Below are positions 1 to 52,418 of a stretch of 52,418 nt of DNA, one piece after another. Source of the stretch: Candidatus Moraniibacteriota bacterium. GTDB lineage: Bacteria > Patescibacteriota > Minisyncoccia > Moranbacterales > UBA11712. The stretch is from the NCBI GenBank assembly GCA_030679895.1, contig JAUXSN010000006.1, forward strand, positions 1 through 52,418, read 5' to 3'. Made by a program: the position numbers and the translations under genes. Under the pieces are notes generated by a model. The model was not told the origin of the DNA, made no database searches, and saw only the letters and a list, made by a program, of their open reading frames with translations. Numbering within the stretch: position 1 is the first letter of the stretch; the number at the start of each line of letters is the position of its first letter.

Positions 1-692
1 GCATCTCGAACAGTGCGAATTATAATGAGAAACGACTGGAAAACAAAATTCCGCACAGTTTTTACCACTTTAGATCTGCGATCCTCAAAATAGGTGACTT
101 CGACCGGAATCCATTTGACGATAAGGTTTTTGGAAATAGCGTCGATAATCGTTTCCTGGGTGTAGGTGAAGCGATAGGAAAGATTCAACCGAAGCATTGT
201 TTCCCGGTTGAGCGCCCGAAAGCCGCAGGTAAGATCGTCGATTTTATAGTTTAGGAATTTACCAATTATGTTTGCCGCCAGGCGATTGAGATAATTTTTT
301 ATCCAGGGCATATTTTTGGCCGATTTTATTCCAAAACGGGAGGCCACCACCATGTCGGCCTTATTCTCAAGAATGAGCTGGGTAAATTTTGGGATATCGC
401 TGGTTGGAAATTGACCGTCGGCATCGATATTAACCATTACATCCGCCCCATTTTCAAGGGCTGATTCAATGGCAGTCTTAAACGCAACGCCGACTCCGTG
501 ATTTCTCCGGTGGCTTACGACAATATCCGCTCCGGCATTTTTAGCCGCTTCAACGGTCTTGTCGGCCGATCCATCGTTTATCACTTGAACTTTTACCTCG
601 CTGAAGCCTTCGATCCGACGAGGGATTTTCTTTATCACTTCCGCAATTGTTTCTTCTTCGTTGTAGGCGGGAATGTTGACAATTAATCGCAT
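1..692 (-). CDS. Glycosyltransferase family 2, polyprenyl-phosphate sugar transferase type (partial, cut by window edge)
   Basis: This gene is missing from the ORF track because its stop lies outside the window. Translating the minus strand from ATG at 692 gives about 230 open residues starting MRLIVNIPAYNEEETIAEVI. It has the GT2 features INDGSADKT, a DADGQFP-type metal-binding motif and a following VVASRFG, as in dolichol-phosphate mannose/glucose synthases. Such enzymes move a sugar from a nucleotide donor to a polyprenyl phosphate at the inner membrane face. The C-terminus is not visible, so membrane segments cannot be judged. It has its own promoter and is divergent from the GT4 at 866. 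Family assignment is firm; donor and acceptor are unknown. Confidence 0.88.
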   Translation of the reverse strand, partial: MRLIVNIPAYNEEETIAEVIKKIPRRIEGFSEVKVQVINDGSADKTVEAAKNAGADIVVSHRRNHGVGVAFKTAIESALENGADVMVNIDADGQFPTSDIPKFTQLILENKADMVVASRFGIKSAKNMPWIKNYLNRLAANIIGKFLNYKIDDLTCGFRALNRETMLRLNLSYRFTYTQETIIDAISKNLIVKWIPVEVTYFEDRRSKVVKTVRNFVFQSFLIIIRTVRD

Positions 693-730
693 AAATAAAG
701 GATAAAATGAATTAATAAAACTCTAGGCTA

Positions 731-759
731 ACTATAGCAAAAAAATTTGTTTTTATCAA
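731..759 (-). promoter_or_regulatory. Promoter for the minus-strand GT2
   Basis: On the minus strand TTGATA (754-759) is followed after 17 bases by TATAGT (731-736). Transcription would start near 724, about 30 bases before the ATG at 692. It overlaps the opposite-facing promoter at 747-775. Confidence 0.6.
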
Positions 760-775
760 ATATTTGTTGTAGAAT
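747..775 (+). promoter_or_regulatory. Promoter for the GT4 operon at 866
   Basis: TTGTTT (747-752), a 17-base spacer and TAGAAT (770-775). The predicted start near 782 places the transcript's first bases at the left arm of the leader helix (785-799). Confidence 0.5.
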
Positions 776-784
776 TAAAATATT

Positions 785-868
785 CATCCCGTTAGAGATA
801 TCTGCTTAATAGATAGGTCTGCGGGATAATAATTTGGATACTATTGATATAACATTTCTAATGGGATG
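785..868 (+). promoter_or_regulatory. Structured leader pairing with the GT4 start codon
   Basis: Bases 785-799 (CATCCCGTTAGAGAT) can pair with 854-868 (ATTTCTAATGGGATG) over 15 continuous pairs, two of them G-U. The second arm ends in the ATG start codon. A competing short stem, ATCCCG (786-791) with CGGGAT (822-827), uses the same left arm, so the two folds exclude each other. A regulatory role is inference. Confidence 0.4.
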
Positions 869-1990
869 AAAATCGGCATAAACGCGTCTTTCCTAAGGAA
901 GCCAGACACTGGGATCGGTCAAGTCACCCGCGGGTTGGTCAGCGAGCTTTTAAAATCTCATTCCGAAAAGAATGAATATTTTTTATATTTGGAAAAAGAT
1001 ATTGTTCTGGAACTGCCAAAAAATTTCAGGAAACGGGTTTTTCTGCCCAAATTATGGAAGCGGGACGACTTGATCCGCAAAATCTGGTGGGAGAAATTTC
1101 TTCTTCCGAGAAAAGCAAGGAAGGACAAATGTGATCTTTTTATTTCTCCTTACCAGTCGCCGACATTTCTCAACGGCACAAAACACACTATGCTTGTCCA
1201 TGACATGATCCCAAAAATTTTCCCGGAGTACCTCGACAATTGGCGCAAGAAATTTTATTATTATCTTTCCTGCCAGGCGATAAAAAAAGCGGATAAAGTT
1301 ATCACTATTTCCAAGTGGTCGAAAAAAGATATTCACAAATATCTCAAAGTTCCGGCTGATATGATAGAAGTTGCTTATCCCGGCATTGGAAAGGAATTTT
1401 TCGCAGAAATTAACTGGGATGAGGATAATAAAATTCTGGAAAAATACGATATTTTCGGGCGCTATATTTTCTATATCGGAGGATTTGATTTTCGAAAAAA
1501 CATTTCCGGATTGCTCGAAGCTTACAAATTAATGATTCTTGAGGACAATGCCGAGGATATCAATTTGGTCCTGGGAGGAGAAGATAAATCCAAATACAGC
1601 CTTCTATTCACGGATATTAAAGAAGAAATCGAAGAGCTGAAATTGGAAAATAGAGTGAAAATAACGGGATTTATCGGCCAAAAGGATCTTCCGGCCATTT
1701 ATCGCCACGCGGAACTTTTTGTCCTGCCCTCGCTCTACGAAGGATTCGGGCTTATGGTTCTTGAAGCAATGGCGTGCGGAACTCCAACCGCGGTTTCGAA
1801 ATCCTCTTCGCTGCCGGAAGTGGGCGGCGACGCGGTATTGTACTTCAATCCCCATGATACGGAAGAAATGGCCCGGGTGATGGGAAAAGTTCTTCGAAAT
1901 GACAAGCTGAAAAAAAGATTATCGGAAAAAGGGAAAGAAAGAGCGAAGAAATTTGAATGGAAGGATTTTGTGAAAGCGTTTATAAAATAG
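866..1990 (+). CDS. Glycosyltransferase family 4 (GT-B fold)
   Basis: The 374-residue product has the layout of mannosyltransferase-like GT4 enzymes. The N-terminal Rossmann half starts MKIGINASFL and contains a TGIGQV loop. The C-terminal half has FYIGGFDFRKNI, then the GT4 donor-site motif LYEGFGLMVLEAMACGTP with the EX7E glutamates. It lacks a signal peptide and should act in the cytoplasm, adding a sugar to a growing lipid-linked glycan. The stop is 6-18 bases before the O-antigen-ligase-like gene, so they are probably cotranscribed. The start codon lies in the right arm of the leader helix. Specificity cannot be read from sequence. Confidence 0.93.
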   Translation: MKIGINASFLRKPDTGIGQVTRGLVSELLKSHSEKNEYFLYLEKDIVLELPKNFRKRVFLPKLWKRDDLIRKIWWEKFLLPRKARKDKCDLFISPYQSPTFLNGTKHTMLVHDMIPKIFPEYLDNWRKKFYYYLSCQAIKKADKVITISKWSKKDIHKYLKVPADMIEVAYPGIGKEFFAEINWDEDNKILEKYDIFGRYIFYIGGFDFRKNISGLLEAYKLMILEDNAEDINLVLGGEDKSKYSLLFTDIKEEIEELKLENRVKITGFIGQKDLPAIYRHAELFVLPSLYEGFGLMVLEAMACGTPTAVSKSSSLPEVGGDAVLYFNPHDTEEMARVMGKVLRNDKLKKRLSEKGKERAKKFEWKDFVKAFIK

Positions 1991-2008
1991 TTTAATTTGA
2001 AAGAGACG

Positions 2009-3613
2009 ATGGTTAATTTTGAAAATTTATTCAAAAATATCAAAAACATTCTAAAGCGGGAGCTCGTCATTCTCTGGATTTTCAGCGTTCTTTTGGGCTT
2101 GGCTCTTATTGTTCTTGGAAATAAAAGCAAACTGCCTCTTCAAGAAGGGGATTTTGTTTTTCTTTCGCTTCTCACTCTTCTTATCGCTCTTTACCGCCCG
2201 CGGTGGGTATTTTTTGTTTTTGTGGGCCTGGTACCGCTCGAAAATATAATCCTGGTTTCCGGTTTTATTCCGCTTCAACTGCGGCCATACCAGTTTGTCG
2301 GGGCAATTCTGGCCGCCGCCCTCATCATCCTTTGGTTTTTCAAGAAACTGAAATTCGAACTGTTGCGGCCAAATTGGATCGATTGGCTGATTTTTTCGCT
2401 CGCGCCATTGAGTTTTCTGGCGCTTGTCAACGCTCCGGATAAAAATGTTTCGCTCAAACAAAATACAGTCCTCCTGTCATTCATCATTCTATATTATCTC
2501 ACCCGAAATTTTGTCCGGAACAAAAAGGATCTCCTGAAAATCGCTTTTTTCTTTGCCGGATCATGGCTTGTCGTCATGACTTATGGCTTTTATCAGGTTT
2601 TTGCCGATAAATTCGGGAAAAATTCGTTTGAAGTGATGTTCGGCCGACCCAATTCCACTTTTGCCGAACCGGACTGGCTGGGAATATTTTTGTGCTTCGC
2701 GCTGGCTGCTTTATTGTCAGTCAATCTATTCGAGGTCTCACCTCGAATAAAAATAATCTATATTTTTTTATTTTTTAACATTACCCTTCTCATCCTCACT
2801 CTTTCCCGTTCGGCTTGGATCGGGGGGGCGATAATTTTATTGTTTTTTTCTTTCTTCAGTTTATTCAAAAAAAAGGAAAAAGTTGTCCTAAATAATGGAA
2901 AAATTTGGACTGTTATTATTATCTTCACTATAGTTTTTCTTTCTTTGATAGCAGTTCGTGCCGGGAAGCTTTCCAAATTCGACCTAAGCGACCGGGCGCG
3001 CTCCACCGCCACGAACGAACAAAAAATCACCATCGCCTGCGAAAAGAATATCGATCTTCCCAAAATTGTCGCAAATATTGATGAACTCACAAAATTCAAT
3101 TGCCGCCATATCAATCTCGAAGAAATATATTTTTACAAATCGCAAGGAAAATTTGTTTTCGAAATTTATCGAAAAGACCCGAATGTGATGACTCGCAGTA
3201 CGATTTACCGAAAAAGCTGGGAAATTATCCGCGAGCATCCTATTCTAGGAGTCGGCTTCGGCACAATTACCCAAAATTTGGGGATCGACGAACGGGGAGC
3301 AGGGCTCAACGAAAGCAATATTTTCTTGCAGGTCTGGACGGGAAGCGGAATTTTGGGGCTGGTTGCGTTTATTATCCTAATCGGCTACTTGTTCATATAC
3401 GCTTTTCGGCGCGCTTCGCCGGTATGCCCGCTGAATAAAATCATTGGCTGTCCGATAGTGAAAAGTGATTTCGAAAAAACACTGAACGTCTTTGTGGTTC
3501 TGGTAATTTTAGCGCTTATTGTTCCAAATTTATTTAACGCCGGGTTATTGATGGGATTGCTTTGGTTAGGTTTGGCGGTAGTGGTTTCGACTCAAAAAAT
3601 ATATTCGCATTAA
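2009..3613 (+). CDS. O-antigen ligase / polymerase-like membrane protein (Wzy/WaaL superfamily)
   Basis: A product of about 534 residues with roughly ten or more hydrophobic segments. A large loop lies between the segment ending near SLIAVRAG and the late segment GILGLVAFIILIGYLFI. The signature REHPILGVGFG followed by NESNIFLQVWTGSG matches the O-antigen ligase family (PF04932). Members join or polymerise lipid-linked glycans on the outer face of the membrane. The loop carries two cysteines (TIACEKN, FNCRHIN) and could be a small extracytoplasmic domain. The ORF can also start at TTG 1997, but ATG 2009 is preferred as the commoner codon. A short palindrome (2727-2749) lies in the coding sequence. 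Confidence 0.85.
   Translation: MVNFENLFKNIKNILKRELVILWIFSVLLGLALIVLGNKSKLPLQEGDFVFLSLLTLLIALYRPRWVFFVFVGLVPLENIILVSGFIPLQLRPYQFVGAILAAALIILWFFKKLKFELLRPNWIDWLIFSLAPLSFLALVNAPDKNVSLKQNTVLLSFIILYYLTRNFVRNKKDLLKIAFFFAGSWLVVMTYGFYQVFADKFGKNSFEVMFGRPNSTFAEPDWLGIFLCFALAALLSVNLFEVSPRIKIIYIFLFFNITLLILTLSRSAWIGGAIILLFFSFFSLFKKKEKVVLNNGKIWTVIIIFTIVFLSLIAVRAGKLSKFDLSDRARSTATNEQKITIACEKNIDLPKIVANIDELTKFNCRHINLEEIYFYKSQGKFVFEIYRKDPNVMTRSTIYRKSWEIIREHPILGVGFGTITQNLGIDERGAGLNESNIFLQVWTGSGILGLVAFIILIGYLFIYAFRRASPVCPLNKIIGCPIVKSDFEKTLNVFVVLVILALIVPNLFNAGLLMGLLWLGLAVVVSTQKIYSH
2727..2749 (+). repeat. Short intragenic palindrome in the ligase-like gene
   Basis: TATTCGAGGT, a CTC loop and ACCTCGAATA form perfect 10-bp arms. 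Read in frame it encodes FEVSPRI between two membrane segments. It may be a small relative of the larger intragenic palindromes in this window or simple chance. Confidence 0.5.
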
Positions 3614-3640
3614 TTCGTTTACGCATTCGCGATAATTCGC

Positions 3641-4774
3641 ATGGCAAAGATCGGCATCGACATTCGAGCAATCGGCAAAAACCGCACCGGAGATGAGGTC
3701 TATTTTTTCAATTTGGTAAAAAATTTGGCGAAAATAGACAAGGGAAGCGAATATTCTCTCTATACCGACCGCGATCCGAAAAAGGATTCTGCTTTGGCCA
3801 AAGAGATAAAAAAGTTGAATCTTGGCCAAAATTTCAAGGTTATCTTCATCAAAAAAATCAATCGTTTTTGCTGGAATTTTTGGTATCTGCCGATGTGTCT
3901 TCGAAAAAACCAGATTAATATTTATCACACCCAATATATCGCGCCGTTTTGGCTTCCGAAAAAAATAAAGTTAGTTCTCACGATCCATGACATTTCTTTC
4001 AATTTTTTTCCCGAATACATCAAAAAAACCGATTTGTTTTTTTTGAAGGCGCTCCTTCCGCGAAGTATCCGTCAAGCGGATAAAATAATCACCGTTTCCG
4101 CAAGCGAACAGAAGCAAATTATTGATTTTTATAAAATATCGCCCGAAAAAGTTGATTTCACGCACAATGGAGTTGATTTTGAAGGGTTCGGTCGAAATTT
4201 TAGCGACGAGCAAAAAAATGCTGTTAAAGCGAAATATAAGCTACCCGAAAAATTTCTGCTGTATATCGGCACGCTTCAGCCTAGAAAAAATATTCCGGTT
4301 ATTATCGAGGCAATGAAATCTCTGGATACTAATTTGGTTCTCGCCGGAAATAGAGAAGCGCGCAATTTCGACAAAAAAATCGACAATGCTATCGAGAAAA
4401 ATAATCTTGGCAATAAAGTAATTTTCCCCGGATGGATTGATGAAGAAGATAAGCCGGTTCTGCTCCAATTGGCGGATTGTTTTGTTTTTCCGTCACTCTA
4501 TGAAGGATTTGGGATTCCGATCATCGAAGCGATGGCCGCCGGAACGCCGATTGTTTGTTCTGACATTCCGGTATTTCGGGAAATAGCCGAAAGCTCGGCG
4601 CTGTTTTGCGATCCAAAAAACAGCCGGCAGTTCGCGGAAAATATCCTAAAAATTTTGAATGATCAGCCACTGAAAGAAAAATTAGTCCAGTCAGGCATTG
4701 AAACCGCAAAAAAATTCGCTTGGCAAAAAACCGCCGAAAAGACTCTTGGGATTTACAGGCAAACCGTGAAATAA
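3641..4774 (+). CDS. Glycosyltransferase family 4 (GT-B fold)
   Basis: A 377-residue cytoplasmic GT4. The N-terminus, MAKIGIDIRAIGKNRTGDEV, is the glycine-rich nucleotide-sugar loop region. The C-terminal domain has LLYIGTLQPRKNI, LVLAGN, VIFPGWI and FPSLYEGFGIPIIEAMAAGTP with the EX7E pair. It is 28 bases downstream of the ligase-like gene and parallels the GT4 at 866, so the two probably add successive sugars to one glycan. The gap before it contains several ATTCGC repeats of no obvious role. Substrate unknown. Confidence 0.93.
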   Translation: MAKIGIDIRAIGKNRTGDEVYFFNLVKNLAKIDKGSEYSLYTDRDPKKDSALAKEIKKLNLGQNFKVIFIKKINRFCWNFWYLPMCLRKNQINIYHTQYIAPFWLPKKIKLVLTIHDISFNFFPEYIKKTDLFFLKALLPRSIRQADKIITVSASEQKQIIDFYKISPEKVDFTHNGVDFEGFGRNFSDEQKNAVKAKYKLPEKFLLYIGTLQPRKNIPVIIEAMKSLDTNLVLAGNREARNFDKKIDNAIEKNNLGNKVIFPGWIDEEDKPVLLQLADCFVFPSLYEGFGIPIIEAMAAGTPIVCSDIPVFREIAESSALFCDPKNSRQFAENILKILNDQPLKEKLVQSGIETAKKFAWQKTAEKTLGIYRQTVK

Positions 4775-4830
4775 GGCGCCAACAAAACAGCAACGCTGTT
4801 AAAAAAAAATAATTTCTTTAAAAACCGAAA

Positions 4831-4839
4831 AAAGGAGGT
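4831..4839 (+). promoter_or_regulatory. Strong Shine-Dalgarno site of the sigma factor
   Basis: AAAGGAGGT is complementary to the usual 16S rRNA 3' end and lies 10 bases before ATG 4850. It decides the start over GTG 4838 and GTG 4841, which lie inside or against it. Most other genes here lack such a site. Confidence 0.75.
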
Positions 4840-4849
4840 GGTGATCACG

Positions 4850-5944
4850 ATGTTCGGAAAAGAAAATCTCACCGCGGAAGAAAGAAGCGATCTCGTCCGA
4901 ATTTTCCTGGATGAAACTAAACAATATCCGCTTCTGACCCCGGAGAAAGAAAAAACGCTGGGAAAAACAATTGGCGACACCCAGATCGAAATACTGGTTA
5001 CTTTCCGGAAAACCCGGTTGCCGGCGCTAAAAGATCTTCGGGAAACAGTCAGTCGATACCTTGCCAAGCAGAAAAACGGAAAAGATTTTCCTCTTTCACG
5101 AGAACAGCTGTGCAAAGAAATAAGAAACTGTCTGGCAAAACTGGCGGCCAACCATCGCGGCTTGATGAAAACCCGCCAGGCGGACGCCGTTTTCAATCTT
5201 TACCAAAAAGTTGAACAAACCTACGCCAGCCAGGAATTCCAAAAAGCCAGGGAGACGCTTATCAACTCAAACCTGCGTTTGGTTTTCCGGATTGCCAACG
5301 GGCAGCAAAAAGAGGGGAGGCAGCTTCTTGATTTGATTCAGGATGGCACAATCGGCCTGATGAAAGCGGCGGAAAAATTTGAATACGAAAAAGGATTCAA
5401 GTTTTCCACCTATGCCAGCCGCTGGATTGTTCAGGCTATGGCGTCAGGAATTGCCAAAAAAAACCGCCAAATTCATTTGCCGCTTCATGTAATGGAGGAC
5501 ATCGCCAAAGTGATGTCTGCCATCGAAATTCTTGAAAAGGAATTGAGGCATTCCCCAAACCATAAACAAATTGCCGAAAAAACTGGCCTGTCGCTTTTTG
5601 ATATCGAAAGGGCCTTCGAATGCCTGAAATTCTCTTTCTTGAGTATTGATGTTCCTCCTAATAAGTATATCGGCGAAGAATTGTCGGAGCTAATTCCGGA
5701 TAACAAGCCATCGCCATATGACTATCTGGTCAAATCTCAGCGAGCCGAAAAAATCCAAAAATCTCTTTCGAGCTTGCCCAATCAAAGAGATGCGGAGATT
5801 TTGCAATTGCGTTTTGAGGAATTCACCCTCGAAGAGATTGGAGAGACTTTTGAGAGAACCCGGGAGCGGATCCGCCAGATTGAAAAAAGAACTTTAAACA
5901 AGCTAAAGAGCCCCAGGTTTCGCAAACTGCTTGAGGATCTCTAG
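4850..5944 (+). CDS. Sigma-70 family RNA polymerase sigma factor
   Basis: The 365-residue product carries region 1.2 (about residues 10-45), a non-conserved insert of about 90 residues, region 2 (NSNLRLVFRIAN to RQIHLPLHV), region 3 and region 4. The helix-turn-helix LEEIGETFERTRERIRQIE should read the -35 box. The track starts at GTG 4838, but AAAGGAGGT (4831-4839) is a strong ribosome-binding site correctly spaced for ATG 4850. Region 2.4 reads YASRWIVQAMASG where E. coli sigma-70 has YATWWIRQAITRS, so one tryptophan of the melting dyad and the threonine that helps read the -10 element are changed. It is either a diverged primary factor or a second, group-2-like factor. Confidence 0.93.
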   Translation: MFGKENLTAEERSDLVRIFLDETKQYPLLTPEKEKTLGKTIGDTQIEILVTFRKTRLPALKDLRETVSRYLAKQKNGKDFPLSREQLCKEIRNCLAKLAANHRGLMKTRQADAVFNLYQKVEQTYASQEFQKARETLINSNLRLVFRIANGQQKEGRQLLDLIQDGTIGLMKAAEKFEYEKGFKFSTYASRWIVQAMASGIAKKNRQIHLPLHVMEDIAKVMSAIEILEKELRHSPNHKQIAEKTGLSLFDIERAFECLKFSFLSIDVPPNKYIGEELSELIPDNKPSPYDYLVKSQRAEKIQKSLSSLPNQRDAEILQLRFEEFTLEEIGETFERTRERIRQIEKRTLNKLKSPRFRKLLEDL

Positions 5945-5945
5945 C

Positions 5946-5976
5946 AAAGGCGGTGCACAGCTGATGCTCCGCCTTT
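5946..5976 (+). terminator. Hairpin after the sigma factor gene (weak terminator candidate)
   Basis: AAAGGCGG (5946-5953) pairs with CCGCCTTT (5969-5976), with three more inner pairs (GCA/TGC) after a T-T mismatch. It begins two bases after the sigma factor stop. The downstream tract AAAATAGGCTTTT is not a good U-run, so termination is likely but not certain. Confidence 0.5.
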
Positions 5977-6011
5977 AAAATAGGCTTTTAAGAATCAGGC
6001 ATGCCGTTGCG

Positions 6012-6040
6012 TTGCCATCTTTCAAATGGTATAGTATACT
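6012..6040 (+). promoter_or_regulatory. Promoter of the LCP gene
   Basis: TTGCCA (6012-6017), a 17-base spacer and TATACT (6035-6040), just after the sigma factor hairpin. Transcription would start near 6047. Confidence 0.65.
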
Positions 6041-6094
6041 CATTGAGGAATTCAAAAACCGATTATTTTTTTGTTTAAAAAATTACGAAAATTT

Positions 6095-7150
6095 ATGGGG
6101 ATATTTTCACGAAGTAAAGAAGCGTTTGACAGGCCGAAGAAAAAAAGATTTTATAAAAAAAGATGGTTTAAGGTTCTGGCCGTTATTTTCATTTTGTTGA
6201 TCGCCATCGGGGGATTCGCGGCGTATAAAACCGGGACAACTCTAAGCAAAATTTCAACTAAAGACGGCTTCCTGGAATCCCTTTGGAAAACAATTCCTGG
6301 CGTCGGATCAGACGAACTTCAAGGGCAGGAAGAAGGGCAAATCAATATCCTTCTTTTGGGAATGCGAGGAAACAACATGGCCGGAGGAGGGCTTTTAGCC
6401 GACACGATAATGGTGGCGGCCATCAAGCCCCAGGAAAATAAAGTGGCTCTGATTTCTATTCCCCGCGATCTTTATGTTCAGGATCCGGGAACATCGAATC
6501 ACAGCAAAATCAACGCCGTCCACGCCTTATACGAAGAAAAGGGAGAAGGAAAAGGAATGGAAACAATGAAACAGGTTGTCACCGAAGTCACCGGACTTCC
6601 GATCCACTATGTCGTCAGGCTTGATTTCAAGGGCTTCACGGAGCTGGTCGACACGGTTGGCGGAGTGGATGTTTATCTCGATAAGCCTTTTTCCGAACCT
6701 TCCCAATTCGAAGGAGAAGACGCCCTGAATTTTTCTCTTCCCGCCGGAAAAAACCATCTCAACGGCCAGAAAGCGCTCTTTTTCGTCCGGGCAAGATACG
6801 CTTCTTCCGACTTCGAAAGAGCCAGGCGCCAGCAACAAGTTTTGATCGCCCTGAAGGATAAGCTGTTGAGTTTAGGGACCCTCGGAGATTTCGGCAAAGC
6901 TAATAATATTATGAATATATTGGGTAATGACGTCAGGGCTGATATGGATATTTCCGAAATGAAAAAAGCTTTCGACCTGTCAGGCCAAATGCGCGATCCC
7001 CAGATAAAGCAGAAAGTCTTTGACACCTCTCCGGAAGGATTATTATACTCTTCAAAAGCCGACACCCCGGAAGGAAAAACTTATATTCTGCTGCCGGCTG
7101 GCGGAAATTACGATAAAATTTATGAAGCCTGCCGGAATATATTTCAGTGA
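6095..7150 (+). CDS. LytR-CpsA-Psr (LCP) family protein
   Basis: A protein of about 351 residues with a basic cytoplasmic N-terminus, one membrane span (VLAVIFILLIAIGGFAAY) and an extracellular LCP domain. Family motifs seen are ILLLGMRG, ADTIMVAAI, IPRDLYV, HSKINAVHALY, VDTVGGVDVYLD and the arginine-rich RARYASSDFERARRQQQVL, which binds the pyrophosphate of the lipid donor. LCP proteins transfer glycopolymers from polyprenyl pyrophosphate to the wall or other acceptors, which suits a glycan-rich neighbourhood. Start choice is ATG 6095; a TTG at 6071 in the same frame adds eight residues. No ribosome-binding site supports either. Confidence 0.93.
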   Translation: MGIFSRSKEAFDRPKKKRFYKKRWFKVLAVIFILLIAIGGFAAYKTGTTLSKISTKDGFLESLWKTIPGVGSDELQGQEEGQINILLLGMRGNNMAGGGLLADTIMVAAIKPQENKVALISIPRDLYVQDPGTSNHSKINAVHALYEEKGEGKGMETMKQVVTEVTGLPIHYVVRLDFKGFTELVDTVGGVDVYLDKPFSEPSQFEGEDALNFSLPAGKNHLNGQKALFFVRARYASSDFERARRQQQVLIALKDKLLSLGTLGDFGKANNIMNILGNDVRADMDISEMKKAFDLSGQMRDPQIKQKVFDTSPEGLLYSSKADTPEGKTYILLPAGGNYDKIYEACRNIFQ

Positions 7151-7224
7151 CCAAAAAAAGCCAAAGAGAACCCCGAAGCATGACGTTTCGCGCCAGTTGC
7201 GGGGAAAATAATAAGTGATTCGTG

Positions 7225-8046
7225 ATGAGTAAAGATTTATCCATAATCGTCACCAGCTACAAAAACCCGTCGGTTCTTAGGCTATGCCTGGAATCGCTCA
7301 AAAAGAACATTTTCAACCTTGATTACGAAATTCTGGTGCTGGACAGCGCTTCTGAAGAAGATACTGAAATGATGCTGCGCGAAGAGTTTCCCGAAATTCG
7401 GTTTTTCCCATTCCGGGAAAATTCAGGCTTCTCAAAACTGGTTAATCGGGGAATAAACGAGGCCGAGGGAAAATATTATTTAGTCCTTAACGCCGATATT
7501 ATTGTTGAAAAAAAATCCGTAAATTTGCTCATTGAATATTTGAAAAAAAATCCGAACGTGGGACTGGTCGGACCCAAACTGCTCAATTTTGACGGCCATC
7601 TCCAATTTTCCTGTTTCCGTTTCTACACTCCGCTGATCATCCTCTATCGAAGGACTTTCCTGGGAAAATTTGGATTTTCGAAGAAAAAAATTGACCATTT
7701 TCTGTTTAAAGACAAGGATCACGAAAAGCCTATCGAAGCTGATTGGATTATGGGATCCGCCATGATGGCCTCAAAAGAAGCAGTGGAAAAAATAGGCCTC
7801 TTGGATGAAAATTTTTTTATGTATTTTGAAGACGTTGAATGGTGCCGGCGCTTCTGGGAAAACGGATTCAAGGTTGTTTATTACCCTTATTCCAGAATGT
7901 TTCACTACCACGGCAAAGGAAGCGTCAGTCAAAACGCTTTCCAGGCGGTATTTTTCAATAAACTGACCCGAGAACACATAAAAAGCGCGATGAAATATTT
8001 CTGGAAATACTTTCGAGCGCCAAATCCGCGTAAAAAGAATTTATAA
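7225..8046 (+). CDS. Glycosyltransferase family 2, rhamnosyltransferase-like
   Basis: A 273-residue GT-A enzyme. It begins with LSIIVTSYKNP, has the nucleotide-binding VLDSASEEDT, a NADIIVE motif for metal binding, and the late motifs DWIMGSAMMASKEAVEKIG and FFMYFEDVEWCRRF typical of the WcaA/rhamnosyl-transferase group. It has no membrane span. The ORF can also open at GTG 7222. It lies 74 bases after the LCP gene and 12 bases before ctpA, so it may share their transcript. A CCCCG/CGGGG pair (7171-7175, 7200-7204) in the gap may form a weak hairpin. Confidence 0.92.
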   Translation: MSKDLSIIVTSYKNPSVLRLCLESLKKNIFNLDYEILVLDSASEEDTEMMLREEFPEIRFFPFRENSGFSKLVNRGINEAEGKYYLVLNADIIVEKKSVNLLIEYLKKNPNVGLVGPKLLNFDGHLQFSCFRFYTPLIILYRRTFLGKFGFSKKKIDHFLFKDKDHEKPIEADWIMGSAMMASKEAVEKIGLLDENFFMYFEDVEWCRRFWENGFKVVYYPYSRMFHYHGKGSVSQNAFQAVFFNKLTREHIKSAMKYFWKYFRAPNPRKKNL

Positions 8047-8058
8047 TCATACTTATTT

Positions 8059-9327
8059 ATGGAACAGCCTACCGATCCGCAAAATATTAAATCCTTGAAG
8101 TTTCGCCAGCATTTCAAAGTGTTTGTTGTTGTTATTTTGGTTTGTGTCAGTTTTTTTAGCGGCGTTTTTTATGCTAAATACAAATCTACAAAAACAGCCA
8201 GAACACCTGCTTTGGACAATCTTATTCTCAAAAGTCATGACAAGTCGCAACCCGAAAATGTGGATTTCAGCCTTTTCTGGGAAGCCTGGAACCTTCTAAA
8301 TGAGAAATACGTTGATAAAAGCAAACTCGACCAGACTAAAATGATTTATGGCGCGATTTCGGGAATGATAAAGGCGCTCGGCGATCCCTTCTCAAGCTTT
8401 ATGGATCCTGCAGAAAGCCAGCAATTTTCGGATGATTTGCAGGGAACTTTTGACGGGATAGGCGTCGAGATCGGAATGAAAAACGATGTTTTGACCGTCA
8501 TCGCTCCGCTTGAGGGAACGCCGGCTGATAAGGCAGGTTTGCGGGCCGGCGACAAAATTATTAAGATTGGCGACACGATTACCTCCGATATGTCAATTGA
8601 CGAGGCGGTAGGCAAAATACGCGGTCCCAAAGACACGGAAATTTCTTTGACCATACTGCGAGAAAAGGATAACAACCCCAAAGAAATCAAGATTATGCGA
8701 GGCACAATAAATGTCAAGAGCGTAAGGGTGGAATTCAAAGACCAAGGCATCGCCATTATTAAAATATCTAAATTCGGAGACGATACAACTTCGGAAATGA
8801 ACAAAGCCGCCAATCAGATACTCGGGAATAAAAGCCGGGGAATCATTCTGGATTTGAGAAATAATCCCGGCGGTTATCTCGAATCGGCCGTTGATGTCTC
8901 TTCAAAATTTATCCCGGAAGGAAACGTGGTTGTTTCTGAAGAGGATCGCAACAGCGAAAAAATTGATTATAAAGCTCGAGGCGGAGATATTTTGGAGGGA
9001 ATTCCGGTTGTAGTCCTGGTAAACAGCGGGAGCGCCAGCGCGTCGGAAATTACCGCCGGAGCGCTGCATGATAACCTTGGTTCGCTGCTGATTGGCAAAA
9101 AAACCTTTGGTAAAGGCTCCGTCCAGCAACTTGAAAAACTTTCCGGAGGCTCGAACCTGCGCGTGACTGTGGCCCGCTGGCTAACTCCGAACGGAGAGTA
9201 TATAATGGAGAAAGGAATCAGCCCGGAAATCGAAGTGGATTTCACTGAAGATGATTATAACAACAACCGCGACCCGCAATTGGATAAGGCCATTGAGACG
9301 CTGAAGAGTGAAATTGAAAAAAAATAG
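8059..9327 (+). CDS. ctpA: Carboxy-terminal processing protease CtpA (S41 family)
   Basis: A 422-residue envelope serine protease. One N-terminal span (FVVVILVCVSFFSGVFY, residues 22-38) anchors it. A PDZ domain lies around residues 130-205 (DGIGVEIGM, GTPADKAGLRAGDKI). The S41 domain carries SGSASASEI and TFGKGSVQ, which supply the Ser-Lys dyad at about S327 and K352 by comparison with CtpB. Such proteases trim or degrade wall-associated and misfolded exported proteins. Length and order are normal for the family. The charged tail after VDFTED is variable in the family. Confidence 0.96.
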   Translation: MEQPTDPQNIKSLKFRQHFKVFVVVILVCVSFFSGVFYAKYKSTKTARTPALDNLILKSHDKSQPENVDFSLFWEAWNLLNEKYVDKSKLDQTKMIYGAISGMIKALGDPFSSFMDPAESQQFSDDLQGTFDGIGVEIGMKNDVLTVIAPLEGTPADKAGLRAGDKIIKIGDTITSDMSIDEAVGKIRGPKDTEISLTILREKDNNPKEIKIMRGTINVKSVRVEFKDQGIAIIKISKFGDDTTSEMNKAANQILGNKSRGIILDLRNNPGGYLESAVDVSSKFIPEGNVVVSEEDRNSEKIDYKARGGDILEGIPVVVLVNSGSASASEITAGALHDNLGSLLIGKKTFGKGSVQQLEKLSGGSNLRVTVARWLTPNGEYIMEKGISPEIEVDFTEDDYNNNRDPQLDKAIETLKSEIEKK

Positions 9328-9348
9328 AACACTGGCAATCAATCTTTC

Positions 9349-9392
9349 TTTACGTAAAATAATTTACCAGATATAATAATCTAAGCTATAAT
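9349..9392 (+). promoter_or_regulatory. Tandem promoters of rplI
   Basis: Two overlapping signals: TTTACG (9349-9354) with TATAAT (9372-9377), and TTACCA (9364-9369) with TATAAT (9387-9392), each with a 17-base spacer. The first -35 box lies in the perfect palindrome TTTACGTAAA, a possible operator or chance. The second start would fall about 12 bases before the rplI ATG. Confidence 0.6.
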
Positions 9393-9411
9393 AATCAGAA
9401 AGATACAAGCC

Positions 9412-9858
9412 ATGAAAGTAGTATTATTGCAAAACGTTGAAAATATAGGAAAGGAGGGAGAGATAAAGGAGGTAGCTAACGGTTATGCCCGCAATTTTTT
9501 GCTGCCTAAAAAATTAGCCGAACTCGCGACCGAAGAGTCGATAAAAAAGGCGGAGGCTAAAAAAATAAAGGGTGCCGAAAAAGCCAAGACGGAGCTGGAA
9601 GAAGCGCAAAAATTAGCCGAACAGCTGGAAGGGAGAGAGCTTTTTATCAAGGTCAAAGAAAAAGACGGAAAGCTCTTTGGCTCCGTAAATGAAAAGACAA
9701 TTGCCAAGACTTTTGGAGAAGAGGGGCTGAATATCGATCCTTCGAATATCAAACTTGCCGAGCCGATCAAAGAAGTGGGGGAATACGACGCGGCAATAAA
9801 CCTGGATCACGGACTTGAGGCAAGTATCCGAATAATTCTGGTCAGCGAAGAAATCTAA
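9412..9858 (+). CDS. rplI: 50S ribosomal protein bL9
   Basis: At 148 residues this is full length for bL9. The N-terminal domain MKVVLLQNVENIGKEGEIKE and GYARNFLLPKKLA is diagnostic. A long charged helix (about 45-75) joins it to the C-terminal domain with LFGSVNEKTIA. bL9 binds 23S rRNA at the base of the L1 stalk and helps keep frame. It stands as a single-gene unit with its own promoters and terminator. Members of some CPR lineages lack bL9, so its presence argues against those lineages. Confidence 0.97.
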   Translation: MKVVLLQNVENIGKEGEIKEVANGYARNFLLPKKLAELATEESIKKAEAKKIKGAEKAKTELEEAQKLAEQLEGRELFIKVKEKDGKLFGSVNEKTIAKTFGEEGLNIDPSNIKLAEPIKEVGEYDAAINLDHGLEASIRIILVSEEI

Positions 9859-9891
9859 TTATATTCAGCGATCTTAATAATTTTCGACGGG

Positions 9892-9913
9892 GGGTTCTTT
9901 CGAGCCCTTTTTT
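9892..9913 (+). terminator. Intrinsic terminator of rplI
   Basis: GGGTTC (9892-9897) pairs with GAGCCC (9902-9907) around a TTTC loop, with one G-U pair, followed by six T (9908-9913). A textbook rho-independent terminator between rplI and pyrG. Confidence 0.75.
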
Positions 9914-9962
9914 CACTGGTATTCAAATTAAGAAAATAATTAAACACTAAATTTTTAACGGG

Positions 9963-11594
9963 ATGAAACCAAAATACATTTTCGTTGTGGGGGGAGTAAT
10001 GAGCGGAGTAGGAAAGGGAATCGCAACGGCTTCGATGGGTAATATTTTGCAATCAAAGGGTTTTCGGGTGACGGTTATGAAAATAGATCCGTATCTCAAT
10101 GTCGATGCCGGAACAATGAACCCCACGGAACACGGCGAAGTTTTTGTCTTAGACAGCGGGATGGAAACTGATCAGGATATGGGAAATTATGAGCGATTTA
10201 TGAATCTTACGTTGCCGAAAGAAAATTATATGACGAACGGTATGGTTTATAAGACTATCATCGAACGCGAACGGGCGATGGGATATGGAGGCCGTTGCGT
10301 AGATGTCGTCCCTGATGTGCCGAAGGAGATAATCCGACGTATTCGCAAAGCGCAAAAAAACGCCAAAGCGGATATTACTCTTATTGAAATTGGCGGAACA
10401 CTTGGAGAATATCAGGGCCTCCTGTTTCTGGAGGCTGGCAGAATGATGCGGCTCGAAAATCGAGGCGATGTTCTTTTCGTCCTCGTCAGTTATTTGCCAA
10501 TTCCTTCGAAAATCGGCGAGATGAAGACGAAGCCGACGCAATATGCCGTAAGATCGCTCAACGCTGCCGGCATTCAGCCGGACATTATCATAGCGCGATC
10601 AGAGCGGCCGCTCGATAAAAAACGCAAGGAAAAATTGGCTGATCATTGCAATTTGCGCGAAGTTGACGTTGTCAGCGCGCCCGATGTCGAGTCCGTCTAT
10701 GAAGTGCCGGTTAACTTTGAAAATGATAATTTTAGCGGGAATATTTTAAAGAAACTCGAATTAAAACCAAAAAAGAAAGATCTGGTAAAATGGCGCGCCA
10801 TGGTAAAAAATATCAAATCATCCAATAAACCTCTTAAAATCGGAATCGTGGGCAAATATTTCGGCACCGGAGACTTTGTCCTTTCGGACGCCTATATTTC
10901 CGTCATTGAAGCAGTGAAGCACGCTTGCTTTGCAAATCACCGAAATCCAGACATTCACTGGCTCAATAGCGAGGAATACGAAAAAAATCCCAAAAAAGTT
11001 CAGGAGCTCAAAAAATTCGCGGGCATCATCGTTCCCGGCGGTTTCGGAGAGAGAGGGATTGAGGGGAAAATAAAAGCGATTGAATTCTGCCGGAAAAATA
11101 AAGTTCCATATTTCGGACTTTGCTATGGAATGCAGCTCGCGGTTATTGAATTTGCGAGGCATGTTTTGAGCCTCAAGGACGCCCACACGACCGAAATCAA
11201 CCGCGATACAAAAAATCCGGTCATTGATATCATGCCGGAGCAAAAGAAAAATCTGGCCGACAAAAATTACGGAGCCACTATGCGGCTCGGCGCCTATCCG
11301 GCCATTCTCAAAAAAGGAACTACCGCTTACCAAGCTTATAAAAACCAGGTCATTTCCGAACGCCACCGCCACCGCTGGGAAGTCAATCCGGAATACATTG
11401 AAAGATTGGAATCCAAAGGATTGATCTTTAGTGGAAAATCTCCGGACGAGCGTCTCATGGAGATTGCCGAACTGCCCAAAAAATCGCATCCTTTCTTTCT
11501 GGGAACCCAATTTCATCCTGAATTCAAATCTTCGCCCCTGAAACCGCATCCATTGTTTCGGGAGTTTGTGAAAGCAGCGATCAATAAAAAATAG
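9963..11594 (+). CDS. pyrG: CTP synthase
   Basis: A 543-residue enzyme that makes CTP from UTP, ATP and glutamine. The synthetase domain (about 1-270) begins KYIFVVGGVMSGVGKGIATA and has the MKIDPYLNVDAGTMNP and EHGEVFVLDSG motifs. The class I glutaminase domain (about 290-540) has the nucleophile elbow FGLCYGMQ (Cys near residue 387) and the GTQFHPEF histidine-glutamate motif. Length and order are standard. ATG 9963 directly follows TTAACGGG with no clear ribosome-binding site. A weak promoter (TTCACT 9912, AATAAT 9935) overlaps the end of the upstream terminator. Confidence 0.98.
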   Translation: MKPKYIFVVGGVMSGVGKGIATASMGNILQSKGFRVTVMKIDPYLNVDAGTMNPTEHGEVFVLDSGMETDQDMGNYERFMNLTLPKENYMTNGMVYKTIIERERAMGYGGRCVDVVPDVPKEIIRRIRKAQKNAKADITLIEIGGTLGEYQGLLFLEAGRMMRLENRGDVLFVLVSYLPIPSKIGEMKTKPTQYAVRSLNAAGIQPDIIIARSERPLDKKRKEKLADHCNLREVDVVSAPDVESVYEVPVNFENDNFSGNILKKLELKPKKKDLVKWRAMVKNIKSSNKPLKIGIVGKYFGTGDFVLSDAYISVIEAVKHACFANHRNPDIHWLNSEEYEKNPKKVQELKKFAGIIVPGGFGERGIEGKIKAIEFCRKNKVPYFGLCYGMQLAVIEFARHVLSLKDAHTTEINRDTKNPVIDIMPEQKKNLADKNYGATMRLGAYPAILKKGTTAYQAYKNQVISERHRHRWEVNPEYIERLESKGLIFSGKSPDERLMEIAELPKKSHPFFLGTQFHPEFKSSPLKPHPLFREFVKAAINKK

Positions 11595-11639
11595 AAGCCT
11601 TCAGACGCTCCTATCTTTATTACGAGTTGACAGAATAAT

Positions 11640-11912
11640 CTACTCCACGCTAACAAATTTAGCGCGGGCTAATTTTCCTGTAAATTTGCGAATTTTTTTA
11701 GCGGAAAACTTTACTGCGCCGCTGGCCAAAGCAAAAAGAGTGTCATCGCTGCCGCGCGCGACATTTTTTCCCGGTCGAAATTTTGTTCCGCGTTGGCGAA
11801 TGATGATGTTTCCGGCTTCCACTTTTTGCCCGCCGAATTTTTTTACGCCGAGCCGCTTAGATTGGGAATCCCGGCCAAGTTGGGTGGATCCGCCTGCTTT
11901 ACGATGTGCCAT
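11640..11912 (-). CDS. rpmA: 50S ribosomal protein bL27
   Basis: A 90-residue product starting [20 protein letters not shown] with the conserved GVKKFGGQ and [13 protein letters not shown]. bL27 lies near the peptidyl-transferase centre. The N-terminus begins at the canonical position, with no cleavable extension of the Firmicutes type. It is convergent with pyrG (45 bases between stops) and has a near-consensus promoter. Upstream of the ATG the sequence is A/T-rich and lacks a Shine-Dalgarno site. bL21, its usual partner, is not adjacent. Confidence 0.97.
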
Positions 11913-11969
11913 AAAAAAAGCTAAAAACTTAAAACTAAAAGCTAAAAACTTTGGTAATTAACAATAAGA

Positions 11970-11998
11970 ATAATAGTTTATTTATGCATTTATGTCAA
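11970..11998 (-). promoter_or_regulatory. Near-consensus promoter of rpmA
   Basis: On the minus strand a perfect TTGACA (11993-11998), a 17-base spacer and TATTAT (11970-11975). The -35 box overlaps the first codons of the plus-strand gene at 11992, so polymerase binding here could interfere with that gene. Confidence 0.75.
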
Positions 11999-12453
11999 CA
12001 TTTGGTTTGGATAATAGTCAAAATATAGAAAAAAACCAGTCTCGTTTTCATAAAACAAGGAATATTTGGCTTAAGTATGAAGAAAAAATCATTTTGGCCA
12101 TCGGTATCATATTGATCGCCGGCATTTCTTTTGAAGCTGGATTTCTGCAAGGCGAAAAGAATAAAAAAGAGCCGGTTGTTATCAATAAAACCGCCGATTC
12201 AACTGAATGCGCAGCGAATGAAACGGCCAATACTGCCAGCGCCAATCAACCAACCGAGCAGTCACCGGCGCAAAATACTACTGTTACCGAAACAAAAAAT
12301 TGCCCGTATGTCGCCAGCAAGAACTCCAATAAATATCATCTTGCCTCCTGCCAATTCGCCACAAAGATAAAACCGGAAAATAAAGTTTGTTTTTCTTCCG
12401 CCGAAGAAGCCCAAAAAAGAGGATTTCAGGGAGCAAAATGCTGTATAAAGTAA
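11992..12453 (+). CDS. Membrane-anchored protein with Ada-like zinc-binding C-terminus
   Basis: A 153-residue protein of unknown role. Residues about 30-52 (IILAIGIILIAGISFEAGF) form one membrane span or signal anchor. A Thr/Asn/Ala-rich linker of about 50 residues follows. The last 50 residues (CPYVASKNSNKYHLASCQFA, then FSSAEEAQKRGFQGAKCCIK) match the short pattern YHxxxC...F.s.eeA...G...C seen in Ada-type metal-binding domains and in tails of secreted nucleases. The cysteines could hold one zinc. Topology and role are inference: probably an exposed zinc domain on a tether. Divergent from rpmA. Confidence 0.75.
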   Translation: MSTFGLDNSQNIEKNQSRFHKTRNIWLKYEEKIILAIGIILIAGISFEAGFLQGEKNKKEPVVINKTADSTECAANETANTASANQPTEQSPAQNTTVTETKNCPYVASKNSNKYHLASCQFATKIKPENKVCFSSAEEAQKRGFQGAKCCIK

Positions 12454-12460
12454 TTTCTCG

Positions 12461-12492
12461 CAGCTTCCAATACACTGGTATATTGGAAGCTG
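12461..12492 (+). terminator. Perfect inverted repeat between convergent genes, likely bidirectional terminator
   Basis: CAGCTTCCAATA (12461-12472) and TATTGGAAGCTG (12481-12492) form 12 perfect pairs around an 8-base loop. It fills the gap between the stop of the zinc-motif protein and the stop of the DUF2062 gene. U-runs on either side are weak. Confidence 0.6.
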
Positions 12493-12493
12493 G

Positions 12494-12976
12494 TTAAGGC
12501 TGCTTTTTCGCAAGCAGATGTGAATCTTTCTGAAGATGTTTTCTTTTTATAAGAAGATAGAGGAGCGAAAAGTAAACAAGCAGGGCAATTGCTCCGGCAA
12601 AAACAGCGTATCCGACCAAGAGAGGAACAGCGGTTTCGCGAAGAATATTCCAACTGAACAAATATTTCCAGCCAAGTGTTGCTGTTTCATGAAAATCATT
12701 CGAAAGTAATTTTGGATCAACTCGAAATATCAGTCCGCCGACAGCTGCCGCAATGGGAAGTACAAACACAAGCGTCCACATGTTCACCGCAAGCACTCCA
12801 GCCAACGCCGCGAGGCGATTGAGCCGGAAAATATACGCGAAAAGAAGCGTGGCAAGAACGCCCTCACCAGGCATGATCCCCAAAAAAATTCCCAGAGCCG
12901 CGCCGCCGGCCACTTTGTGGGGAGTATCGTCGATCAAAAAAAATTGTTTTATATATTCTCTTATCCTTTTTTTCAT
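12494..12976 (-). CDS. DUF2062 family membrane protein
   Basis: A 160-residue protein with an amphipathic N-terminus and three to four hydrophobic segments. The signature DDTPHKVAGGAALGIFLGIMP followed by NMWTLVFVLPIAAAVGGLIF is typical of DUF2062, small membrane proteins often found beside glycosyltransferases. The family's biochemical role is not established. Its ATG overlaps the stop of the upstream nuclease gene (ATGA), so the two are translationally coupled. Confidence 0.88.
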   Translation of the reverse strand: MKKRIREYIKQFFLIDDTPHKVAGGAALGIFLGIMPGEGVLATLLFAYIFRLNRLAALAGVLAVNMWTLVFVLPIAAAVGGLIFRVDPKLLSNDFHETATLGWKYLFSWNILRETAVPLLVGYAVFAGAIALLVYFSLLYLLIKRKHLQKDSHLLAKKQP

Positions 12977-14094
12977 CCTTTTTTCACAATATAACTTTTC
13001 GACTCTTTATCTATTGTTTTGGCTTTGTCAATCTCCCTTCGGGCTTCGATCGGCAGAACTCCTGATACTTTCCGGAGGGTAATTCCGTCAACTTTGAGTA
13101 TTTCTTCCCATTTGCCCAGCGGCTCCAAAATTTCCCGTAGTTTTTCCGCGTCGTACCGATAAGTTTTTCTAAGAGTCCTCAAAATACTCCCGGCATCCGC
13201 GAAAACCTGCTCGACATTTTTTTGATCCATATATTTTCCAATGATTTCCTGGAGCTCTCCCAAGCGGTCGGACTTGGACTTCACTTCGCTTCTCGTTGAA
13301 ACAAATTCTTCAATTATCTTTTCTATATCTATTTCTTCGCTGTCTTTTTCTCGGAATTTATGCTTCCACATCGGACAGATCTTTTGATAACCGCACCAGT
13401 CGCAAAGTCCGGAAATTTTTGGCTCGAACTTTGACTGTTTGATTTGACCAATAAGATCGACGATCAATTCCTCGCTTTTTTTGACCTGCTCAAGCGATCT
13501 TTCCGAAGACAATTTCACGCCGTGCTTGAGATAATAGAGGCTCACTTTTATTTTATCCAGATGCTCCGCCTCTTTGGGATAGCGCCGAAGAAAGCTGGAA
13601 AGGTATATCGAAAGCTGCAGGTCGCTGTCCACTTTTTCTTGAGAAGGAAGCTTCTTGGCGGTTTTATAGTCAATGATCTCATACCCGTCTTCGGTTTTGT
13701 CGATACGGTCAATGATACCGGATACAATATGATTTTCCTCTCCCTCTTCGACCTCGATCTGAAAATAGGACTCGAGATCCACGATATTTATCTTTGAAAT
13801 GTCGTTTTTTTTGTAATAATCCTGGATCATTGACACTCCTTGCGAAAAAGCCGACCGCTCTTCGATCTCGTCGGTGAAAACCTCCGCGTTCCAATTTTTG
13901 GAAAAAAAATCGAGAGCCTGCTCCAGAGTAGGGGAGATGATGCCCGGCGTATGGATCAATTTCATCGTGCCGTGGATCAGCGTGCCAAAAACCTGCTCCT
14001 TGCTCTTGGGAGTTTTGATCCGGTCAATCTGGGAAAATTTATATTTCAGCGGACAAGTGAGAAACGTGTCGAGAGCCGAATAGGATGTTTTCAT
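12973..14094 (-). CDS. PD-(D/E)XK superfamily nuclease, RecB/Cas4-like
   Basis: A protein of about 373 residues with the RecB-type nuclease pattern. It begins KTSYSALDTFLTCPLKYKF, then FGTLIHGTMKLIH, the catalytic GIIDRIDK and EIIDYKTAK (D...D-x-K), the QLSIYLSSF motif, and the cysteine cluster CDWCGYQKICPMW, which together with an upstream Cys could hold a 4Fe-4S cluster. The track starts 30 codons earlier at 14184, but a promoter at 14188-14216 would start RNA near 14181, after that ATG. ATG 14094 is therefore preferred, and the 59-bp palindromic element falls in the leader. Role: DNA end processing is likely, partner unknown. Confidence 0.88.
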   Translation of the reverse strand: MKTSYSALDTFLTCPLKYKFSQIDRIKTPKSKEQVFGTLIHGTMKLIHTPGIISPTLEQALDFFSKNWNAEVFTDEIEERSAFSQGVSMIQDYYKKNDISKINIVDLESYFQIEVEEGEENHIVSGIIDRIDKTEDGYEIIDYKTAKKLPSQEKVDSDLQLSIYLSSFLRRYPKEAEHLDKIKVSLYYLKHGVKLSSERSLEQVKKSEELIVDLIGQIKQSKFEPKISGLCDWCGYQKICPMWKHKFREKDSEEIDIEKIIEEFVSTRSEVKSKSDRLGELQEIIGKYMDQKNVEQVFADAGSILRTLRKTYRYDAEKLREILEPLGKWEEILKVDGITLRKVSGVLPIEARREIDKAKTIDKESKSYIVKKG

Positions 14095-14103
14095 GGTGCT
14101 AAT

Positions 14104-14162
14104 AAGGTTTGACCTTGAGGAATTTCCCGACGAATCGTCGGGAAAGGAAAAGATTGAACCTT
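14104..14162. repeat. 59-bp palindromic element, copy A
   Basis: The element runs from AAGGTTTGACCTTGAGG to AAGATTGAACCTT with a central CCCGACGAATCGTCGGG hairpin. Copy B at 28282-28340 has the same length and 52 of 59 identical bases by my count. Differences at the central stem are paired (A-T here, G-C there). On the minus strand this copy lies 9 bases before the nuclease start codon. No stop occurs in five of six frames. Confidence 0.85.
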
Positions 14163-14187
14163 GATATTTAATTACGCCAGCCATTTT

Positions 14188-14216
14188 ATCTTACTTTTCT
14201 TTGGTATTTTTCGCAA
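14188..14216 (-). promoter_or_regulatory. Promoter of the nuclease-DUF2062 operon
   Basis: Minus strand TTGCGA (14211-14216), a 17-base spacer and TAAGAT (14188-14193). RNA would start near 14181, giving a leader of about 87 bases that contains palindromic element A. Confidence 0.5.
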
Positions 14217-14237
14217 GCCGACACAAGTCCGAATTAT

Positions 14238-14266
14238 TTGAAAAATAAGAGGATTTTTGGTAGGAT
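14238..14266 (+). promoter_or_regulatory. Promoter of the zincin gene
   Basis: TTGAAA (14238-14243), a 17-base spacer and TAGGAT (14261-14266). The leader to ATG 14365 would be about 90 bases and includes the inverted repeat at 14319-14356. Confidence 0.5.
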
Positions 14267-14318
14267 GAAGATAGAAAAAATATTATGTCAAAAATAAAAG
14301 CTAAGAAAAAAATAGCCC

Positions 14319-14356
14319 ACCCCAACATAACCCGTCCCAACATTGAATGTTGGGGT
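14319..14356. repeat. Palindrome of the ACATYGRATGT family in a leader
   Basis: ACCCCAACAT (14319-14328) pairs perfectly with ATGTTGGGGT (14347-14356). The inner unit CCCAACATTGAATGTTGGG (14336-14354) is itself a palindrome and competes for the same right arm. It matches the unit at 29068-29086 at 15 of 19 positions, and the four differences form two compensatory pairs. It ends 8 bases before the zincin start codon. Confidence 0.7.
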
Positions 14357-14364
14357 AAAAAAAC

Positions 14365-14742
14365 ATGCAAGTCTCAAAAGCACAATTTAAAAAATGGGTG
14401 ACTGAAGCTATCGATAACGTACCGGAAAAATTTCAAAAGAGAATCAATAATCTGGTTTTTTTTGTCGAAGATTATCCAAACAATGAGCATCTAAGAAAAG
14501 CCAAAACGCAAAGAAAAAAAGATGTTCTGCTTCTTGGGCTTTATGAAGGCTATCATCAGTCGAAACGCCTCGACACCGGACTTGTTTTTCCGGACCGGAT
14601 CACCATATTCAAAAAACCCATAGAAAGCCTCTGCGAGACAAATGAGAAATTAAAGAATCAAATATCGAAAACTGTCCGGCACGAAATCGCCCATCATTTC
14701 GGCTCTGATGAAAAAGGGGCGCAAAAAGCCGGCAGGGGATAA
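14365..14742 (+). CDS. Minimal zinc metallopeptidase (zincin family, PF06262-like)
   Basis: A 125-residue protein with the family's usual opening (SKAQFKKWVTEAIDNVPEKF, then VFFVEDYP) and the metal site HEIAHHFG (residues 106-113), with Asp115 as the likely third ligand. The segment LLGLYEGYHQSKR is also conserved in these small metallopeptidases. There is no signal peptide, so it is cytoplasmic. The family is widespread, but substrates are unknown. The start is supported by alignment to the family opening; an overlapping short ORF from 14285 is not favoured. The upstream palindrome could affect translation. Confidence 0.88.
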   Translation: MQVSKAQFKKWVTEAIDNVPEKFQKRINNLVFFVEDYPNNEHLRKAKTQRKKDVLLLGLYEGYHQSKRLDTGLVFPDRITIFKKPIESLCETNEKLKNQISKTVRHEIAHHFGSDEKGAQKAGRG

Positions 14743-14800
14743 CATAATATTTCATTATTAATTATTGATTAAATACTGGAGAAATTTAGACCGAAATTTC

Positions 14801-14829
14801 TTGCAATAAATTTTCGGGAGATATAGTAT
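14801..14829 (+). promoter_or_regulatory. Promoter of iscS giving a near-leaderless transcript
   Basis: TTGCAA (14801-14806), a 17-base spacer and TAGTAT (14824-14829). The expected start is near 14836, only about two bases before ATG 14838. Confidence 0.6.
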
Positions 14830-14837
14830 TAGATTGT

Positions 14838-16028
14838 ATGAAAAAGAAAAGAATTTATCTCGATTACGCCGCGACTACGCCTGTTGATCCGCAGGTTTTT
14901 TCGGATATGCGTCCTTATTTCACGGAAAAATTCGGAAATCCGATGTCTATCCATTCTTTTGGCAGGGAAGCGAGCGATGCCCTGGAAAAAGCCCGCCAGT
15001 CGGCTGCTCTTTTTTTTGGCTGTGATCCTGGTGAAATTGTTTTCACTTCGGGAGCGACAGAAAGCAATAATTTGGCCATTAAAGGCACGATTATTGCCCA
15101 AGCAAACCATAAAAGCGATTGTAAGCCGCATATTATTACCACGCAATTCGAACATTCCTGCATTCTCAATTCTTGTAAAAAAATGGAGGAGCAGGGGATG
15201 GCTGAAGTAACTTATCTTCCGGTTGGAAAGGAAGGGATAGTCAAAATTAAGGATATTGAAGATGCGATAAAGCCCAATACAATATTAGTGAGCGTGATGT
15301 ACGTAAACAACGAAATCGGCACTGTCCAGCCCGTCAAAGAGATCGGAAAATTGATTGAAAAAACCAACAAGAACCGCGAGCAGAAGATCCTTTTTCACAC
15401 GGACGCGACCCAAGCTATCAATTATTTTGATTGCAAAGTTGATAATCTGGGCGTGGATCTTCTTTCAATGTCGGCCCATAAAATATACGGACCAAAGGGA
15501 GCGGGTTGCCTCTTTATCCGGAAAAATACTCCCATCAAAAGAATTCAGGATGGCGGGGGACAGGAATTTGGTCTGCGAAGCAGTACGCATAATGTTCCGG
15601 GTATCGTCGGCCTTGGGCTGGCTCTTAATATTGCCGAGAAGGAAAGACAAAAAGCTTCCAAGATAGTGGAAAAATTGAGAGACCACTTGATATCGCGAAT
15701 AATGAAAGAAATAAAAGGAGTCAAGCTAAACGGATCGAGACTGAAGCGCTCACCGAACAACGCCAATTTTATTTTTCAGAATGTTGAGGGAGAAGGATTG
15801 CTTTTGGGATTGGATATTGAAGGAGTGGCCGTTTCCACCGGCAGCGCCTGCTCGTCCGGCGATTTGCGTCCGTCCCATGTTCTTATGGCCATTGGTATTC
15901 CCGAAGAAGAAAGCCACGGAAGCCTCCGCATCACACTTGGAAAATACACTACCAAATACGAAATTGATTATGCGATCAACGCCCTGAAAGAAGTTGTCGC
16001 GAGACTTAGAAAAATCGCGGGGAAATAA
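14838..16028 (+). CDS. iscS: Cysteine desulfurase, NifS/IscS type
   Basis: A 396-residue PLP enzyme that takes sulfur from cysteine and hands it to the Fe-S scaffold. Seen: YLDYAATTPVDP at the N-terminus, TSGATESNN, HTDATQAI, the PLP lysine in SMSAHKIYGPKG (K215) and the catalytic cysteine in STGSACSSGD (C338). The SACSSG loop is of the class I (IscS/NifS) type. The iscU gene follows 19 bases later, so they form a two-gene unit. No regulator, hscA/B or ferredoxin gene is nearby. The promoter suggests a nearly leaderless mRNA. Confidence 0.96.
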   Translation: MKKKRIYLDYAATTPVDPQVFSDMRPYFTEKFGNPMSIHSFGREASDALEKARQSAALFFGCDPGEIVFTSGATESNNLAIKGTIIAQANHKSDCKPHIITTQFEHSCILNSCKKMEEQGMAEVTYLPVGKEGIVKIKDIEDAIKPNTILVSVMYVNNEIGTVQPVKEIGKLIEKTNKNREQKILFHTDATQAINYFDCKVDNLGVDLLSMSAHKIYGPKGAGCLFIRKNTPIKRIQDGGGQEFGLRSSTHNVPGIVGLGLALNIAEKERQKASKIVEKLRDHLISRIMKEIKGVKLNGSRLKRSPNNANFIFQNVEGEGLLLGLDIEGVAVSTGSACSSGDLRPSHVLMAIGIPEEESHGSLRITLGKYTTKYEIDYAINALKEVVARLRKIAGK

Positions 16029-16047
16029 TTTTAAAGTTATCGCTTAT

Positions 16048-16470
16048 ATGCAATATTCAAAATCAGTCATGAAGCATTTCATGCGTCCCAAAAACCAGGG
16101 AAAGATAAAAAATCCCGATGGTATCGGAACAGTTGGCAACCCAACTTGCGGCGATATTATGACGGTTTATATTAAAGTTAAAAATACTAAAGGCCAAAAT
16201 ATCATCTCAGACGTCAAATTCGAAACTCTAGGCTGCGCCGCGGCGATTGCCACTTCATCCATGGTCACTCAAATGGCCAAAGGCAAGAATTTGGACGAAG
16301 CCGCGAGAATCACTCGAAACGACGTCGCCGAAGGGCTTGAGGGCCTTCCACCGGCCAAAATGCACTGTTCAAACCTGGCTACGGACGCTTTGGGGAGAGC
16401 TATCGAGGATTATAGATCCAAAGCCGAAAAGAAGTCTCCGGAGCCGGCAAAAAGAAAAAAGAAAAAATAA
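16048..16470 (+). CDS. iscU: Fe-S cluster scaffold, IscU/NifU N-terminal type
   Basis: A 140-residue scaffold protein. The three cluster-binding cysteines are visible in GNPTCGDIM, TLGCAAAIATSS and KMHCSNLA, with the aspartate after the first cysteine kept. The ORF track begins 18 codons earlier inside the iscS stop region, but ATG 16048 gives the family's usual opening (MQYSKSVMKHFMRPKN). The lysine-rich tail ending KRKKKK is an extension. It receives sulfur from the upstream desulfurase. A strong terminator follows. Confidence 0.95.
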   Translation: MQYSKSVMKHFMRPKNQGKIKNPDGIGTVGNPTCGDIMTVYIKVKNTKGQNIISDVKFETLGCAAAIATSSMVTQMAKGKNLDEAARITRNDVAEGLEGLPPAKMHCSNLATDALGRAIEDYRSKAEKKSPEPAKRKKKK

Positions 16471-16501
16471 TTTCTTTATATACAGTATACGTTCCTATAA
16501 A

Positions 16502-16543
16502 AAAACCTCCGCTGCCTTAGTAGGGCGGGGGTTTTCTTTTTTT
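16502..16543 (+). terminator. Intrinsic terminator after iscU
   Basis: AAAACCTCCGC (16502-16512) pairs with GCGGGGGTTTT (16525-16535), 11 pairs with one G-U, followed by CTTTTTTT (16536-16543). Confidence 0.85.
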
Positions 16544-16705
16544 AAAAAGATTTTTTTATTTTTTGGATATATCTATTTTACCCAATAAAAACGGCGGGGA
16601 AGGAGAGGCTGGGGTTGATATAGGCTGTCGCACAATGTCAGTTGGACGACACTGTATAGCGTTTACCAGGCTAACACCTCAGATTAAAAATTTACCAGAT
16701 ATTTC
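16544..16705. other. Intergenic stretch between convergent iscU and C39 peptidase genes
   Basis: About 160 bases past the iscU terminator. It includes a GC-richer patch (16590-16680) unlike its flanks, with no ORF, promoter pair or tRNA fold that I can support. Confidence 0.4.
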
Positions 16706-18085
16706 TTAATGATAAATTATCATTTGGTCAATCGTCGTTCCTCCGCCATAAAGCGCGCTGACATACGCCCGGGTCGAGCTCAAGAATATATTGCCTCCCC
16801 AATAAGGGTCATGCACCACGTATTCTCCGTTTTTATCTTTACTATGAATGACAACATAGTGACCCGCTCCCCTGTTTGTGGCTCTTATGAAAACTATCAC
16901 CGGATTTTTATTTTTAAGCTCTTGGTCAACAACAGTCCAATCAATATTTCCGTGAACATGGGATGACGCTAATTTGATTCCTTTCCATTGCTTCGGCCAA
17001 ACAATAAGATCATGATAAAAAATCGGCTGCTGGGCCAAAGTGCCCGGGTCGATATCGGAGCCGTGATAGCGCAAAACCATCGCTACCGCCGTCACCGCGC
17101 AGCCATAATTTTTCATCGCCGTATTTGAAAATCCGATGTGCTGATCGCCCCAGCGCGGATCGCGCTGGGAGAAGTACCAGCTCGTCGAAGCCAAACCAGA
17201 TTTCGGTTTTTTGATTGTGGCTTCAACCGCCGCCAAAGCAGAACTTTTCTCCGCGCTAAGAGCGGAAATATCGCCCAGGAGCTCCTGTTTTTGCTGTTCC
17301 ACTTGAGACAGCATATCCTGATATTTTTTTTCTTCTCCGTTGGTCTGGAGCAATAGCTCGCCCTTCGATTGCTGCTCCCCATCCAGATAGCGCCGTTTAT
17401 CGAGAATTTTTCCCTGCTTTTCCTTTTGATCGTTGTTTTTTATCTCGAGCTTTTTTTCAGCGTTCTCCAGATCTTCTTTAGCTGAAATAACGGAAGTGAG
17501 AACATCATCAACTTTCATGCCTGCTTGAGAGATGTAGTCCGTCTGGCTAAGAAAATCGGATAGAGTTGTCCCTCGAAGCATAAAATCCGTCAAAGAATCC
17601 TGGCTGTTTTCATAATATGTCTGCACCAACCCCGACAATATTTTCCTTTTTTGATCAATATCTTTTTCTTTATATTCAATTTTCGCGGATAAGTCGTCAA
17701 TCTCCGTCGATGTCTGGTTAATGTCTTTCTGAAGATTGCCAATATCGCCTTCTAATGATGATATTTCACCTTCCATAAGCTTAATTTGATTTTCAAGGGT
17801 TTGGGCCTTATCCTGTTTCATCCCGATCATCTGGCGATAGCTTTCGGCTTTTTTTTGCAAATCGTCAATTTGCTGCTGCTTATTCTGAATTTGCTGCTGA
17901 TCATTTGCGCTGGTATTAGAACTATTATTTGTATTACTAGTATTTCCAACGCTCTGAGCATTGGAAAATTTTAGCCACAAACTAAAAAATAAAAACGAAA
18001 AGATAAAAGCGACAAGTAAAAATTTAAAGCTGCTCGCATCTATGCTGCAATTGCGGTTTTTAAATTTTAATTGTCGTTTTTCCAT
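16706..18085 (-). CDS. Secreted coiled-coil protein with C39-like cysteine peptidase domain
   Basis: A 459-residue protein. Residues about 20-42 (FKFLLVAFIFSFLFFSLWL) form a signal or anchor. A long coiled coil (about 60-280, heptads such as QQQIQNKQQQIDDLQKKAES) resembles the PcsB/EnvC regulatory coil. The C-terminal domain (about 300-459) is of the peptidase C39-like type, with the catalytic cysteine in NYGCAVTAVAM, histidine in GHYVVIHS and aspartate in VVHDPYWGG. Coupling of a PcsB-like coil to a papain-type domain suggests a wall hydrolase. It follows gltX by 15 bases on the same strand. Confidence 0.88.
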   Translation of the reverse strand: MEKRQLKFKNRNCSIDASSFKFLLVAFIFSFLFFSLWLKFSNAQSVGNTSNTNNSSNTSANDQQQIQNKQQQIDDLQKKAESYRQMIGMKQDKAQTLENQIKLMEGEISSLEGDIGNLQKDINQTSTEIDDLSAKIEYKEKDIDQKRKILSGLVQTYYENSQDSLTDFMLRGTTLSDFLSQTDYISQAGMKVDDVLTSVISAKEDLENAEKKLEIKNNDQKEKQGKILDKRRYLDGEQQSKGELLLQTNGEEKKYQDMLSQVEQQKQELLGDISALSAEKSSALAAVEATIKKPKSGLASTSWYFSQRDPRWGDQHIGFSNTAMKNYGCAVTAVAMVLRYHGSDIDPGTLAQQPIFYHDLIVWPKQWKGIKLASSHVHGNIDWTVVDQELKNKNPVIVFIRATNRGAGHYVVIHSKDKNGEYVVHDPYWGGNIFLSSTRAYVSALYGGGTTIDQMIIYH

Positions 18086-18100
18086 TTTAGATTTTAGTTT

Positions 18101-19579
18101 TTACTTTTCCATTGCTCCACCAATTCGCTTTATACTTTCTTCTTTTCCTATCACCCATGCCACTTCCCACGGCGACGGGCTTTTTTCTTTCCCCGTGAGC
18201 GCCACGCGAAGCGGCCAAAGCAACTCTCCCCTATTTTTGGGATCGGCGGCCTCTAATAATTTTTCTTTAATATTATTAATTTCCCACTTATCCTCTTCAA
18301 CTCCGTTTAATATTTCTTTTGATTTTCCCAATGATTTTTTTATTCCCGCATCATCCATATTTTTCCAGACAAGTATTTTTCTGTTATATTCAGGCAAGCT
18401 AAAATAAAATTCGATATTTTCTAAAATATCGGATAATTTTTTCATCCGTTCCCTTTCGACAGTTAATACTTTCTTGAGATAACCGTCCGTCAGCGCTTTT
18501 TCGTATTTCACGAGATATGGACGGCATAAGCCGGCAAGCTCTTCAACACTTTTTTTGCGGATATACATTCCATTCATCCAATCCAATTTTTCCGTGTCAA
18601 AGATCGCCCCCGCCCTGTTCAGCTTCGCTATATCAAATTCATCAATCAACTCTTCCAGGCTAAACATCTCTTTTTCCGTTTTTGGATTCCAGCCGAGAAG
18701 CGCGATGAAATTGATCACCGCTTCGGGCAGATAGCCTTTTTTCATAAAATCCTCGACGCTCACGTCTCCGTCACGCTTGGAGAGCTTCTTTTTTGTTTCC
18801 TTATTCAATATTACGCACAAATGACCGTACTCCGGCGCCTCCCACCCGAATGCCCGGAACATCAGAATATGTTTAGGAGTGCTCGGCAACCATTCTTCCC
18901 CGCGCAATACCAAACTCGTCTTCATCAAATGATCATCCACAACGTGCGCCAGATGATAGGTCGGGTATCCGTCCGATTTTAAAATTACGAAATCATCCAG
19001 ATTTTTGTTCACGAATTTCACATTCCCTCGCACCGCGTCATCAAACTCCGTCTCCCCTGTCTCAGGAACATCAAAACGAATGACATATTTTTCTCCGTTA
19101 GCGATTCTTTTCTTCGCGTCTTCCGGCGCTAACGTTTTTAAGCATAATTTATCATAAGCCGGAGCGAGCTTGGCTTTTTCCTGAACGGCGCGCAAGCTGT
19201 CAAGCCGTTCGGGCGTGCAAAAGCAATAATAAGCCTTCTCCTTTTCCACAAGAACACGCGCGTATTTTTGATAAATTTCAAGCCTTTTCGACTGGATGTA
19301 TGGCCCGTATTCTCCTTTTTCAACGATTTCGCCTTTTTCATCGGCAAAAACTCCCTCGTCGTGAAAAATATTCGCCCACTTGAGAGATTCGATCAACTTG
19401 GAAATGGCATCCGGAACGGTTCTTTTCTGGTCCGTATCCTCGATCCGCAAAAAATAATCGCCTTTGTTTTTTTTAGCATAGAGAAAATTATAAAGCGCCG
19501 TTCGAAGACCTCCGATATGCAAATATCCGGTCGGACTGGGAGCGAAACGCACTCTCACTTTTTCGTTTGTTTTTTTCAT
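18101..19579 (-). CDS. gltX: Glutamyl-tRNA synthetase
   Basis: A 492-residue class I synthetase. The HIGH-type motif is in RFAPSPTGYLHIGGLRTAL and the KMSKS-type motif is KKLSKRDGDVSVEDF. RIEDTDQKR and GEEWLPSTPKHILMF are also conserved. The track adds 20 residues upstream, but ATG 19579 overlaps the previous gene's stop (ATGA) and gives the normal family start. Whether it also charges tRNA-Gln cannot be told here; no gatCAB genes lie in the window. It is embedded in a membrane-protein and glycan context rather than a tRNA cluster. Confidence 0.97.
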   Translation of the reverse strand: MKKTNEKVRVRFAPSPTGYLHIGGLRTALYNFLYAKKNKGDYFLRIEDTDQKRTVPDAISKLIESLKWANIFHDEGVFADEKGEIVEKGEYGPYIQSKRLEIYQKYARVLVEKEKAYYCFCTPERLDSLRAVQEKAKLAPAYDKLCLKTLAPEDAKKRIANGEKYVIRFDVPETGETEFDDAVRGNVKFVNKNLDDFVILKSDGYPTYHLAHVVDDHLMKTSLVLRGEEWLPSTPKHILMFRAFGWEAPEYGHLCVILNKETKKKLSKRDGDVSVEDFMKKGYLPEAVINFIALLGWNPKTEKEMFSLEELIDEFDIAKLNRAGAIFDTEKLDWMNGMYIRKKSVEELAGLCRPYLVKYEKALTDGYLKKVLTVERERMKKLSDILENIEFYFSLPEYNRKILVWKNMDDAGIKKSLGKSKEILNGVEEDKWEINNIKEKLLEAADPKNRGELLWPLRVALTGKEKSPSPWEVAWVIGKEESIKRIGGAMEK

Positions 19580-20079
19580 AGCAGGTAAATTCTTATTTGA
19601 ATAAGAGTAAAAATCACCAAAGCCGGAAGAAAAAGGCATCTTAAAACAAAATAAGCGGTGATATTGTTGAAAATTCTCCAGCGGGAGAGAAAACCAAAAC
19701 GGGCGATGCTGCTCAAAGTAAAAAAGGCTGTCCCGAAAAGAAATAGGAATAGGATGAAAAGCATCAAGGCCAAAAAGTCGGAAAGGAAAAATTGAGCGGT
19801 AATGAGTTGGCCAAAAACAAATCCTCTTATCGGAATATAAAGAAGACTGACAAAAAACAGGTACGAAAGAAGAAAAGCGCCCGCGATCCGCTCGATCTTG
19901 GAAAGCGCGTCCTCCTCATACTGCTGATTAGAAATAAGAAGAGCCAAAAAGAAAACTGCGAGAATCACGAAAGCCGAAGTCTTGATAATCGGATCCCATC
20001 CGACGTTGAAAAGCGCTGCCAAAGTGGCTAGCCCGAAAATTAAAGATAGAGCTGACATAAAAATGCGATTTTGGGACAT
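19576..20079 (-). CDS. Small multispan membrane protein, unknown function
   Basis: A 167-residue hydrophobic protein with about five spans (for example SALSLIFGLATLAALFNVGW, SAFVILAVFFLALLIS, FFLSDFLALMLFILFLFLF and the C-terminal LFLPALVIFTLIQIRIYLL). I do not recognise a family. A short charged loop (QQYEEDALSKIERIAG) separates spans 2 and 3. It is 3 bases after the GT26 gene and overlaps gltX by 4 bases, so it is made from the same transcript. A structural or accessory role in glycan synthesis is possible but unproven. Confidence 0.7.
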   Translation of the reverse strand: MSQNRIFMSALSLIFGLATLAALFNVGWDPIIKTSAFVILAVFFLALLISNQQYEEDALSKIERIAGAFLLSYLFFVSLLYIPIRGFVFGQLITAQFFLSDFLALMLFILFLFLFGTAFFTLSSIARFGFLSRWRIFNNITAYFVLRCLFLPALVIFTLIQIRIYLL

Positions 20080-20082
20080 TGA

Positions 20083-20802
20083 TTATTTCCTCGTCAAAGA
20101 TAAAAAAGGGAAAGCTATTACCGCGTTATATATTCTTTTTATTCTTTTCGGTTCCTGGAGAAGCCGCCATAACCATTCCAAGCCCATATTCCGAAATATT
20201 TTAGGAGCTCTTTTGAATTTCCCGGTCAAAAAATCAAATGCGCCCCCCACTCCCGCTAAAATCCTGGCTTCAGGAAATTTATGCCTATATTCGTTTATAA
20301 ATTTTTCCTGCTCCGGCGCTCCGAAATTAACCAGGATTATTTGGGCTTCTCTCGCTTCCTCGCAGTCAAAGAAATGGGGATCGGTAAAATATTTTGCCTT
20401 GGCTTTGAAGCTAAATTTCTTCATTATCCCCCGCTCTATCTCGGGCGGGGCGCTCAAACTATTTTTTGAAACAACAACCAATACTTTTAGGTCATTTCTT
20501 TTGGCTCTTTCCAGCAAGAAGTCCGTTAGCTCCACACCGGTAAACCTGTCTTTTATTTTCTTTCCTTTGAGAAACGAGATGAATTTCATCCCAAATCCGT
20601 CAACCAGATTGAGATCAGCGCTATTCAAGATATTCCGGTAATTTTCATCCCGGTAAGCCTTGAGGATTATTTCCGGATTGAGAGTCACTATAAATTTTCT
20701 CCCGCTTTTTTTTTGAAGGGCAGCGCAAATTTCATCTTCAATTTCATCTCTTGGCATATTGTCCACCCTCACTCCTAATATTTTCAACGCTTTATCCGGC
20801 AT
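20083..20802 (-). CDS. WecG/TagA/CpsF family glycosyltransferase (GT26)
   Basis: A 239-residue product with the GT26 pattern: ILGVRVDNMPRDEIEDEI, TLNPEIILKA, ADLNLVDGFGM, RFTGVELTDFLLE, ILVNFGAPEQEKFI and VGGAFDFLTGKFKRAPKIFR, ending with the conserved EWLWRLLQEPKRI that helps membrane docking. GT26 enzymes add N-acetylmannosamine or a related sugar to polyprenyl-PP-GlcNAc, an early step in making teichoic linkage units or enterobacterial common antigen. It is first in a unit with the small membrane protein and gltX, behind its own promoter. Confidence 0.95.
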   Translation of the reverse strand: MPDKALKILGVRVDNMPRDEIEDEICAALQKKSGRKFIVTLNPEIILKAYRDENYRNILNSADLNLVDGFGMKFISFLKGKKIKDRFTGVELTDFLLERAKRNDLKVLVVVSKNSLSAPPEIERGIMKKFSFKAKAKYFTDPHFFDCEEAREAQIILVNFGAPEQEKFINEYRHKFPEARILAGVGGAFDFLTGKFKRAPKIFRNMGLEWLWRLLQEPKRIKRIYNAVIAFPFLSLTRK

Positions 20803-20819
20803 TTTGATTATATGTGCCT

Positions 20820-20848
20820 ATTATAGCGAAAAAAACGCCCCATGTCTA
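20820..20848 (-). promoter_or_regulatory. Promoter of the GT26 gene
   Basis: Minus strand TAGACA (20843-20848), a 17-base spacer and TATAAT (20820-20825). A second TATAAT (20807-20812) lies closer to the ATG. The first would give a leader of about 11 bases. Confidence 0.65.
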
Positions 20849-20896
20849 TTTTTTCCTAGGGTATTCTAAATCGTATTTTTGCTTGCGCTAAGGAAT

Positions 20897-23119
20897 TTAT
20901 TCCACTTCTACCGCGTATATTATCGCCGAATCAGACTTTTTTTCCGATTTTATCTCGCTGCCGTCAGCGGCATAAACGCCAAAAATGATTTCGTTTTGGC
21001 CCGGTTTGATGTTTTTTATGTCCGATGATACAGCCTGCTTCTTATCAAGCGAAGTGTGATATTTGTTATAGATTTCCTCTCCGTTAAGAAAGACCTTGAG
21101 GCGCATCGGCTTGGCTATTTTTAAGTTGAAATTCAGCTTGCTATTTTGCGTTTCCGGCGACATATTGACCAATTTTAATCCGGCTCCGTTTTCCGCCCAG
21201 CGTTGCAGGCCGTTTTTTGATTTGCTCTTGCCGACCCAGTGCTTGTTGGAATAATCCATAGCCAGAAACATATGTTCGGGCAAATCTTCGATATCTATTT
21301 TGCACGCATATAGAAAATTATCCTCGTATTCATCGGCGCATTCAATAACGCTCTTGATATAAGCCTTGGCCGGATAAAGCATATTTAAATCTCCTTTTGC
21401 CGGATCGCCCTTGAGTCCTTCTTTGTCCAAGATGACGTAGCGGATATTATAATAGTTCAGAATTTCGCTTGAGATGGAATAATACGAATTTTTCATTATG
21501 TCGCGGTCATTGCTGTTATCGCCTTCCGGCAAGTCATAGAGCAGCGTTCGGACGATCGGCGTCCCTCTCTGAAAAACATAACTGTCTTTATTTACGCGGG
21601 CAAAATCATAACCGTTTATCGTGTTTTTTCGATGGATGCTTTTCCACACCAAATCGCGGGAAGCAAAGTCATAATCTGTATTTCCGGGAATTTCAAGTAC
21701 GCTGTATTTTTCCTTGTCCTGGCCGAGTTTTTCGTAAAAGGAAGAATGCTCAAGATTATCAATTTTTAGCGGTATGGCCGTGAATTCTATGATTATCAGG
21801 AGTCCGATAATAGAATATACTATTTTCGAACGCAAAATAGAGTCAAATAATTGGACTTTTTTCTCACCGGACTCTTCTCCCATGCTTTCTGCCTGGTTAT
21901 TTTTTTTCTTTTTTTGAAAATTGTCCGCATAAGTATTTATAAAAGCTACTCCCCAGGCGGATAAAAGCGAAAAAGCCAGCATCGAATAGACAAAAAGCCG
22001 GCCTACTGTCCTGATATTGTTGAAAAAGGGCAAATAATTATAGACAAGGATATACGGCATTTTGACCGGCGGATCGAGCAATCCTTTATAGTTAAGGTAC
22101 GGTCCGAGCGAGAGAATATAAAATCCAAGAGCGACAGCCGCCCAAAATACCAGACCCTTTGTATTTTTTCTGTCTTTAAAAGAAAATATGATGCCTAAAA
22201 ACGACAAAATTAATACTAAAAAACCTGCGTATACCGAAAAGGTGCTGTCCAAACGGCGCTCGAATTGATTGCGAAGATGGGGAAAAGCATCGGGCCAGAA
22301 AGAATGGAAATTCGGCGGCACGAAGATGCTCAAGGCATCGTTCGAATATTTGACGGCTGATTTGAGGCCCGCGTTAAGATAATTATTTTCAGATCCCGCA
22401 ATACTGAACAGCGAACGAAACATTATGAAAAATATAAGTGCGAACACCACCGAACTCCCGGCAATATAAAGCCATAATTTTCCCTTCAAAAATACTTTTG
22501 GCTGAGTGAAGAGCTTGTAAGCCAGAAAAAAAAGAATGAAAATTGCCGTGAAAGCAAGCATTTGATGCTCGGTAAACCCGATCAGGAAAAAGAAAAATCC
22601 CGCTAAAAGAAAATTTTTCAACTTGAGATTATCGAAAAACCTGAAAAGATAGAGCGCGAAAAAAGGCAGCCATTCCTGATGCATAGTGCCGACATTGGTG
22701 CTGATGGCATTGTGGATATGAAAGGGCGAAAAGGCGAAAATTATTCCCGCCAAAAGAGCCGCCGGCTTGTTCTTGACGAAATAATTTGCCAGAAGATAAG
22801 CGCCCAGTCCCGAAAGGATGAAAGACAGGAAAAAAAGAATGTTATATCCGGCCACTCGCCCGATCAGGAGCTGGAAATAAGCATAGACAGCGACAATATT
22901 GAACTCCGCTCTCTTGATTAATTCGAGAGTTCCATCAAATACGCCTTTTTCGGAAATCAGATTAGCCCGATCCCCCGCCACCCCGATAACCTGCATAGTA
23001 TCCGGTCCGGAACTGGCAACGGATGAAAAAAAATGGCCGGCCACGGGCCAGGTGAGAACCGTTGTCAGCACAGTGAAAAATAGAATGACATACAATTTTT
23101 CGTATTTGGAATTGAACAT
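20897..23119 (-). CDS. Large multispan membrane protein, putative GT-C type glycosyltransferase
   Basis: A 740-residue protein with about a dozen spans in the first 480 residues and a soluble C-terminal region of about 250 residues. After the first span an acidic loop (SSGPDTMQVIG) sits where GT-C enzymes carry catalytic acids. NNIRTVGRLFVYSMLAFSLLSAWG near residues 365-390 resembles a motif in the 674-residue protein at 40589, so the two are probably related. A K/N/E-rich cytoplasmic insert (KKKKNNQAES) precedes a late span. The C-terminus looks beta-rich (LKVFLNGEEIYNK). Function as a lipid-linked-sugar transferase is inference. Last gene of the minus-strand glycan run. Confidence 0.75.
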   Translation of the reverse strand: MFNSKYEKLYVILFFTVLTTVLTWPVAGHFFSSVASSGPDTMQVIGVAGDRANLISEKGVFDGTLELIKRAEFNIVAVYAYFQLLIGRVAGYNILFFLSFILSGLGAYLLANYFVKNKPAALLAGIIFAFSPFHIHNAISTNVGTMHQEWLPFFALYLFRFFDNLKLKNFLLAGFFFFLIGFTEHQMLAFTAIFILFFLAYKLFTQPKVFLKGKLWLYIAGSSVVFALIFFIMFRSLFSIAGSENNYLNAGLKSAVKYSNDALSIFVPPNFHSFWPDAFPHLRNQFERRLDSTFSVYAGFLVLILSFLGIIFSFKDRKNTKGLVFWAAVALGFYILSLGPYLNYKGLLDPPVKMPYILVYNYLPFFNNIRTVGRLFVYSMLAFSLLSAWGVAFINTYADNFQKKKKNNQAESMGEESGEKKVQLFDSILRSKIVYSIIGLLIIIEFTAIPLKIDNLEHSSFYEKLGQDKEKYSVLEIPGNTDYDFASRDLVWKSIHRKNTINGYDFARVNKDSYVFQRGTPIVRTLLYDLPEGDNSNDRDIMKNSYYSISSEILNYYNIRYVILDKEGLKGDPAKGDLNMLYPAKAYIKSVIECADEYEDNFLYACKIDIEDLPEHMFLAMDYSNKHWVGKSKSKNGLQRWAENGAGLKLVNMSPETQNSKLNFNLKIAKPMRLKVFLNGEEIYNKYHTSLDKKQAVSSDIKNIKPGQNEIIFGVYAADGSEIKSEKKSDSAIIYAVEVE

Positions 23120-23141
23120 GCTCTATCAGTAATTAATGATT

Positions 23142-23171
23142 AGTGAACAACGATCAATATTATTGTTCACT
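23142..23171. repeat. Inverted repeat at a gene junction
   Basis: AGTGAACAA (23142-23150) and TTGTTCACT (23163-23171) form nine perfect pairs around a 12-base loop. It spans the stop codon of the GT2 at 23160 and the gap before the 740-residue membrane protein gene. Confidence 0.5.
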
Positions 23172-23933
23172 GTTCCTTGTTTGCTGTTTACTGTTATACT
23201 TTCCCTTCCAGTCATTTAACTTGATCTTAAACAAGTCAAGTGTCATATTGAGCGGATCCCGCAAGATTCTCACGTGGCTGTCAGGCGGATTTTGAAGAGA
23301 AATCGGAAGCTCCTTAATTTTGAGCCGGCGCTTGCGAGCGACAAAAATGACTTCCGCGTCAAAGGCAAAGCGCTTCACTGTGAGAGCTGGAAAAATTTTC
23401 ATAGCCGCTTCGCGCCGGAAAACTTTGAATCCGCATTGGGTGTCCTTCACGCGCCAATCGTTGATAATCATCACTCGTAGCAGCCGAAATCCTTTTTCCA
23501 TAATCTTCCTGTGCCATCGCACCGGTCTTTTAATCTTGAGCCCCGGCACAAAACGCGAAGCAATCGCTATGTCATAGCCGTTTTTTATCTCACTCATGAA
23601 TTTTTCCAGCTCTTCAATTGGAATTCCCAGATCCGCGTCCAAAAACATCACAATGTCAAATTGGCTGGAGAGAATTCCATCCCGTACCACTTTCCCTTTC
23701 CCTTCGTTTTGAGCGTTATGGACAATTTTGAGAGGCACTTCTTTTTCAAGCCGGTGAAGCTCTTTGAGGGTATTGTCCCGGCTCCCGTCGTTTACGGCGA
23801 TAATCTCAAATTCTTGAAATCTGGGAGCGAGATAATCAGCGATTCTTTTGATGTTTTGATAAATGGTTCTTTCCTCGTTGAAGCAAGGAATTACCACTGA
23901 AATTTGACTATTCATCTCAAAAAAAATATTCAA
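23160..23933 (-). CDS. Glycosyltransferase family 2, dolichyl-phosphate glucosyltransferase-like
   Basis: A 257-residue GT-A enzyme with ISVVIPCFNEERTI, AVNDGSRDNT, NEGKGKVVRDGIL, FLDADLGIP and IASRFVPG, the pattern of Alg5-like polyprenyl-phosphate glucose synthases. No membrane span is seen. An internal ATG at 23915 (MNSQISVVIP) fits the family start better than 23933. The last residues (KYNSKQQTRNSEQ) are encoded by a tandem-like AACAGTRAACA sequence and look like a non-conserved tail. Likely makes lipid-linked sugar for the nearby membrane enzymes. Confidence 0.92.
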   Translation of the reverse strand: MNIFFEMNSQISVVIPCFNEERTIYQNIKRIADYLAPRFQEFEIIAVNDGSRDNTLKELHRLEKEVPLKIVHNAQNEGKGKVVRDGILSSQFDIVMFLDADLGIPIEELEKFMSEIKNGYDIAIASRFVPGLKIKRPVRWHRKIMEKGFRLLRVMIINDWRVKDTQCGFKVFRREAAMKIFPALTVKRFAFDAEVIFVARKRRLKIKELPISLQNPPDSHVRILRDPLNMTLDLFKIKLNDWKGKYNSKQQTRNSEQ

Positions 23934-23979
23934 TATATGTATATTAGCTTATCCGCAATTATATTCCTAGGGCAAAAAA

Positions 23980-25617
23980 CTAAAAATGAACGTCTTTCCA
24001 AAAAATCCTGCTTGATTTCCCTTCTTTCTCTCCCTTTGAAAAAGGGCTCTCGCCTTCTTTTGGATTCAGCTTGTACACAGTGAGCGCTCCGAATTTGCTT
24101 TGCGACAAAATGTCGAATTTTTCCTTGTTTTTCAGGCTGAAATTTTTGCTGCGGGTCAATCCAAAGGCGTAGAAACAGCCATCCTTCCCGACATCAAAAT
24201 TTTCAATGGAAACCGCATTCATATTTGCGAGCGAAAGCACATATTTCACGGGCGACTTGTATTCCGAGCTGGCGCTTGTATAGACGAGCGGCTTGTCGCA
24301 ATCGCGCTTGATATACTCAGCCGCTTTTTCAAAATGCCACAAAACAATTCCGTCCCGCGCCTTGAGTATGATCGTTCTTTGAGGATAGACCCCTTTCTTT
24401 TGGGCGGATTTGATCTCTTTGAACCAGAGGTATGTTCCATACAGATTTCCAACAAGTATGATCGCCAAAACCGCGACCACCGGTATCTTCCAGATATTTC
24501 TGTTCTTCTCCCAGAAATATTTCGCGATGAATCCGATGAACAAAAATGGCAAAGCCAGAAGCGGCAAAAAGAAGCGCGGCCTGATTTGATAAGAAATGGG
24601 GATATAAATGAGAAAATACGCGAGAAACCAAAGGATCGCCAGAAGCAAGAACTTTTTCTTGAAGCTGTTTTTTTCCGCGCGATAAAATTTTGCCGCCAGC
24701 AGCAATCCCGGAATGATCATCCCGAACCAGGCGATGATCGCCGGCTTGAGGCTCGCTTTTTTACTGATCCAACTCGTGATGACCAAAAACCAATTTTGTC
24801 CCCAATAGCGGAAATCGCGCAAAATATTTTGCCAAAGGCTGTGATGAGAAGGCTTGCTTTTGATCGCCGCAAAAAATGCATCCGTGTTTTTTCCGTAAGT
24901 GATAATCTCATTCACCGCAACCGGCAGATACACAAGGATGATCATCCCCAAAAAAAGCAGAATTTTTTTCCAACCCAGATTTTTCTTGATCTCTTTTCGG
25001 CTGAAGAGAAAAAAAACGACTGTGATCACCGGCAATGTCGCGAATGACAGAAAATGAAGCTGGGTTGAAACGGCAAATGATAAACCGGCAATAATAATCC
25101 AGCGAAGCTTGTATTTTATGCTTTCGTCGAAAATATTAAGAAAGGCGTAAAAATAGAGCAAATTGAAAAATACCAGCGAATTCGGATTCCAGGCAAAGCG
25201 CGAATATTCAATCCCCAGAAAACAAAGGGCATACAGTCCGGCAAGAACCATCGACCAGTCGCGGGAAAAATATTTTTGCAGATATAAAAAAAATAGCGGG
25301 ATTGATAGAATTGAAAACAGCAGATCGGGATACGCGAGCACCGCCGGATGCGCGCTTTGAAACAAAAAGGCGGCAATATATTGGAAATAATAGAAGGCCG
25401 GCCCCAAGTTGAGATGCGTTCCGCCGGCTTTGGGACCCAAGAGCGGCAACCAGCCCAGCCCGTTTTCAAGCGTTTGTTTGATCAAAAGCGCGTCTCTCGC
25501 TTGATCCATCTTGAGAAACAGCCAATCATGGAAATGCCAGGCACGCAAAAAAATTGCCAGCAGGACAACTGCCGCAAATATGAGCATTTTCCAATTTTTT
25601 TTGAAAAATTCGGTCAC
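23980..25617 (-). CDS. GT39/PMT-type membrane glycosyltransferase
   Basis: A 545-residue protein with about 10-12 spans. After the first span, FLKMDQARDALLIKQTLENG has the acidic residue typical of GT-C enzymes, followed by a periplasmic loop and an HLNLGPAFYYFQYIAA segment like the ArnT/PMT_2 family. Such enzymes take sugar from polyprenyl phosphate and place it on a lipid or protein outside the membrane. The tail ESPFSKGEKEGKSSR after the last conserved segment is encoded across a small palindrome (24032-24046). It sits between two GT2 genes in the minus-strand run. Confidence 0.88.
   Translation of the reverse strand: MTEFFKKNWKMLIFAAVVLLAIFLRAWHFHDWLFLKMDQARDALLIKQTLENGLGWLPLLGPKAGGTHLNLGPAFYYFQYIAAFLFQSAHPAVLAYPDLLFSILSIPLFFLYLQKYFSRDWSMVLAGLYALCFLGIEYSRFAWNPNSLVFFNLLYFYAFLNIFDESIKYKLRWIIIAGLSFAVSTQLHFLSFATLPVITVVFFLFSRKEIKKNLGWKKILLFLGMIILVYLPVAVNEIITYGKNTDAFFAAIKSKPSHHSLWQNILRDFRYWGQNWFLVITSWISKKASLKPAIIAWFGMIIPGLLLAAKFYRAEKNSFKKKFLLLAILWFLAYFLIYIPISYQIRPRFFLPLLALPFLFIGFIAKYFWEKNRNIWKIPVVAVLAIILVGNLYGTYLWFKEIKSAQKKGVYPQRTIILKARDGIVLWHFEKAAEYIKRDCDKPLVYTSASSEYKSPVKYVLSLANMNAVSIENFDVGKDGCFYAFGLTRSKNFSLKNKEKFDILSQSKFGALTVYKLNPKEGESPFSKGEKEGKSSRIFWKDVHF
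24032..24046. repeat. Small palindrome in the GT39 tail
   Basis: CCCTTT (24032-24037), a GAA loop and AAAGGG (24041-24046). In frame it encodes the SPFSKG of the variable C-terminal tail. Confidence 0.4.
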
Positions 25618-25639
25618 GGTTCGAATGATAGCCTATGAT

Positions 25640-26659
25640 TTAATTTTTATTAAATTTTTTCAGCCATTTTTTTATGTCCGCGTTGCTGGCTTTCCTGTTT
25701 TTTTGGATAATTCTTCTTTTTTTCAGCAGTTTCGGAAAATTTTTGAGCACGTCCCGCCAAGCCCGGAGGATAATTTTAGCAACTTGGACTTTTCCTTCAC
25801 CTCCGATATACTCCCTCTCCCGTTTTTTTCCGCTTATCGCATTATACACTAGTCTCATATATTCAAAAAACCGAAAAAACAATGTTTTTAAAAGCAAACG
25901 CAGGGGATAATTTTTGAGAACCGCGAAAAAATAATTCCGGTGGAGATAAAAGGCCTTGAAGCTTGAAAACTTTCCGGATGTTCCGCTATGCATATGGAAT
26001 ACTTTAGCGCTCGGGCAATAATATGATCTATATCCCAAAAGCTTCATTCGCCAGGCCAGATCGACGTCTTCGTAATAAGCAAAAAAATCCCTGTCAAAAA
26101 AATTCTCGACGGGTTGTTTTGTTTTTTCCAGCGCTTCCCTATCGTATAGCGCCGCTGTGGCATTGGCTCCGAAAATTTCTTTTTCTTCTTCGAATTGTCC
26201 TTTGTCTTTTTCCCCAAAACCGCGGTTATGCGCTGTGCCCTCTTTTGCGATTGTGATTCCGGCGCAGTCAATCTTTTCGGGATCATAAAAATTCAATATT
26301 TTCGGCTGGATCGATCCGGCATCGGGATGGCGCTTGGCGCAATTCACCATTTCCTGAAAATAATCTTCATCAACTTTTGTGTCGTTATTGAGAGCAACGA
26401 GCCATTTGATATTTTCATCTTTGAGGGCCAGCCGGAAACCGAGGTTGTATCCCGCCGCGAAACCGGTATTCTTTCCTATTTCTTTCAAAATCACATCCGG
26501 ATAATTCGTCCTCACAAAATCGACAGAATCATCCTCCGATCCGTTATCAATAAAAATAATCCTGAAATTCTTATAGCTCTGGGCTCGCAGTGAATCCAGG
26601 CAGCCTTTCAGATATTTTTTTCCGTTCCAGTTGGCGATAATGACCGCGGTTTCAATCAT
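25640..26659 (-). CDS. Glycosyltransferase family 2, rhamnosyltransferase-like
   Basis: A product of about 339 residues with AVIIANWNGKKYLKGCLDSL, FIDNGSEDDS, a NNDTKVDEDYF metal site, GANATAALYDREAL and DFFAYYEDVDLAWRMKLLGY, which mark the WcaA/rhamnosyltransferase group. The C-terminal 100 residues are basic and may touch the membrane. The ORF runs six codons further up to GTG 26677, but ATG 26659 has AAGGA about ten bases upstream and matches the family start. It follows the GT4 gene by 4-21 bases. Confidence 0.93.
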   Translation of the reverse strand: MIETAVIIANWNGKKYLKGCLDSLRAQSYKNFRIIFIDNGSEDDSVDFVRTNYPDVILKEIGKNTGFAAGYNLGFRLALKDENIKWLVALNNDTKVDEDYFQEMVNCAKRHPDAGSIQPKILNFYDPEKIDCAGITIAKEGTAHNRGFGEKDKGQFEEEKEIFGANATAALYDREALEKTKQPVENFFDRDFFAYYEDVDLAWRMKLLGYRSYYCPSAKVFHMHSGTSGKFSSFKAFYLHRNYFFAVLKNYPLRLLLKTLFFRFFEYMRLVYNAISGKKREREYIGGEGKVQVAKIILRAWRDVLKNFPKLLKKRRIIQKNRKASNADIKKWLKKFNKN

Positions 26660-26680
26660 AATAAATTTTTCCTTCACGCC

Positions 26681-27859
26681 TTACAATTTCGATCGCAAAT
26701 AATTATAGTATTCGCTGTTGTGGCTGTTTTTCGTCGTGTATTCGCGCAAAGTTTTTTCCCGGGCTTCTTTCCTCAAGTGCCGGCGCAGATTCTCGTCCAA
26801 TATCAGTTTTTCCAATTTTTCAAACCACTCATCTTCGTTTCCAGCCAAAAATCCGTCCACACCGTCCTCAATCGCTTCCCGATAGGTTTCATTGCTCACC
26901 GCCACGCTTGGAACACTGGAGATTCCAGCTTCGAAAAATTTTAGTTCAGACTTTGATTCGCAAAACGGATTGTCTTCGAGAGGAATTATGTTTATGTCCA
27001 CGTTGGAAATATTTTCCAAATGTTTTTTCCATGGCGCGAAAGGCAGTCTTTCTATTTGATTTTCATATTTTTCAAATTTATCGCCGATATTGAGCGGTCC
27101 GGCCAGCACCAATTTTACTTTAGGATATTTTTCAAGAATTCGAACCAACGCATTTTCAACTGTCGCGAAATTTTTGTCATGCCCTTTCGTTCCGCTGAAA
27201 TAGCCTATTCGCACCGACTTGGAGACTAAGTCCCCAATTGGGGACTTAGTCTCCAAAATTCTTTCGACAGTTTTCAAATCTTTGAGCGACAGCTTATTCG
27301 TCGAAACAAAAACTTTTTTGCCATAGCTTTCCAGAATTTTCGCGAGGTACGCCGTTGTCGTCACGCAAGTTTTCACGTACGGGTCTTTCAAAATTTCCTC
27401 ACCCACTCCTTTTTCATATTGTTTTTGCTCAAGAATATTCATTTTTTCGTAATGACTCGTCGCTTGGATATATTTCGGATCGAAAACGAGGTCGTCTGTT
27501 TCAAAAATAATTTCTTTCCCCATTTTTTTCGCGCCCTCAACAAGTTTTGCCACCTTGGACGTATAGAGCGTCCGATGGAAAATGAAGATTTTGAATTTGT
27601 CCGCATAGCATGGCAGAAACGGGTTGTCTTGAATCGTCACGCTACATTTGAAGCCGTGAAGGCGCAGCTCTTCGGCCTGATTATGCGCCCGATATCGCGC
27701 ACTGTCCCCGACCCCGACTGTCACGAATAAAATATCGCCCGGCCGCACCCGGCCGAACTGCGCGAAAAAAGATTTTGCCACCCTTTTCCCGCCCCGAATC
27801 AGCCCTTCTTGCTTCAAAGCGTTAAGCGCTTTTCCGGTTTTTATGAGAAGTGTTTTCAT
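26681..27859 (-). CDS. Glycosyltransferase family 4 with in-frame palindrome
   Basis: A 392-residue GT-B enzyme. The N-terminal half contains DSARYRAHNQAEELRLHG and EIIFETDDLVFDP. The C-terminal half has SVRIGYFSGTKGHDKNF, VKLVLAGPL, the acceptor-side PFAPWKKHLENIS and KSELKFFEAGISSVPSVAV with the conserved glutamates. It belongs to the family whose glycine loop is replaced by GTKGHDKD-like sequence. A perfect 38-bp palindrome encodes ETKSPIGDLVSK just before the second Rossmann domain, which looks like an inserted linker. It overlaps the next upstream gene by 38 bases. Confidence 0.9.
   Translation of the reverse strand: MKTLLIKTGKALNALKQEGLIRGGKRVAKSFFAQFGRVRPGDILFVTVGVGDSARYRAHNQAEELRLHGFKCSVTIQDNPFLPCYADKFKIFIFHRTLYTSKVAKLVEGAKKMGKEIIFETDDLVFDPKYIQATSHYEKMNILEQKQYEKGVGEEILKDPYVKTCVTTTAYLAKILESYGKKVFVSTNKLSLKDLKTVERILETKSPIGDLVSKSVRIGYFSGTKGHDKNFATVENALVRILEKYPKVKLVLAGPLNIGDKFEKYENQIERLPFAPWKKHLENISNVDINIIPLEDNPFCESKSELKFFEAGISSVPSVAVSNETYREAIEDGVDGFLAGNEDEWFEKLEKLILDENLRRHLRKEAREKTLREYTTKNSHNSEYYNYLRSKL
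27219..27256. repeat. Perfect 38-bp palindrome inside a GT4 gene
   Basis: TTGGAGACTAAGTCCCCAA (27219-27237) is followed directly by its exact reverse complement (27238-27256). Each half also contains the smaller palindrome GACTWAGTC. It is read in frame on the minus strand and lies between the two GT-B domains. Confidence 0.9.
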
Positions 27860-29051
27860 TTTTCTTTAATAATTGTCTGAAAATTGCCAATAATTTTTGC
27901 GTTTCTTCTTCTTCACTAAAGTTTTCCAGATCATAATCAATCTTCGAGAGTGGTTCGATATTCTCCAGAATACTTTTTAGATCGCCAAAATTATCCATAT
28001 ACAAGCCCTTTTCTTTCAGCCTCGCTCGATTAAATTCATTTTCAAAACAAATTATCGGCAGACCGGACGCCATCAGATTCATCAATTTTCCGCTTGATTC
28101 CGTACTGCCGCTTTTAGGATCAATCGCCGCATCGGCCAATGCCAAAAAATGCGGCAGAGAGAAATATTTCACTTTTCCGGCGAAACAGACAGAATCTTCG
28201 AGATTGTTTTCAGCAATATATTTTTTGTATTTATCCTCGTCTTCCCCGAACCCGCCGAGCAATAACTTCCAACTCTTTTTCAAGGTTTGACCTTGAGGAA
28301 TTTCCCGGCGAACAGCCGGGAAAGGGAAAGGTCGAACCTTAGAAAAAGATTCCAATAACTCTCCCACTCCCTTATTATCGCTCAATCCGCCGATATAGAC
28401 CAGCAACCGACTGTCCCCCGCCCATTCTTTTATTTTTTCGATTTTTTCCGCTTCGTCTTTAGATAATTTCGGCGAATTATGAAATAAATCCACATCAATT
28501 CCGTCTTTTATAATTTGGACATCGGATGTCCAAATTATAACATTTTCACTGCTAATCACTATTTTGTCAGCCCAATTGATGACTACGCGCGAAAACCAGA
28601 CAAAAAATTTCTGCGCCAGACTGTTTTTCTTGTTATAACTTCGGAATTCTTCTTCAAGATCCCCTTGCAAATCAAAAACGATCGGAATTTTTGAAAAAGA
28701 TAATTTTTTGGCCAGATACCCGATTGCCAATCCTTCATAAAGATGCGCGTGAATCGCGTCCGGATGAAAATTTATAATCTCCCGCCGGACCAAAAAAAGA
28801 AGTTTGAGATCTAGCCAGATTTTTCCCCACGAAAATCCGGGAGATGTTTTTTTGTAGCTTTTCGCACCTTTGATCCTTACGATATCCAAACCTTCAGTAT
28901 TTTCGCCAATATGATACGTACAAAGGCGCACCTCTGCGCCCAGTTTTTGCAAGTATTTCGCTTCATTGTATATCCGCATATGCCCGCCCCGGTCGGAAAA
29001 AAAAGGCGTGGCCGCTATTGTGAGGATTTTCAATGCTTTTTTACCTAACAT
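27822..29051 (-). CDS. Glycosyltransferase family 4 carrying several palindromic inserts
   Basis: A 409-residue GT4. Seen: LTIAATPFFSDRGGHMRIYNEAKYL, HAHLYEGLAIGYLAKKL, LLVYIGGLSDNKGVGELLESF, WKLLLGGFGED and the donor site SGKLMNLMASGLPIICF, a shortened EX7E region. Two palindromes are translated: 28282-28340 gives KVRPFPFPAVRREIPQGQTL between GT-B elements that usually adjoin, and 28508-28540 gives IIWTSDVQII. The start ATG at 29051 lies in a third palindrome; a TTG at about 29030 (LKILTIAATP) is the start the family alignment would predict. Activity may survive because the inserts fall in surface loops; this is inference. Confidence 0.88.
   Translation of the reverse strand: MLGKKALKILTIAATPFFSDRGGHMRIYNEAKYLQKLGAEVRLCTYHIGENTEGLDIVRIKGAKSYKKTSPGFSWGKIWLDLKLLFLVRREIINFHPDAIHAHLYEGLAIGYLAKKLSFSKIPIVFDLQGDLEEEFRSYNKKNSLAQKFFVWFSRVVINWADKIVISSENVIIWTSDVQIIKDGIDVDLFHNSPKLSKDEAEKIEKIKEWAGDSRLLVYIGGLSDNKGVGELLESFSKVRPFPFPAVRREIPQGQTLKKSWKLLLGGFGEDEDKYKKYIAENNLEDSVCFAGKVKYFSLPHFLALADAAIDPKSGSTESSGKLMNLMASGLPIICFENEFNRARLKEKGLYMDNFGDLKSILENIEPLSKIDYDLENFSEEEETQKLLAIFRQLLKKNENTSHKNRKSA
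28282..28340. repeat. 59-bp palindromic element, copy B (translated)
   Basis: Same length and borders as copy A (AAGGTTTGACC...AACCTT), with central stem CCCGGC/GCCGGG where copy A has CCCGAC/GTCGGG. The outer 13-base arms pair completely with one G-U. It is open in five of six frames; only plus frame 1 has a stop (AAG GTT TGA). Here the minus strand is read through and adds about 20 residues to a GT4. Confidence 0.9.
28508..28540. repeat. 33-bp palindrome of the ACATYGRATGT family (translated)
   Basis: TTATAATTTGGACATC (28508-28523), one central G, then its exact reverse complement (28525-28540). The core ACATCGGATGT is the same as in the element at 29043-29087. Exactly 11 codons long, it is read in frame in the GT4 gene. 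Confidence 0.85.
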
Positions 29052-29087
29052 CCGATGTTAGGACGCTCCTAACATCGGATGTTAGGT
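29043..29087. repeat. 45-bp nested palindrome spanning a gene junction
   Basis: ACCTAACATCCGATGTTAGGA minus its last base repeats as a palindrome in each arm; the arms (29043-29063 and 29067-29087) are perfect 21-base inverted copies around CGC. It covers the start codon of the GT4 (29049-29051) and the first base of the GT2 stop codon (29087-29089). Confidence 0.9.
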
Positions 29088-30034
29088 TAATTTTCTATAA
29101 TCTCTTTTATCTTATAATTCATCTTCCCTTGCGTTTTGTAGTAGTTTTTGACGGCGATATCAGCCAAGAGACCGAAAATGAAGAGCTGAATTCCCATAAG
29201 AACCATAAAAACGGCAATAAGCGGCCATATCTTGTTTGACATCGGAACAGCATAATATATCCGCGCGATGATCAAGGCCAAACCGACAAGCATTCCAAAA
29301 GAAAAAATAATGAGCCCCCCCGCGCCAAAAAGATGCAAAGGCCGGTTGGCGTATTTTTTCCAAAACCAGACACTGATCATATCAACAAAACCTTTCACCG
29401 CGCGTTTCCAGCTGTATTTTGTCACGCCGAATCTGCGCGGATGATGGCTGACCGGAATTTCCGCGATCCTGAATCCCTGCACTTTGAGAAGCGCCGGTAT
29501 GAAACGGTGCATTTCACCGTATAAGTCCAGATCATCGAAGCATACACGCTTGAAAACCTTGAGACTGCATCCGCTGTCGTGAATCCCATCATCGATGAGA
29601 ATCTTCCGCAAAACATTCGCGCCGCGGGAAAAAAACTTTTTCATGAGACTATCCCGGCGTTTCACCCGCCATCCGGATACGACATCAAAGCCTTCGTCCA
29701 TTTTTTCAAGAAGCAGTCTGATATCCGCCGGATCATTCTGAAGATCACCGTCCATCGTGATGATGACTTCACCGCTTGAATTCTTGATCCCCGCGTCAAA
29801 AGCCGCTGTCTGGCCGAAATTCTTGCGGAAAGTAATCAGTTTCAGCGGATTCAGCTTTCGGCAAATCTCGTTTGTCTTATCAATACTCCCATCATCAATA
29901 AAAATAATTTCAAAAGATTTGCCAAGCGCCCTCAAAGCCTCGACAATTTTTTTGTGCAATTCCTCAACATTTCCTTCTTCATTTAAAAGCGGAACAATGA
30001 CGGAAAGATATGATTTTGGACTGGATTTATTCAT
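29087..30034 (-). CDS. Polyprenyl-phosphate glycosyltransferase, GtrB/ArnC-like GT2
   Basis: A 315-residue membrane-bound GT2. The catalytic domain has LSVIVPLLNEEGNVEEL, IFIDDGSIDKT, FGQTAAFDAGI, MDGDLQNDP and VVSGWRVKRRD. It ends with two membrane spans (LIIFSFGMLVGLALIIARIYY, IWPLIAVFMVLMGIQLFIFGLLAD), the GtrB arrangement. It should charge a polyprenyl phosphate with a sugar for the GT-C enzymes of this run. It is the first gene of the minus-strand glycan cluster. The promoter would place the transcript start on or beside the ATG. Confidence 0.94.
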   Translation of the reverse strand: MNKSSPKSYLSVIVPLLNEEGNVEELHKKIVEALRALGKSFEIIFIDDGSIDKTNEICRKLNPLKLITFRKNFGQTAAFDAGIKNSSGEVIITMDGDLQNDPADIRLLLEKMDEGFDVVSGWRVKRRDSLMKKFFSRGANVLRKILIDDGIHDSGCSLKVFKRVCFDDLDLYGEMHRFIPALLKVQGFRIAEIPVSHHPRRFGVTKYSWKRAVKGFVDMISVWFWKKYANRPLHLFGAGGLIIFSFGMLVGLALIIARIYYAVPMSNKIWPLIAVFMVLMGIQLFIFGLLADIAVKNYYKTQGKMNYKIKEIIEN

Positions 30035-30040
30035 AGATTT

Positions 30041-30069
30041 ATGGTACCGTAAAGTTGGGATTTTAGCAA
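30041..30069 (-). promoter_or_regulatory. Promoter of the minus-strand glycan cluster
   Basis: Minus strand TTGCTA (30064-30069), a 17-base spacer and TACCAT (30041-30046). The expected start, near 30034, coincides with the ATG, so the mRNA would be leaderless. Confidence 0.5.
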
Positions 30070-30081
30070 AAAATATCTTTG

Positions 30082-30120
30082 AAAAAATTGAGGGGCGAAA
30101 GCGTCTGTGACGTCTCGCCC
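30082..30120 (-). terminator. Intrinsic terminator of the 144-residue gene
   Basis: Read on the minus strand: GGGCGA (30115-30120), a loop, TCGCCC (30093-30098), then CTCAATTTTTTC. It ends the 30128 gene 8 bases after its stop. Confidence 0.65.
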
Positions 30121-30127
30121 ATGGTTG

Positions 30128-30562
30128 CTACTCCTTGCTCAGCCTCTCATCCGCAGCCTGACGAAGATGGATGGTTTCAAGAGTCGCGCCCATGATTAGT
30201 GCATCATGAGTCAACTCGATAGCTAGACACTTGCCATTGACCGGAAAATGGAAGCGCCTCTGTCTGGTCTTGTCTTTTATTTCGGGACTTGCAGCGGTCA
30301 CAAGGTTGAGTTCGGTGTCCCTCTTAAAGAAGACGCAAGCCTCCACCTCGCTAGTACTATGGTGAAGATAGACATTCACCATAACAAGCGGATAAACATC
30401 CAGGTGCCCCCGCAACCCTTTTCCGGAAGAATCTTCATACCGCTCTACCATGAAACCTTTCCCAGAGAGAGCGTCGTAGATTTCCCCGAGAAATTTTTCC
30501 CGGTAGCTTGAGGGGGTGCCAGGAGGCCGATTTAATGGGTCGATACCATATTTCACCTTCAT
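30128..30562 (-). CDS. Conserved-looking hypothetical protein, 144 residues
   Basis: I do not recognise this protein. It is soluble, with no membrane span, an early SYREKFLGEIYDALSGKGF segment and a likely beta-rich middle (LDVYPLVMVNVYLHHSTSEVEACVFF). It seems a real gene: GGGAGGA lies 8 bases before the ATG, a TTGACA/TAAAAT promoter lies upstream and a terminator follows. Its base composition is more G+C-rich than the flanking glycan genes. It is unlike them in both composition and translation signal, so it may be a separate, highly expressed or acquired gene. Confidence 0.7.
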   Translation of the reverse strand: MKVKYGIDPLNRPPGTPSSYREKFLGEIYDALSGKGFMVERYEDSSGKGLRGHLDVYPLVMVNVYLHHSTSEVEACVFFKRDTELNLVTAASPEIKDKTRQRRFHFPVNGKCLAIELTHDALIMGATLETIHLRQAADERLSKE

Positions 30563-30612
30563 GCCGAATGTCCTCCCTTCTCCAAGCTTAATATTTTTAT
30601 TTTTGAAGTTTT

Positions 30613-30641
30613 ATTTTATAATATTAATCTTTGTTTGTCAA
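30613..30641 (-). promoter_or_regulatory. Near-consensus promoter of the 144-residue gene
   Basis: Minus strand TTGACA (30636-30641), a 17-base spacer and TAAAAT (30613-30618). A plus-strand TATAAT (30617-30622) overlaps it and may serve the divergent gene at 30649, though its -35 box is poor. Confidence 0.7.
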
Positions 30642-30648
30642 CAAGGGA

Positions 30649-32403
30649 ATGAGCGAATCGCTTTCTCACAATAATAATGCTAATAATGCCTTATACAAAG
30701 GTTTTTGGAGGCTTGTTATATTTCTTATCAGCTTCGGCTGGCTAGTTCTTGTTTTTTCGGCCATTGGGCTGTTTAACTTCACTTCCATAATCGTTTCCCT
30801 GATAGCTTCACTAATTTTTGCCGTGCTTATATATAATAGATTAGACATAAAAATTAAAGATAAAAAGGCATTTATTCTTGTTATTCTCATTTCTCTTCTC
30901 GCCAGTTTCGCCACCTGCTATTTCGCCACGCCGACCGTCTTTGGCGGACGCGACCAGGGAGCGATTGCCACCGCTGCGATTTATCTCGCGAAAAACCACC
31001 AGCTCAAATTTTCCACTCCCGTTTCGGAAAATCTTTTTCAGAAATATGGCCCCGGAAAGGCTTTGAATTATCCGGGCTTTGACTATACCAAGGATGGAAA
31101 ACTCGTTTCCCGTTTTCCGGTCGCTTATACCTCATATCTCGCCGCGGCTTATAATCTTTTTGGACTCAAAGGAATCCAGTACGCGAATTTGCCTTTTTTA
31201 CTTCTTTTCCTTGTCATTTTTTGGCTAATTTTGCGGGAGTTTTTTTCCGCTGGGGTTTCTTTTCCGGGCTTCTTGCTGGCCGCCTCTTTTTTCCCTTTTC
31301 TCTGGTTTGCGAAATATGCCCTAACGGAAACATATATGCTTTTTCTGGTCTGGACGGGAATTTTGTTGTTGATTTATTATTTAAAAGAAAAGAAAGATTT
31401 ATTTTTATACTTGGCGCTTGCCAGTTTCGGCCTTTCAGCTCTTGCCAGGATCGAAGGAATAATTTTTCTACTTCTCGCAGTCGGCTATGTTCACTTTCTC
31501 GCGAACAAAAAAATAATTTTGAAGCCCAAATATCATAAATATCTCTTTATTTTCATCGTTTTTTTCATATTTCTTTATACTTTTCTCAATTTTCCGGCGC
31601 TTTTCGACAGCCTGAAGAATATTGCCAAGGAATTTATACCAGGCTCTGGAAAAGCATCCGGATCTTCTGCTAATACTTACTCGCGTCTTCTTACAATCTT
31701 CCTGAATTATAATATTCTGGTTTATGTTGCCGGCGGCCTTTTGGCCATAATCTATTTCATCTATAATTTCCGAAAAAATTTTCTCAAAAAAGAATTTATC
31801 CCTCTTATCATACTTTTTCCGGCTCTCGTTTATCTCTTTCTCCCCCTTATTTCCCTTGATGATCCCTGGATGTTGCGCCGCTACGTCTTCGCCGTTTTTC
31901 CCCTTTTGATTTTTTACAGCCTTTACGCGCTGGAGAAATTCTTTTATCACAAAACTTTTCTTTATCTCGCTCTCACCATTCTTGTTGTCGCGAACGGTTT
32001 CATCAGCGGCATTTTTATCAAAACATCGGAGAATAAAGACCTTTTGCCCCAGATCAAGGAAATTTCCCAGAATTTCGGACCCAATGACCTGATTTTGGTT
32101 GATCGCCTGGCGACCGGAAGCGGGTGGTCCCTCATGAGCGAACCGTTGAGTTCGATATATGGCAAACAGGCTGTTTATTTTTTTAACGCGGATGATTTGA
32201 AAGCAATCAATCAGCCGCGATACGATAATATTTATCTCATCACTCCTTTCACGGAGGAAAAAGAGTGGTATTCCGACACAAGCAAAACTATGAACAAAGT
32301 AGTCCTTGTGAATAATAATTACCTGGAATCCCAGCCGGGGATTTTCAAGGTAGCTGCTGATATTCAACAAATAACATATACTGTGATTTGGAAAATTAAA
32401 TAA
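30649..32403 (+). CDS. GT39/ArnT-like membrane glycosyltransferase
   Basis: A protein of about 584 residues with 11-13 spans. After the second or third span, TVFGGRDQGAIATAAIYLAKNH has the acidic residue and position expected of GT-C enzymes; FPVAYTSYLAAAYNLFGLKG follows, as in the PMT_2 group. The C-terminal 130 residues (from NKDLLPQIKEISQNFGPNDL) are soluble and extracytoplasmic. The track uses TTG 30631, but ATG 30649 is more likely. It opens a plus-strand run with the epimerase and GT2. Sugar and acceptor unknown. Confidence 0.86.
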   Translation: MSESLSHNNNANNALYKGFWRLVIFLISFGWLVLVFSAIGLFNFTSIIVSLIASLIFAVLIYNRLDIKIKDKKAFILVILISLLASFATCYFATPTVFGGRDQGAIATAAIYLAKNHQLKFSTPVSENLFQKYGPGKALNYPGFDYTKDGKLVSRFPVAYTSYLAAAYNLFGLKGIQYANLPFLLLFLVIFWLILREFFSAGVSFPGFLLAASFFPFLWFAKYALTETYMLFLVWTGILLLIYYLKEKKDLFLYLALASFGLSALARIEGIIFLLLAVGYVHFLANKKIILKPKYHKYLFIFIVFFIFLYTFLNFPALFDSLKNIAKEFIPGSGKASGSSANTYSRLLTIFLNYNILVYVAGGLLAIIYFIYNFRKNFLKKEFIPLIILFPALVYLFLPLISLDDPWMLRRYVFAVFPLLIFYSLYALEKFFYHKTFLYLALTILVVANGFISGIFIKTSENKDLLPQIKEISQNFGPNDLILVDRLATGSGWSLMSEPLSSIYGKQAVYFFNADDLKAINQPRYDNIYLITPFTEEKEWYSDTSKTMNKVVLVNNNYLESQPGIFKVAADIQQITYTVIWKIK

Positions 32404-32410
32404 AAATATT

Positions 32411-32482
32411 ATGAAAATACTTGTCACCGGAGGAGCCGGATTCACCCCTCACCACCCGATAATTAAACTCGCGCAACTATGA
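32411..32482 (+). pseudogene. Remnant of an NAD-dependent epimerase N-terminus
   Basis: A 23-codon ORF reads MKILVTGGAGF and then departs into TPHHPIIKLAQL before a stop that overlaps the next ATG. The first 11 residues are the Rossmann glycine motif of an extended SDR epimerase, the same motif that opens the intact gene 68 bases downstream. From 32444 the sequence is an inverted copy of the glycine-motif region of that intact gene. It appears to be a broken or duplicated gene start, not a functional peptide. Confidence 0.65.
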
Positions 32483-32524
32483 AAAAAATATCTCAAAAAA
32501 TACTCGTGACGGGTGGTGCGGGGT
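32444..32524. repeat. Inverted duplication flanking the epimerase start
   Basis: ACCCCTCACCACCCG (32444-32458) and CGGGTGGTGCGGGGT (32510-32524) pair at 14 of 15 positions. The 51-base loop holds the start codon of the intact epimerase (32479). Confidence 0.7.
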
Positions 32525-33423
32525 TCATCGGCTCCCATCTCGTCGATGCCCTGATCAAAAAGAATCACAAAGTTTTTGTGATCGATAATTTGAGCACCGG
32601 TTTTCGAAAAAACATCAATCCGAAGGCGAAATTCCACAAAATCGACCTGACCAATCACAAAAAAATCGAAAATATTCTGAAAATCGAAAAACCGGAAGTT
32701 ATTTTCCACTTGGCCGCCCAAATCGACGTTCGAAAATCCGTCGCCGATCCGGTCTTCGACGCGAACAGCAATATTTTGGCCAGCATCAACCTGATCAAGC
32801 TGGCTCATCAGTATAAAGTCAAAAAAATTATCTTCTCCTCAACCGGCGGAGCCATTTACGGCGACACGAAAAATCGGCCAACCGGCGAAAAAGAATCCGA
32901 ATGGCCTCTTTCTCCTTACGGAATAGCGAAACTGACCATAGACAAATTCCTGAACTATTACCGCGAAGTCCACGGATTGAATTTCATCTCTCTTCGCTAC
33001 GGCAACGTTTACGGCCCGCGTCAAAATCCCCATGGAGAAGCGGGAGTGGTGGCAATATTTTTCAATAAAATGCTAAAAGGCGCGCAGCCGGTTATAAATG
33101 GCAACGGCAAACAAACCCGGGATTATGTTTATGCCGGCGATGTGGTGAACGCCAATCTTCTCGCTCTCAAACATTTCAAAAAAACGGGAATTTATAACGT
33201 CGGCGCCGGAAAAGAAACGGATGTCAATCAATTATTTCGGGAGATCAATCGGCATTTCGGCGATAAATTCAAAGAAGCCCACGGCCCGGCCAAAATCGGC
33301 GAACAAAAAACCAGCTGTTTGAGTTTTGCGAAAATAAAAAGAGAACTGGACTGGACACCGGAGACGAACTTTCAAGACGGAATCAAACAGACTTTTGAGT
33401 GGTTTAGGGAAAACAGTAAATAA
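32479..33423 (+). CDS. NAD-dependent sugar epimerase/dehydratase (extended SDR, GalE-like)
   Basis: A 314-residue enzyme with the NAD loop VTGGAGFIGSHLVDAL, VIDNLSTG, the catalytic SSTGGAIYGD and SPYGIAKL (Tyr-x3-Lys), and the late RYGNVYGPRQNP. It acts on a nucleotide sugar in the cytoplasm, probably as a UDP-glucose 4-epimerase-like enzyme; substrate is not decided by sequence. It is followed by a GT2 13 bases later. The region upstream contains a broken copy of its own N-terminus. Confidence 0.94.
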   Translation: MKKISQKILVTGGAGFIGSHLVDALIKKNHKVFVIDNLSTGFRKNINPKAKFHKIDLTNHKKIENILKIEKPEVIFHLAAQIDVRKSVADPVFDANSNILASINLIKLAHQYKVKKIIFSSTGGAIYGDTKNRPTGEKESEWPLSPYGIAKLTIDKFLNYYREVHGLNFISLRYGNVYGPRQNPHGEAGVVAIFFNKMLKGAQPVINGNGKQTRDYVYAGDVVNANLLALKHFKKTGIYNVGAGKETDVNQLFREINRHFGDKFKEAHGPAKIGEQKTSCLSFAKIKRELDWTPETNFQDGIKQTFEWFRENSK

Positions 33424-33435
33424 TTTAACCACGGA

Positions 33436-34155
33436 ATGGGTAAATTTTCCAAAATTAGTATTGTTATTCCAGTTTTTGACGAGGAAAAAACTTTGGAAAA
33501 AATCATCGCCGCGGTGGAAAAAGCAGATGTTTTTGATCTCGAAAAGGAAATTGTTCTCGTGGACGACCGGAGCCGGGACAATTCCCGGGAAATTCTGAAA
33601 CATTATGAGGAAAAGCACAAAGTTCTGTATCATGAAAAAAACCAGGGCAAAGGAGCGGCGCTCCGAACCGGCTTCAAAAGCGCGACCGGAGATATAATTC
33701 TGATTCAGGACGCCGATCTCGAATACGATCCGCAAGAATATTGTGAAATCTTGAAACCCATTTTGGACGGCAAAGCTGATGTTGTTTTCAGTTCCCGTTT
33801 TTTGGGCCATCGCCCTCATCGGGTGCTTTACTACTGGCATTTTCTGGGAAACAAATTTTTGACCGGCCTTTCGAATGCGCTGACGAACTTCAATCTCACG
33901 GATATGGAATCGGGCTACAAGGTTTTCACGAAAGAAGTTTTGGACCGGATCGCGCCTAAACTGAAATCAAAAAGATTCGGCATCGAACCGGAACTCGTCG
34001 CAAGAACGGCCAAGCTCGCCCGCCGGAACAAATGCCGGGTTTATGAAGTCGGCGTTTCCTATTCGGGGCGGACATATAAAGAAGGCAAAAAAATAACTTG
34101 GAAAGACGGCGCCGAAGCCATTTGGTGCATAATTTGGTATAATCTTTTCCGATAA
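33436..34155 (+). CDS. Glycosyltransferase family 2, Dpm1-like
   Basis: A 239-residue soluble GT-A enzyme with ISIVIPVFDEEKTLEKII, LVDDRSRDNS, NQGKGAALRTGF, IQDADLEYDP and VVFSSRFLG, the pattern of polyprenyl-phosphate mannose or glucose synthases. DMESGYKVFTKEVL also fits that group. There is no membrane span, so it is the single-domain form. Its stop is two bases from the stop of the convergent GT2 at 34158, leaving no room for a terminator. Confidence 0.94.
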   Translation: MGKFSKISIVIPVFDEEKTLEKIIAAVEKADVFDLEKEIVLVDDRSRDNSREILKHYEEKHKVLYHEKNQGKGAALRTGFKSATGDIILIQDADLEYDPQEYCEILKPILDGKADVVFSSRFLGHRPHRVLYYWHFLGNKFLTGLSNALTNFNLTDMESGYKVFTKEVLDRIAPKLKSKRFGIEPELVARTAKLARRNKCRVYEVGVSYSGRTYKEGKKITWKDGAEAIWCIIWYNLFR

Positions 34156-34157
34156 AA

Positions 34158-35078
34158 TCAACCTCCCGATCTTCGGTAATAACTCGTGTCAAATATTCTT
34201 TTTTTGAAGATTGAATTTATTTTCCGCTTAATGCGGATCGGAATGCATCGGCCAAGAGCCTTGAGTGGATGTTTTTTCCAAAGTTCGGCATTGGAGAGAC
34301 CGGCTCCCTTAAGTTTCGCGCCAAGATTCCGAAACACTCCCCCGCTTCCTTTAGGATTCCAGGCTCTTTTTATTTTCGCGAGAGATGCCCTCGCGTAAAT
34401 ATCTTTGTGTTTCGTACGAATATACTTAATGATTTCGTAGTGCTTCAGTTCTGTTCCGCTGAGCATAGATTCCCCATGCCTTCGGTAATTGAATAAGGAC
34501 TCCTTAACCACTTTCCCAAACCAGCCCAATTTTCCGAGCCTGATCCAAAATTCCCAGTCTTCATAGCCGTCCTTCATATTCTCGTCATAACCACCGGCCT
34601 CTTCCCAGGCTTTTTTTCTGACCAAAGCGCAAACAGTCGGATGATTGGCCCACAGTAAATCATAGAAATTATATTCCTGATTTTTCCAAATAGAATTTTC
34701 CGTACCGAAAAAATGCGTATAGGTATAAATAAAACCCAGCTTGGGATCACTTGAAATCATCTCATAGCACTTTTCAAGCATGGTCGGCTCGATAATGTCA
34801 TCCGCATCCAGAGGTAAAAAAAATTCTCCCCGCGAGGCTTTGATGCCATTATTTCTGGCATTAGACAAGTGTCCGTTGAACTGATAAACAATCTTGATCT
34901 CGGGATGTTCTTTCCCGATTTTATCAAGAATATCCAAAGTATATTGGTCAGTAGACCCGTCATCAACTATTATGATCTCATAGTCCCTGAAAGTCTGCGC
35001 CAAAACACTCTCGACGGTCTCTTCGATATATTCTCCGTAATTATAGCAAGGGATAACGACGCTGATTTTGGGAATCAT
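34158..35078 (-). CDS. Glycosyltransferase family 2
   Basis: A 306-residue GT-A enzyme: ISVVIPCYNYGEYIEETVES, IIVDDGSTDQYT, NGIKASRGEFFLPLDADD and EEAGGYDENMKDGYEDWEFW with the conserved ED pair. The last 80 residues (KRAWNPKGSGGVFRNLGAKL) are basic and could dock at the membrane. It overlaps the upstream GT2 by four bases (ATGA) and ends the 38309-34158 operon. Donor unknown. Confidence 0.92.
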   Translation of the reverse strand: MIPKISVVIPCYNYGEYIEETVESVLAQTFRDYEIIIVDDGSTDQYTLDILDKIGKEHPEIKIVYQFNGHLSNARNNGIKASRGEFFLPLDADDIIEPTMLEKCYEMISSDPKLGFIYTYTHFFGTENSIWKNQEYNFYDLLWANHPTVCALVRKKAWEEAGGYDENMKDGYEDWEFWIRLGKLGWFGKVVKESLFNYRRHGESMLSGTELKHYEIIKYIRTKHKDIYARASLAKIKRAWNPKGSGGVFRNLGAKLKGAGLSNAELWKKHPLKALGRCIPIRIKRKINSIFKKRIFDTSYYRRSGG

Positions 35079-36040
35079 TTATTATTCCTTTTAAATAGCT
35101 GCTTGACGTTGGTTATGGCATCTTTCAGCTTGCGACTAAATCGGCTCCCCGCGAAATAAGAATTGATCATTTTTTCGAGTTTTTTTCTATTGGGGTTTTC
35201 TTTATCTTTTGCAATTTCAGCCGCTTCTTTGTCAGATAAGGATGCGTAAAAAGACAAAATATTTTTAATGATAGGCTCATGAAAAAAGCTCAATGGAAAC
35301 TTTTTTCTCATTTCGGTATTTCGCCTGAACAAACCATCCATTGCATAACATGATTCCAGAAACGATTCAACTCTACCACGCGACAGAGTATTTTTTGAAT
35401 GGATGCGGTAACTGGCCAGATATTCCGGAATAAATTTAATTCTTAAGTCTTTTTCGAATATTCTAATTAAATAATCGAAGTCGTGGCTTATACGAAGCTT
35501 TTCGTGAAAATAACCAACTTTTTCAAGAACTTTTCTGTTAAAAGAAAGGTTTGAAGTTGTAATTATATAGTTAATATTCAAGAGTAGCTTTTTTAGCGTT
35601 GGTTCCTCTTTGAAATTATTGAGATGTTTGTCTATCCACATAACCCGTTCATCTTTCCCGCTAATTTTTTGATTTTTATCATTAATGACTTTGAGTTTCC
35701 CAAAAACAAATTCGTAACCCTTAGACAGATATTTTTTGCATTCCTCTAGTTTTATTGGATCGAACAAATCGTCTGAATTTAAAATGGCGATATACTTCCC
35801 TCTTGCTTCTTTCATTCCCCGGTTTATTGTATAAGGCGCGTCGTGGTTGGTTTGAGTAAAAAGTTTTATGCGTGGATCCTCGTAGCGCCTGATGACTTCG
35901 ACTGAATTATCCGTAGATCCATCATCAATGATAATAAGTTCCCAGTCTTTGAAAGTTTGGTTTATGACCGACTCTATGGCATCCCCAATATATTCCTCGT
36001 GATTATAGGAAGGGATGATAACGCTGAATTCGGGATTCAT
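35075..36040 (-). CDS. Glycosyltransferase family 2
   Basis: A 321-residue GT-A enzyme: FSVIIPSYNHEEYIGDAIES, IIIDDGSTDNSVEV, GMKEARGKYIAILNSDDLF and EKLRISHDFDYLIRIF in place of the usual ED motif. The C-terminal third is helical and charged. The gene is A+T-richer than most of its neighbours. It lies 17 bases after the CapD-like gene and overlaps the next GT2. The two GT2s share an N-terminal plan but differ enough to use different acceptors. Confidence 0.92.
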   Translation of the reverse strand: MNPEFSVIIPSYNHEEYIGDAIESVINQTFKDWELIIIDDGSTDNSVEVIRRYEDPRIKLFTQTNHDAPYTINRGMKEARGKYIAILNSDDLFDPIKLEECKKYLSKGYEFVFGKLKVINDKNQKISGKDERVMWIDKHLNNFKEEPTLKKLLLNINYIITTSNLSFNRKVLEKVGYFHEKLRISHDFDYLIRIFEKDLRIKFIPEYLASYRIHSKNTLSRGRVESFLESCYAMDGLFRRNTEMRKKFPLSFFHEPIIKNILSFYASLSDKEAAEIAKDKENPNRKKLEKMINSYFAGSRFSRKLKDAITNVKQLFKRNNK

Positions 36041-36057
36041 AAGGATTTAAGCATAAT

Positions 36058-37470
36058 TTATTTGCGAAGCAGAGAAGGAAACAGTTTTTTCAGATAAGAA
36101 CGCGTCTTGCTGAAATTTTTATCCGCGGAAATTAATTCTTTCAGATCTTTCATGACATGCCCTATATCCGAAGAACAGCTTTCAAAATTCTTCAAGCGAA
36201 AAACATTGTCTATATCTGTCTTGATTAAATTTTTCTTTTCTTTTTCCGTAAATAATTCTTCTATAATCTTCTCCCCTTTCTTCAGCCCAATAATCCTTAT
36301 TTCCACATCTTTTTGAGGTAGTAAATTCTTGCTCCGGACGAGACAGAGCGCGACCTCGTAAATGTTTATCAGCTCTCCCATATCCAAAATAAATATTTCT
36401 CCCCGGTTGTCCCGGGCGGCGGAGTTTATAACTAGTTGAGCCGCCTCCCGAATTGACATAAAGAATCTCCGCACTTTTTTGTGAGTAACGGTAACATATT
36501 TATGATCTCTAATCTGACGCTCAAACAGCGGCAGCACTGATCCATGAGAATTGATAACATTCCCGAATCGCACAACGTTGAATTTTGTATGGCTCCTTCC
36601 AAGACCCTTAATATAATATTCGGCTATTTTTTTTGTCGCTCCCATCACGCTGGTCGGATTGACCACTTTATCAGTCGAAATAAATATGAAATTCCTGACG
36701 CGGTTTTTTATGGCCGTGTCAACGACATTCTTTGTGCCAACGATATTATTCATCACCGCCTCATCAATATTCTCTTCCATCAGATAAACGTGCTTATAGG
36801 CCGCCGCGTGAAATATAATGTCCGGTTTTTCCTTTTTTATAAGATTATCCAGCTTCTTAAGGTTCAGGATCGAACCAATTACTAGCCTGTATTTTTTTGC
36901 CGAAATGCCTCTTTCTTTGAGATCCTGATCCAGATTAAATGTGAGGTATTCCGAATTATCAAAAACAATCACTTTCTTCACGTCAAGGTCTATCAATTGT
37001 CTGACAATTTCCGAACCAATAGAACCGGCTCCGCCAGTTATCAGCACGGTTTTATTTTTATAAAATTTCTTTAGCGTTTCCACATTTTTCTTAAGGAAGG
37101 GACGACCCAAAAAGTCTTCCGCGTCTAAATCTTTCACTTCGCTATATTTTACGTCGTCCTGGCGGATGATCCTCTGGCTGCGCGGAACAATTCTCACGGG
37201 TATAGTATTATCAATATTCTTCAGTAAAATTTTGCGAATTTGTTCTCCGCTTGCCGAAGGAATCGCAATGACAATTTCATCCACTTGAAAAAGATCATTG
37301 ATTTTCGGCAAATCGTCGATACCGCCCAAAACTGATTCGGACTTGTTTTTTTCGCGATCGTCTATGAAACCTATGATTTCATGTTCGGGGTAGTTCTTTT
37401 CGATGTCATTCTTCAATAATTTGCCGGCGATTCCGGCTCCGACAATGATAATTTTTTTAGCTTCTTTCAT
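36058..37470 (-). CDS. CapD/FlaA1-like nucleotide-sugar 4,6-dehydratase, soluble form
   Basis: A 470-residue protein. The N-terminal Rossmann domain (IIIVGAGIAGKLLKNDI, about 1-100) resembles the CoA-binding-like domain of CapD proteins. The catalytic SDR domain (about 125-400) has VLITGGAGSIGSEIVRQL, FHAAAYKHV and the family's STDKVVNPTSVMGATKK with methionine replacing the usual catalytic tyrosine, as in FlaA1/PseB and PglF relatives. Full-length CapD proteins usually carry about four N-terminal spans; none is present here. The likely product is a 4-keto-6-deoxy sugar nucleotide, perhaps from UDP-GlcNAc. Confidence 0.92.
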   Translation of the reverse strand: MKEAKKIIIVGAGIAGKLLKNDIEKNYPEHEIIGFIDDREKNKSESVLGGIDDLPKINDLFQVDEIVIAIPSASGEQIRKILLKNIDNTIPVRIVPRSQRIIRQDDVKYSEVKDLDAEDFLGRPFLKKNVETLKKFYKNKTVLITGGAGSIGSEIVRQLIDLDVKKVIVFDNSEYLTFNLDQDLKERGISAKKYRLVIGSILNLKKLDNLIKKEKPDIIFHAAAYKHVYLMEENIDEAVMNNIVGTKNVVDTAIKNRVRNFIFISTDKVVNPTSVMGATKKIAEYYIKGLGRSHTKFNVVRFGNVINSHGSVLPLFERQIRDHKYVTVTHKKVRRFFMSIREAAQLVINSAARDNRGEIFILDMGELINIYEVALCLVRSKNLLPQKDVEIRIIGLKKGEKIIEELFTEKEKKNLIKTDIDNVFRLKNFESCSSDIGHVMKDLKELISADKNFSKTRSYLKKLFPSLLRK

Positions 37471-38309
37471 AAGGATAAATATTTGTTTATAAGAGATAAG
37501 TTATTTTTATAAAATTGGTATGTTTCAGCTAAGCCAACTTCGAGCGATGTCAAAGGCACATTTTTCAGCAACTTATTATTTGCGGCAGAAATATTCAGGT
37601 ATTCTTTTCGGTTCTCGCTGCTTATCTTTAGTTTTTCCTTAATTATTTTATTTTCAATAATATCGATCAAATCCTTTATAGTAGTCAATCCGCCGCTTCC
37701 TATGTCGGTTGCAAGATATGAATTATTCTCAATCGCGTATTTGACGAATTTTCCCGCATCGCTAGCATATAGAAAATCCCGGCAGACTTTGGGATCATTT
37801 ATCTCCGTCGCCTTTCCGTTTAAATGATTGATAAAAATATTAGCCACCAGACCTCCCTGCCGATATGGCAATTGGTATAACCCGTACACATTAAACAGTC
37901 TGAAAATGGTCAAATTTATTCCATTGGACCGGCAATGATCCAAATAGAATTCCTCGAATGATATTTTTCTTTTAGCGTAATCCGAATCCGGATTAGCATA
38001 AATGGCAGCCGAGGAAAAAATAATCAAATGAGCACCCCTTTTTATTCCAACATTTTCAACTAATTTCATTTCCCCGGTCGCAAAATCAGCAACATTGACT
38101 TGATTATCAATTAGATGGATAAAGACTTCATAACTTCCCCTGATCTTTTTCTGGTAGGGATTTGCCTCGAGAAATATATCTTTTCTTTCAGGAAAAATGG
38201 ATCGCTTAATACCCATCGAGAAGCATTCGTATTGCCCGGCGAGTGTTTGATTGATGTTTCTTCCAATAAATCCTTCTCCTCCCAAAACTAATATTTTTCG
38301 TTTATCCAT
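37467..38309 (-). CDS. NAD-dependent epimerase/reductase (extended SDR)
   Basis: A 280-residue protein starting RKILVLGGEGFIGRNINQTL, with IFSSAAIYANPDSDYAKRK (Ser and Tyr-x3-Lys) and RLFNVYGLYQLPYRQGGL. It is shorter than typical GalE. It overlaps the CapD-like gene by four bases, so it may act next on the 4-keto sugar as an epimerase or reductase; this is inference from order. It is the first gene of the operon, divergent from the GtrB-like gene at 38465. Confidence 0.9.
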   Translation of the reverse strand: MDKRKILVLGGEGFIGRNINQTLAGQYECFSMGIKRSIFPERKDIFLEANPYQKKIRGSYEVFIHLIDNQVNVADFATGEMKLVENVGIKRGAHLIIFSSAAIYANPDSDYAKRKISFEEFYLDHCRSNGINLTIFRLFNVYGLYQLPYRQGGLVANIFINHLNGKATEINDPKVCRDFLYASDAGKFVKYAIENNSYLATDIGSGGLTTIKDLIDIIENKIIKEKLKISSENRKEYLNISAANNKLLKNVPLTSLEVGLAETYQFYKNNLSLINKYLSL

Positions 38310-38400
38310 AATAACCGGCTTGTCTATGCTATATAAGATTCAAGAATTCAGAACTTGATAAAAATGCGGTTTTACCGCTATATTTAAGAAAGTACCACAT

Positions 38401-38429
38401 TTGATTTATTTTTTCAATTAAATTAAAAT
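38401..38429 (+). promoter_or_regulatory. Promoter of the GtrB-like gene cluster
   Basis: TTGATT (38401-38406), a 17-base spacer and TAAAAT (38424-38429). RNA would start near 38436, about 29 bases before ATG 38465. A small GCGGT/ACCGC hairpin (38366-38378) lies upstream. Confidence 0.55.
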
Positions 38430-38464
38430 ACCTTTAGTCAAGCTAGCCAATAAAATTCAAAAAA

Positions 38465-39418
38465 ATGGATAGAAAACAGCTAATTTCCGTTGTTCTTCCT
38501 GTTTATAATGAAGAAAAAAATGTTTCCCTTGTGGCAGAACAGCTTCTAGGAATAGCCAAACAAATCAGCAATCGCTACGACATGGAGATTATTTTCGTGG
38601 ATGACGGCAGCCGTGACAATTCATTCGAAGAATTAATCAGGCTGTGCGAACAAAATTCTATGCTAAAAGCCTTGAGTTTCTCCAGAAACTTCGGGCATCA
38701 GATCGCGCTAACTGCCGGTTTTGATTATGCCAAAGGAGACGCGATTATTTGCATGGATTCCGATCTTCAGCATCCGCCTGAACTTATCCCAATAATGCTA
38801 AAAAAATGGGAGGAAGGAAATAATATTGTATACACAATCCGCAAAGATAATTCGAATATTTCTTTTGTGAAACGCTATTGTGATATATTTTTCTATTGGC
38901 TTATCAATAAAGTCTCTAATACGCCCATAAATCGCAACGCGGCCGATTATCGGTTAATCAGTCGGATCGCCCTAGATGAATTCAATAAATTAAGAGAAAG
39001 GGATCGATTCCTGCGAGGCATGATAAATTGGGTCGGCTTCAAAAATACAGCCATTGAATATGAAGTCGGCAAGAGAATTCACGGAAAAAGCAGCTATTCT
39101 ATGTGGAAGCTCGTGAAATTTGCCGCCAATGCCGTCACTTCTTTTTCTGGAGCGCCTTTGCGCACTTCTTTTGTCGCCGGAAGCGCCATTGCCGGCTTTG
39201 CCTTTATTTATGGAGTATATCTAGTTATTCAGAATTTATTTTTCGGAGCTAAATTTATTCCCGGCTGGCCATCGCTTATTATTAGCGTCTTGTTTTTGGG
39301 AGGAGTGCAGCTAATTTCCGTGGGTATCCTGGGAGAATATATTTATAGGATTTTTAATGAAGTAAAAAAGCGACCGCTCTATATCATTGATAAAACAATT
39401 AACGTGAACAAACAGTGA
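38465..39418 (+). CDS. Polyprenyl-phosphate glycosyltransferase, GtrB/ArnC-like GT2
   Basis: A 317-residue membrane GT2: ISVVLPVYNEEKNVSLVAEQ, IIFVDDGSRDNS, FSRNFGHQIALTAGFDYA, MDSDLQHPPEL and RIHGKSSYSMWKL, ending with two spans (AIAGFAFIYGVYLVIQNLFF, SLIISVLFLGGVQLISVGIL) and the EYIYRIFNEVKKRPLY tail. This is a classic GtrB/ArnC relative that links a sugar to undecaprenyl phosphate. It begins a tightly spaced run with a methyltransferase, an SMR-like protein and membrane GT-C enzymes. Confidence 0.95.
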   Translation: MDRKQLISVVLPVYNEEKNVSLVAEQLLGIAKQISNRYDMEIIFVDDGSRDNSFEELIRLCEQNSMLKALSFSRNFGHQIALTAGFDYAKGDAIICMDSDLQHPPELIPIMLKKWEEGNNIVYTIRKDNSNISFVKRYCDIFFYWLINKVSNTPINRNAADYRLISRIALDEFNKLRERDRFLRGMINWVGFKNTAIEYEVGKRIHGKSSYSMWKLVKFAANAVTSFSGAPLRTSFVAGSAIAGFAFIYGVYLVIQNLFFGAKFIPGWPSLIISVLFLGGVQLISVGILGEYIYRIFNEVKKRPLYIIDKTINVNKQ

Positions 39419-40236
39419 AATGCATTATTTGCGGAAATTCCGACCACCAGAAGCTATTCGAAGGCATAGTAAAATGTTCCGGTTGCGGATTGGTATTTTT
39501 TGATCAGGATTTAAGCGAGGATGAGATAAAAAAACTGTACAAAGAAGGATATTTCAAGGGAGAAGAATACTGCGATTACGAGGAAGATAAAAATATTTTG
39601 CAGAAAAACTTTACATCCCGCCTGAAAGATATTCTTCGATATAAAAAACAAGGCAATCTTTTTGAAATTGGCAGCGCTTATGGATATTTTCTCGAAAAGG
39701 CAAAAAAATATTTTGATGTTGAAGGTATCGACATAACCGAAAAACCCACCGCCTTCGCCAGAAATAAACTTGGCTTGAATGTCCATACTGGAAACTACCT
39801 GGATTTTGAAATTTCAGAAAAAAAAGACCTCTTTTGCATGTGGGATACCATTGAACATCTTCGGGAACCTCAAAAATTCATTGAAAAAATATCAAGAGAC
39901 ATAAAAACAGGCGGTTATTTATTCCTGACTACCGGCGACATCGGGAGCCTTGTGCCTAAAATGCAAGGTCGAAAATGGCGCTTAATCCATCCGCCCACCC
40001 ATCTTTATTATTTTTCTCGAGACACGATTAAGAAGCTTCTAGAGCAAAAAGGATTTGAAGTGCTGGAGATAAAGCATCCAGGCTTTCACCGGAGCTTGAG
40101 CCAGATAATTTACGCCCTCCTCTATCTCAAGCGCCGAAAAAATTCGGAAAAAGCGAAAAAAATACTGAAATTAATCGACTTCCCCTTATATCTCAATACT
40201 TTTGATATCATGCATGTAATCGCGCGAAAAAAATGA
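39415..40236 (+). CDS. Class I SAM methyltransferase with N-terminal zinc ribbon
   Basis: A 273-residue protein. The first 30 residues hold two CxxC pairs (CIICG and CSGCG), a small zinc ribbon seen in many sugar-related methyltransferases. The SAM-binding motif is NLFEIGSAYGYFLEKAKKYF, followed by FCMWDTIEHLREPQKFI and GGYLFLTTGD. The start is GTG 39415, overlapping the previous stop (GTGA). The family (methyltransferase 23/11 type) often modifies deoxysugars; the target here is unknown. Confidence 0.9.
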   Translation: MKCIICGNSDHQKLFEGIVKCSGCGLVFFDQDLSEDEIKKLYKEGYFKGEEYCDYEEDKNILQKNFTSRLKDILRYKKQGNLFEIGSAYGYFLEKAKKYFDVEGIDITEKPTAFARNKLGLNVHTGNYLDFEISEKKDLFCMWDTIEHLREPQKFIEKISRDIKTGGYLFLTTGDIGSLVPKMQGRKWRLIHPPTHLYYFSRDTIKKLLEQKGFEVLEIKHPGFHRSLSQIIYALLYLKRRKNSEKAKKILKLIDFPLYLNTFDIMHVIARKK

Positions 40237-40586
40237 TTATTTTTATTGCCATCGCCATTTATTTAGCCTGCAGTACCACCGGACTTTTACTCCTTAAGAG
40301 CAGTCTCGCCCATCAGTCAGTGAAATCACTTTCAGATTTTTTGCAGATGTGGCTGAATGTAAAATTTGTGGCTGGATTTTTTTTGTACGCGGCCAGCTTT
40401 CTCACTTGGCTTTTTCTTCTTAATAAAAAAGACTTAAGCGTTATTTTTCCGATCGTAATCGGCCTAAGCTATATAACGGTCTTCGCCGCCGCGCTGGTTG
40501 TGCTTCATGAGGAGGCAAGCACTGCGAAGATAATCGGGGCGGTTCTTATCGGAGTCGGAATTCTATTTATAACGATTCAGAAATAA
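40233..40586 (+). CDS. SMR/EamA-like small membrane protein, possible lipid-sugar flippase subunit
   Basis: A 117-residue protein with four spans and the ending ASTAKIIGAVLIGVGILFITIQ typical of SMR-like proteins, with the HEEAS loop before the last span. The glutamate of span 1 that drug-exporting SMR proteins need is replaced (IYLACSTTGLLLLKSSL), so drug export is unlikely. ArnE/ArnF-type proteins flip undecaprenyl-phosphate-linked sugars. Its place four bases into the methyltransferase stop and next to a GtrB-like gene fits that role by inference. Confidence 0.8.
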   Translation: MIIFIAIAIYLACSTTGLLLLKSSLAHQSVKSLSDFLQMWLNVKFVAGFFLYAASFLTWLFLLNKKDLSVIFPIVIGLSYITVFAAALVVLHEEASTAKIIGAVLIGVGILFITIQK

Positions 40587-40588
40587 AT

Positions 40589-42613
40589 ATGCCGGATAAA
40601 TACATATCCTTTTTTACAAAAAGAAAAACACTTTTAACGCTAGCCGCCAATGCTGTTTTGTTCTTGACCCTGATATTTATAATTTACGGAAAAGCCATTC
40701 TGAATATCAACCATTACTACATCGGAACCGAAGGCGACAGTTCCTATTACATCTGGATTGCCAAATGGTTTTCACAATTCCTGTCTCATCCCAATACTCT
40801 CCACGTTACGAATGTGTATTATCCCATTGGGATTGATATCTCCGCCGGTTGGGAGGGATCGATCCTATTTTATGTCGGCGGATTTTTTAATTCATTTTTT
40901 TCCGAAGCGGCTTCTTATAACTTAGTCATTCTTTTCCCCCTGCTTCTGGATTGGGCAGCCTCATATTTTGTTTTTAACAAGTTTTCCAAACGACTTTTCA
41001 TTTCGGGACTCTTCGCAACCTTATTTTGCACCAGCACTTTTTTCATAGCCCGCAGCCTAGGGCATCCCACCTATCTTTATTTTTTTCATATTCCCCTGCT
41101 CTTTTATTTCTTGCAGCACGATTGGCTGAAAGGAATTAATTTAAAAAAGGCATTACTCCTTATTGTGGTTTACGTTTTGATATCGATAACGTCTTGGTAC
41201 TATTTTATTTTTGCGATAATCATTACCGCAATCTATCTGATAAGTTTCGCCATCAAAAATGGTAAATCGGATTTTAAAATTTACAAAAAAATAGCCCTAA
41301 CTTATGCGGGAGTTTTGATCGCCGTGATAGTTTTTAATTTCCCGATGTTTAAAGCGTTCTTTTGGGGAAGTTCCTATTTCTTCCCGTATCCTTTCAGAAT
41401 GAACAACGCCGGAATAAACCAGCAACTTTCCATGCACGCGATCGATTATCTCAAGCCTTTCTTCCTCAACACAATATATTATAAGTTAAGCAGCTGGGTA
41501 AACGGCTACGCGGAAAATAATCTTTTCCCGGGAATATCTTATTTCTTTTTGCTGCCGATTTCTCTTTTTTACATTTTGAAGCACGGGAAATATAAAAACT
41601 ATTTTATTTTTGGAATTTTAGCTGTTTTATTTTTCATTCTTTCTTTGGGATATAATTCTCCTTTACCTCTGTACCGATGGTTGAATTCGCTCCCCATCGC
41701 CTCCACCTTGCACGCCCCGCCCAGATTTGGCATAATCGTTATTTTTGTCGGTTGGCTGATAATTGCCAGTGCTATTAAACACGCCAAGGGAAAAGCTATT
41801 ACCGCTGTTTTATTGATTCTAATTTTCATTCAATTTTTCGAGTCTGCCAACTTTAGACCGGTCTTCGAGAATTTTGATAATCTTAGTATTCTAAAGAGCA
41901 TTGAACCAAACAAACAGTCCCCCGTCCTCGAATTACCTATGCGCTCGCAGGCCAGTGAAGCCCTCCTCACACCCGCGCTTTCGGGCCGGGCAGTTTTTTC
42001 CGGCTATCCCCAACACACGACTTATTCCCCCCAATTGGATTATTATGATTTGAATAATGTTTTGGATAGTTTAGACAAACAAGAAAAAACCGGTCCAGAT
42101 GTGGCTGCTGAACTAACTGCGGCGGAATCAGCAGCTTATCTTAAGTGGAAATTTGGAGTTGAGGATGTTGTTTGCAACAAGCAATTGACTCTGTCGCCAA
42201 AGGCTTCTGAAATATTGAAATATTTCTCGCTTATAAAAGAAAATGACAACTATGCTATTTATAGATTCGAGCAAATTCCAAATCTCGAGAATGATCCGGA
42301 TGTAAAAATCGTCACCGGAAAGGGGATAGGCCAATTGATCAATGGCGTGCGAACCATCGCGGAAAAAGCCGAGCTGGATATCCTGAATTTTAGCGATCAG
42401 CCGCAGAAATTGAAATTTCATTTTGTTGCCGCGGGAATCACCCCCAAAACGAATTATGCAATTGACGGCAACACACTGAAAAAAGACGTGGTGATTTCAG
42501 CTGAACCCGGACTTGGGACGATTACTATCACATCAGACAAAAAGTGCATCATTTCCGGCGCAGATTGCATAACCGGAACAATATCTGAAATTAATGTCCA
42601 GGGTATTAAATAA
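40589..42613 (+). CDS. Large multispan membrane protein, putative GT-C glycosyltransferase
   Basis: A 674-residue protein with about 12 spans in the first 430 residues and a soluble C-terminal part. After the first span, YIGTEGDSSYYIWIAKWFSQFL carries acids where GT-C enzymes have their catalytic residue. STLHAPPRFGIIVIFVGWLI corresponds to the NNIRTVGRLF region of the 740-residue protein at 20897, so they are likely homologues. It directly follows the SMR-like gene (2 bases) and could use the lipid-linked sugar made by the GtrB-like enzyme. Function is inference. Confidence 0.75.
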   Translation: MPDKYISFFTKRKTLLTLAANAVLFLTLIFIIYGKAILNINHYYIGTEGDSSYYIWIAKWFSQFLSHPNTLHVTNVYYPIGIDISAGWEGSILFYVGGFFNSFFSEAASYNLVILFPLLLDWAASYFVFNKFSKRLFISGLFATLFCTSTFFIARSLGHPTYLYFFHIPLLFYFLQHDWLKGINLKKALLLIVVYVLISITSWYYFIFAIIITAIYLISFAIKNGKSDFKIYKKIALTYAGVLIAVIVFNFPMFKAFFWGSSYFFPYPFRMNNAGINQQLSMHAIDYLKPFFLNTIYYKLSSWVNGYAENNLFPGISYFFLLPISLFYILKHGKYKNYFIFGILAVLFFILSLGYNSPLPLYRWLNSLPIASTLHAPPRFGIIVIFVGWLIIASAIKHAKGKAITAVLLILIFIQFFESANFRPVFENFDNLSILKSIEPNKQSPVLELPMRSQASEALLTPALSGRAVFSGYPQHTTYSPQLDYYDLNNVLDSLDKQEKTGPDVAAELTAAESAAYLKWKFGVEDVVCNKQLTLSPKASEILKYFSLIKENDNYAIYRFEQIPNLENDPDVKIVTGKGIGQLINGVRTIAEKAELDILNFSDQPQKLKFHFVAAGITPKTNYAIDGNTLKKDVVISAEPGLGTITITSDKKCIISGADCITGTISEINVQGIK

Positions 42614-42683
42614 CAAATTATTTCTTATAAAATAATTATTGCCTTAATATTATGAGGTCGTATTTATTTTGCCATAACGATCT

Positions 42684-44159
42684 ATGCAAAAAAATAAGTT
42701 TATTATTTTATTCGGGCTTATCACGATATTAGCAATAATTGCAACAAACCTATGGGTAACTGATTCAAAAAATTATTTTTTGGCGGATGATTATAACTAT
42801 TTGCAAATATCACAGACTTCTTCTTTTTCACAAATTTTTCACTTATTGCCCGATAGTAGATACAATGATCGGCCTGTCGGATCTGTTCTTATAAAAATAA
42901 TGTACCAATTGTTTGGATTGCATTATCGACTATATCACATTGTATTATTAATAATCCATCTATTAAATTCATTTCTTGTCTATCTCTTAGTGAGACAAAT
43001 ACTCATGGATATTAATTTACAAGAAAGCAAATATTTTCCAATTTTAGCAGCTGCGATATTTGGAATATGGCCCAAGAGTTTACATACAGTTTCTTGGATC
43101 GCGGCAATTTTCGACATTTTTGGAGCAACACTTTTTTTAATAGTTTTAAATTTATTCATTTATAGAAAAAAAATAAAATGGAAGTATTTTGTTCAGGGAT
43201 TAATGATTATATTTTTTTTCCTAGCTCTGCGCACAAAAGAAATGACCATTATTGCCCCAACACTGATTCTATTGTATGAACTTTTTCTGCACCTCTATAG
43301 AAACCCACTCTCTTTAAGAAACCTAGGGAATTTCAGGCCAAGCGGAATCAGCATTATTTTATTTCTAATCTCAATTGGTTATTTTCTCTATCTAAATTTC
43401 ATGACAAATCAGGCTTTCACACTCAATCCAAATGAACAATATTATTTTACATATAATCCAATAGTTATAGTAAAAAACTTTATCTTGTATTGGTACTTAT
43501 ATTTCGACTTTAGCAAGGTCGAAGGAGCACAGGACGTATTCGTCGGTTTCAATGTAATTTCTGCGACAATCTCATTTCTAACACTCGCATCTCTGATGAT
43601 ATGGTCGCTATTTAAGGCGATTAGGAAAAATTATATCCTGCTCTTTATATTTGCATCGTTATTTGTCTCTCTTCTACCAATTTTACCGATGAAAAACTTC
43701 CAGCACATATTATACTTATACATGCCTTCCATATTTTTCTCATTATTGCTCGCTACCGTTATCATTCAACGAATGAATAGGTATGCGAAAAGACAAATCT
43801 CGCAATTTATTATTTTGCTTTTTGTTTTGGGGGGCTTGTATTCGCTGACGCTTACTGATTCTGTCCAGTTTCGAAGAAATTTTAGATTAATGATGGGAGA
43901 AAACAATCTGACAACAGCCAATGATTTATCCAAGCTGCCAAAACCAAGTAAGAATTCAACTATATATGTTAATAATATTTCCGACGGCCTTTCTTCTATA
44001 AATATAGGTCCGGGGAAAATAAATAACATTATTTTCAATGATCAGAGCTTAAGGACAATCCTCAACCCAAACTCAATCGATAAAAGTAAGCCGTATATGA
44101 TCCTGGAATATACCGGAAAATCGGGAGAGATCAAGCTCCTGGAAAAGTCTTCTATATAA
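42684..44159 (+). CDS. Multispan membrane protein, putative GT-C glycosyltransferase, A+T-rich
   Basis: A 491-residue protein with about ten spans. After the first span the motif NYFLADDYNYLQIS has paired aspartates as in GT-C enzymes, and FHLLPDSRYNDRPVGSVLIK follows. The C-terminal 90 residues are soluble. The gene is distinctly A+T-rich: the line at 43141-43200 has about 11 G+C in 60 bases, against about 40 % in most neighbours. This, and use of rarer codons such as ATA and TTA, suggest recent acquisition. It lies 70 bases after the previous gene and 15 before the next. Confidence 0.75.
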   Translation: MQKNKFIILFGLITILAIIATNLWVTDSKNYFLADDYNYLQISQTSSFSQIFHLLPDSRYNDRPVGSVLIKIMYQLFGLHYRLYHIVLLIIHLLNSFLVYLLVRQILMDINLQESKYFPILAAAIFGIWPKSLHTVSWIAAIFDIFGATLFLIVLNLFIYRKKIKWKYFVQGLMIIFFFLALRTKEMTIIAPTLILLYELFLHLYRNPLSLRNLGNFRPSGISIILFLISIGYFLYLNFMTNQAFTLNPNEQYYFTYNPIVIVKNFILYWYLYFDFSKVEGAQDVFVGFNVISATISFLTLASLMIWSLFKAIRKNYILLFIFASLFVSLLPILPMKNFQHILYLYMPSIFFSLLLATVIIQRMNRYAKRQISQFIILLFVLGGLYSLTLTDSVQFRRNFRLMMGENNLTTANDLSKLPKPSKNSTIYVNNISDGLSSINIGPGKINNIIFNDQSLRTILNPNSIDKSKPYMILEYTGKSGEIKLLEKSSI

Positions 44160-44174
44160 TTTTTTCAAAACGCT

Positions 44175-45707
44175 ATGTCTGAAAATAGAAAAACAACGAC
44201 ACTAAAAAAAATTGATTTTGCTGTTGCCATCATTCTCTCTGCAATGTTCATTGGCTTTCTCATCCTGTCATCCACCCGCGCTCCTCTCAACTTCGATGCT
44301 TCATACAATATGCTTCCCTACCAAAGCCTGTCTAAAGGAACAGGATTCCAATATATATACGACAGCAAAAGCGTCCCTTTTAATCCGGCAGTGACCACTG
44401 GTCCGGAATTATATTTGCCGACTCTTATGATTTGGAAATTGATCGGCCATACTGATTATTTTGTCGCGACTTACGTCTTGATCGCTTATTACGCAATGTT
44501 TTTCGCTTTTCTTTTATTTTATGTATTAAAGGAAAAACCTTATAAAACTCTTTCGCTTCTCTTTTTTCTCATCCTCATCTTCAGCAATAAACAACTGTTC
44601 GACAATCGTTCACTAATTGATCCTTTGGGTGAGATAGTTTCGTCTTTTATGGTCTTCGCCGGAGCCTATCTTCTTTATAAGAAAAAAACAATCCCGTCCT
44701 TCATTCTCTTTGGTCTGGCACTGGACACTAAAGCCAATATCATTATTGCCTTGTTGCCAGCTCTCGCGATCTATATTTTTCTTGAGTATCTGTGGCCGAT
44801 TATAAAAGAAAAGGAATATCAAACCGCAGCCAAGACATCTCTCCGATGGATTTTTCTGTCGCTGATAATATTTACCCCTTCCCTTTTCACTACCCGCGTT
44901 TTGCCCGAACTTACTTTAAACACCAAAGAAAAAATAATATTTCACGAAGCCCAACAGGATTGGAACAACCACCGAAACGATCGCGGATTAGGACAACTCA
45001 CCACCTTCCTAAAGCATCCTAATCGGCATACGTTAAAAACTTTTTGGAACCAGACCGCAGCCAAGATTCCAACTTTAAAATCTTATTTTAACGGCAGTCT
45101 GTTTTTGATTATATTATTTTATACCTCCCTTCTGTTTTTAATTTCATATACTTTTCGAAAAAAACATTTTTCTTTTTTGCTTTTTGTTTTTTCTTTCTTC
45201 TTTTCGCTTTGGTGGCTTTTTGTGACCACCGATGCTTGGTGGAGATACTTTCTGCTTGTGGAATGGATGTATATATTGGGAATTGTCGCCATAGCGCCAA
45301 TGCTATTTCGAAAACAAAATCTGCGAAATCCATCATCGCTATTTATTTTCTTGAGCTTTCTAATCGTATTTTTACCGCAATTTTCCACTGCGTCAATAAA
45401 TCGAAGTCTGGATCCGTCCGAAAAAAATTATTTCACGCAAATGCAGAAATTGATCGAACCGATCGACCAAAATAATCTTTTTACTTATGGATGGTTCCAG
45501 TGCCCCCAACTTATGTTGCAGACAGGAAAACGCTTTCAAGACTATACTGATCAAGGAAGTGTCAAGGAAGCATCGCAGGAAGGAGAACCTATTTATCTTT
45601 TGACCGCGATTGAGAATACAATTGTCCAGCCAGAAATGGATGAAGTCTTAAAAAGCTTTGATCTGGTCAAAGCTTTTGGATATAACGGCCTTTATAAACT
45701 TAGATAG
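44175..45707 (+). CDS. Multispan membrane protein, GT39-like
   Basis: A 510-residue protein with about 10-11 spans. SSTRAPLNFDASYNMLPYQS after the first span holds an aspartate in the GT-C position, and TGPELYLPTLMIWKLIGHTD resembles the PMT_2 group's second conserved segment. The soluble C-terminus is short (about 90 residues, ending FGYNGLYKLR). It is last in the plus-strand module and convergent with the methyltransferase at 45746. A TTTTGAC/GTCAAAA repeat (45708-45731) at the end may be a weak terminator. Confidence 0.78.
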   Translation: MSENRKTTTLKKIDFAVAIILSAMFIGFLILSSTRAPLNFDASYNMLPYQSLSKGTGFQYIYDSKSVPFNPAVTTGPELYLPTLMIWKLIGHTDYFVATYVLIAYYAMFFAFLLFYVLKEKPYKTLSLLFFLILIFSNKQLFDNRSLIDPLGEIVSSFMVFAGAYLLYKKKTIPSFILFGLALDTKANIIIALLPALAIYIFLEYLWPIIKEKEYQTAAKTSLRWIFLSLIIFTPSLFTTRVLPELTLNTKEKIIFHEAQQDWNNHRNDRGLGQLTTFLKHPNRHTLKTFWNQTAAKIPTLKSYFNGSLFLIILFYTSLLFLISYTFRKKHFSFLLFVFSFFFSLWWLFVTTDAWWRYFLLVEWMYILGIVAIAPMLFRKQNLRNPSSLFIFLSFLIVFLPQFSTASINRSLDPSEKNYFTQMQKLIEPIDQNNLFTYGWFQCPQLMLQTGKRFQDYTDQGSVKEASQEGEPIYLLTAIENTIVQPEMDEVLKSFDLVKAFGYNGLYKLR

Positions 45708-45745
45708 TTTTGACCGCGCAGCATGTCAAAATTAGGGGGTAATCT

Positions 45746-46648
45746 TTATTTTTTTGCAAAAAGTATCAGCCCTTCTCCCAAATAAGCATGTTTCGGAGAA
45801 TTATAAGCATATATCCCTGACTCTTGGAAGCCGGTTTTTTTTAGTTCTTTAAACAAATCCCAGCCGAAATAATAGAAGCAGAGACAGCCACCATCGGCAT
45901 TGACTGGATCGCCATGATATTCCGCAGGCAAAATATGCTCCGTCTTACCATCCACTATCTTCGCTCTTGTTATTGTCTTCTTGCTCGATGAAATAAACGG
46001 AACAGAAAAAATAAAATAGCCGTCTTTTTTCAGAACGCGATATATTTCTTCCAGCGCTTTTTTGTAATCGGGTATATGTTCAAGCACTTCGCAGGATATT
46101 ACTAAATCAAATTCGCCATTATTAAAAGAAAGTTTAGTAATATCCTCATTATTCACCTCCCTATTCAAGCCTTCGATCAATATTTTTTTTCTGGCATCGC
46201 CCGCAAAATATTCACTTCCAATAATATTTTTATTTTTTTCTTTCAGCTTAGTAAAAAAAGGAGTCGCCTCCTCAGTGACATATATTTTTCTTTCCTCAAA
46301 ATCTGGAAATAGCTCGCGCATCAAATGATAAGTCGCCCTCAATCTATTATTTAAACCACACTTAGGACAAGTCATTCTTTCCCTGAAATTAGGAATTTTT
46401 TTACCATCAGTCTGCTTGCTGGCATATAAAAAATCAATTTTCATCGGCAATTTATCGCCGCAAAAAAAACAATGGGCGGATAAGTCCGATTCTTTTTGTT
46501 CCTCTATTATAAATTCTTCTAACAATCCGACCGAAGCGTGCTTTTTCTTTTCATTCCACTTATATCTCAACCTTGAACGGGACTTGATAAATACAGGTTC
46601 TCCGATAAGATATTGCTCTAAGTGTTTTTTGACTTCAGCAATGTCCAA
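45746..46648 (-). CDS. Class I SAM methyltransferase with internal zinc-binding region
   Basis: A protein of about 300 residues. Cysteines in HCFFCGDKLP and TCPKCGLNNRLR form a probable zinc site before the methyltransferase domain, which has KLSFNNGEFDLVISCEVLEH and VLKKDGYFIFSVPF. The ORF track extends to 46804, but the extra 52 residues are a basic shadow of the GT4 coding frame. TTG 46648, which overlaps the upstream stop by 14 bases, is preferred. It may methylate a sugar or glycolipid. Last gene of the wzt operon. Confidence 0.85.
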   Translation of the reverse strand: MDIAEVKKHLEQYLIGEPVFIKSRSRLRYKWNEKKKHASVGLLEEFIIEEQKESDLSAHCFFCGDKLPMKIDFLYASKQTDGKKIPNFRERMTCPKCGLNNRLRATYHLMRELFPDFEERKIYVTEEATPFFTKLKEKNKNIIGSEYFAGDARKKILIEGLNREVNNEDITKLSFNNGEFDLVISCEVLEHIPDYKKALEEIYRVLKKDGYFIFSVPFISSSKKTITRAKIVDGKTEHILPAEYHGDPVNADGGCLCFYYFGWDLFKELKKTGFQESGIYAYNSPKHAYLGEGLILFAKK

Positions 46649-49049
46649 TTTTTCCGACAATCTCCGTAAACTTTTTTTGAGCCGCTTCCGCCGAATAGTT
46701 TTCGGCAACATGCCGAATAGAGTTGTCCGCAATTTTTTTCCAATCATTTTCGCTATTATAAAGATTGATAATTTTTTTCGCCAAATCTTCCGCGCTATCT
46801 GCAATCATCGCTGTCTCACCATCTTCAAGACCCATTCCTTCCGCGCCAATTGAAGTCGTCACTACGGGCAATCCATAACTCATCGCCATGGCGATTTTCC
46901 CCTTGAATCCCGCACCATAGCGCAACGGCGCGACAAAAACCTTGTGCCTTCCAAAGAAAGAAGGCAAATCTTCATCAGGAACAAAACCCTTGATTTCGAA
47001 ATCATCTGAGTTCAGCTTCATGATTTCTTGAGGCGGATTGCTGCCCGCGATCGCCACTTCGATTCCGGGAAGATCTTTTTTTATCAAAGGAAATATTTTA
47101 TCGTGAAACCAAATAACCGCGTCAGTATTGGGCGCGTGGCTGAATCCTCCTAAAAACAAAATTCCCCGGCGTTCATATTCTTTTTGTCCATCCGAGAAAT
47201 TCACTTTTTGTATCCAAGGGATTGTTTCTACGCTAATCTCTGGAAATTCTTTATTAATAATTTTTTCTTCTTCGCTGCTGAATAGAAGAGAAACATCGCT
47301 TTTTTCCATAAGCTCAATCTCAAGCTCCTTAGTTTTCTTCCAATCGGGCAATTCAAGCACCCCATTTGCTTTTCCTACCTCATATTCCCGTTTCTCGCGC
47401 AAGTGATGCAAATCAATAGTAGAATATATGATTTTAGCTTTGGTATTTTCGTAAATTAGGTCAATAAAGTCGCTTGCCACGTGCGGACGCGCCAAGAGCG
47501 CCAAGTCGATAAATTTTCCGTTTTTCCTGATGAACTGCTCGAAAGATATACTACCAAAAACAGTCTCAATCCCCATTTGCTGCAGCGTTTCCACGTATGG
47601 CTCCAATTTTTGCATATTATGGGGCCAAAAAACTATCTTATAGCCAAGATTTAAAAATATTTTCAGATATTCAAAAGTTACGAAAGAACCCGCGTCCTGA
47701 TCATGGGTCGGCACATTATTGTCCATATACAGCATAACCTTTTTATTTTTCGATCGATCCCTCGCCAAAAATACTTTATTTTCAAAATCGTTGAAATTTT
47801 CCTTAGCGAGAACGTCTTTCCAGCGCTCAAAAAATTTTTCTTTGTTGATTTCCTGATACTTTTTGAAACTTTTTTTGTCTTGGGTATCTTTTCCGGCCGT
47901 CACACCTTCAAAATGGATCAGTTCCGACTTCGGCTGATACACCGCCCTAAATCCTTTTCCTCTGACTCTGAAAGCTAAGTCCACATCTTCGAAGTAGGCC
48001 GGCCGATATATTGCGTCAAATCCGCCTAGTTTTCTGAAAACATCTCTCCTGACAATAATTGATGCCGCCGAACAATAGTCAACGTCTTTTAGATAATTGA
48101 ATTCGTAGCTATCGGGATCATGGAATTTGCCATAGTTCGCGCATTTTTTATTTTTCCAGACGATGCCTCCCGACTCCTGAAGCTGGCCGTCGGGATATAT
48201 CAATTTTGAGCCGACCAATCCGATCTTTTCATCGCTTTTCACGGTGGCAAGCAGGGACTCCAGCCAGCCAGGAAAAACATAGGTGTCGTTGTTAAGACAA
48301 ACGATATATTTTCCTCTGGACTTTTCAATGCCCTGGTTATTTCCTATGACAAAATTCAAATTTTCAATGTTGCGAACATAATTGACGTTTTTTATTTTCT
48401 CGAAAAGTTGCGGTGTCTCGTCCGCTGAAGCATTGTCAATGACGATAATTTCAAAGGAGATATCTTTCCCTATGTTTTCTTTAAGAGATACAAGGCAATT
48501 GTAAGTATGCTGCCATTTATTGAAAACAGGTATAATTATGGAAACTTCTGGTTTGTCGCATCTCTCAAAAACTAGATCGTTTATTTTTTTTATGTCCAGT
48601 TCGTCAATTTTCAAATTCTCCGCGATAATTCGATATTTGTTATTTAAAGAAATTTTCAGTTCTTCTCTTTTTGTTTCTTTTTTCTTTAATACTCCTTTTC
48701 CGTATCGAATATAATTGAAAGAACGCTTGGCTGTGTTTGTAAATCCTTCTTTTTGATAAGTTGTATAAGCAGCATCGAATAAATACTTTATTTTTTTTGG
48801 ATATTTTTGAAAAAAGCCTTTGATTCTTCCTTTGATGTATGTGGATTTCTTTCTGTAGGGATATTTTTTCAAAATAATGGCTGATTTTCGAAAAAAAACG
48901 ATCCATCCATATTTTTTAATAACTAGATATATGGAATAAGGGATATTAGAAAAACGGATATCCACCGTTCTAATGGAACAATCCTTTTTCTTGTCGTCCC
49001 TTTTTTTGAAGAGATTCTTTATTTTCCGGAAAATATCACTGAACCTCAT
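46635..49049 (-). CDS. Bifunctional glycosyltransferase, GT2-GT4 fusion
   Basis: An 804-residue protein. The N-terminal 170 residues are basic and helical with no clear family. A GT2 domain (about 175-420) has VSIIIPVFNKWQHTYNCL, VIDNASADET, LNNDTYVFPGW and FEDVDLAFRVRGKG. A GT4 domain (about 440-804) has MLYMDNNVPTHDQDAGS, ILFLGGFSHAPNTDAV and VAPLRYGAGFKGKIAMAMSYGLP. Two active sites in one chain suggest it adds two sugars in succession, as in some O-antigen polymerising enzymes. It overlaps the FkbM gene by four bases. Confidence 0.92.
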   Translation of the reverse strand: MRFSDIFRKIKNLFKKRDDKKKDCSIRTVDIRFSNIPYSIYLVIKKYGWIVFFRKSAIILKKYPYRKKSTYIKGRIKGFFQKYPKKIKYLFDAAYTTYQKEGFTNTAKRSFNYIRYGKGVLKKKETKREELKISLNNKYRIIAENLKIDELDIKKINDLVFERCDKPEVSIIIPVFNKWQHTYNCLVSLKENIGKDISFEIIVIDNASADETPQLFEKIKNVNYVRNIENLNFVIGNNQGIEKSRGKYIVCLNNDTYVFPGWLESLLATVKSDEKIGLVGSKLIYPDGQLQESGGIVWKNKKCANYGKFHDPDSYEFNYLKDVDYCSAASIIVRRDVFRKLGGFDAIYRPAYFEDVDLAFRVRGKGFRAVYQPKSELIHFEGVTAGKDTQDKKSFKKYQEINKEKFFERWKDVLAKENFNDFENKVFLARDRSKNKKVMLYMDNNVPTHDQDAGSFVTFEYLKIFLNLGYKIVFWPHNMQKLEPYVETLQQMGIETVFGSISFEQFIRKNGKFIDLALLARPHVASDFIDLIYENTKAKIIYSTIDLHHLREKREYEVGKANGVLELPDWKKTKELEIELMEKSDVSLLFSSEEEKIINKEFPEISVETIPWIQKVNFSDGQKEYERRGILFLGGFSHAPNTDAVIWFHDKIFPLIKKDLPGIEVAIAGSNPPQEIMKLNSDDFEIKGFVPDEDLPSFFGRHKVFVAPLRYGAGFKGKIAMAMSYGLPVVTTSIGAEGMGLEDGETAMIADSAEDLAKKIINLYNSENDWKKIADNSIRHVAENYSAEAAQKKFTEIVGKIGHC

Positions 49050-49972
49050 TTTATTCCCAATTTATTTTTCAGGCTGATGTATTTCCCCCTCATTTTCCAG
49101 AATTTTGATGCTTCCATCACAGCGATTTCTGTTTCTCGCTGCTGAACTTCGATATCCTTTCGCTGAAGAGCCTCACTCTTTTGTTGGATAGCTTGATTGA
49201 GCGTAGCCATCTCCTGATCCTTTCGCTGAATCATTTGCCGAAATTTCTCTTTTTCCTGCAGAAGAAGCCAATGAGCTGAATCTAATTGTACGAACGGTTG
49301 GTCAAATATATTTAATGGCGTGTTAAAAGCGGCGTCTAATTCTTTGTGTTCATCAGCCACAAAAAACTTATTTAATCCATCAAAATAAACTTGGTGATAA
49401 TTTCTCGATTCCAAATAATTCACGCAATCATCGGAAATATCTTCATGCTCCCCTGTCGTGGATACCGCTTCGAAAAGAACAATCCATGGTCGCACCGTAT
49501 CGAAAGAAAAACCGCGTAGAACATTTATTTCAAACCCTTCAACATCTATTTTTAGAAAATGCGCTTGCGTTACATTTTGCTCTTTACAGATATTATTTAA
49601 TGTTATGGATTTCTTTTTACTGTTTTTGTATTTGTAACCGTATTCCTCTTGGCAAGCCTTAGCACTTTTCACATTGCCTGTTGATCGTTCCGTAATTTCA
49701 CTTTCATAAAAATCCACATCTCCTACAGTGTCTGATACAAAAAAATTCAAATTAATATCTTTTGGACGCTGCAGCAAAAACAAATCATAGTATTTTTCTA
49801 AGGGTTCAACATTTATTCCTCTCCAGTCGTTATCATAAAACCACTTTGTGACCGATTCAATCTGCGGGTCAAATGCGCCCACATCTATATAAAAGCCTTT
49901 TGACACATGCTTGAGAGCGCGCCATAAAATTATATCTTCGAAATTTTGAGCATATGAAATCATATTTTTCAT
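49046..49972 (-). CDS. FkbM family methyltransferase with C-terminal coiled coil
   Basis: A 308-residue protein. The FkbM domain (about 1-235) has ISYAQNFEDIILWRAL, GFYIDVGAFDPQ, GINVEPLEKYY and FLKIDVEGFEINVLRGF. A Gln/Glu-rich coiled coil follows (about 240-290, LQEKEKFRQMIQRKDQEM, QQKSEALQRK). FkbM enzymes O-methylate sugars or related groups; capping the non-reducing end of an exported glycan is a known way to control length in Wzm/Wzt systems. The coil could bind Wzt or the GT fusion. Internal ATG at M4 is a possible start. Confidence 0.9.
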   Translation of the reverse strand: MKNMISYAQNFEDIILWRALKHVSKGFYIDVGAFDPQIESVTKWFYDNDWRGINVEPLEKYYDLFLLQRPKDINLNFFVSDTVGDVDFYESEITERSTGNVKSAKACQEEYGYKYKNSKKKSITLNNICKEQNVTQAHFLKIDVEGFEINVLRGFSFDTVRPWIVLFEAVSTTGEHEDISDDCVNYLESRNYHQVYFDGLNKFFVADEHKELDAAFNTPLNIFDQPFVQLDSAHWLLLQEKEKFRQMIQRKDQEMATLNQAIQQKSEALQRKDIEVQQRETEIAVMEASKFWKMRGKYISLKNKLGIK

Positions 49973-49981
49973 ATTAGTTGT

Positions 49982-51355
49982 TTAGCTCCATATATAATTG
50001 ATATCAAACATTCCATGATTATTATCTTTGGAAAATACTTTAAATACTTTTGCATTAGTGACAAAGTCGTAAAAATTTTCATCGCTTCTGCCGACAATTG
50101 CAGCATTAATATAATAGCTATTTGTTTTTAAGGGAATTTTCAAGTAGTCTGCTTGAAAATATCCGCATCTTCTATATTTTTCTGCATTTATCTTGTCGAT
50201 AACGGTGCTTATTCCCAAAATGCAAATATTTTCTTGGCTATAAATCGCTATGCCGAAATTTAAAACATCGACTTCCTTGTTTTGTTTAAAATAGACCCTT
50301 ACCGACATACTATCTCCCGTCTGAAAAACATTTTTTTCTTTTCCGTCCTTATCCAAAAATTCAACTTTTGTTATTTCTGCGACTTTATTTCTCCTCTCTT
50401 CCTTCTGCTTTTTCTTTTCTTCTTCAATTCTCTTTTTTTCTTCCTCGAGCTCTTTGCCTTTCATTTTTTCCAAACCCTTTTCCGCTTTTATTCTATTCTG
50501 CTCCTCTTCATCAAAAATGCGCTTTTCTTCATCCGACATATTTTGATAGACATATTTATTCCCAACTTTTTCCGGGTCTCCAATCATTTCTATTCTTCCT
50601 TCGCGAAGAAGCATCGCGCGATCGCAATAACGCTGGACAGTCCCGATGTCATGAGTAACTAAAATAACAGTTTTGCCCATATCCTTATAGCGATTAAATT
50701 CCTGCATGCATTTACCCTGAAAATTAGCGTCCCCCACCGCCAGCACTTCATCCATTAGGAGTATATCTCTGTTGGCATGGACGGCCACTGAAAAAGCCAG
50801 CCGCACCTGCATCCCAGAAGAATAATTTTTCACTTTCTGGTCGATGAAACGGCGAAGTTCGGAAAAATTAACAATGTCATCGAATTTTTCTTCGATTTGT
50901 TTGTGAGTGAGCCCCAAAACCGCCGCATTGAGAAACACATTATCCCTTCCTGAAAGTTCCGGATTGAAGCCGATTCCCAGTTCTAGAAAGGGAGAAATGA
51001 GACCCTTCGCTTTAATATTTCCCTTATCCGGCTGGTATATCCCTGCCATAATCTTGAGGAGCGTTGATTTTCCGCTGCCGTTGCGGCCGATGATGCCGAA
51101 AAATTCCCCTTTTTTCACTTCAAAACTGACGTTGTCCAGCGCTTTGAATTCCTCGTATCCGTTTGAGTGAAACAGATTCACAAAAGCCCCCCGCAAGCTC
51201 GAGATCTTCTCGTGAGGAATGCGGAAGGTTTTGGAAACTCCGCTGACTTTGATCGCATATTCAGTCGGGCGGACGTTTTCGGCTTTAATAACTGCCTCTT
51301 GTTCCATACTTGGCATTATATTCCATAATAAATTATTTTTCAACTTAACACTCAT
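49982..51355 (-). CDS. wzt: Polysaccharide ABC transporter ATP-binding protein, Wzt-like, with charged linker
   Basis: A 457-residue protein. The ABC ATPase domain (about 30-275) has Walker A GIIGRNGSGKST, the signature YSSGMQVRLAFSVA, Walker B ILLMDEVLAVGDA and the switch VTHDIG. The C-terminal domain (about 335-457) looks like the glycan-binding Wzt_C fold. Between them lies a run of about 50 residues rich in Glu, Lys and Arg (EEKKRIEEEKKKQKEERRNK), a likely single alpha-helix. GAGGG nine bases before ATG supports the start at 51355. Wzt powers export of finished lipid-linked glycans with Wzm, which is not in the window. Confidence 0.93.
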   Translation of the reverse strand: MSVKLKNNLLWNIMPSMEQEAVIKAENVRPTEYAIKVSGVSKTFRIPHEKISSLRGAFVNLFHSNGYEEFKALDNVSFEVKKGEFFGIIGRNGSGKSTLLKIMAGIYQPDKGNIKAKGLISPFLELGIGFNPELSGRDNVFLNAAVLGLTHKQIEEKFDDIVNFSELRRFIDQKVKNYSSGMQVRLAFSVAVHANRDILLMDEVLAVGDANFQGKCMQEFNRYKDMGKTVILVTHDIGTVQRYCDRAMLLREGRIEMIGDPEKVGNKYVYQNMSDEEKRIFDEEEQNRIKAEKGLEKMKGKELEEEKKRIEEEKKKQKEERRNKVAEITKVEFLDKDGKEKNVFQTGDSMSVRVYFKQNKEVDVLNFGIAIYSQENICILGISTVIDKINAEKYRRCGYFQADYLKIPLKTNSYYINAAIVGRSDENFYDFVTNAKVFKVFSKDNNHGMFDINYIWS

Positions 51356-51433
51356 TTGACTTAACCCTCAAAAAATTATTTAATATAGACAGGCATAGCG
51401 TAAATATTTACATAATTTTTCACATTTATCAGC

Positions 51434-52405
51434 ATGAAAAAAACCGCTTTAATTACAGGTATTTTGGGTCAAGACGGAGCATACCTTGCCAAGCTGTTGC
51501 TTGAGAAAGACTACCAAGTTTATGGACTCATAAGGAGATATACGAATCCAAATTACAGCAACTTGGATTATTTGGGTGTTACCGACGACATCGAATATGT
51601 TTCCGGGGATATGAACGACGAAGCATCTCTTATGAACATTATCAAGCTGACCACCCCGAACGAGGTATACAATTTGGCCGCTCAGTCATTCGTTGGCTCT
51701 TCCTGGGATCAGGCAAAACTAACAACCGAAGTGAATTCCTTGGGGGTGCTCTATCTCCTCAATGCTATTCGATTCTTTTCCCCGCGCAGTAAGTTTTATC
51801 AGGCCTCAACAAGCGAAATGTTTGGAAATAGCAGCAGCAAAGGCATTCAGACAGAGGAAACGCCTTTTCACCCCCGTAGCCCTTACGCAATCTCAAAGCT
51901 TTATGCCCATTGGATGACGGTGAATTTCAAGGAAAGCTATGGCCTCTTTTGCACCAGCGGAATACTTTTCAATCATGAATCGCCGATCAGGGGCATAGAA
52001 TTTGTTACGCGCAAGATTACAGATGGAATTGCTAGAATCAAACTTGGCCTCGCGAAAGAAATCCGCTTGGGAAATATAGAGAGCAAGCGTGATTGGGGTT
52101 TTGCTGGAGATTACGTAGAAGCCATGTGGCTGATGCTCCAGCAAAAAGAACCGGATAACTTTCTTATTTCCACCGGCATAAACCATTCTATTAAAGATTT
52201 TCTGGAAATCGCTTTCGGACGTGTCGGTATCAAAGATTGGAAAAAATACATAAAAATTGATCCGCGTTATAAAAGGCCAGCGGAACTTTTTGTTTTGCAA
52301 GGAAAATCCGATAAAGCTCATAGAAAATTGGGCTGGAAACCCAAGGTTAAATTCGAAGAATTAGTCAAAATGATGGTTGACGCGGATATAAAGAGGTTGG
52401 GTTAG
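51434..52405 (+). CDS. gmd: GDP-mannose 4,6-dehydratase
   Basis: A 323-residue extended SDR with the Gmd signature GILGQDGAYLAKLLL, then LAAQSFVGSSW, ASTSEMFG, SPYAISKLYAHW (Tyr-x3-Lys), GILFNHESPIRG and FVTRKITDGIARI. It converts GDP-mannose to GDP-4-keto-6-deoxymannose, the precursor of GDP-fucose, GDP-rhamnose or GDP-perosamine. It is divergent from wzt, 78 bases apart, with only weak promoter-like signals between them. The next step's enzyme would be expected beyond the right edge. Confidence 0.95.
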   Translation: MKKTALITGILGQDGAYLAKLLLEKDYQVYGLIRRYTNPNYSNLDYLGVTDDIEYVSGDMNDEASLMNIIKLTTPNEVYNLAAQSFVGSSWDQAKLTTEVNSLGVLYLLNAIRFFSPRSKFYQASTSEMFGNSSSKGIQTEETPFHPRSPYAISKLYAHWMTVNFKESYGLFCTSGILFNHESPIRGIEFVTRKITDGIARIKLGLAKEIRLGNIESKRDWGFAGDYVEAMWLMLQQKEPDNFLISTGINHSIKDFLEIAFGRVGIKDWKKYIKIDPRYKRPAELFVLQGKSDKAHRKLGWKPKVKFEELVKMMVDADIKRLG

Positions 52406-52418
52406 GAATTGAAAGCAA

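Follow-up and report, generated by a model that had tools for sequence, protein, structure and literature searches.

The window, i.e., the whole analyzed stretch of 52,418 nucleotides from a Candidatus Moraniibacteriota bacterium (assembly GCA_030679895.1, contig JAUXSN010000006.1), carries six consecutive forward-strand genes between positions 38465 and 45707. The first (38465-39418) encodes a GtrB-like polyprenyl-phosphate glycosyltransferase with a GT2 domain and two C-terminal TM helices, the second (39415-40236, GTG start) a class I SAM methyltransferase (MT) with an N-terminal Cys4 zinc ribbon, and the third (40233-40586) a four-helix SMR-fold protein of 117 aa, which is proposed to be a polyprenyl-phosphate-sugar flippase. 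Three genes for polytopic proteins follow: a 674-aa protein with a soluble C-terminal part (40589-42613), which is a candidate GT-C of possibly YfhO type, a 491-aa probable GT-C with an acidic DD motif in the first outer loop (42684-44159), and a 510-aa predicted GT-C (44175-45707). The earlier note had described the first four genes as overlapping or nearly touching, and the exact coordinates bear this out: GtrB and MT overlap by 4 bp (GTGA), MT and the SMR-like gene by 4 bp (ATGA), and a gap of 2 bp separates the latter from the 674-aa gene. The two subsequent gaps measure 70 bp and 15 bp. Outside the operon and beyond a divergent intergenic region, a Polysacc_synt_2 nucleotide-sugar dehydratase (36058-37470; PF02719, E 2e-97) and its partner, an SDR epimerase/reductase (37467-38309; PF01370, E 4e-16), are encoded on the reverse strand.

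The proposed GtrB-like identity of the first gene product could be verified by its full-length match to the solved GtrB sll0501 (5ekp, E 2e-76) and by the catalytic motifs DDG, DxD and RxxGxSxY, all of which are retained. It also matches solved ArnC (9hwj, E 3e-46), PF00535 (E 5e-29) and the curated models PgfS (5e-82) and ArnC (9e-57), the last two under the model cut-offs. The synthase of the module is therefore GtrB and not an enzyme of the PRPP-dependent UbiA type. The second gene product matches Methyltransf_23 (E 3e-19), and its zinc-ribbon residues C3, C6, C21 and C24 are all present in a 57% identical copy at locus L083. Computation establishes the identities of both enzymes.

Using MT alone, 42 loci with homologues were gathered. 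GtrB adjoins the MT homologue in 17 of these and is fused to it in one (L103), where a single ORF of 716 aa comprises GT2 (109-280) and MT (515-657). Going by the titles of the records, the GtrB-MT pair reaches at least seven other phyla, and no description of it was found in the searched literature. MT relatives were absent from the viral contigs and plasmids searched. The MT family is not exclusive to GtrB, since 12 Flavobacteriales-type loci carry a relative with no sugar cluster visible around it. The earlier note had treated the methyltransferase as a side detail, a weighting that does not stand, since no part of the module is more conserved or less well explained than the GtrB-MT pair, which is also more notable than the SMR flippase. 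Including the fusion, the pair suggests that methylated lipid-linked sugars form a class of donor.

The predicted structure of the 117-aa protein fits the size and fold of SMR proteins (about 110 residues, four TM helices, EmrE-like). The AlphaFold2 model (pLDDT 88.6) contains long helices at residues 2-25, 43-65, 68-90 and 97-116. Because a PDB sequence search gave no match, folds were compared, and all top Foldseek matches were EmrE/Gdx-Clo (probability 1.00, TM up to 0.75, albeit with E-values of only 0.07-0.3). By computation, the protein thus has the SMR fold. A scan of the genome contigs with the single protein was likewise without a match; the family is too divergent for such a scan, and for this reason profiles were used for its relatives. 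Among curated models, ArnF (5e-9, 36.7 bits, cut-off 99) and ArnE (2e-5, 25.0 bits, cut-off 92) were matched without reaching their cut-offs, followed by EbrB (0.09). The nearest Pfam models, TMEM234 (2e-6) and EamA (7e-4), also remained under cut-off, and PF00893 was not matched up to E 1. There was no match to PF04138 (GtrA) and no profile relation to GtrA (hhalign 0.14%). The protein probably works as an antiparallel homodimer and would flip the lipid-linked sugar.

The exact order GtrB-MT-SMR-polytopic recurs in genome G599 (L083; named copy L137), which belongs to another family of the phylum, so that the question raised earlier, whether the gene order is conserved elsewhere, is answered positively. 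In this cassette GtrB, MT and SMR are 47, 57 and 49% identical to those of the window, and the polytopic partner is non-homologous. At high identity, all four genes occur in this order in only one further genome, G599; because of this recurrence, the order is more than chance. Of 57 relatives of the SMR protein, 34 have a GT2 no more than two genes away on the same strand, compared with 18% of the unlabelled genes of the same loci, and 20 have both a GT2 and a polytopic protein, compared with 4%. PMT_2 proteins come after SMR in L041 and L049.

The gene after GtrB-MT is not constant. It encodes the SMR protein in the window, GtrA in a cyanobacterial MAG (L101; PF04138, 6e-22) and an LPG_synthase_TM protein in Arenicella (L100; PF03706, 2e-45). 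Among window-type GtrB loci of the phylum, 14 of 40 have GtrA next to them. That the flipping position is occupied by three membrane proteins unrelated to one another suggests that the flippases are interchangeable. With its constant synthase and modifying enzyme, this arrangement amounts to a natural complementation experiment, and it predicts an equal role for the SMR-fold, GtrA and LPG_synthase_TM proteins that is testable with one common substrate. Such a prediction is of use because the flippase activity of most small Gtr-type proteins is inferred only. The earlier claim that an SMR/ArnE-like protein takes the place of GtrA is backed by this natural swap, but SMR-type flippases are not without precedent: ArnE/ArnF are known examples, and Citrobacter ORF14 has been proposed as one (PMC9574504, PMC11127046).

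When searched singly, none of the three polytopic proteins gave a usable Pfam or NCBIfam match. Profiles were considered with the query left out, by which circularity was removed. For 44175-45707, PMT_2-type profiles gave E 2e-9 and 3e-9 (hhalign 94-95%), a computed relationship that makes this protein a good GT-C candidate. For 42684-44159, one seed gave E 4e-10 and the other 0.83 (hhalign 91-94%), and the protein is a fair candidate. The assignment is weak for 40589-42613, where leave-one-out profiles gave weak support at 9e-6 (PMT_2 type) and 0.003 (YfhO type), no relative was found in 124 genomes of the order, and the protein folded alone yielded an unusable model (pLDDT 39). A membership of 40589-42613 in the family of window gene 20897-23119 (hhalign 99.8%) was rejected as circular, as the iterated profile had absorbed the query; with the query left out, hhalign gave 43% to this family and 64% to a YfhO-seeded profile. 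The three GT-C-like enzymes suggested in the earlier note are accordingly of unequal standing, only the last being solid.

Taken together, we favor, with a probability of roughly 75%, a four-step cassette of the Gtr/Arn three-component type by which a sugar is added outside the membrane, and the overall reading of the earlier note is largely supported. GtrB would transfer the sugar from a nucleotide sugar to polyprenyl phosphate at the inner leaflet, and the methyltransferase would modify the sugar of GtrB, either lipid-linked or as nucleotide precursor. The SMR-fold protein would provide passage of the lipid-linked sugar to the outer leaflet, where at least one of the GT-C enzymes encoded next to it would attach the sugar to an acceptor at the cell surface. 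The conserved core would consist of GtrB, MT and SMR, with the GT-C as the exchangeable specificity part. We infer the flipping, what is methylated and when, and which sugar, acceptor and GT-C take part. Related three-component flippases are described in PMC11127046 as lacking direct evidence. For a small-genome lineage with poorly known envelope chemistry, the cassette represents a concrete surface-glycan prediction. More tentatively, at somewhat less than even odds, GtrB and the zinc-ribbon MT may mark a widespread, undescribed branch of three-component glycosylation with a methylated polyprenyl-phosphate-sugar donor and a flippase slot filled interchangeably by SMR-fold, GtrA or LPG_synthase_TM proteins.

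The 117-aa protein could instead be an SMR metabolite or drug exporter that lies in a sugar operon by chance. Its fold matches are indeed EmrE and Gdx-Clo, and its profile similarity to drug SMRs (97.7%) nearly equals that to ArnE/F (98.2%), but Glu14 of EmrE, which binds proton and substrate, aligns with Ser14, as it does with a serine in ArnE. In the tree, the four references EmrE, Gdx, MdtI and MdtJ group together (99/97), and neither the 117-aa protein nor any sugar-context relative falls within their clade; the positions of ArnE and ArnF were not resolved, and hence no descent from these is claimed. The missing glutamate had been noticed earlier, and clustering with drug exporters, which the earlier note had named as a refutation of its reading, does not occur. 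Considering also the translational overlap with its neighbors, the excess of GT2 and polytopic proteins beside its relatives and the occurrence of relatives near a phosphoribosyl-lipid pathway, an exporter placed here by chance is very improbable and was rejected. Somewhat less remote, though still unlikely, is that no SMR flippase is needed, with the GtrA G000:C48:45910 serving all GtrBs and the SMR protein acting as an accessory, e.g., a stabilizer of GtrB or GT-C. This GtrA, the only one of the genome, is intact (PF04138, 2e-22) and located on a contig other than that of the module, and the other GtrB-like genes of the window are without an adjacent flippase. However, it lies by dnaX and far from any GtrB, the same arrangement in G055 (L029) suggests a separate function, and SMR and GtrA alternate in the slot after GtrB-MT.

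A considerably stronger competitor, to which we assign not quite an even chance, accepts a Gtr-type module but has the MT act elsewhere: its target would be either the acceptor glycan or the nucleotide sugar ahead of the GtrB step, and the MT would not methylate the lipid donor itself. The MT is without a membrane segment, its closest solved relatives are weakly matched generic SAM methyltransferases, some of its relatives occur outside sugar clusters, and genes nearby produce and modify nucleotide sugars. Against this, GtrB and MT occur joined as a single fused protein, and it is GtrB rather than the dehydratases that the MT repeatedly adjoins directly; both suggest action on the substrate or product of GtrB. 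Modification of a lipid-linked sugar also has a precedent in ArnD, whose substrate in the Arn pathway is the lipid-linked sugar.

Among known systems, the favored cassette resembles Gtr (gtrA-gtrB-gtrX; E. coli K-12 yfdGHI) in that a single operon encodes a GtrB-type synthase, a small membrane protein of four helices and GT-C-like enzymes. As with gtrAB and the variable gtr gene that accompanies it, a conserved core is followed by a variable last gene. It differs in the absence of GtrA from the operon, the unrelated SMR-fold protein in the GtrA slot and the extra methyltransferase between synthase and flippase. With Arn (ArnC, ArnD, ArnT, ArnE/ArnF) it shares an ArnC-like synthase, a putative sugar-modifying enzyme placed between synthase and flippase, a proposed SMR-type flippase lacking Glu14 and a probable GT-C. 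In contrast to Arn, it has a methyltransferase in place of the ArnD deformylase, one flippase gene instead of the ArnE/ArnF pair and no ArnA, ArnB or ArnD among its genes, and its proteins fall far below the cut-off of all Arn models. We know of no methyltransferase described for CsbB-GtcA-YfhO and related Gram-positive systems. These share the GT2 synthase and a large polytopic protein, in the module a candidate GT-C, and 40589-42613 may be of the YfhO type, but their flippase is GtcA of the GtrA family (PMC7389260, PMC8035078). In B. subtilis 168, lipoteichoic acid is not glycosylated without gtcA (PMC7389260). In the three-component system for pentofuranose in Citrobacter youngae O1, the candidate flippase ORF14 has four helices, resembles EmrE/ArnE and works together with a GT-C, but the donor is derived from PRPP via a UbiA-family enzyme, unlike the GtrB route of the module (PMC11127046). 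The pathway of that system is found near SMR homologues in L008 (PRPP synthetase, UbiA and HAD phosphatase) and L015 (PRPP synthetase and UbiA). In both loci, a homologue of the dehydratase 36058-37470 also lies near the SMR gene, together with its partner, a homologue of the epimerase 37467-38309.

All six genes of the module proposed in the earlier note are located on the forward strand, and their positions were correct on re-examination. The genes for GtrB (38465-39418), the zinc-ribbon methyltransferase (MT, 39415-40236) and the 117-aa SMR-like protein (40233-40586) overlap by 4 bp each, at GTGA and ATGA respectively, and the gene for a 674-aa polytopic protein (40589-42613) begins 2 bp past the SMR stop codon. 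Due to these overlaps and the 2-bp gap, the four genes would very probably form a single transcript. Two more polytopic genes follow after gaps of 70 bp (42684-44159) and 15 bp (44175-45707). The window corresponds to one entire contig (G000:C45) of a genome that is 98% complete and, with 1.03 Mb, below the size expected of a typical free-living bacterium. The contig carries several such systems: further polyprenyl-phosphate sugar genes are located at 20897-34155. GT2 genes lie at 23160, 29087 (2 TM) and 33436, and polytopic proteins are encoded at 20897, where the profile is YfhO-like, and at 23980 and 30631 (weak PMT_2).

The SMR-like protein was modeled with AlphaFold2 using five sequences (pLDDT 88.6, four long helices). 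In the structure-based comparison suggested in the earlier note, Foldseek against the PDB revealed EmrE and Gdx-Clo as best matches, with a probability of 1.00 and TM up to 0.68/0.75 at E-values of only 0.07-0.3. Among NCBIfam models, ArnF (5e-9) and ArnE (2e-5) score better than EbrB (0.09), a drug exporter, though none of the three reaches its cut-off. Profile comparison resulted in 98.2% for Arn (3e-14), 97.7% for drug SMRs (2e-12) and 0.14% for GtrA. The protein is thus classified as a homologue of SMRs without homology to GtrA. A drug-type identity was rejected: the drug-pump glutamate is absent, as noted earlier, with Ser aligned to EmrE Glu14 as in ArnE, and a clade made up of EmrE, Gdx, MdtI and MdtJ (99/97) excludes it and every other sugar-context protein. 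In this 91-protein tree, which rests on few alignment columns so that deeper branching is not fixed, its sister is the copy of G599, a genome of another family (100/99). The proposed replacement of GtrA by an SMR is supported, but not as a novelty in kind, because SMR-type flippases are known (ArnE/F) or proposed (ORF14) in such systems. The single GtrA of the genome (G000:C48:45910-46296, a 214-aa open frame with an N-terminal extension) adjoins a DnaX-like gene, as in genome G055 (L029:10680-11132), and may lie outside any Gtr operon.

Over residues 7-309, GtrB aligns with a polyisoprenyl-phosphate glycosyltransferase of known structure, GtrB sll0501 (5ekp; E 2e-76), and it also matches ArnC (E 3e-46). 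The DDG, DxD and RxxGxSxY motifs are all kept in an alignment with seven relatives. Among 40 loci of window-type GtrB read across the phylum, GtrA adjoins in 14 and an MT relative in one genome, G680 (L161).

None of the three polytopic proteins taken alone has a usable Pfam match, and for 40589-42613 and 44175-45707 no relative was found among 124 genomes of the order. The claim of up to three GT-C enzymes was graded with profiles grown from PMT_2 seeds, window proteins excluded, and with controls on earlier profiles, in which locally shuffled or reversed copies reached at most about 6%. On these scores, a GT-C assignment is well supported for 44175-45707 (2e-9 and 3e-9 with two profiles), probable for 42684-44159 (4e-10 with one seed, 0.83 with the other; hhalign 91-94%) and weak for 40589-42613 (9e-6 from a single seed; a YfhO-seeded profile gives 64%).

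A profile search of 384 genomes from the class detected SMR relatives in 57, and one of 380 genomes from the phylum in 88, lists that also contain longer EamA proteins; 60 further neighbourhoods were read. The gene order, whose conservation the earlier note had left to be checked, recurs in G599, for which only the shared phylum is established: GtrB, MT, SMR and a polytopic gene follow in window order with identities of 47, 57 and 49% for the first three, and the polytopic gene has no homology to its window counterpart by sequence search. GT2-MT-SMR-polytopic order with more distant parts was found in three loci (L009, L041, L049), the polytopic protein being a PMT_2 member in L041 (2e-16) and L049 (1e-11). 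A GT2 lies within two same-strand genes in 34 of 57 strong SMR loci compared with 18% of unlabelled genes, and GT2 and polytopic neighbours both occur in 20 of 57 compared with 4%; since this background was drawn from the same loci, sugar-cluster bias is partly controlled.

Searching GTDB species genomes with the MT alignment alone, blind to GtrB, yielded 42 loci, in 17 of which a window-type GtrB directly adjoins the MT relative. Apart from the G599 record, carriers belong by record label, which can be wrong for metagenome bins, to Bacillota, Pseudomonadota, Cyanobacteria, Acidobacteria, Bacteroidetes, Hydrogenedentota, Rokubacteria and FCPU426. In Bacterium 1xD8-48 (L103:5690-7840), GtrB and the MT are fused in one 716-aa ORF (GT2 109-280, zinc ribbon 434-464, Methyltransf_23 515-657); a polytopic gene and another GtrB lie next to it. 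The gene following the pair is an SMR in the G599 record (L137), a GtrA in L101 (PF04138, 6e-22) and an LPG_synthase_TM protein in L100 (PF03706, 2e-45), a family of proposed flippases of archaeal glycosylation (PMC5898192). In L099 a GtrII-family enzyme (1.5e-9) precedes the pair, and in L115 one stretch holds MT, GtrB and SMR. The MT family serves other uses too, because about 12 relatives from Flavobacteriales-like genomes (L119-L121, L124-L128, L130, L131, L134, L136) share another, conserved setting without GtrB or glycosyltransferases. Neither the conserved GtrB-methyltransferase pair nor the three-way exchange of the membrane protein after it was found described in the open-access papers that were searched.

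Building on the established identities, fold, gene order and swaps, GtrB would most likely make a polyprenyl-phosphate sugar on the inside, the MT would methylate the sugar, its presumed target, an SMR dimer would pass the lipid-linked sugar outward and a GT-C would transfer it to an acceptor. The lone SMR gene would fit an antiparallel homodimer. Lipid SMRs often have Asn where Glu stood and may act by facilitated diffusion (PMC9574504), which Ser14 would fit as well. This working would resemble Gtr and Arn systems; by the tests run the module belongs to neither, because its operon is without GtrA, and neither the Arn partners nor a match to the Arn models at cut-off was found.

Two genomes related to that of the window have an SMR relative clustered with PRPP synthetase and UbiA-family genes (L008, 2878-7378, also with a HAD phosphatase; L015, 2022-7637), which resembles the Citrobacter/mycobacterial pentofuranose donor pathway, whose proposed flippase is an EmrE/ArnE-like protein (PMC11127046). 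Two SMR-like genes near each other (L051:5495-7541) or directly in tandem (L057:5951-6686) in sugar clusters recall ArnE/ArnF pairs. A set of GtrB, SMR, DegT-type aminotransferase-like and polytopic genes recurs in L016, L076 and L081, joined by a GNAT-like protein in L016 and L081, and this recurrence suggests an amino-sugar version of the cassette. A distinct SMR-like family of 125-133 aa was observed in L018-L024, L031 and G599 (L083:4000-4401), several members of which adjoin GT2 genes, DUF2304-like small TM plus GT2 genes and large polytopic proteins.
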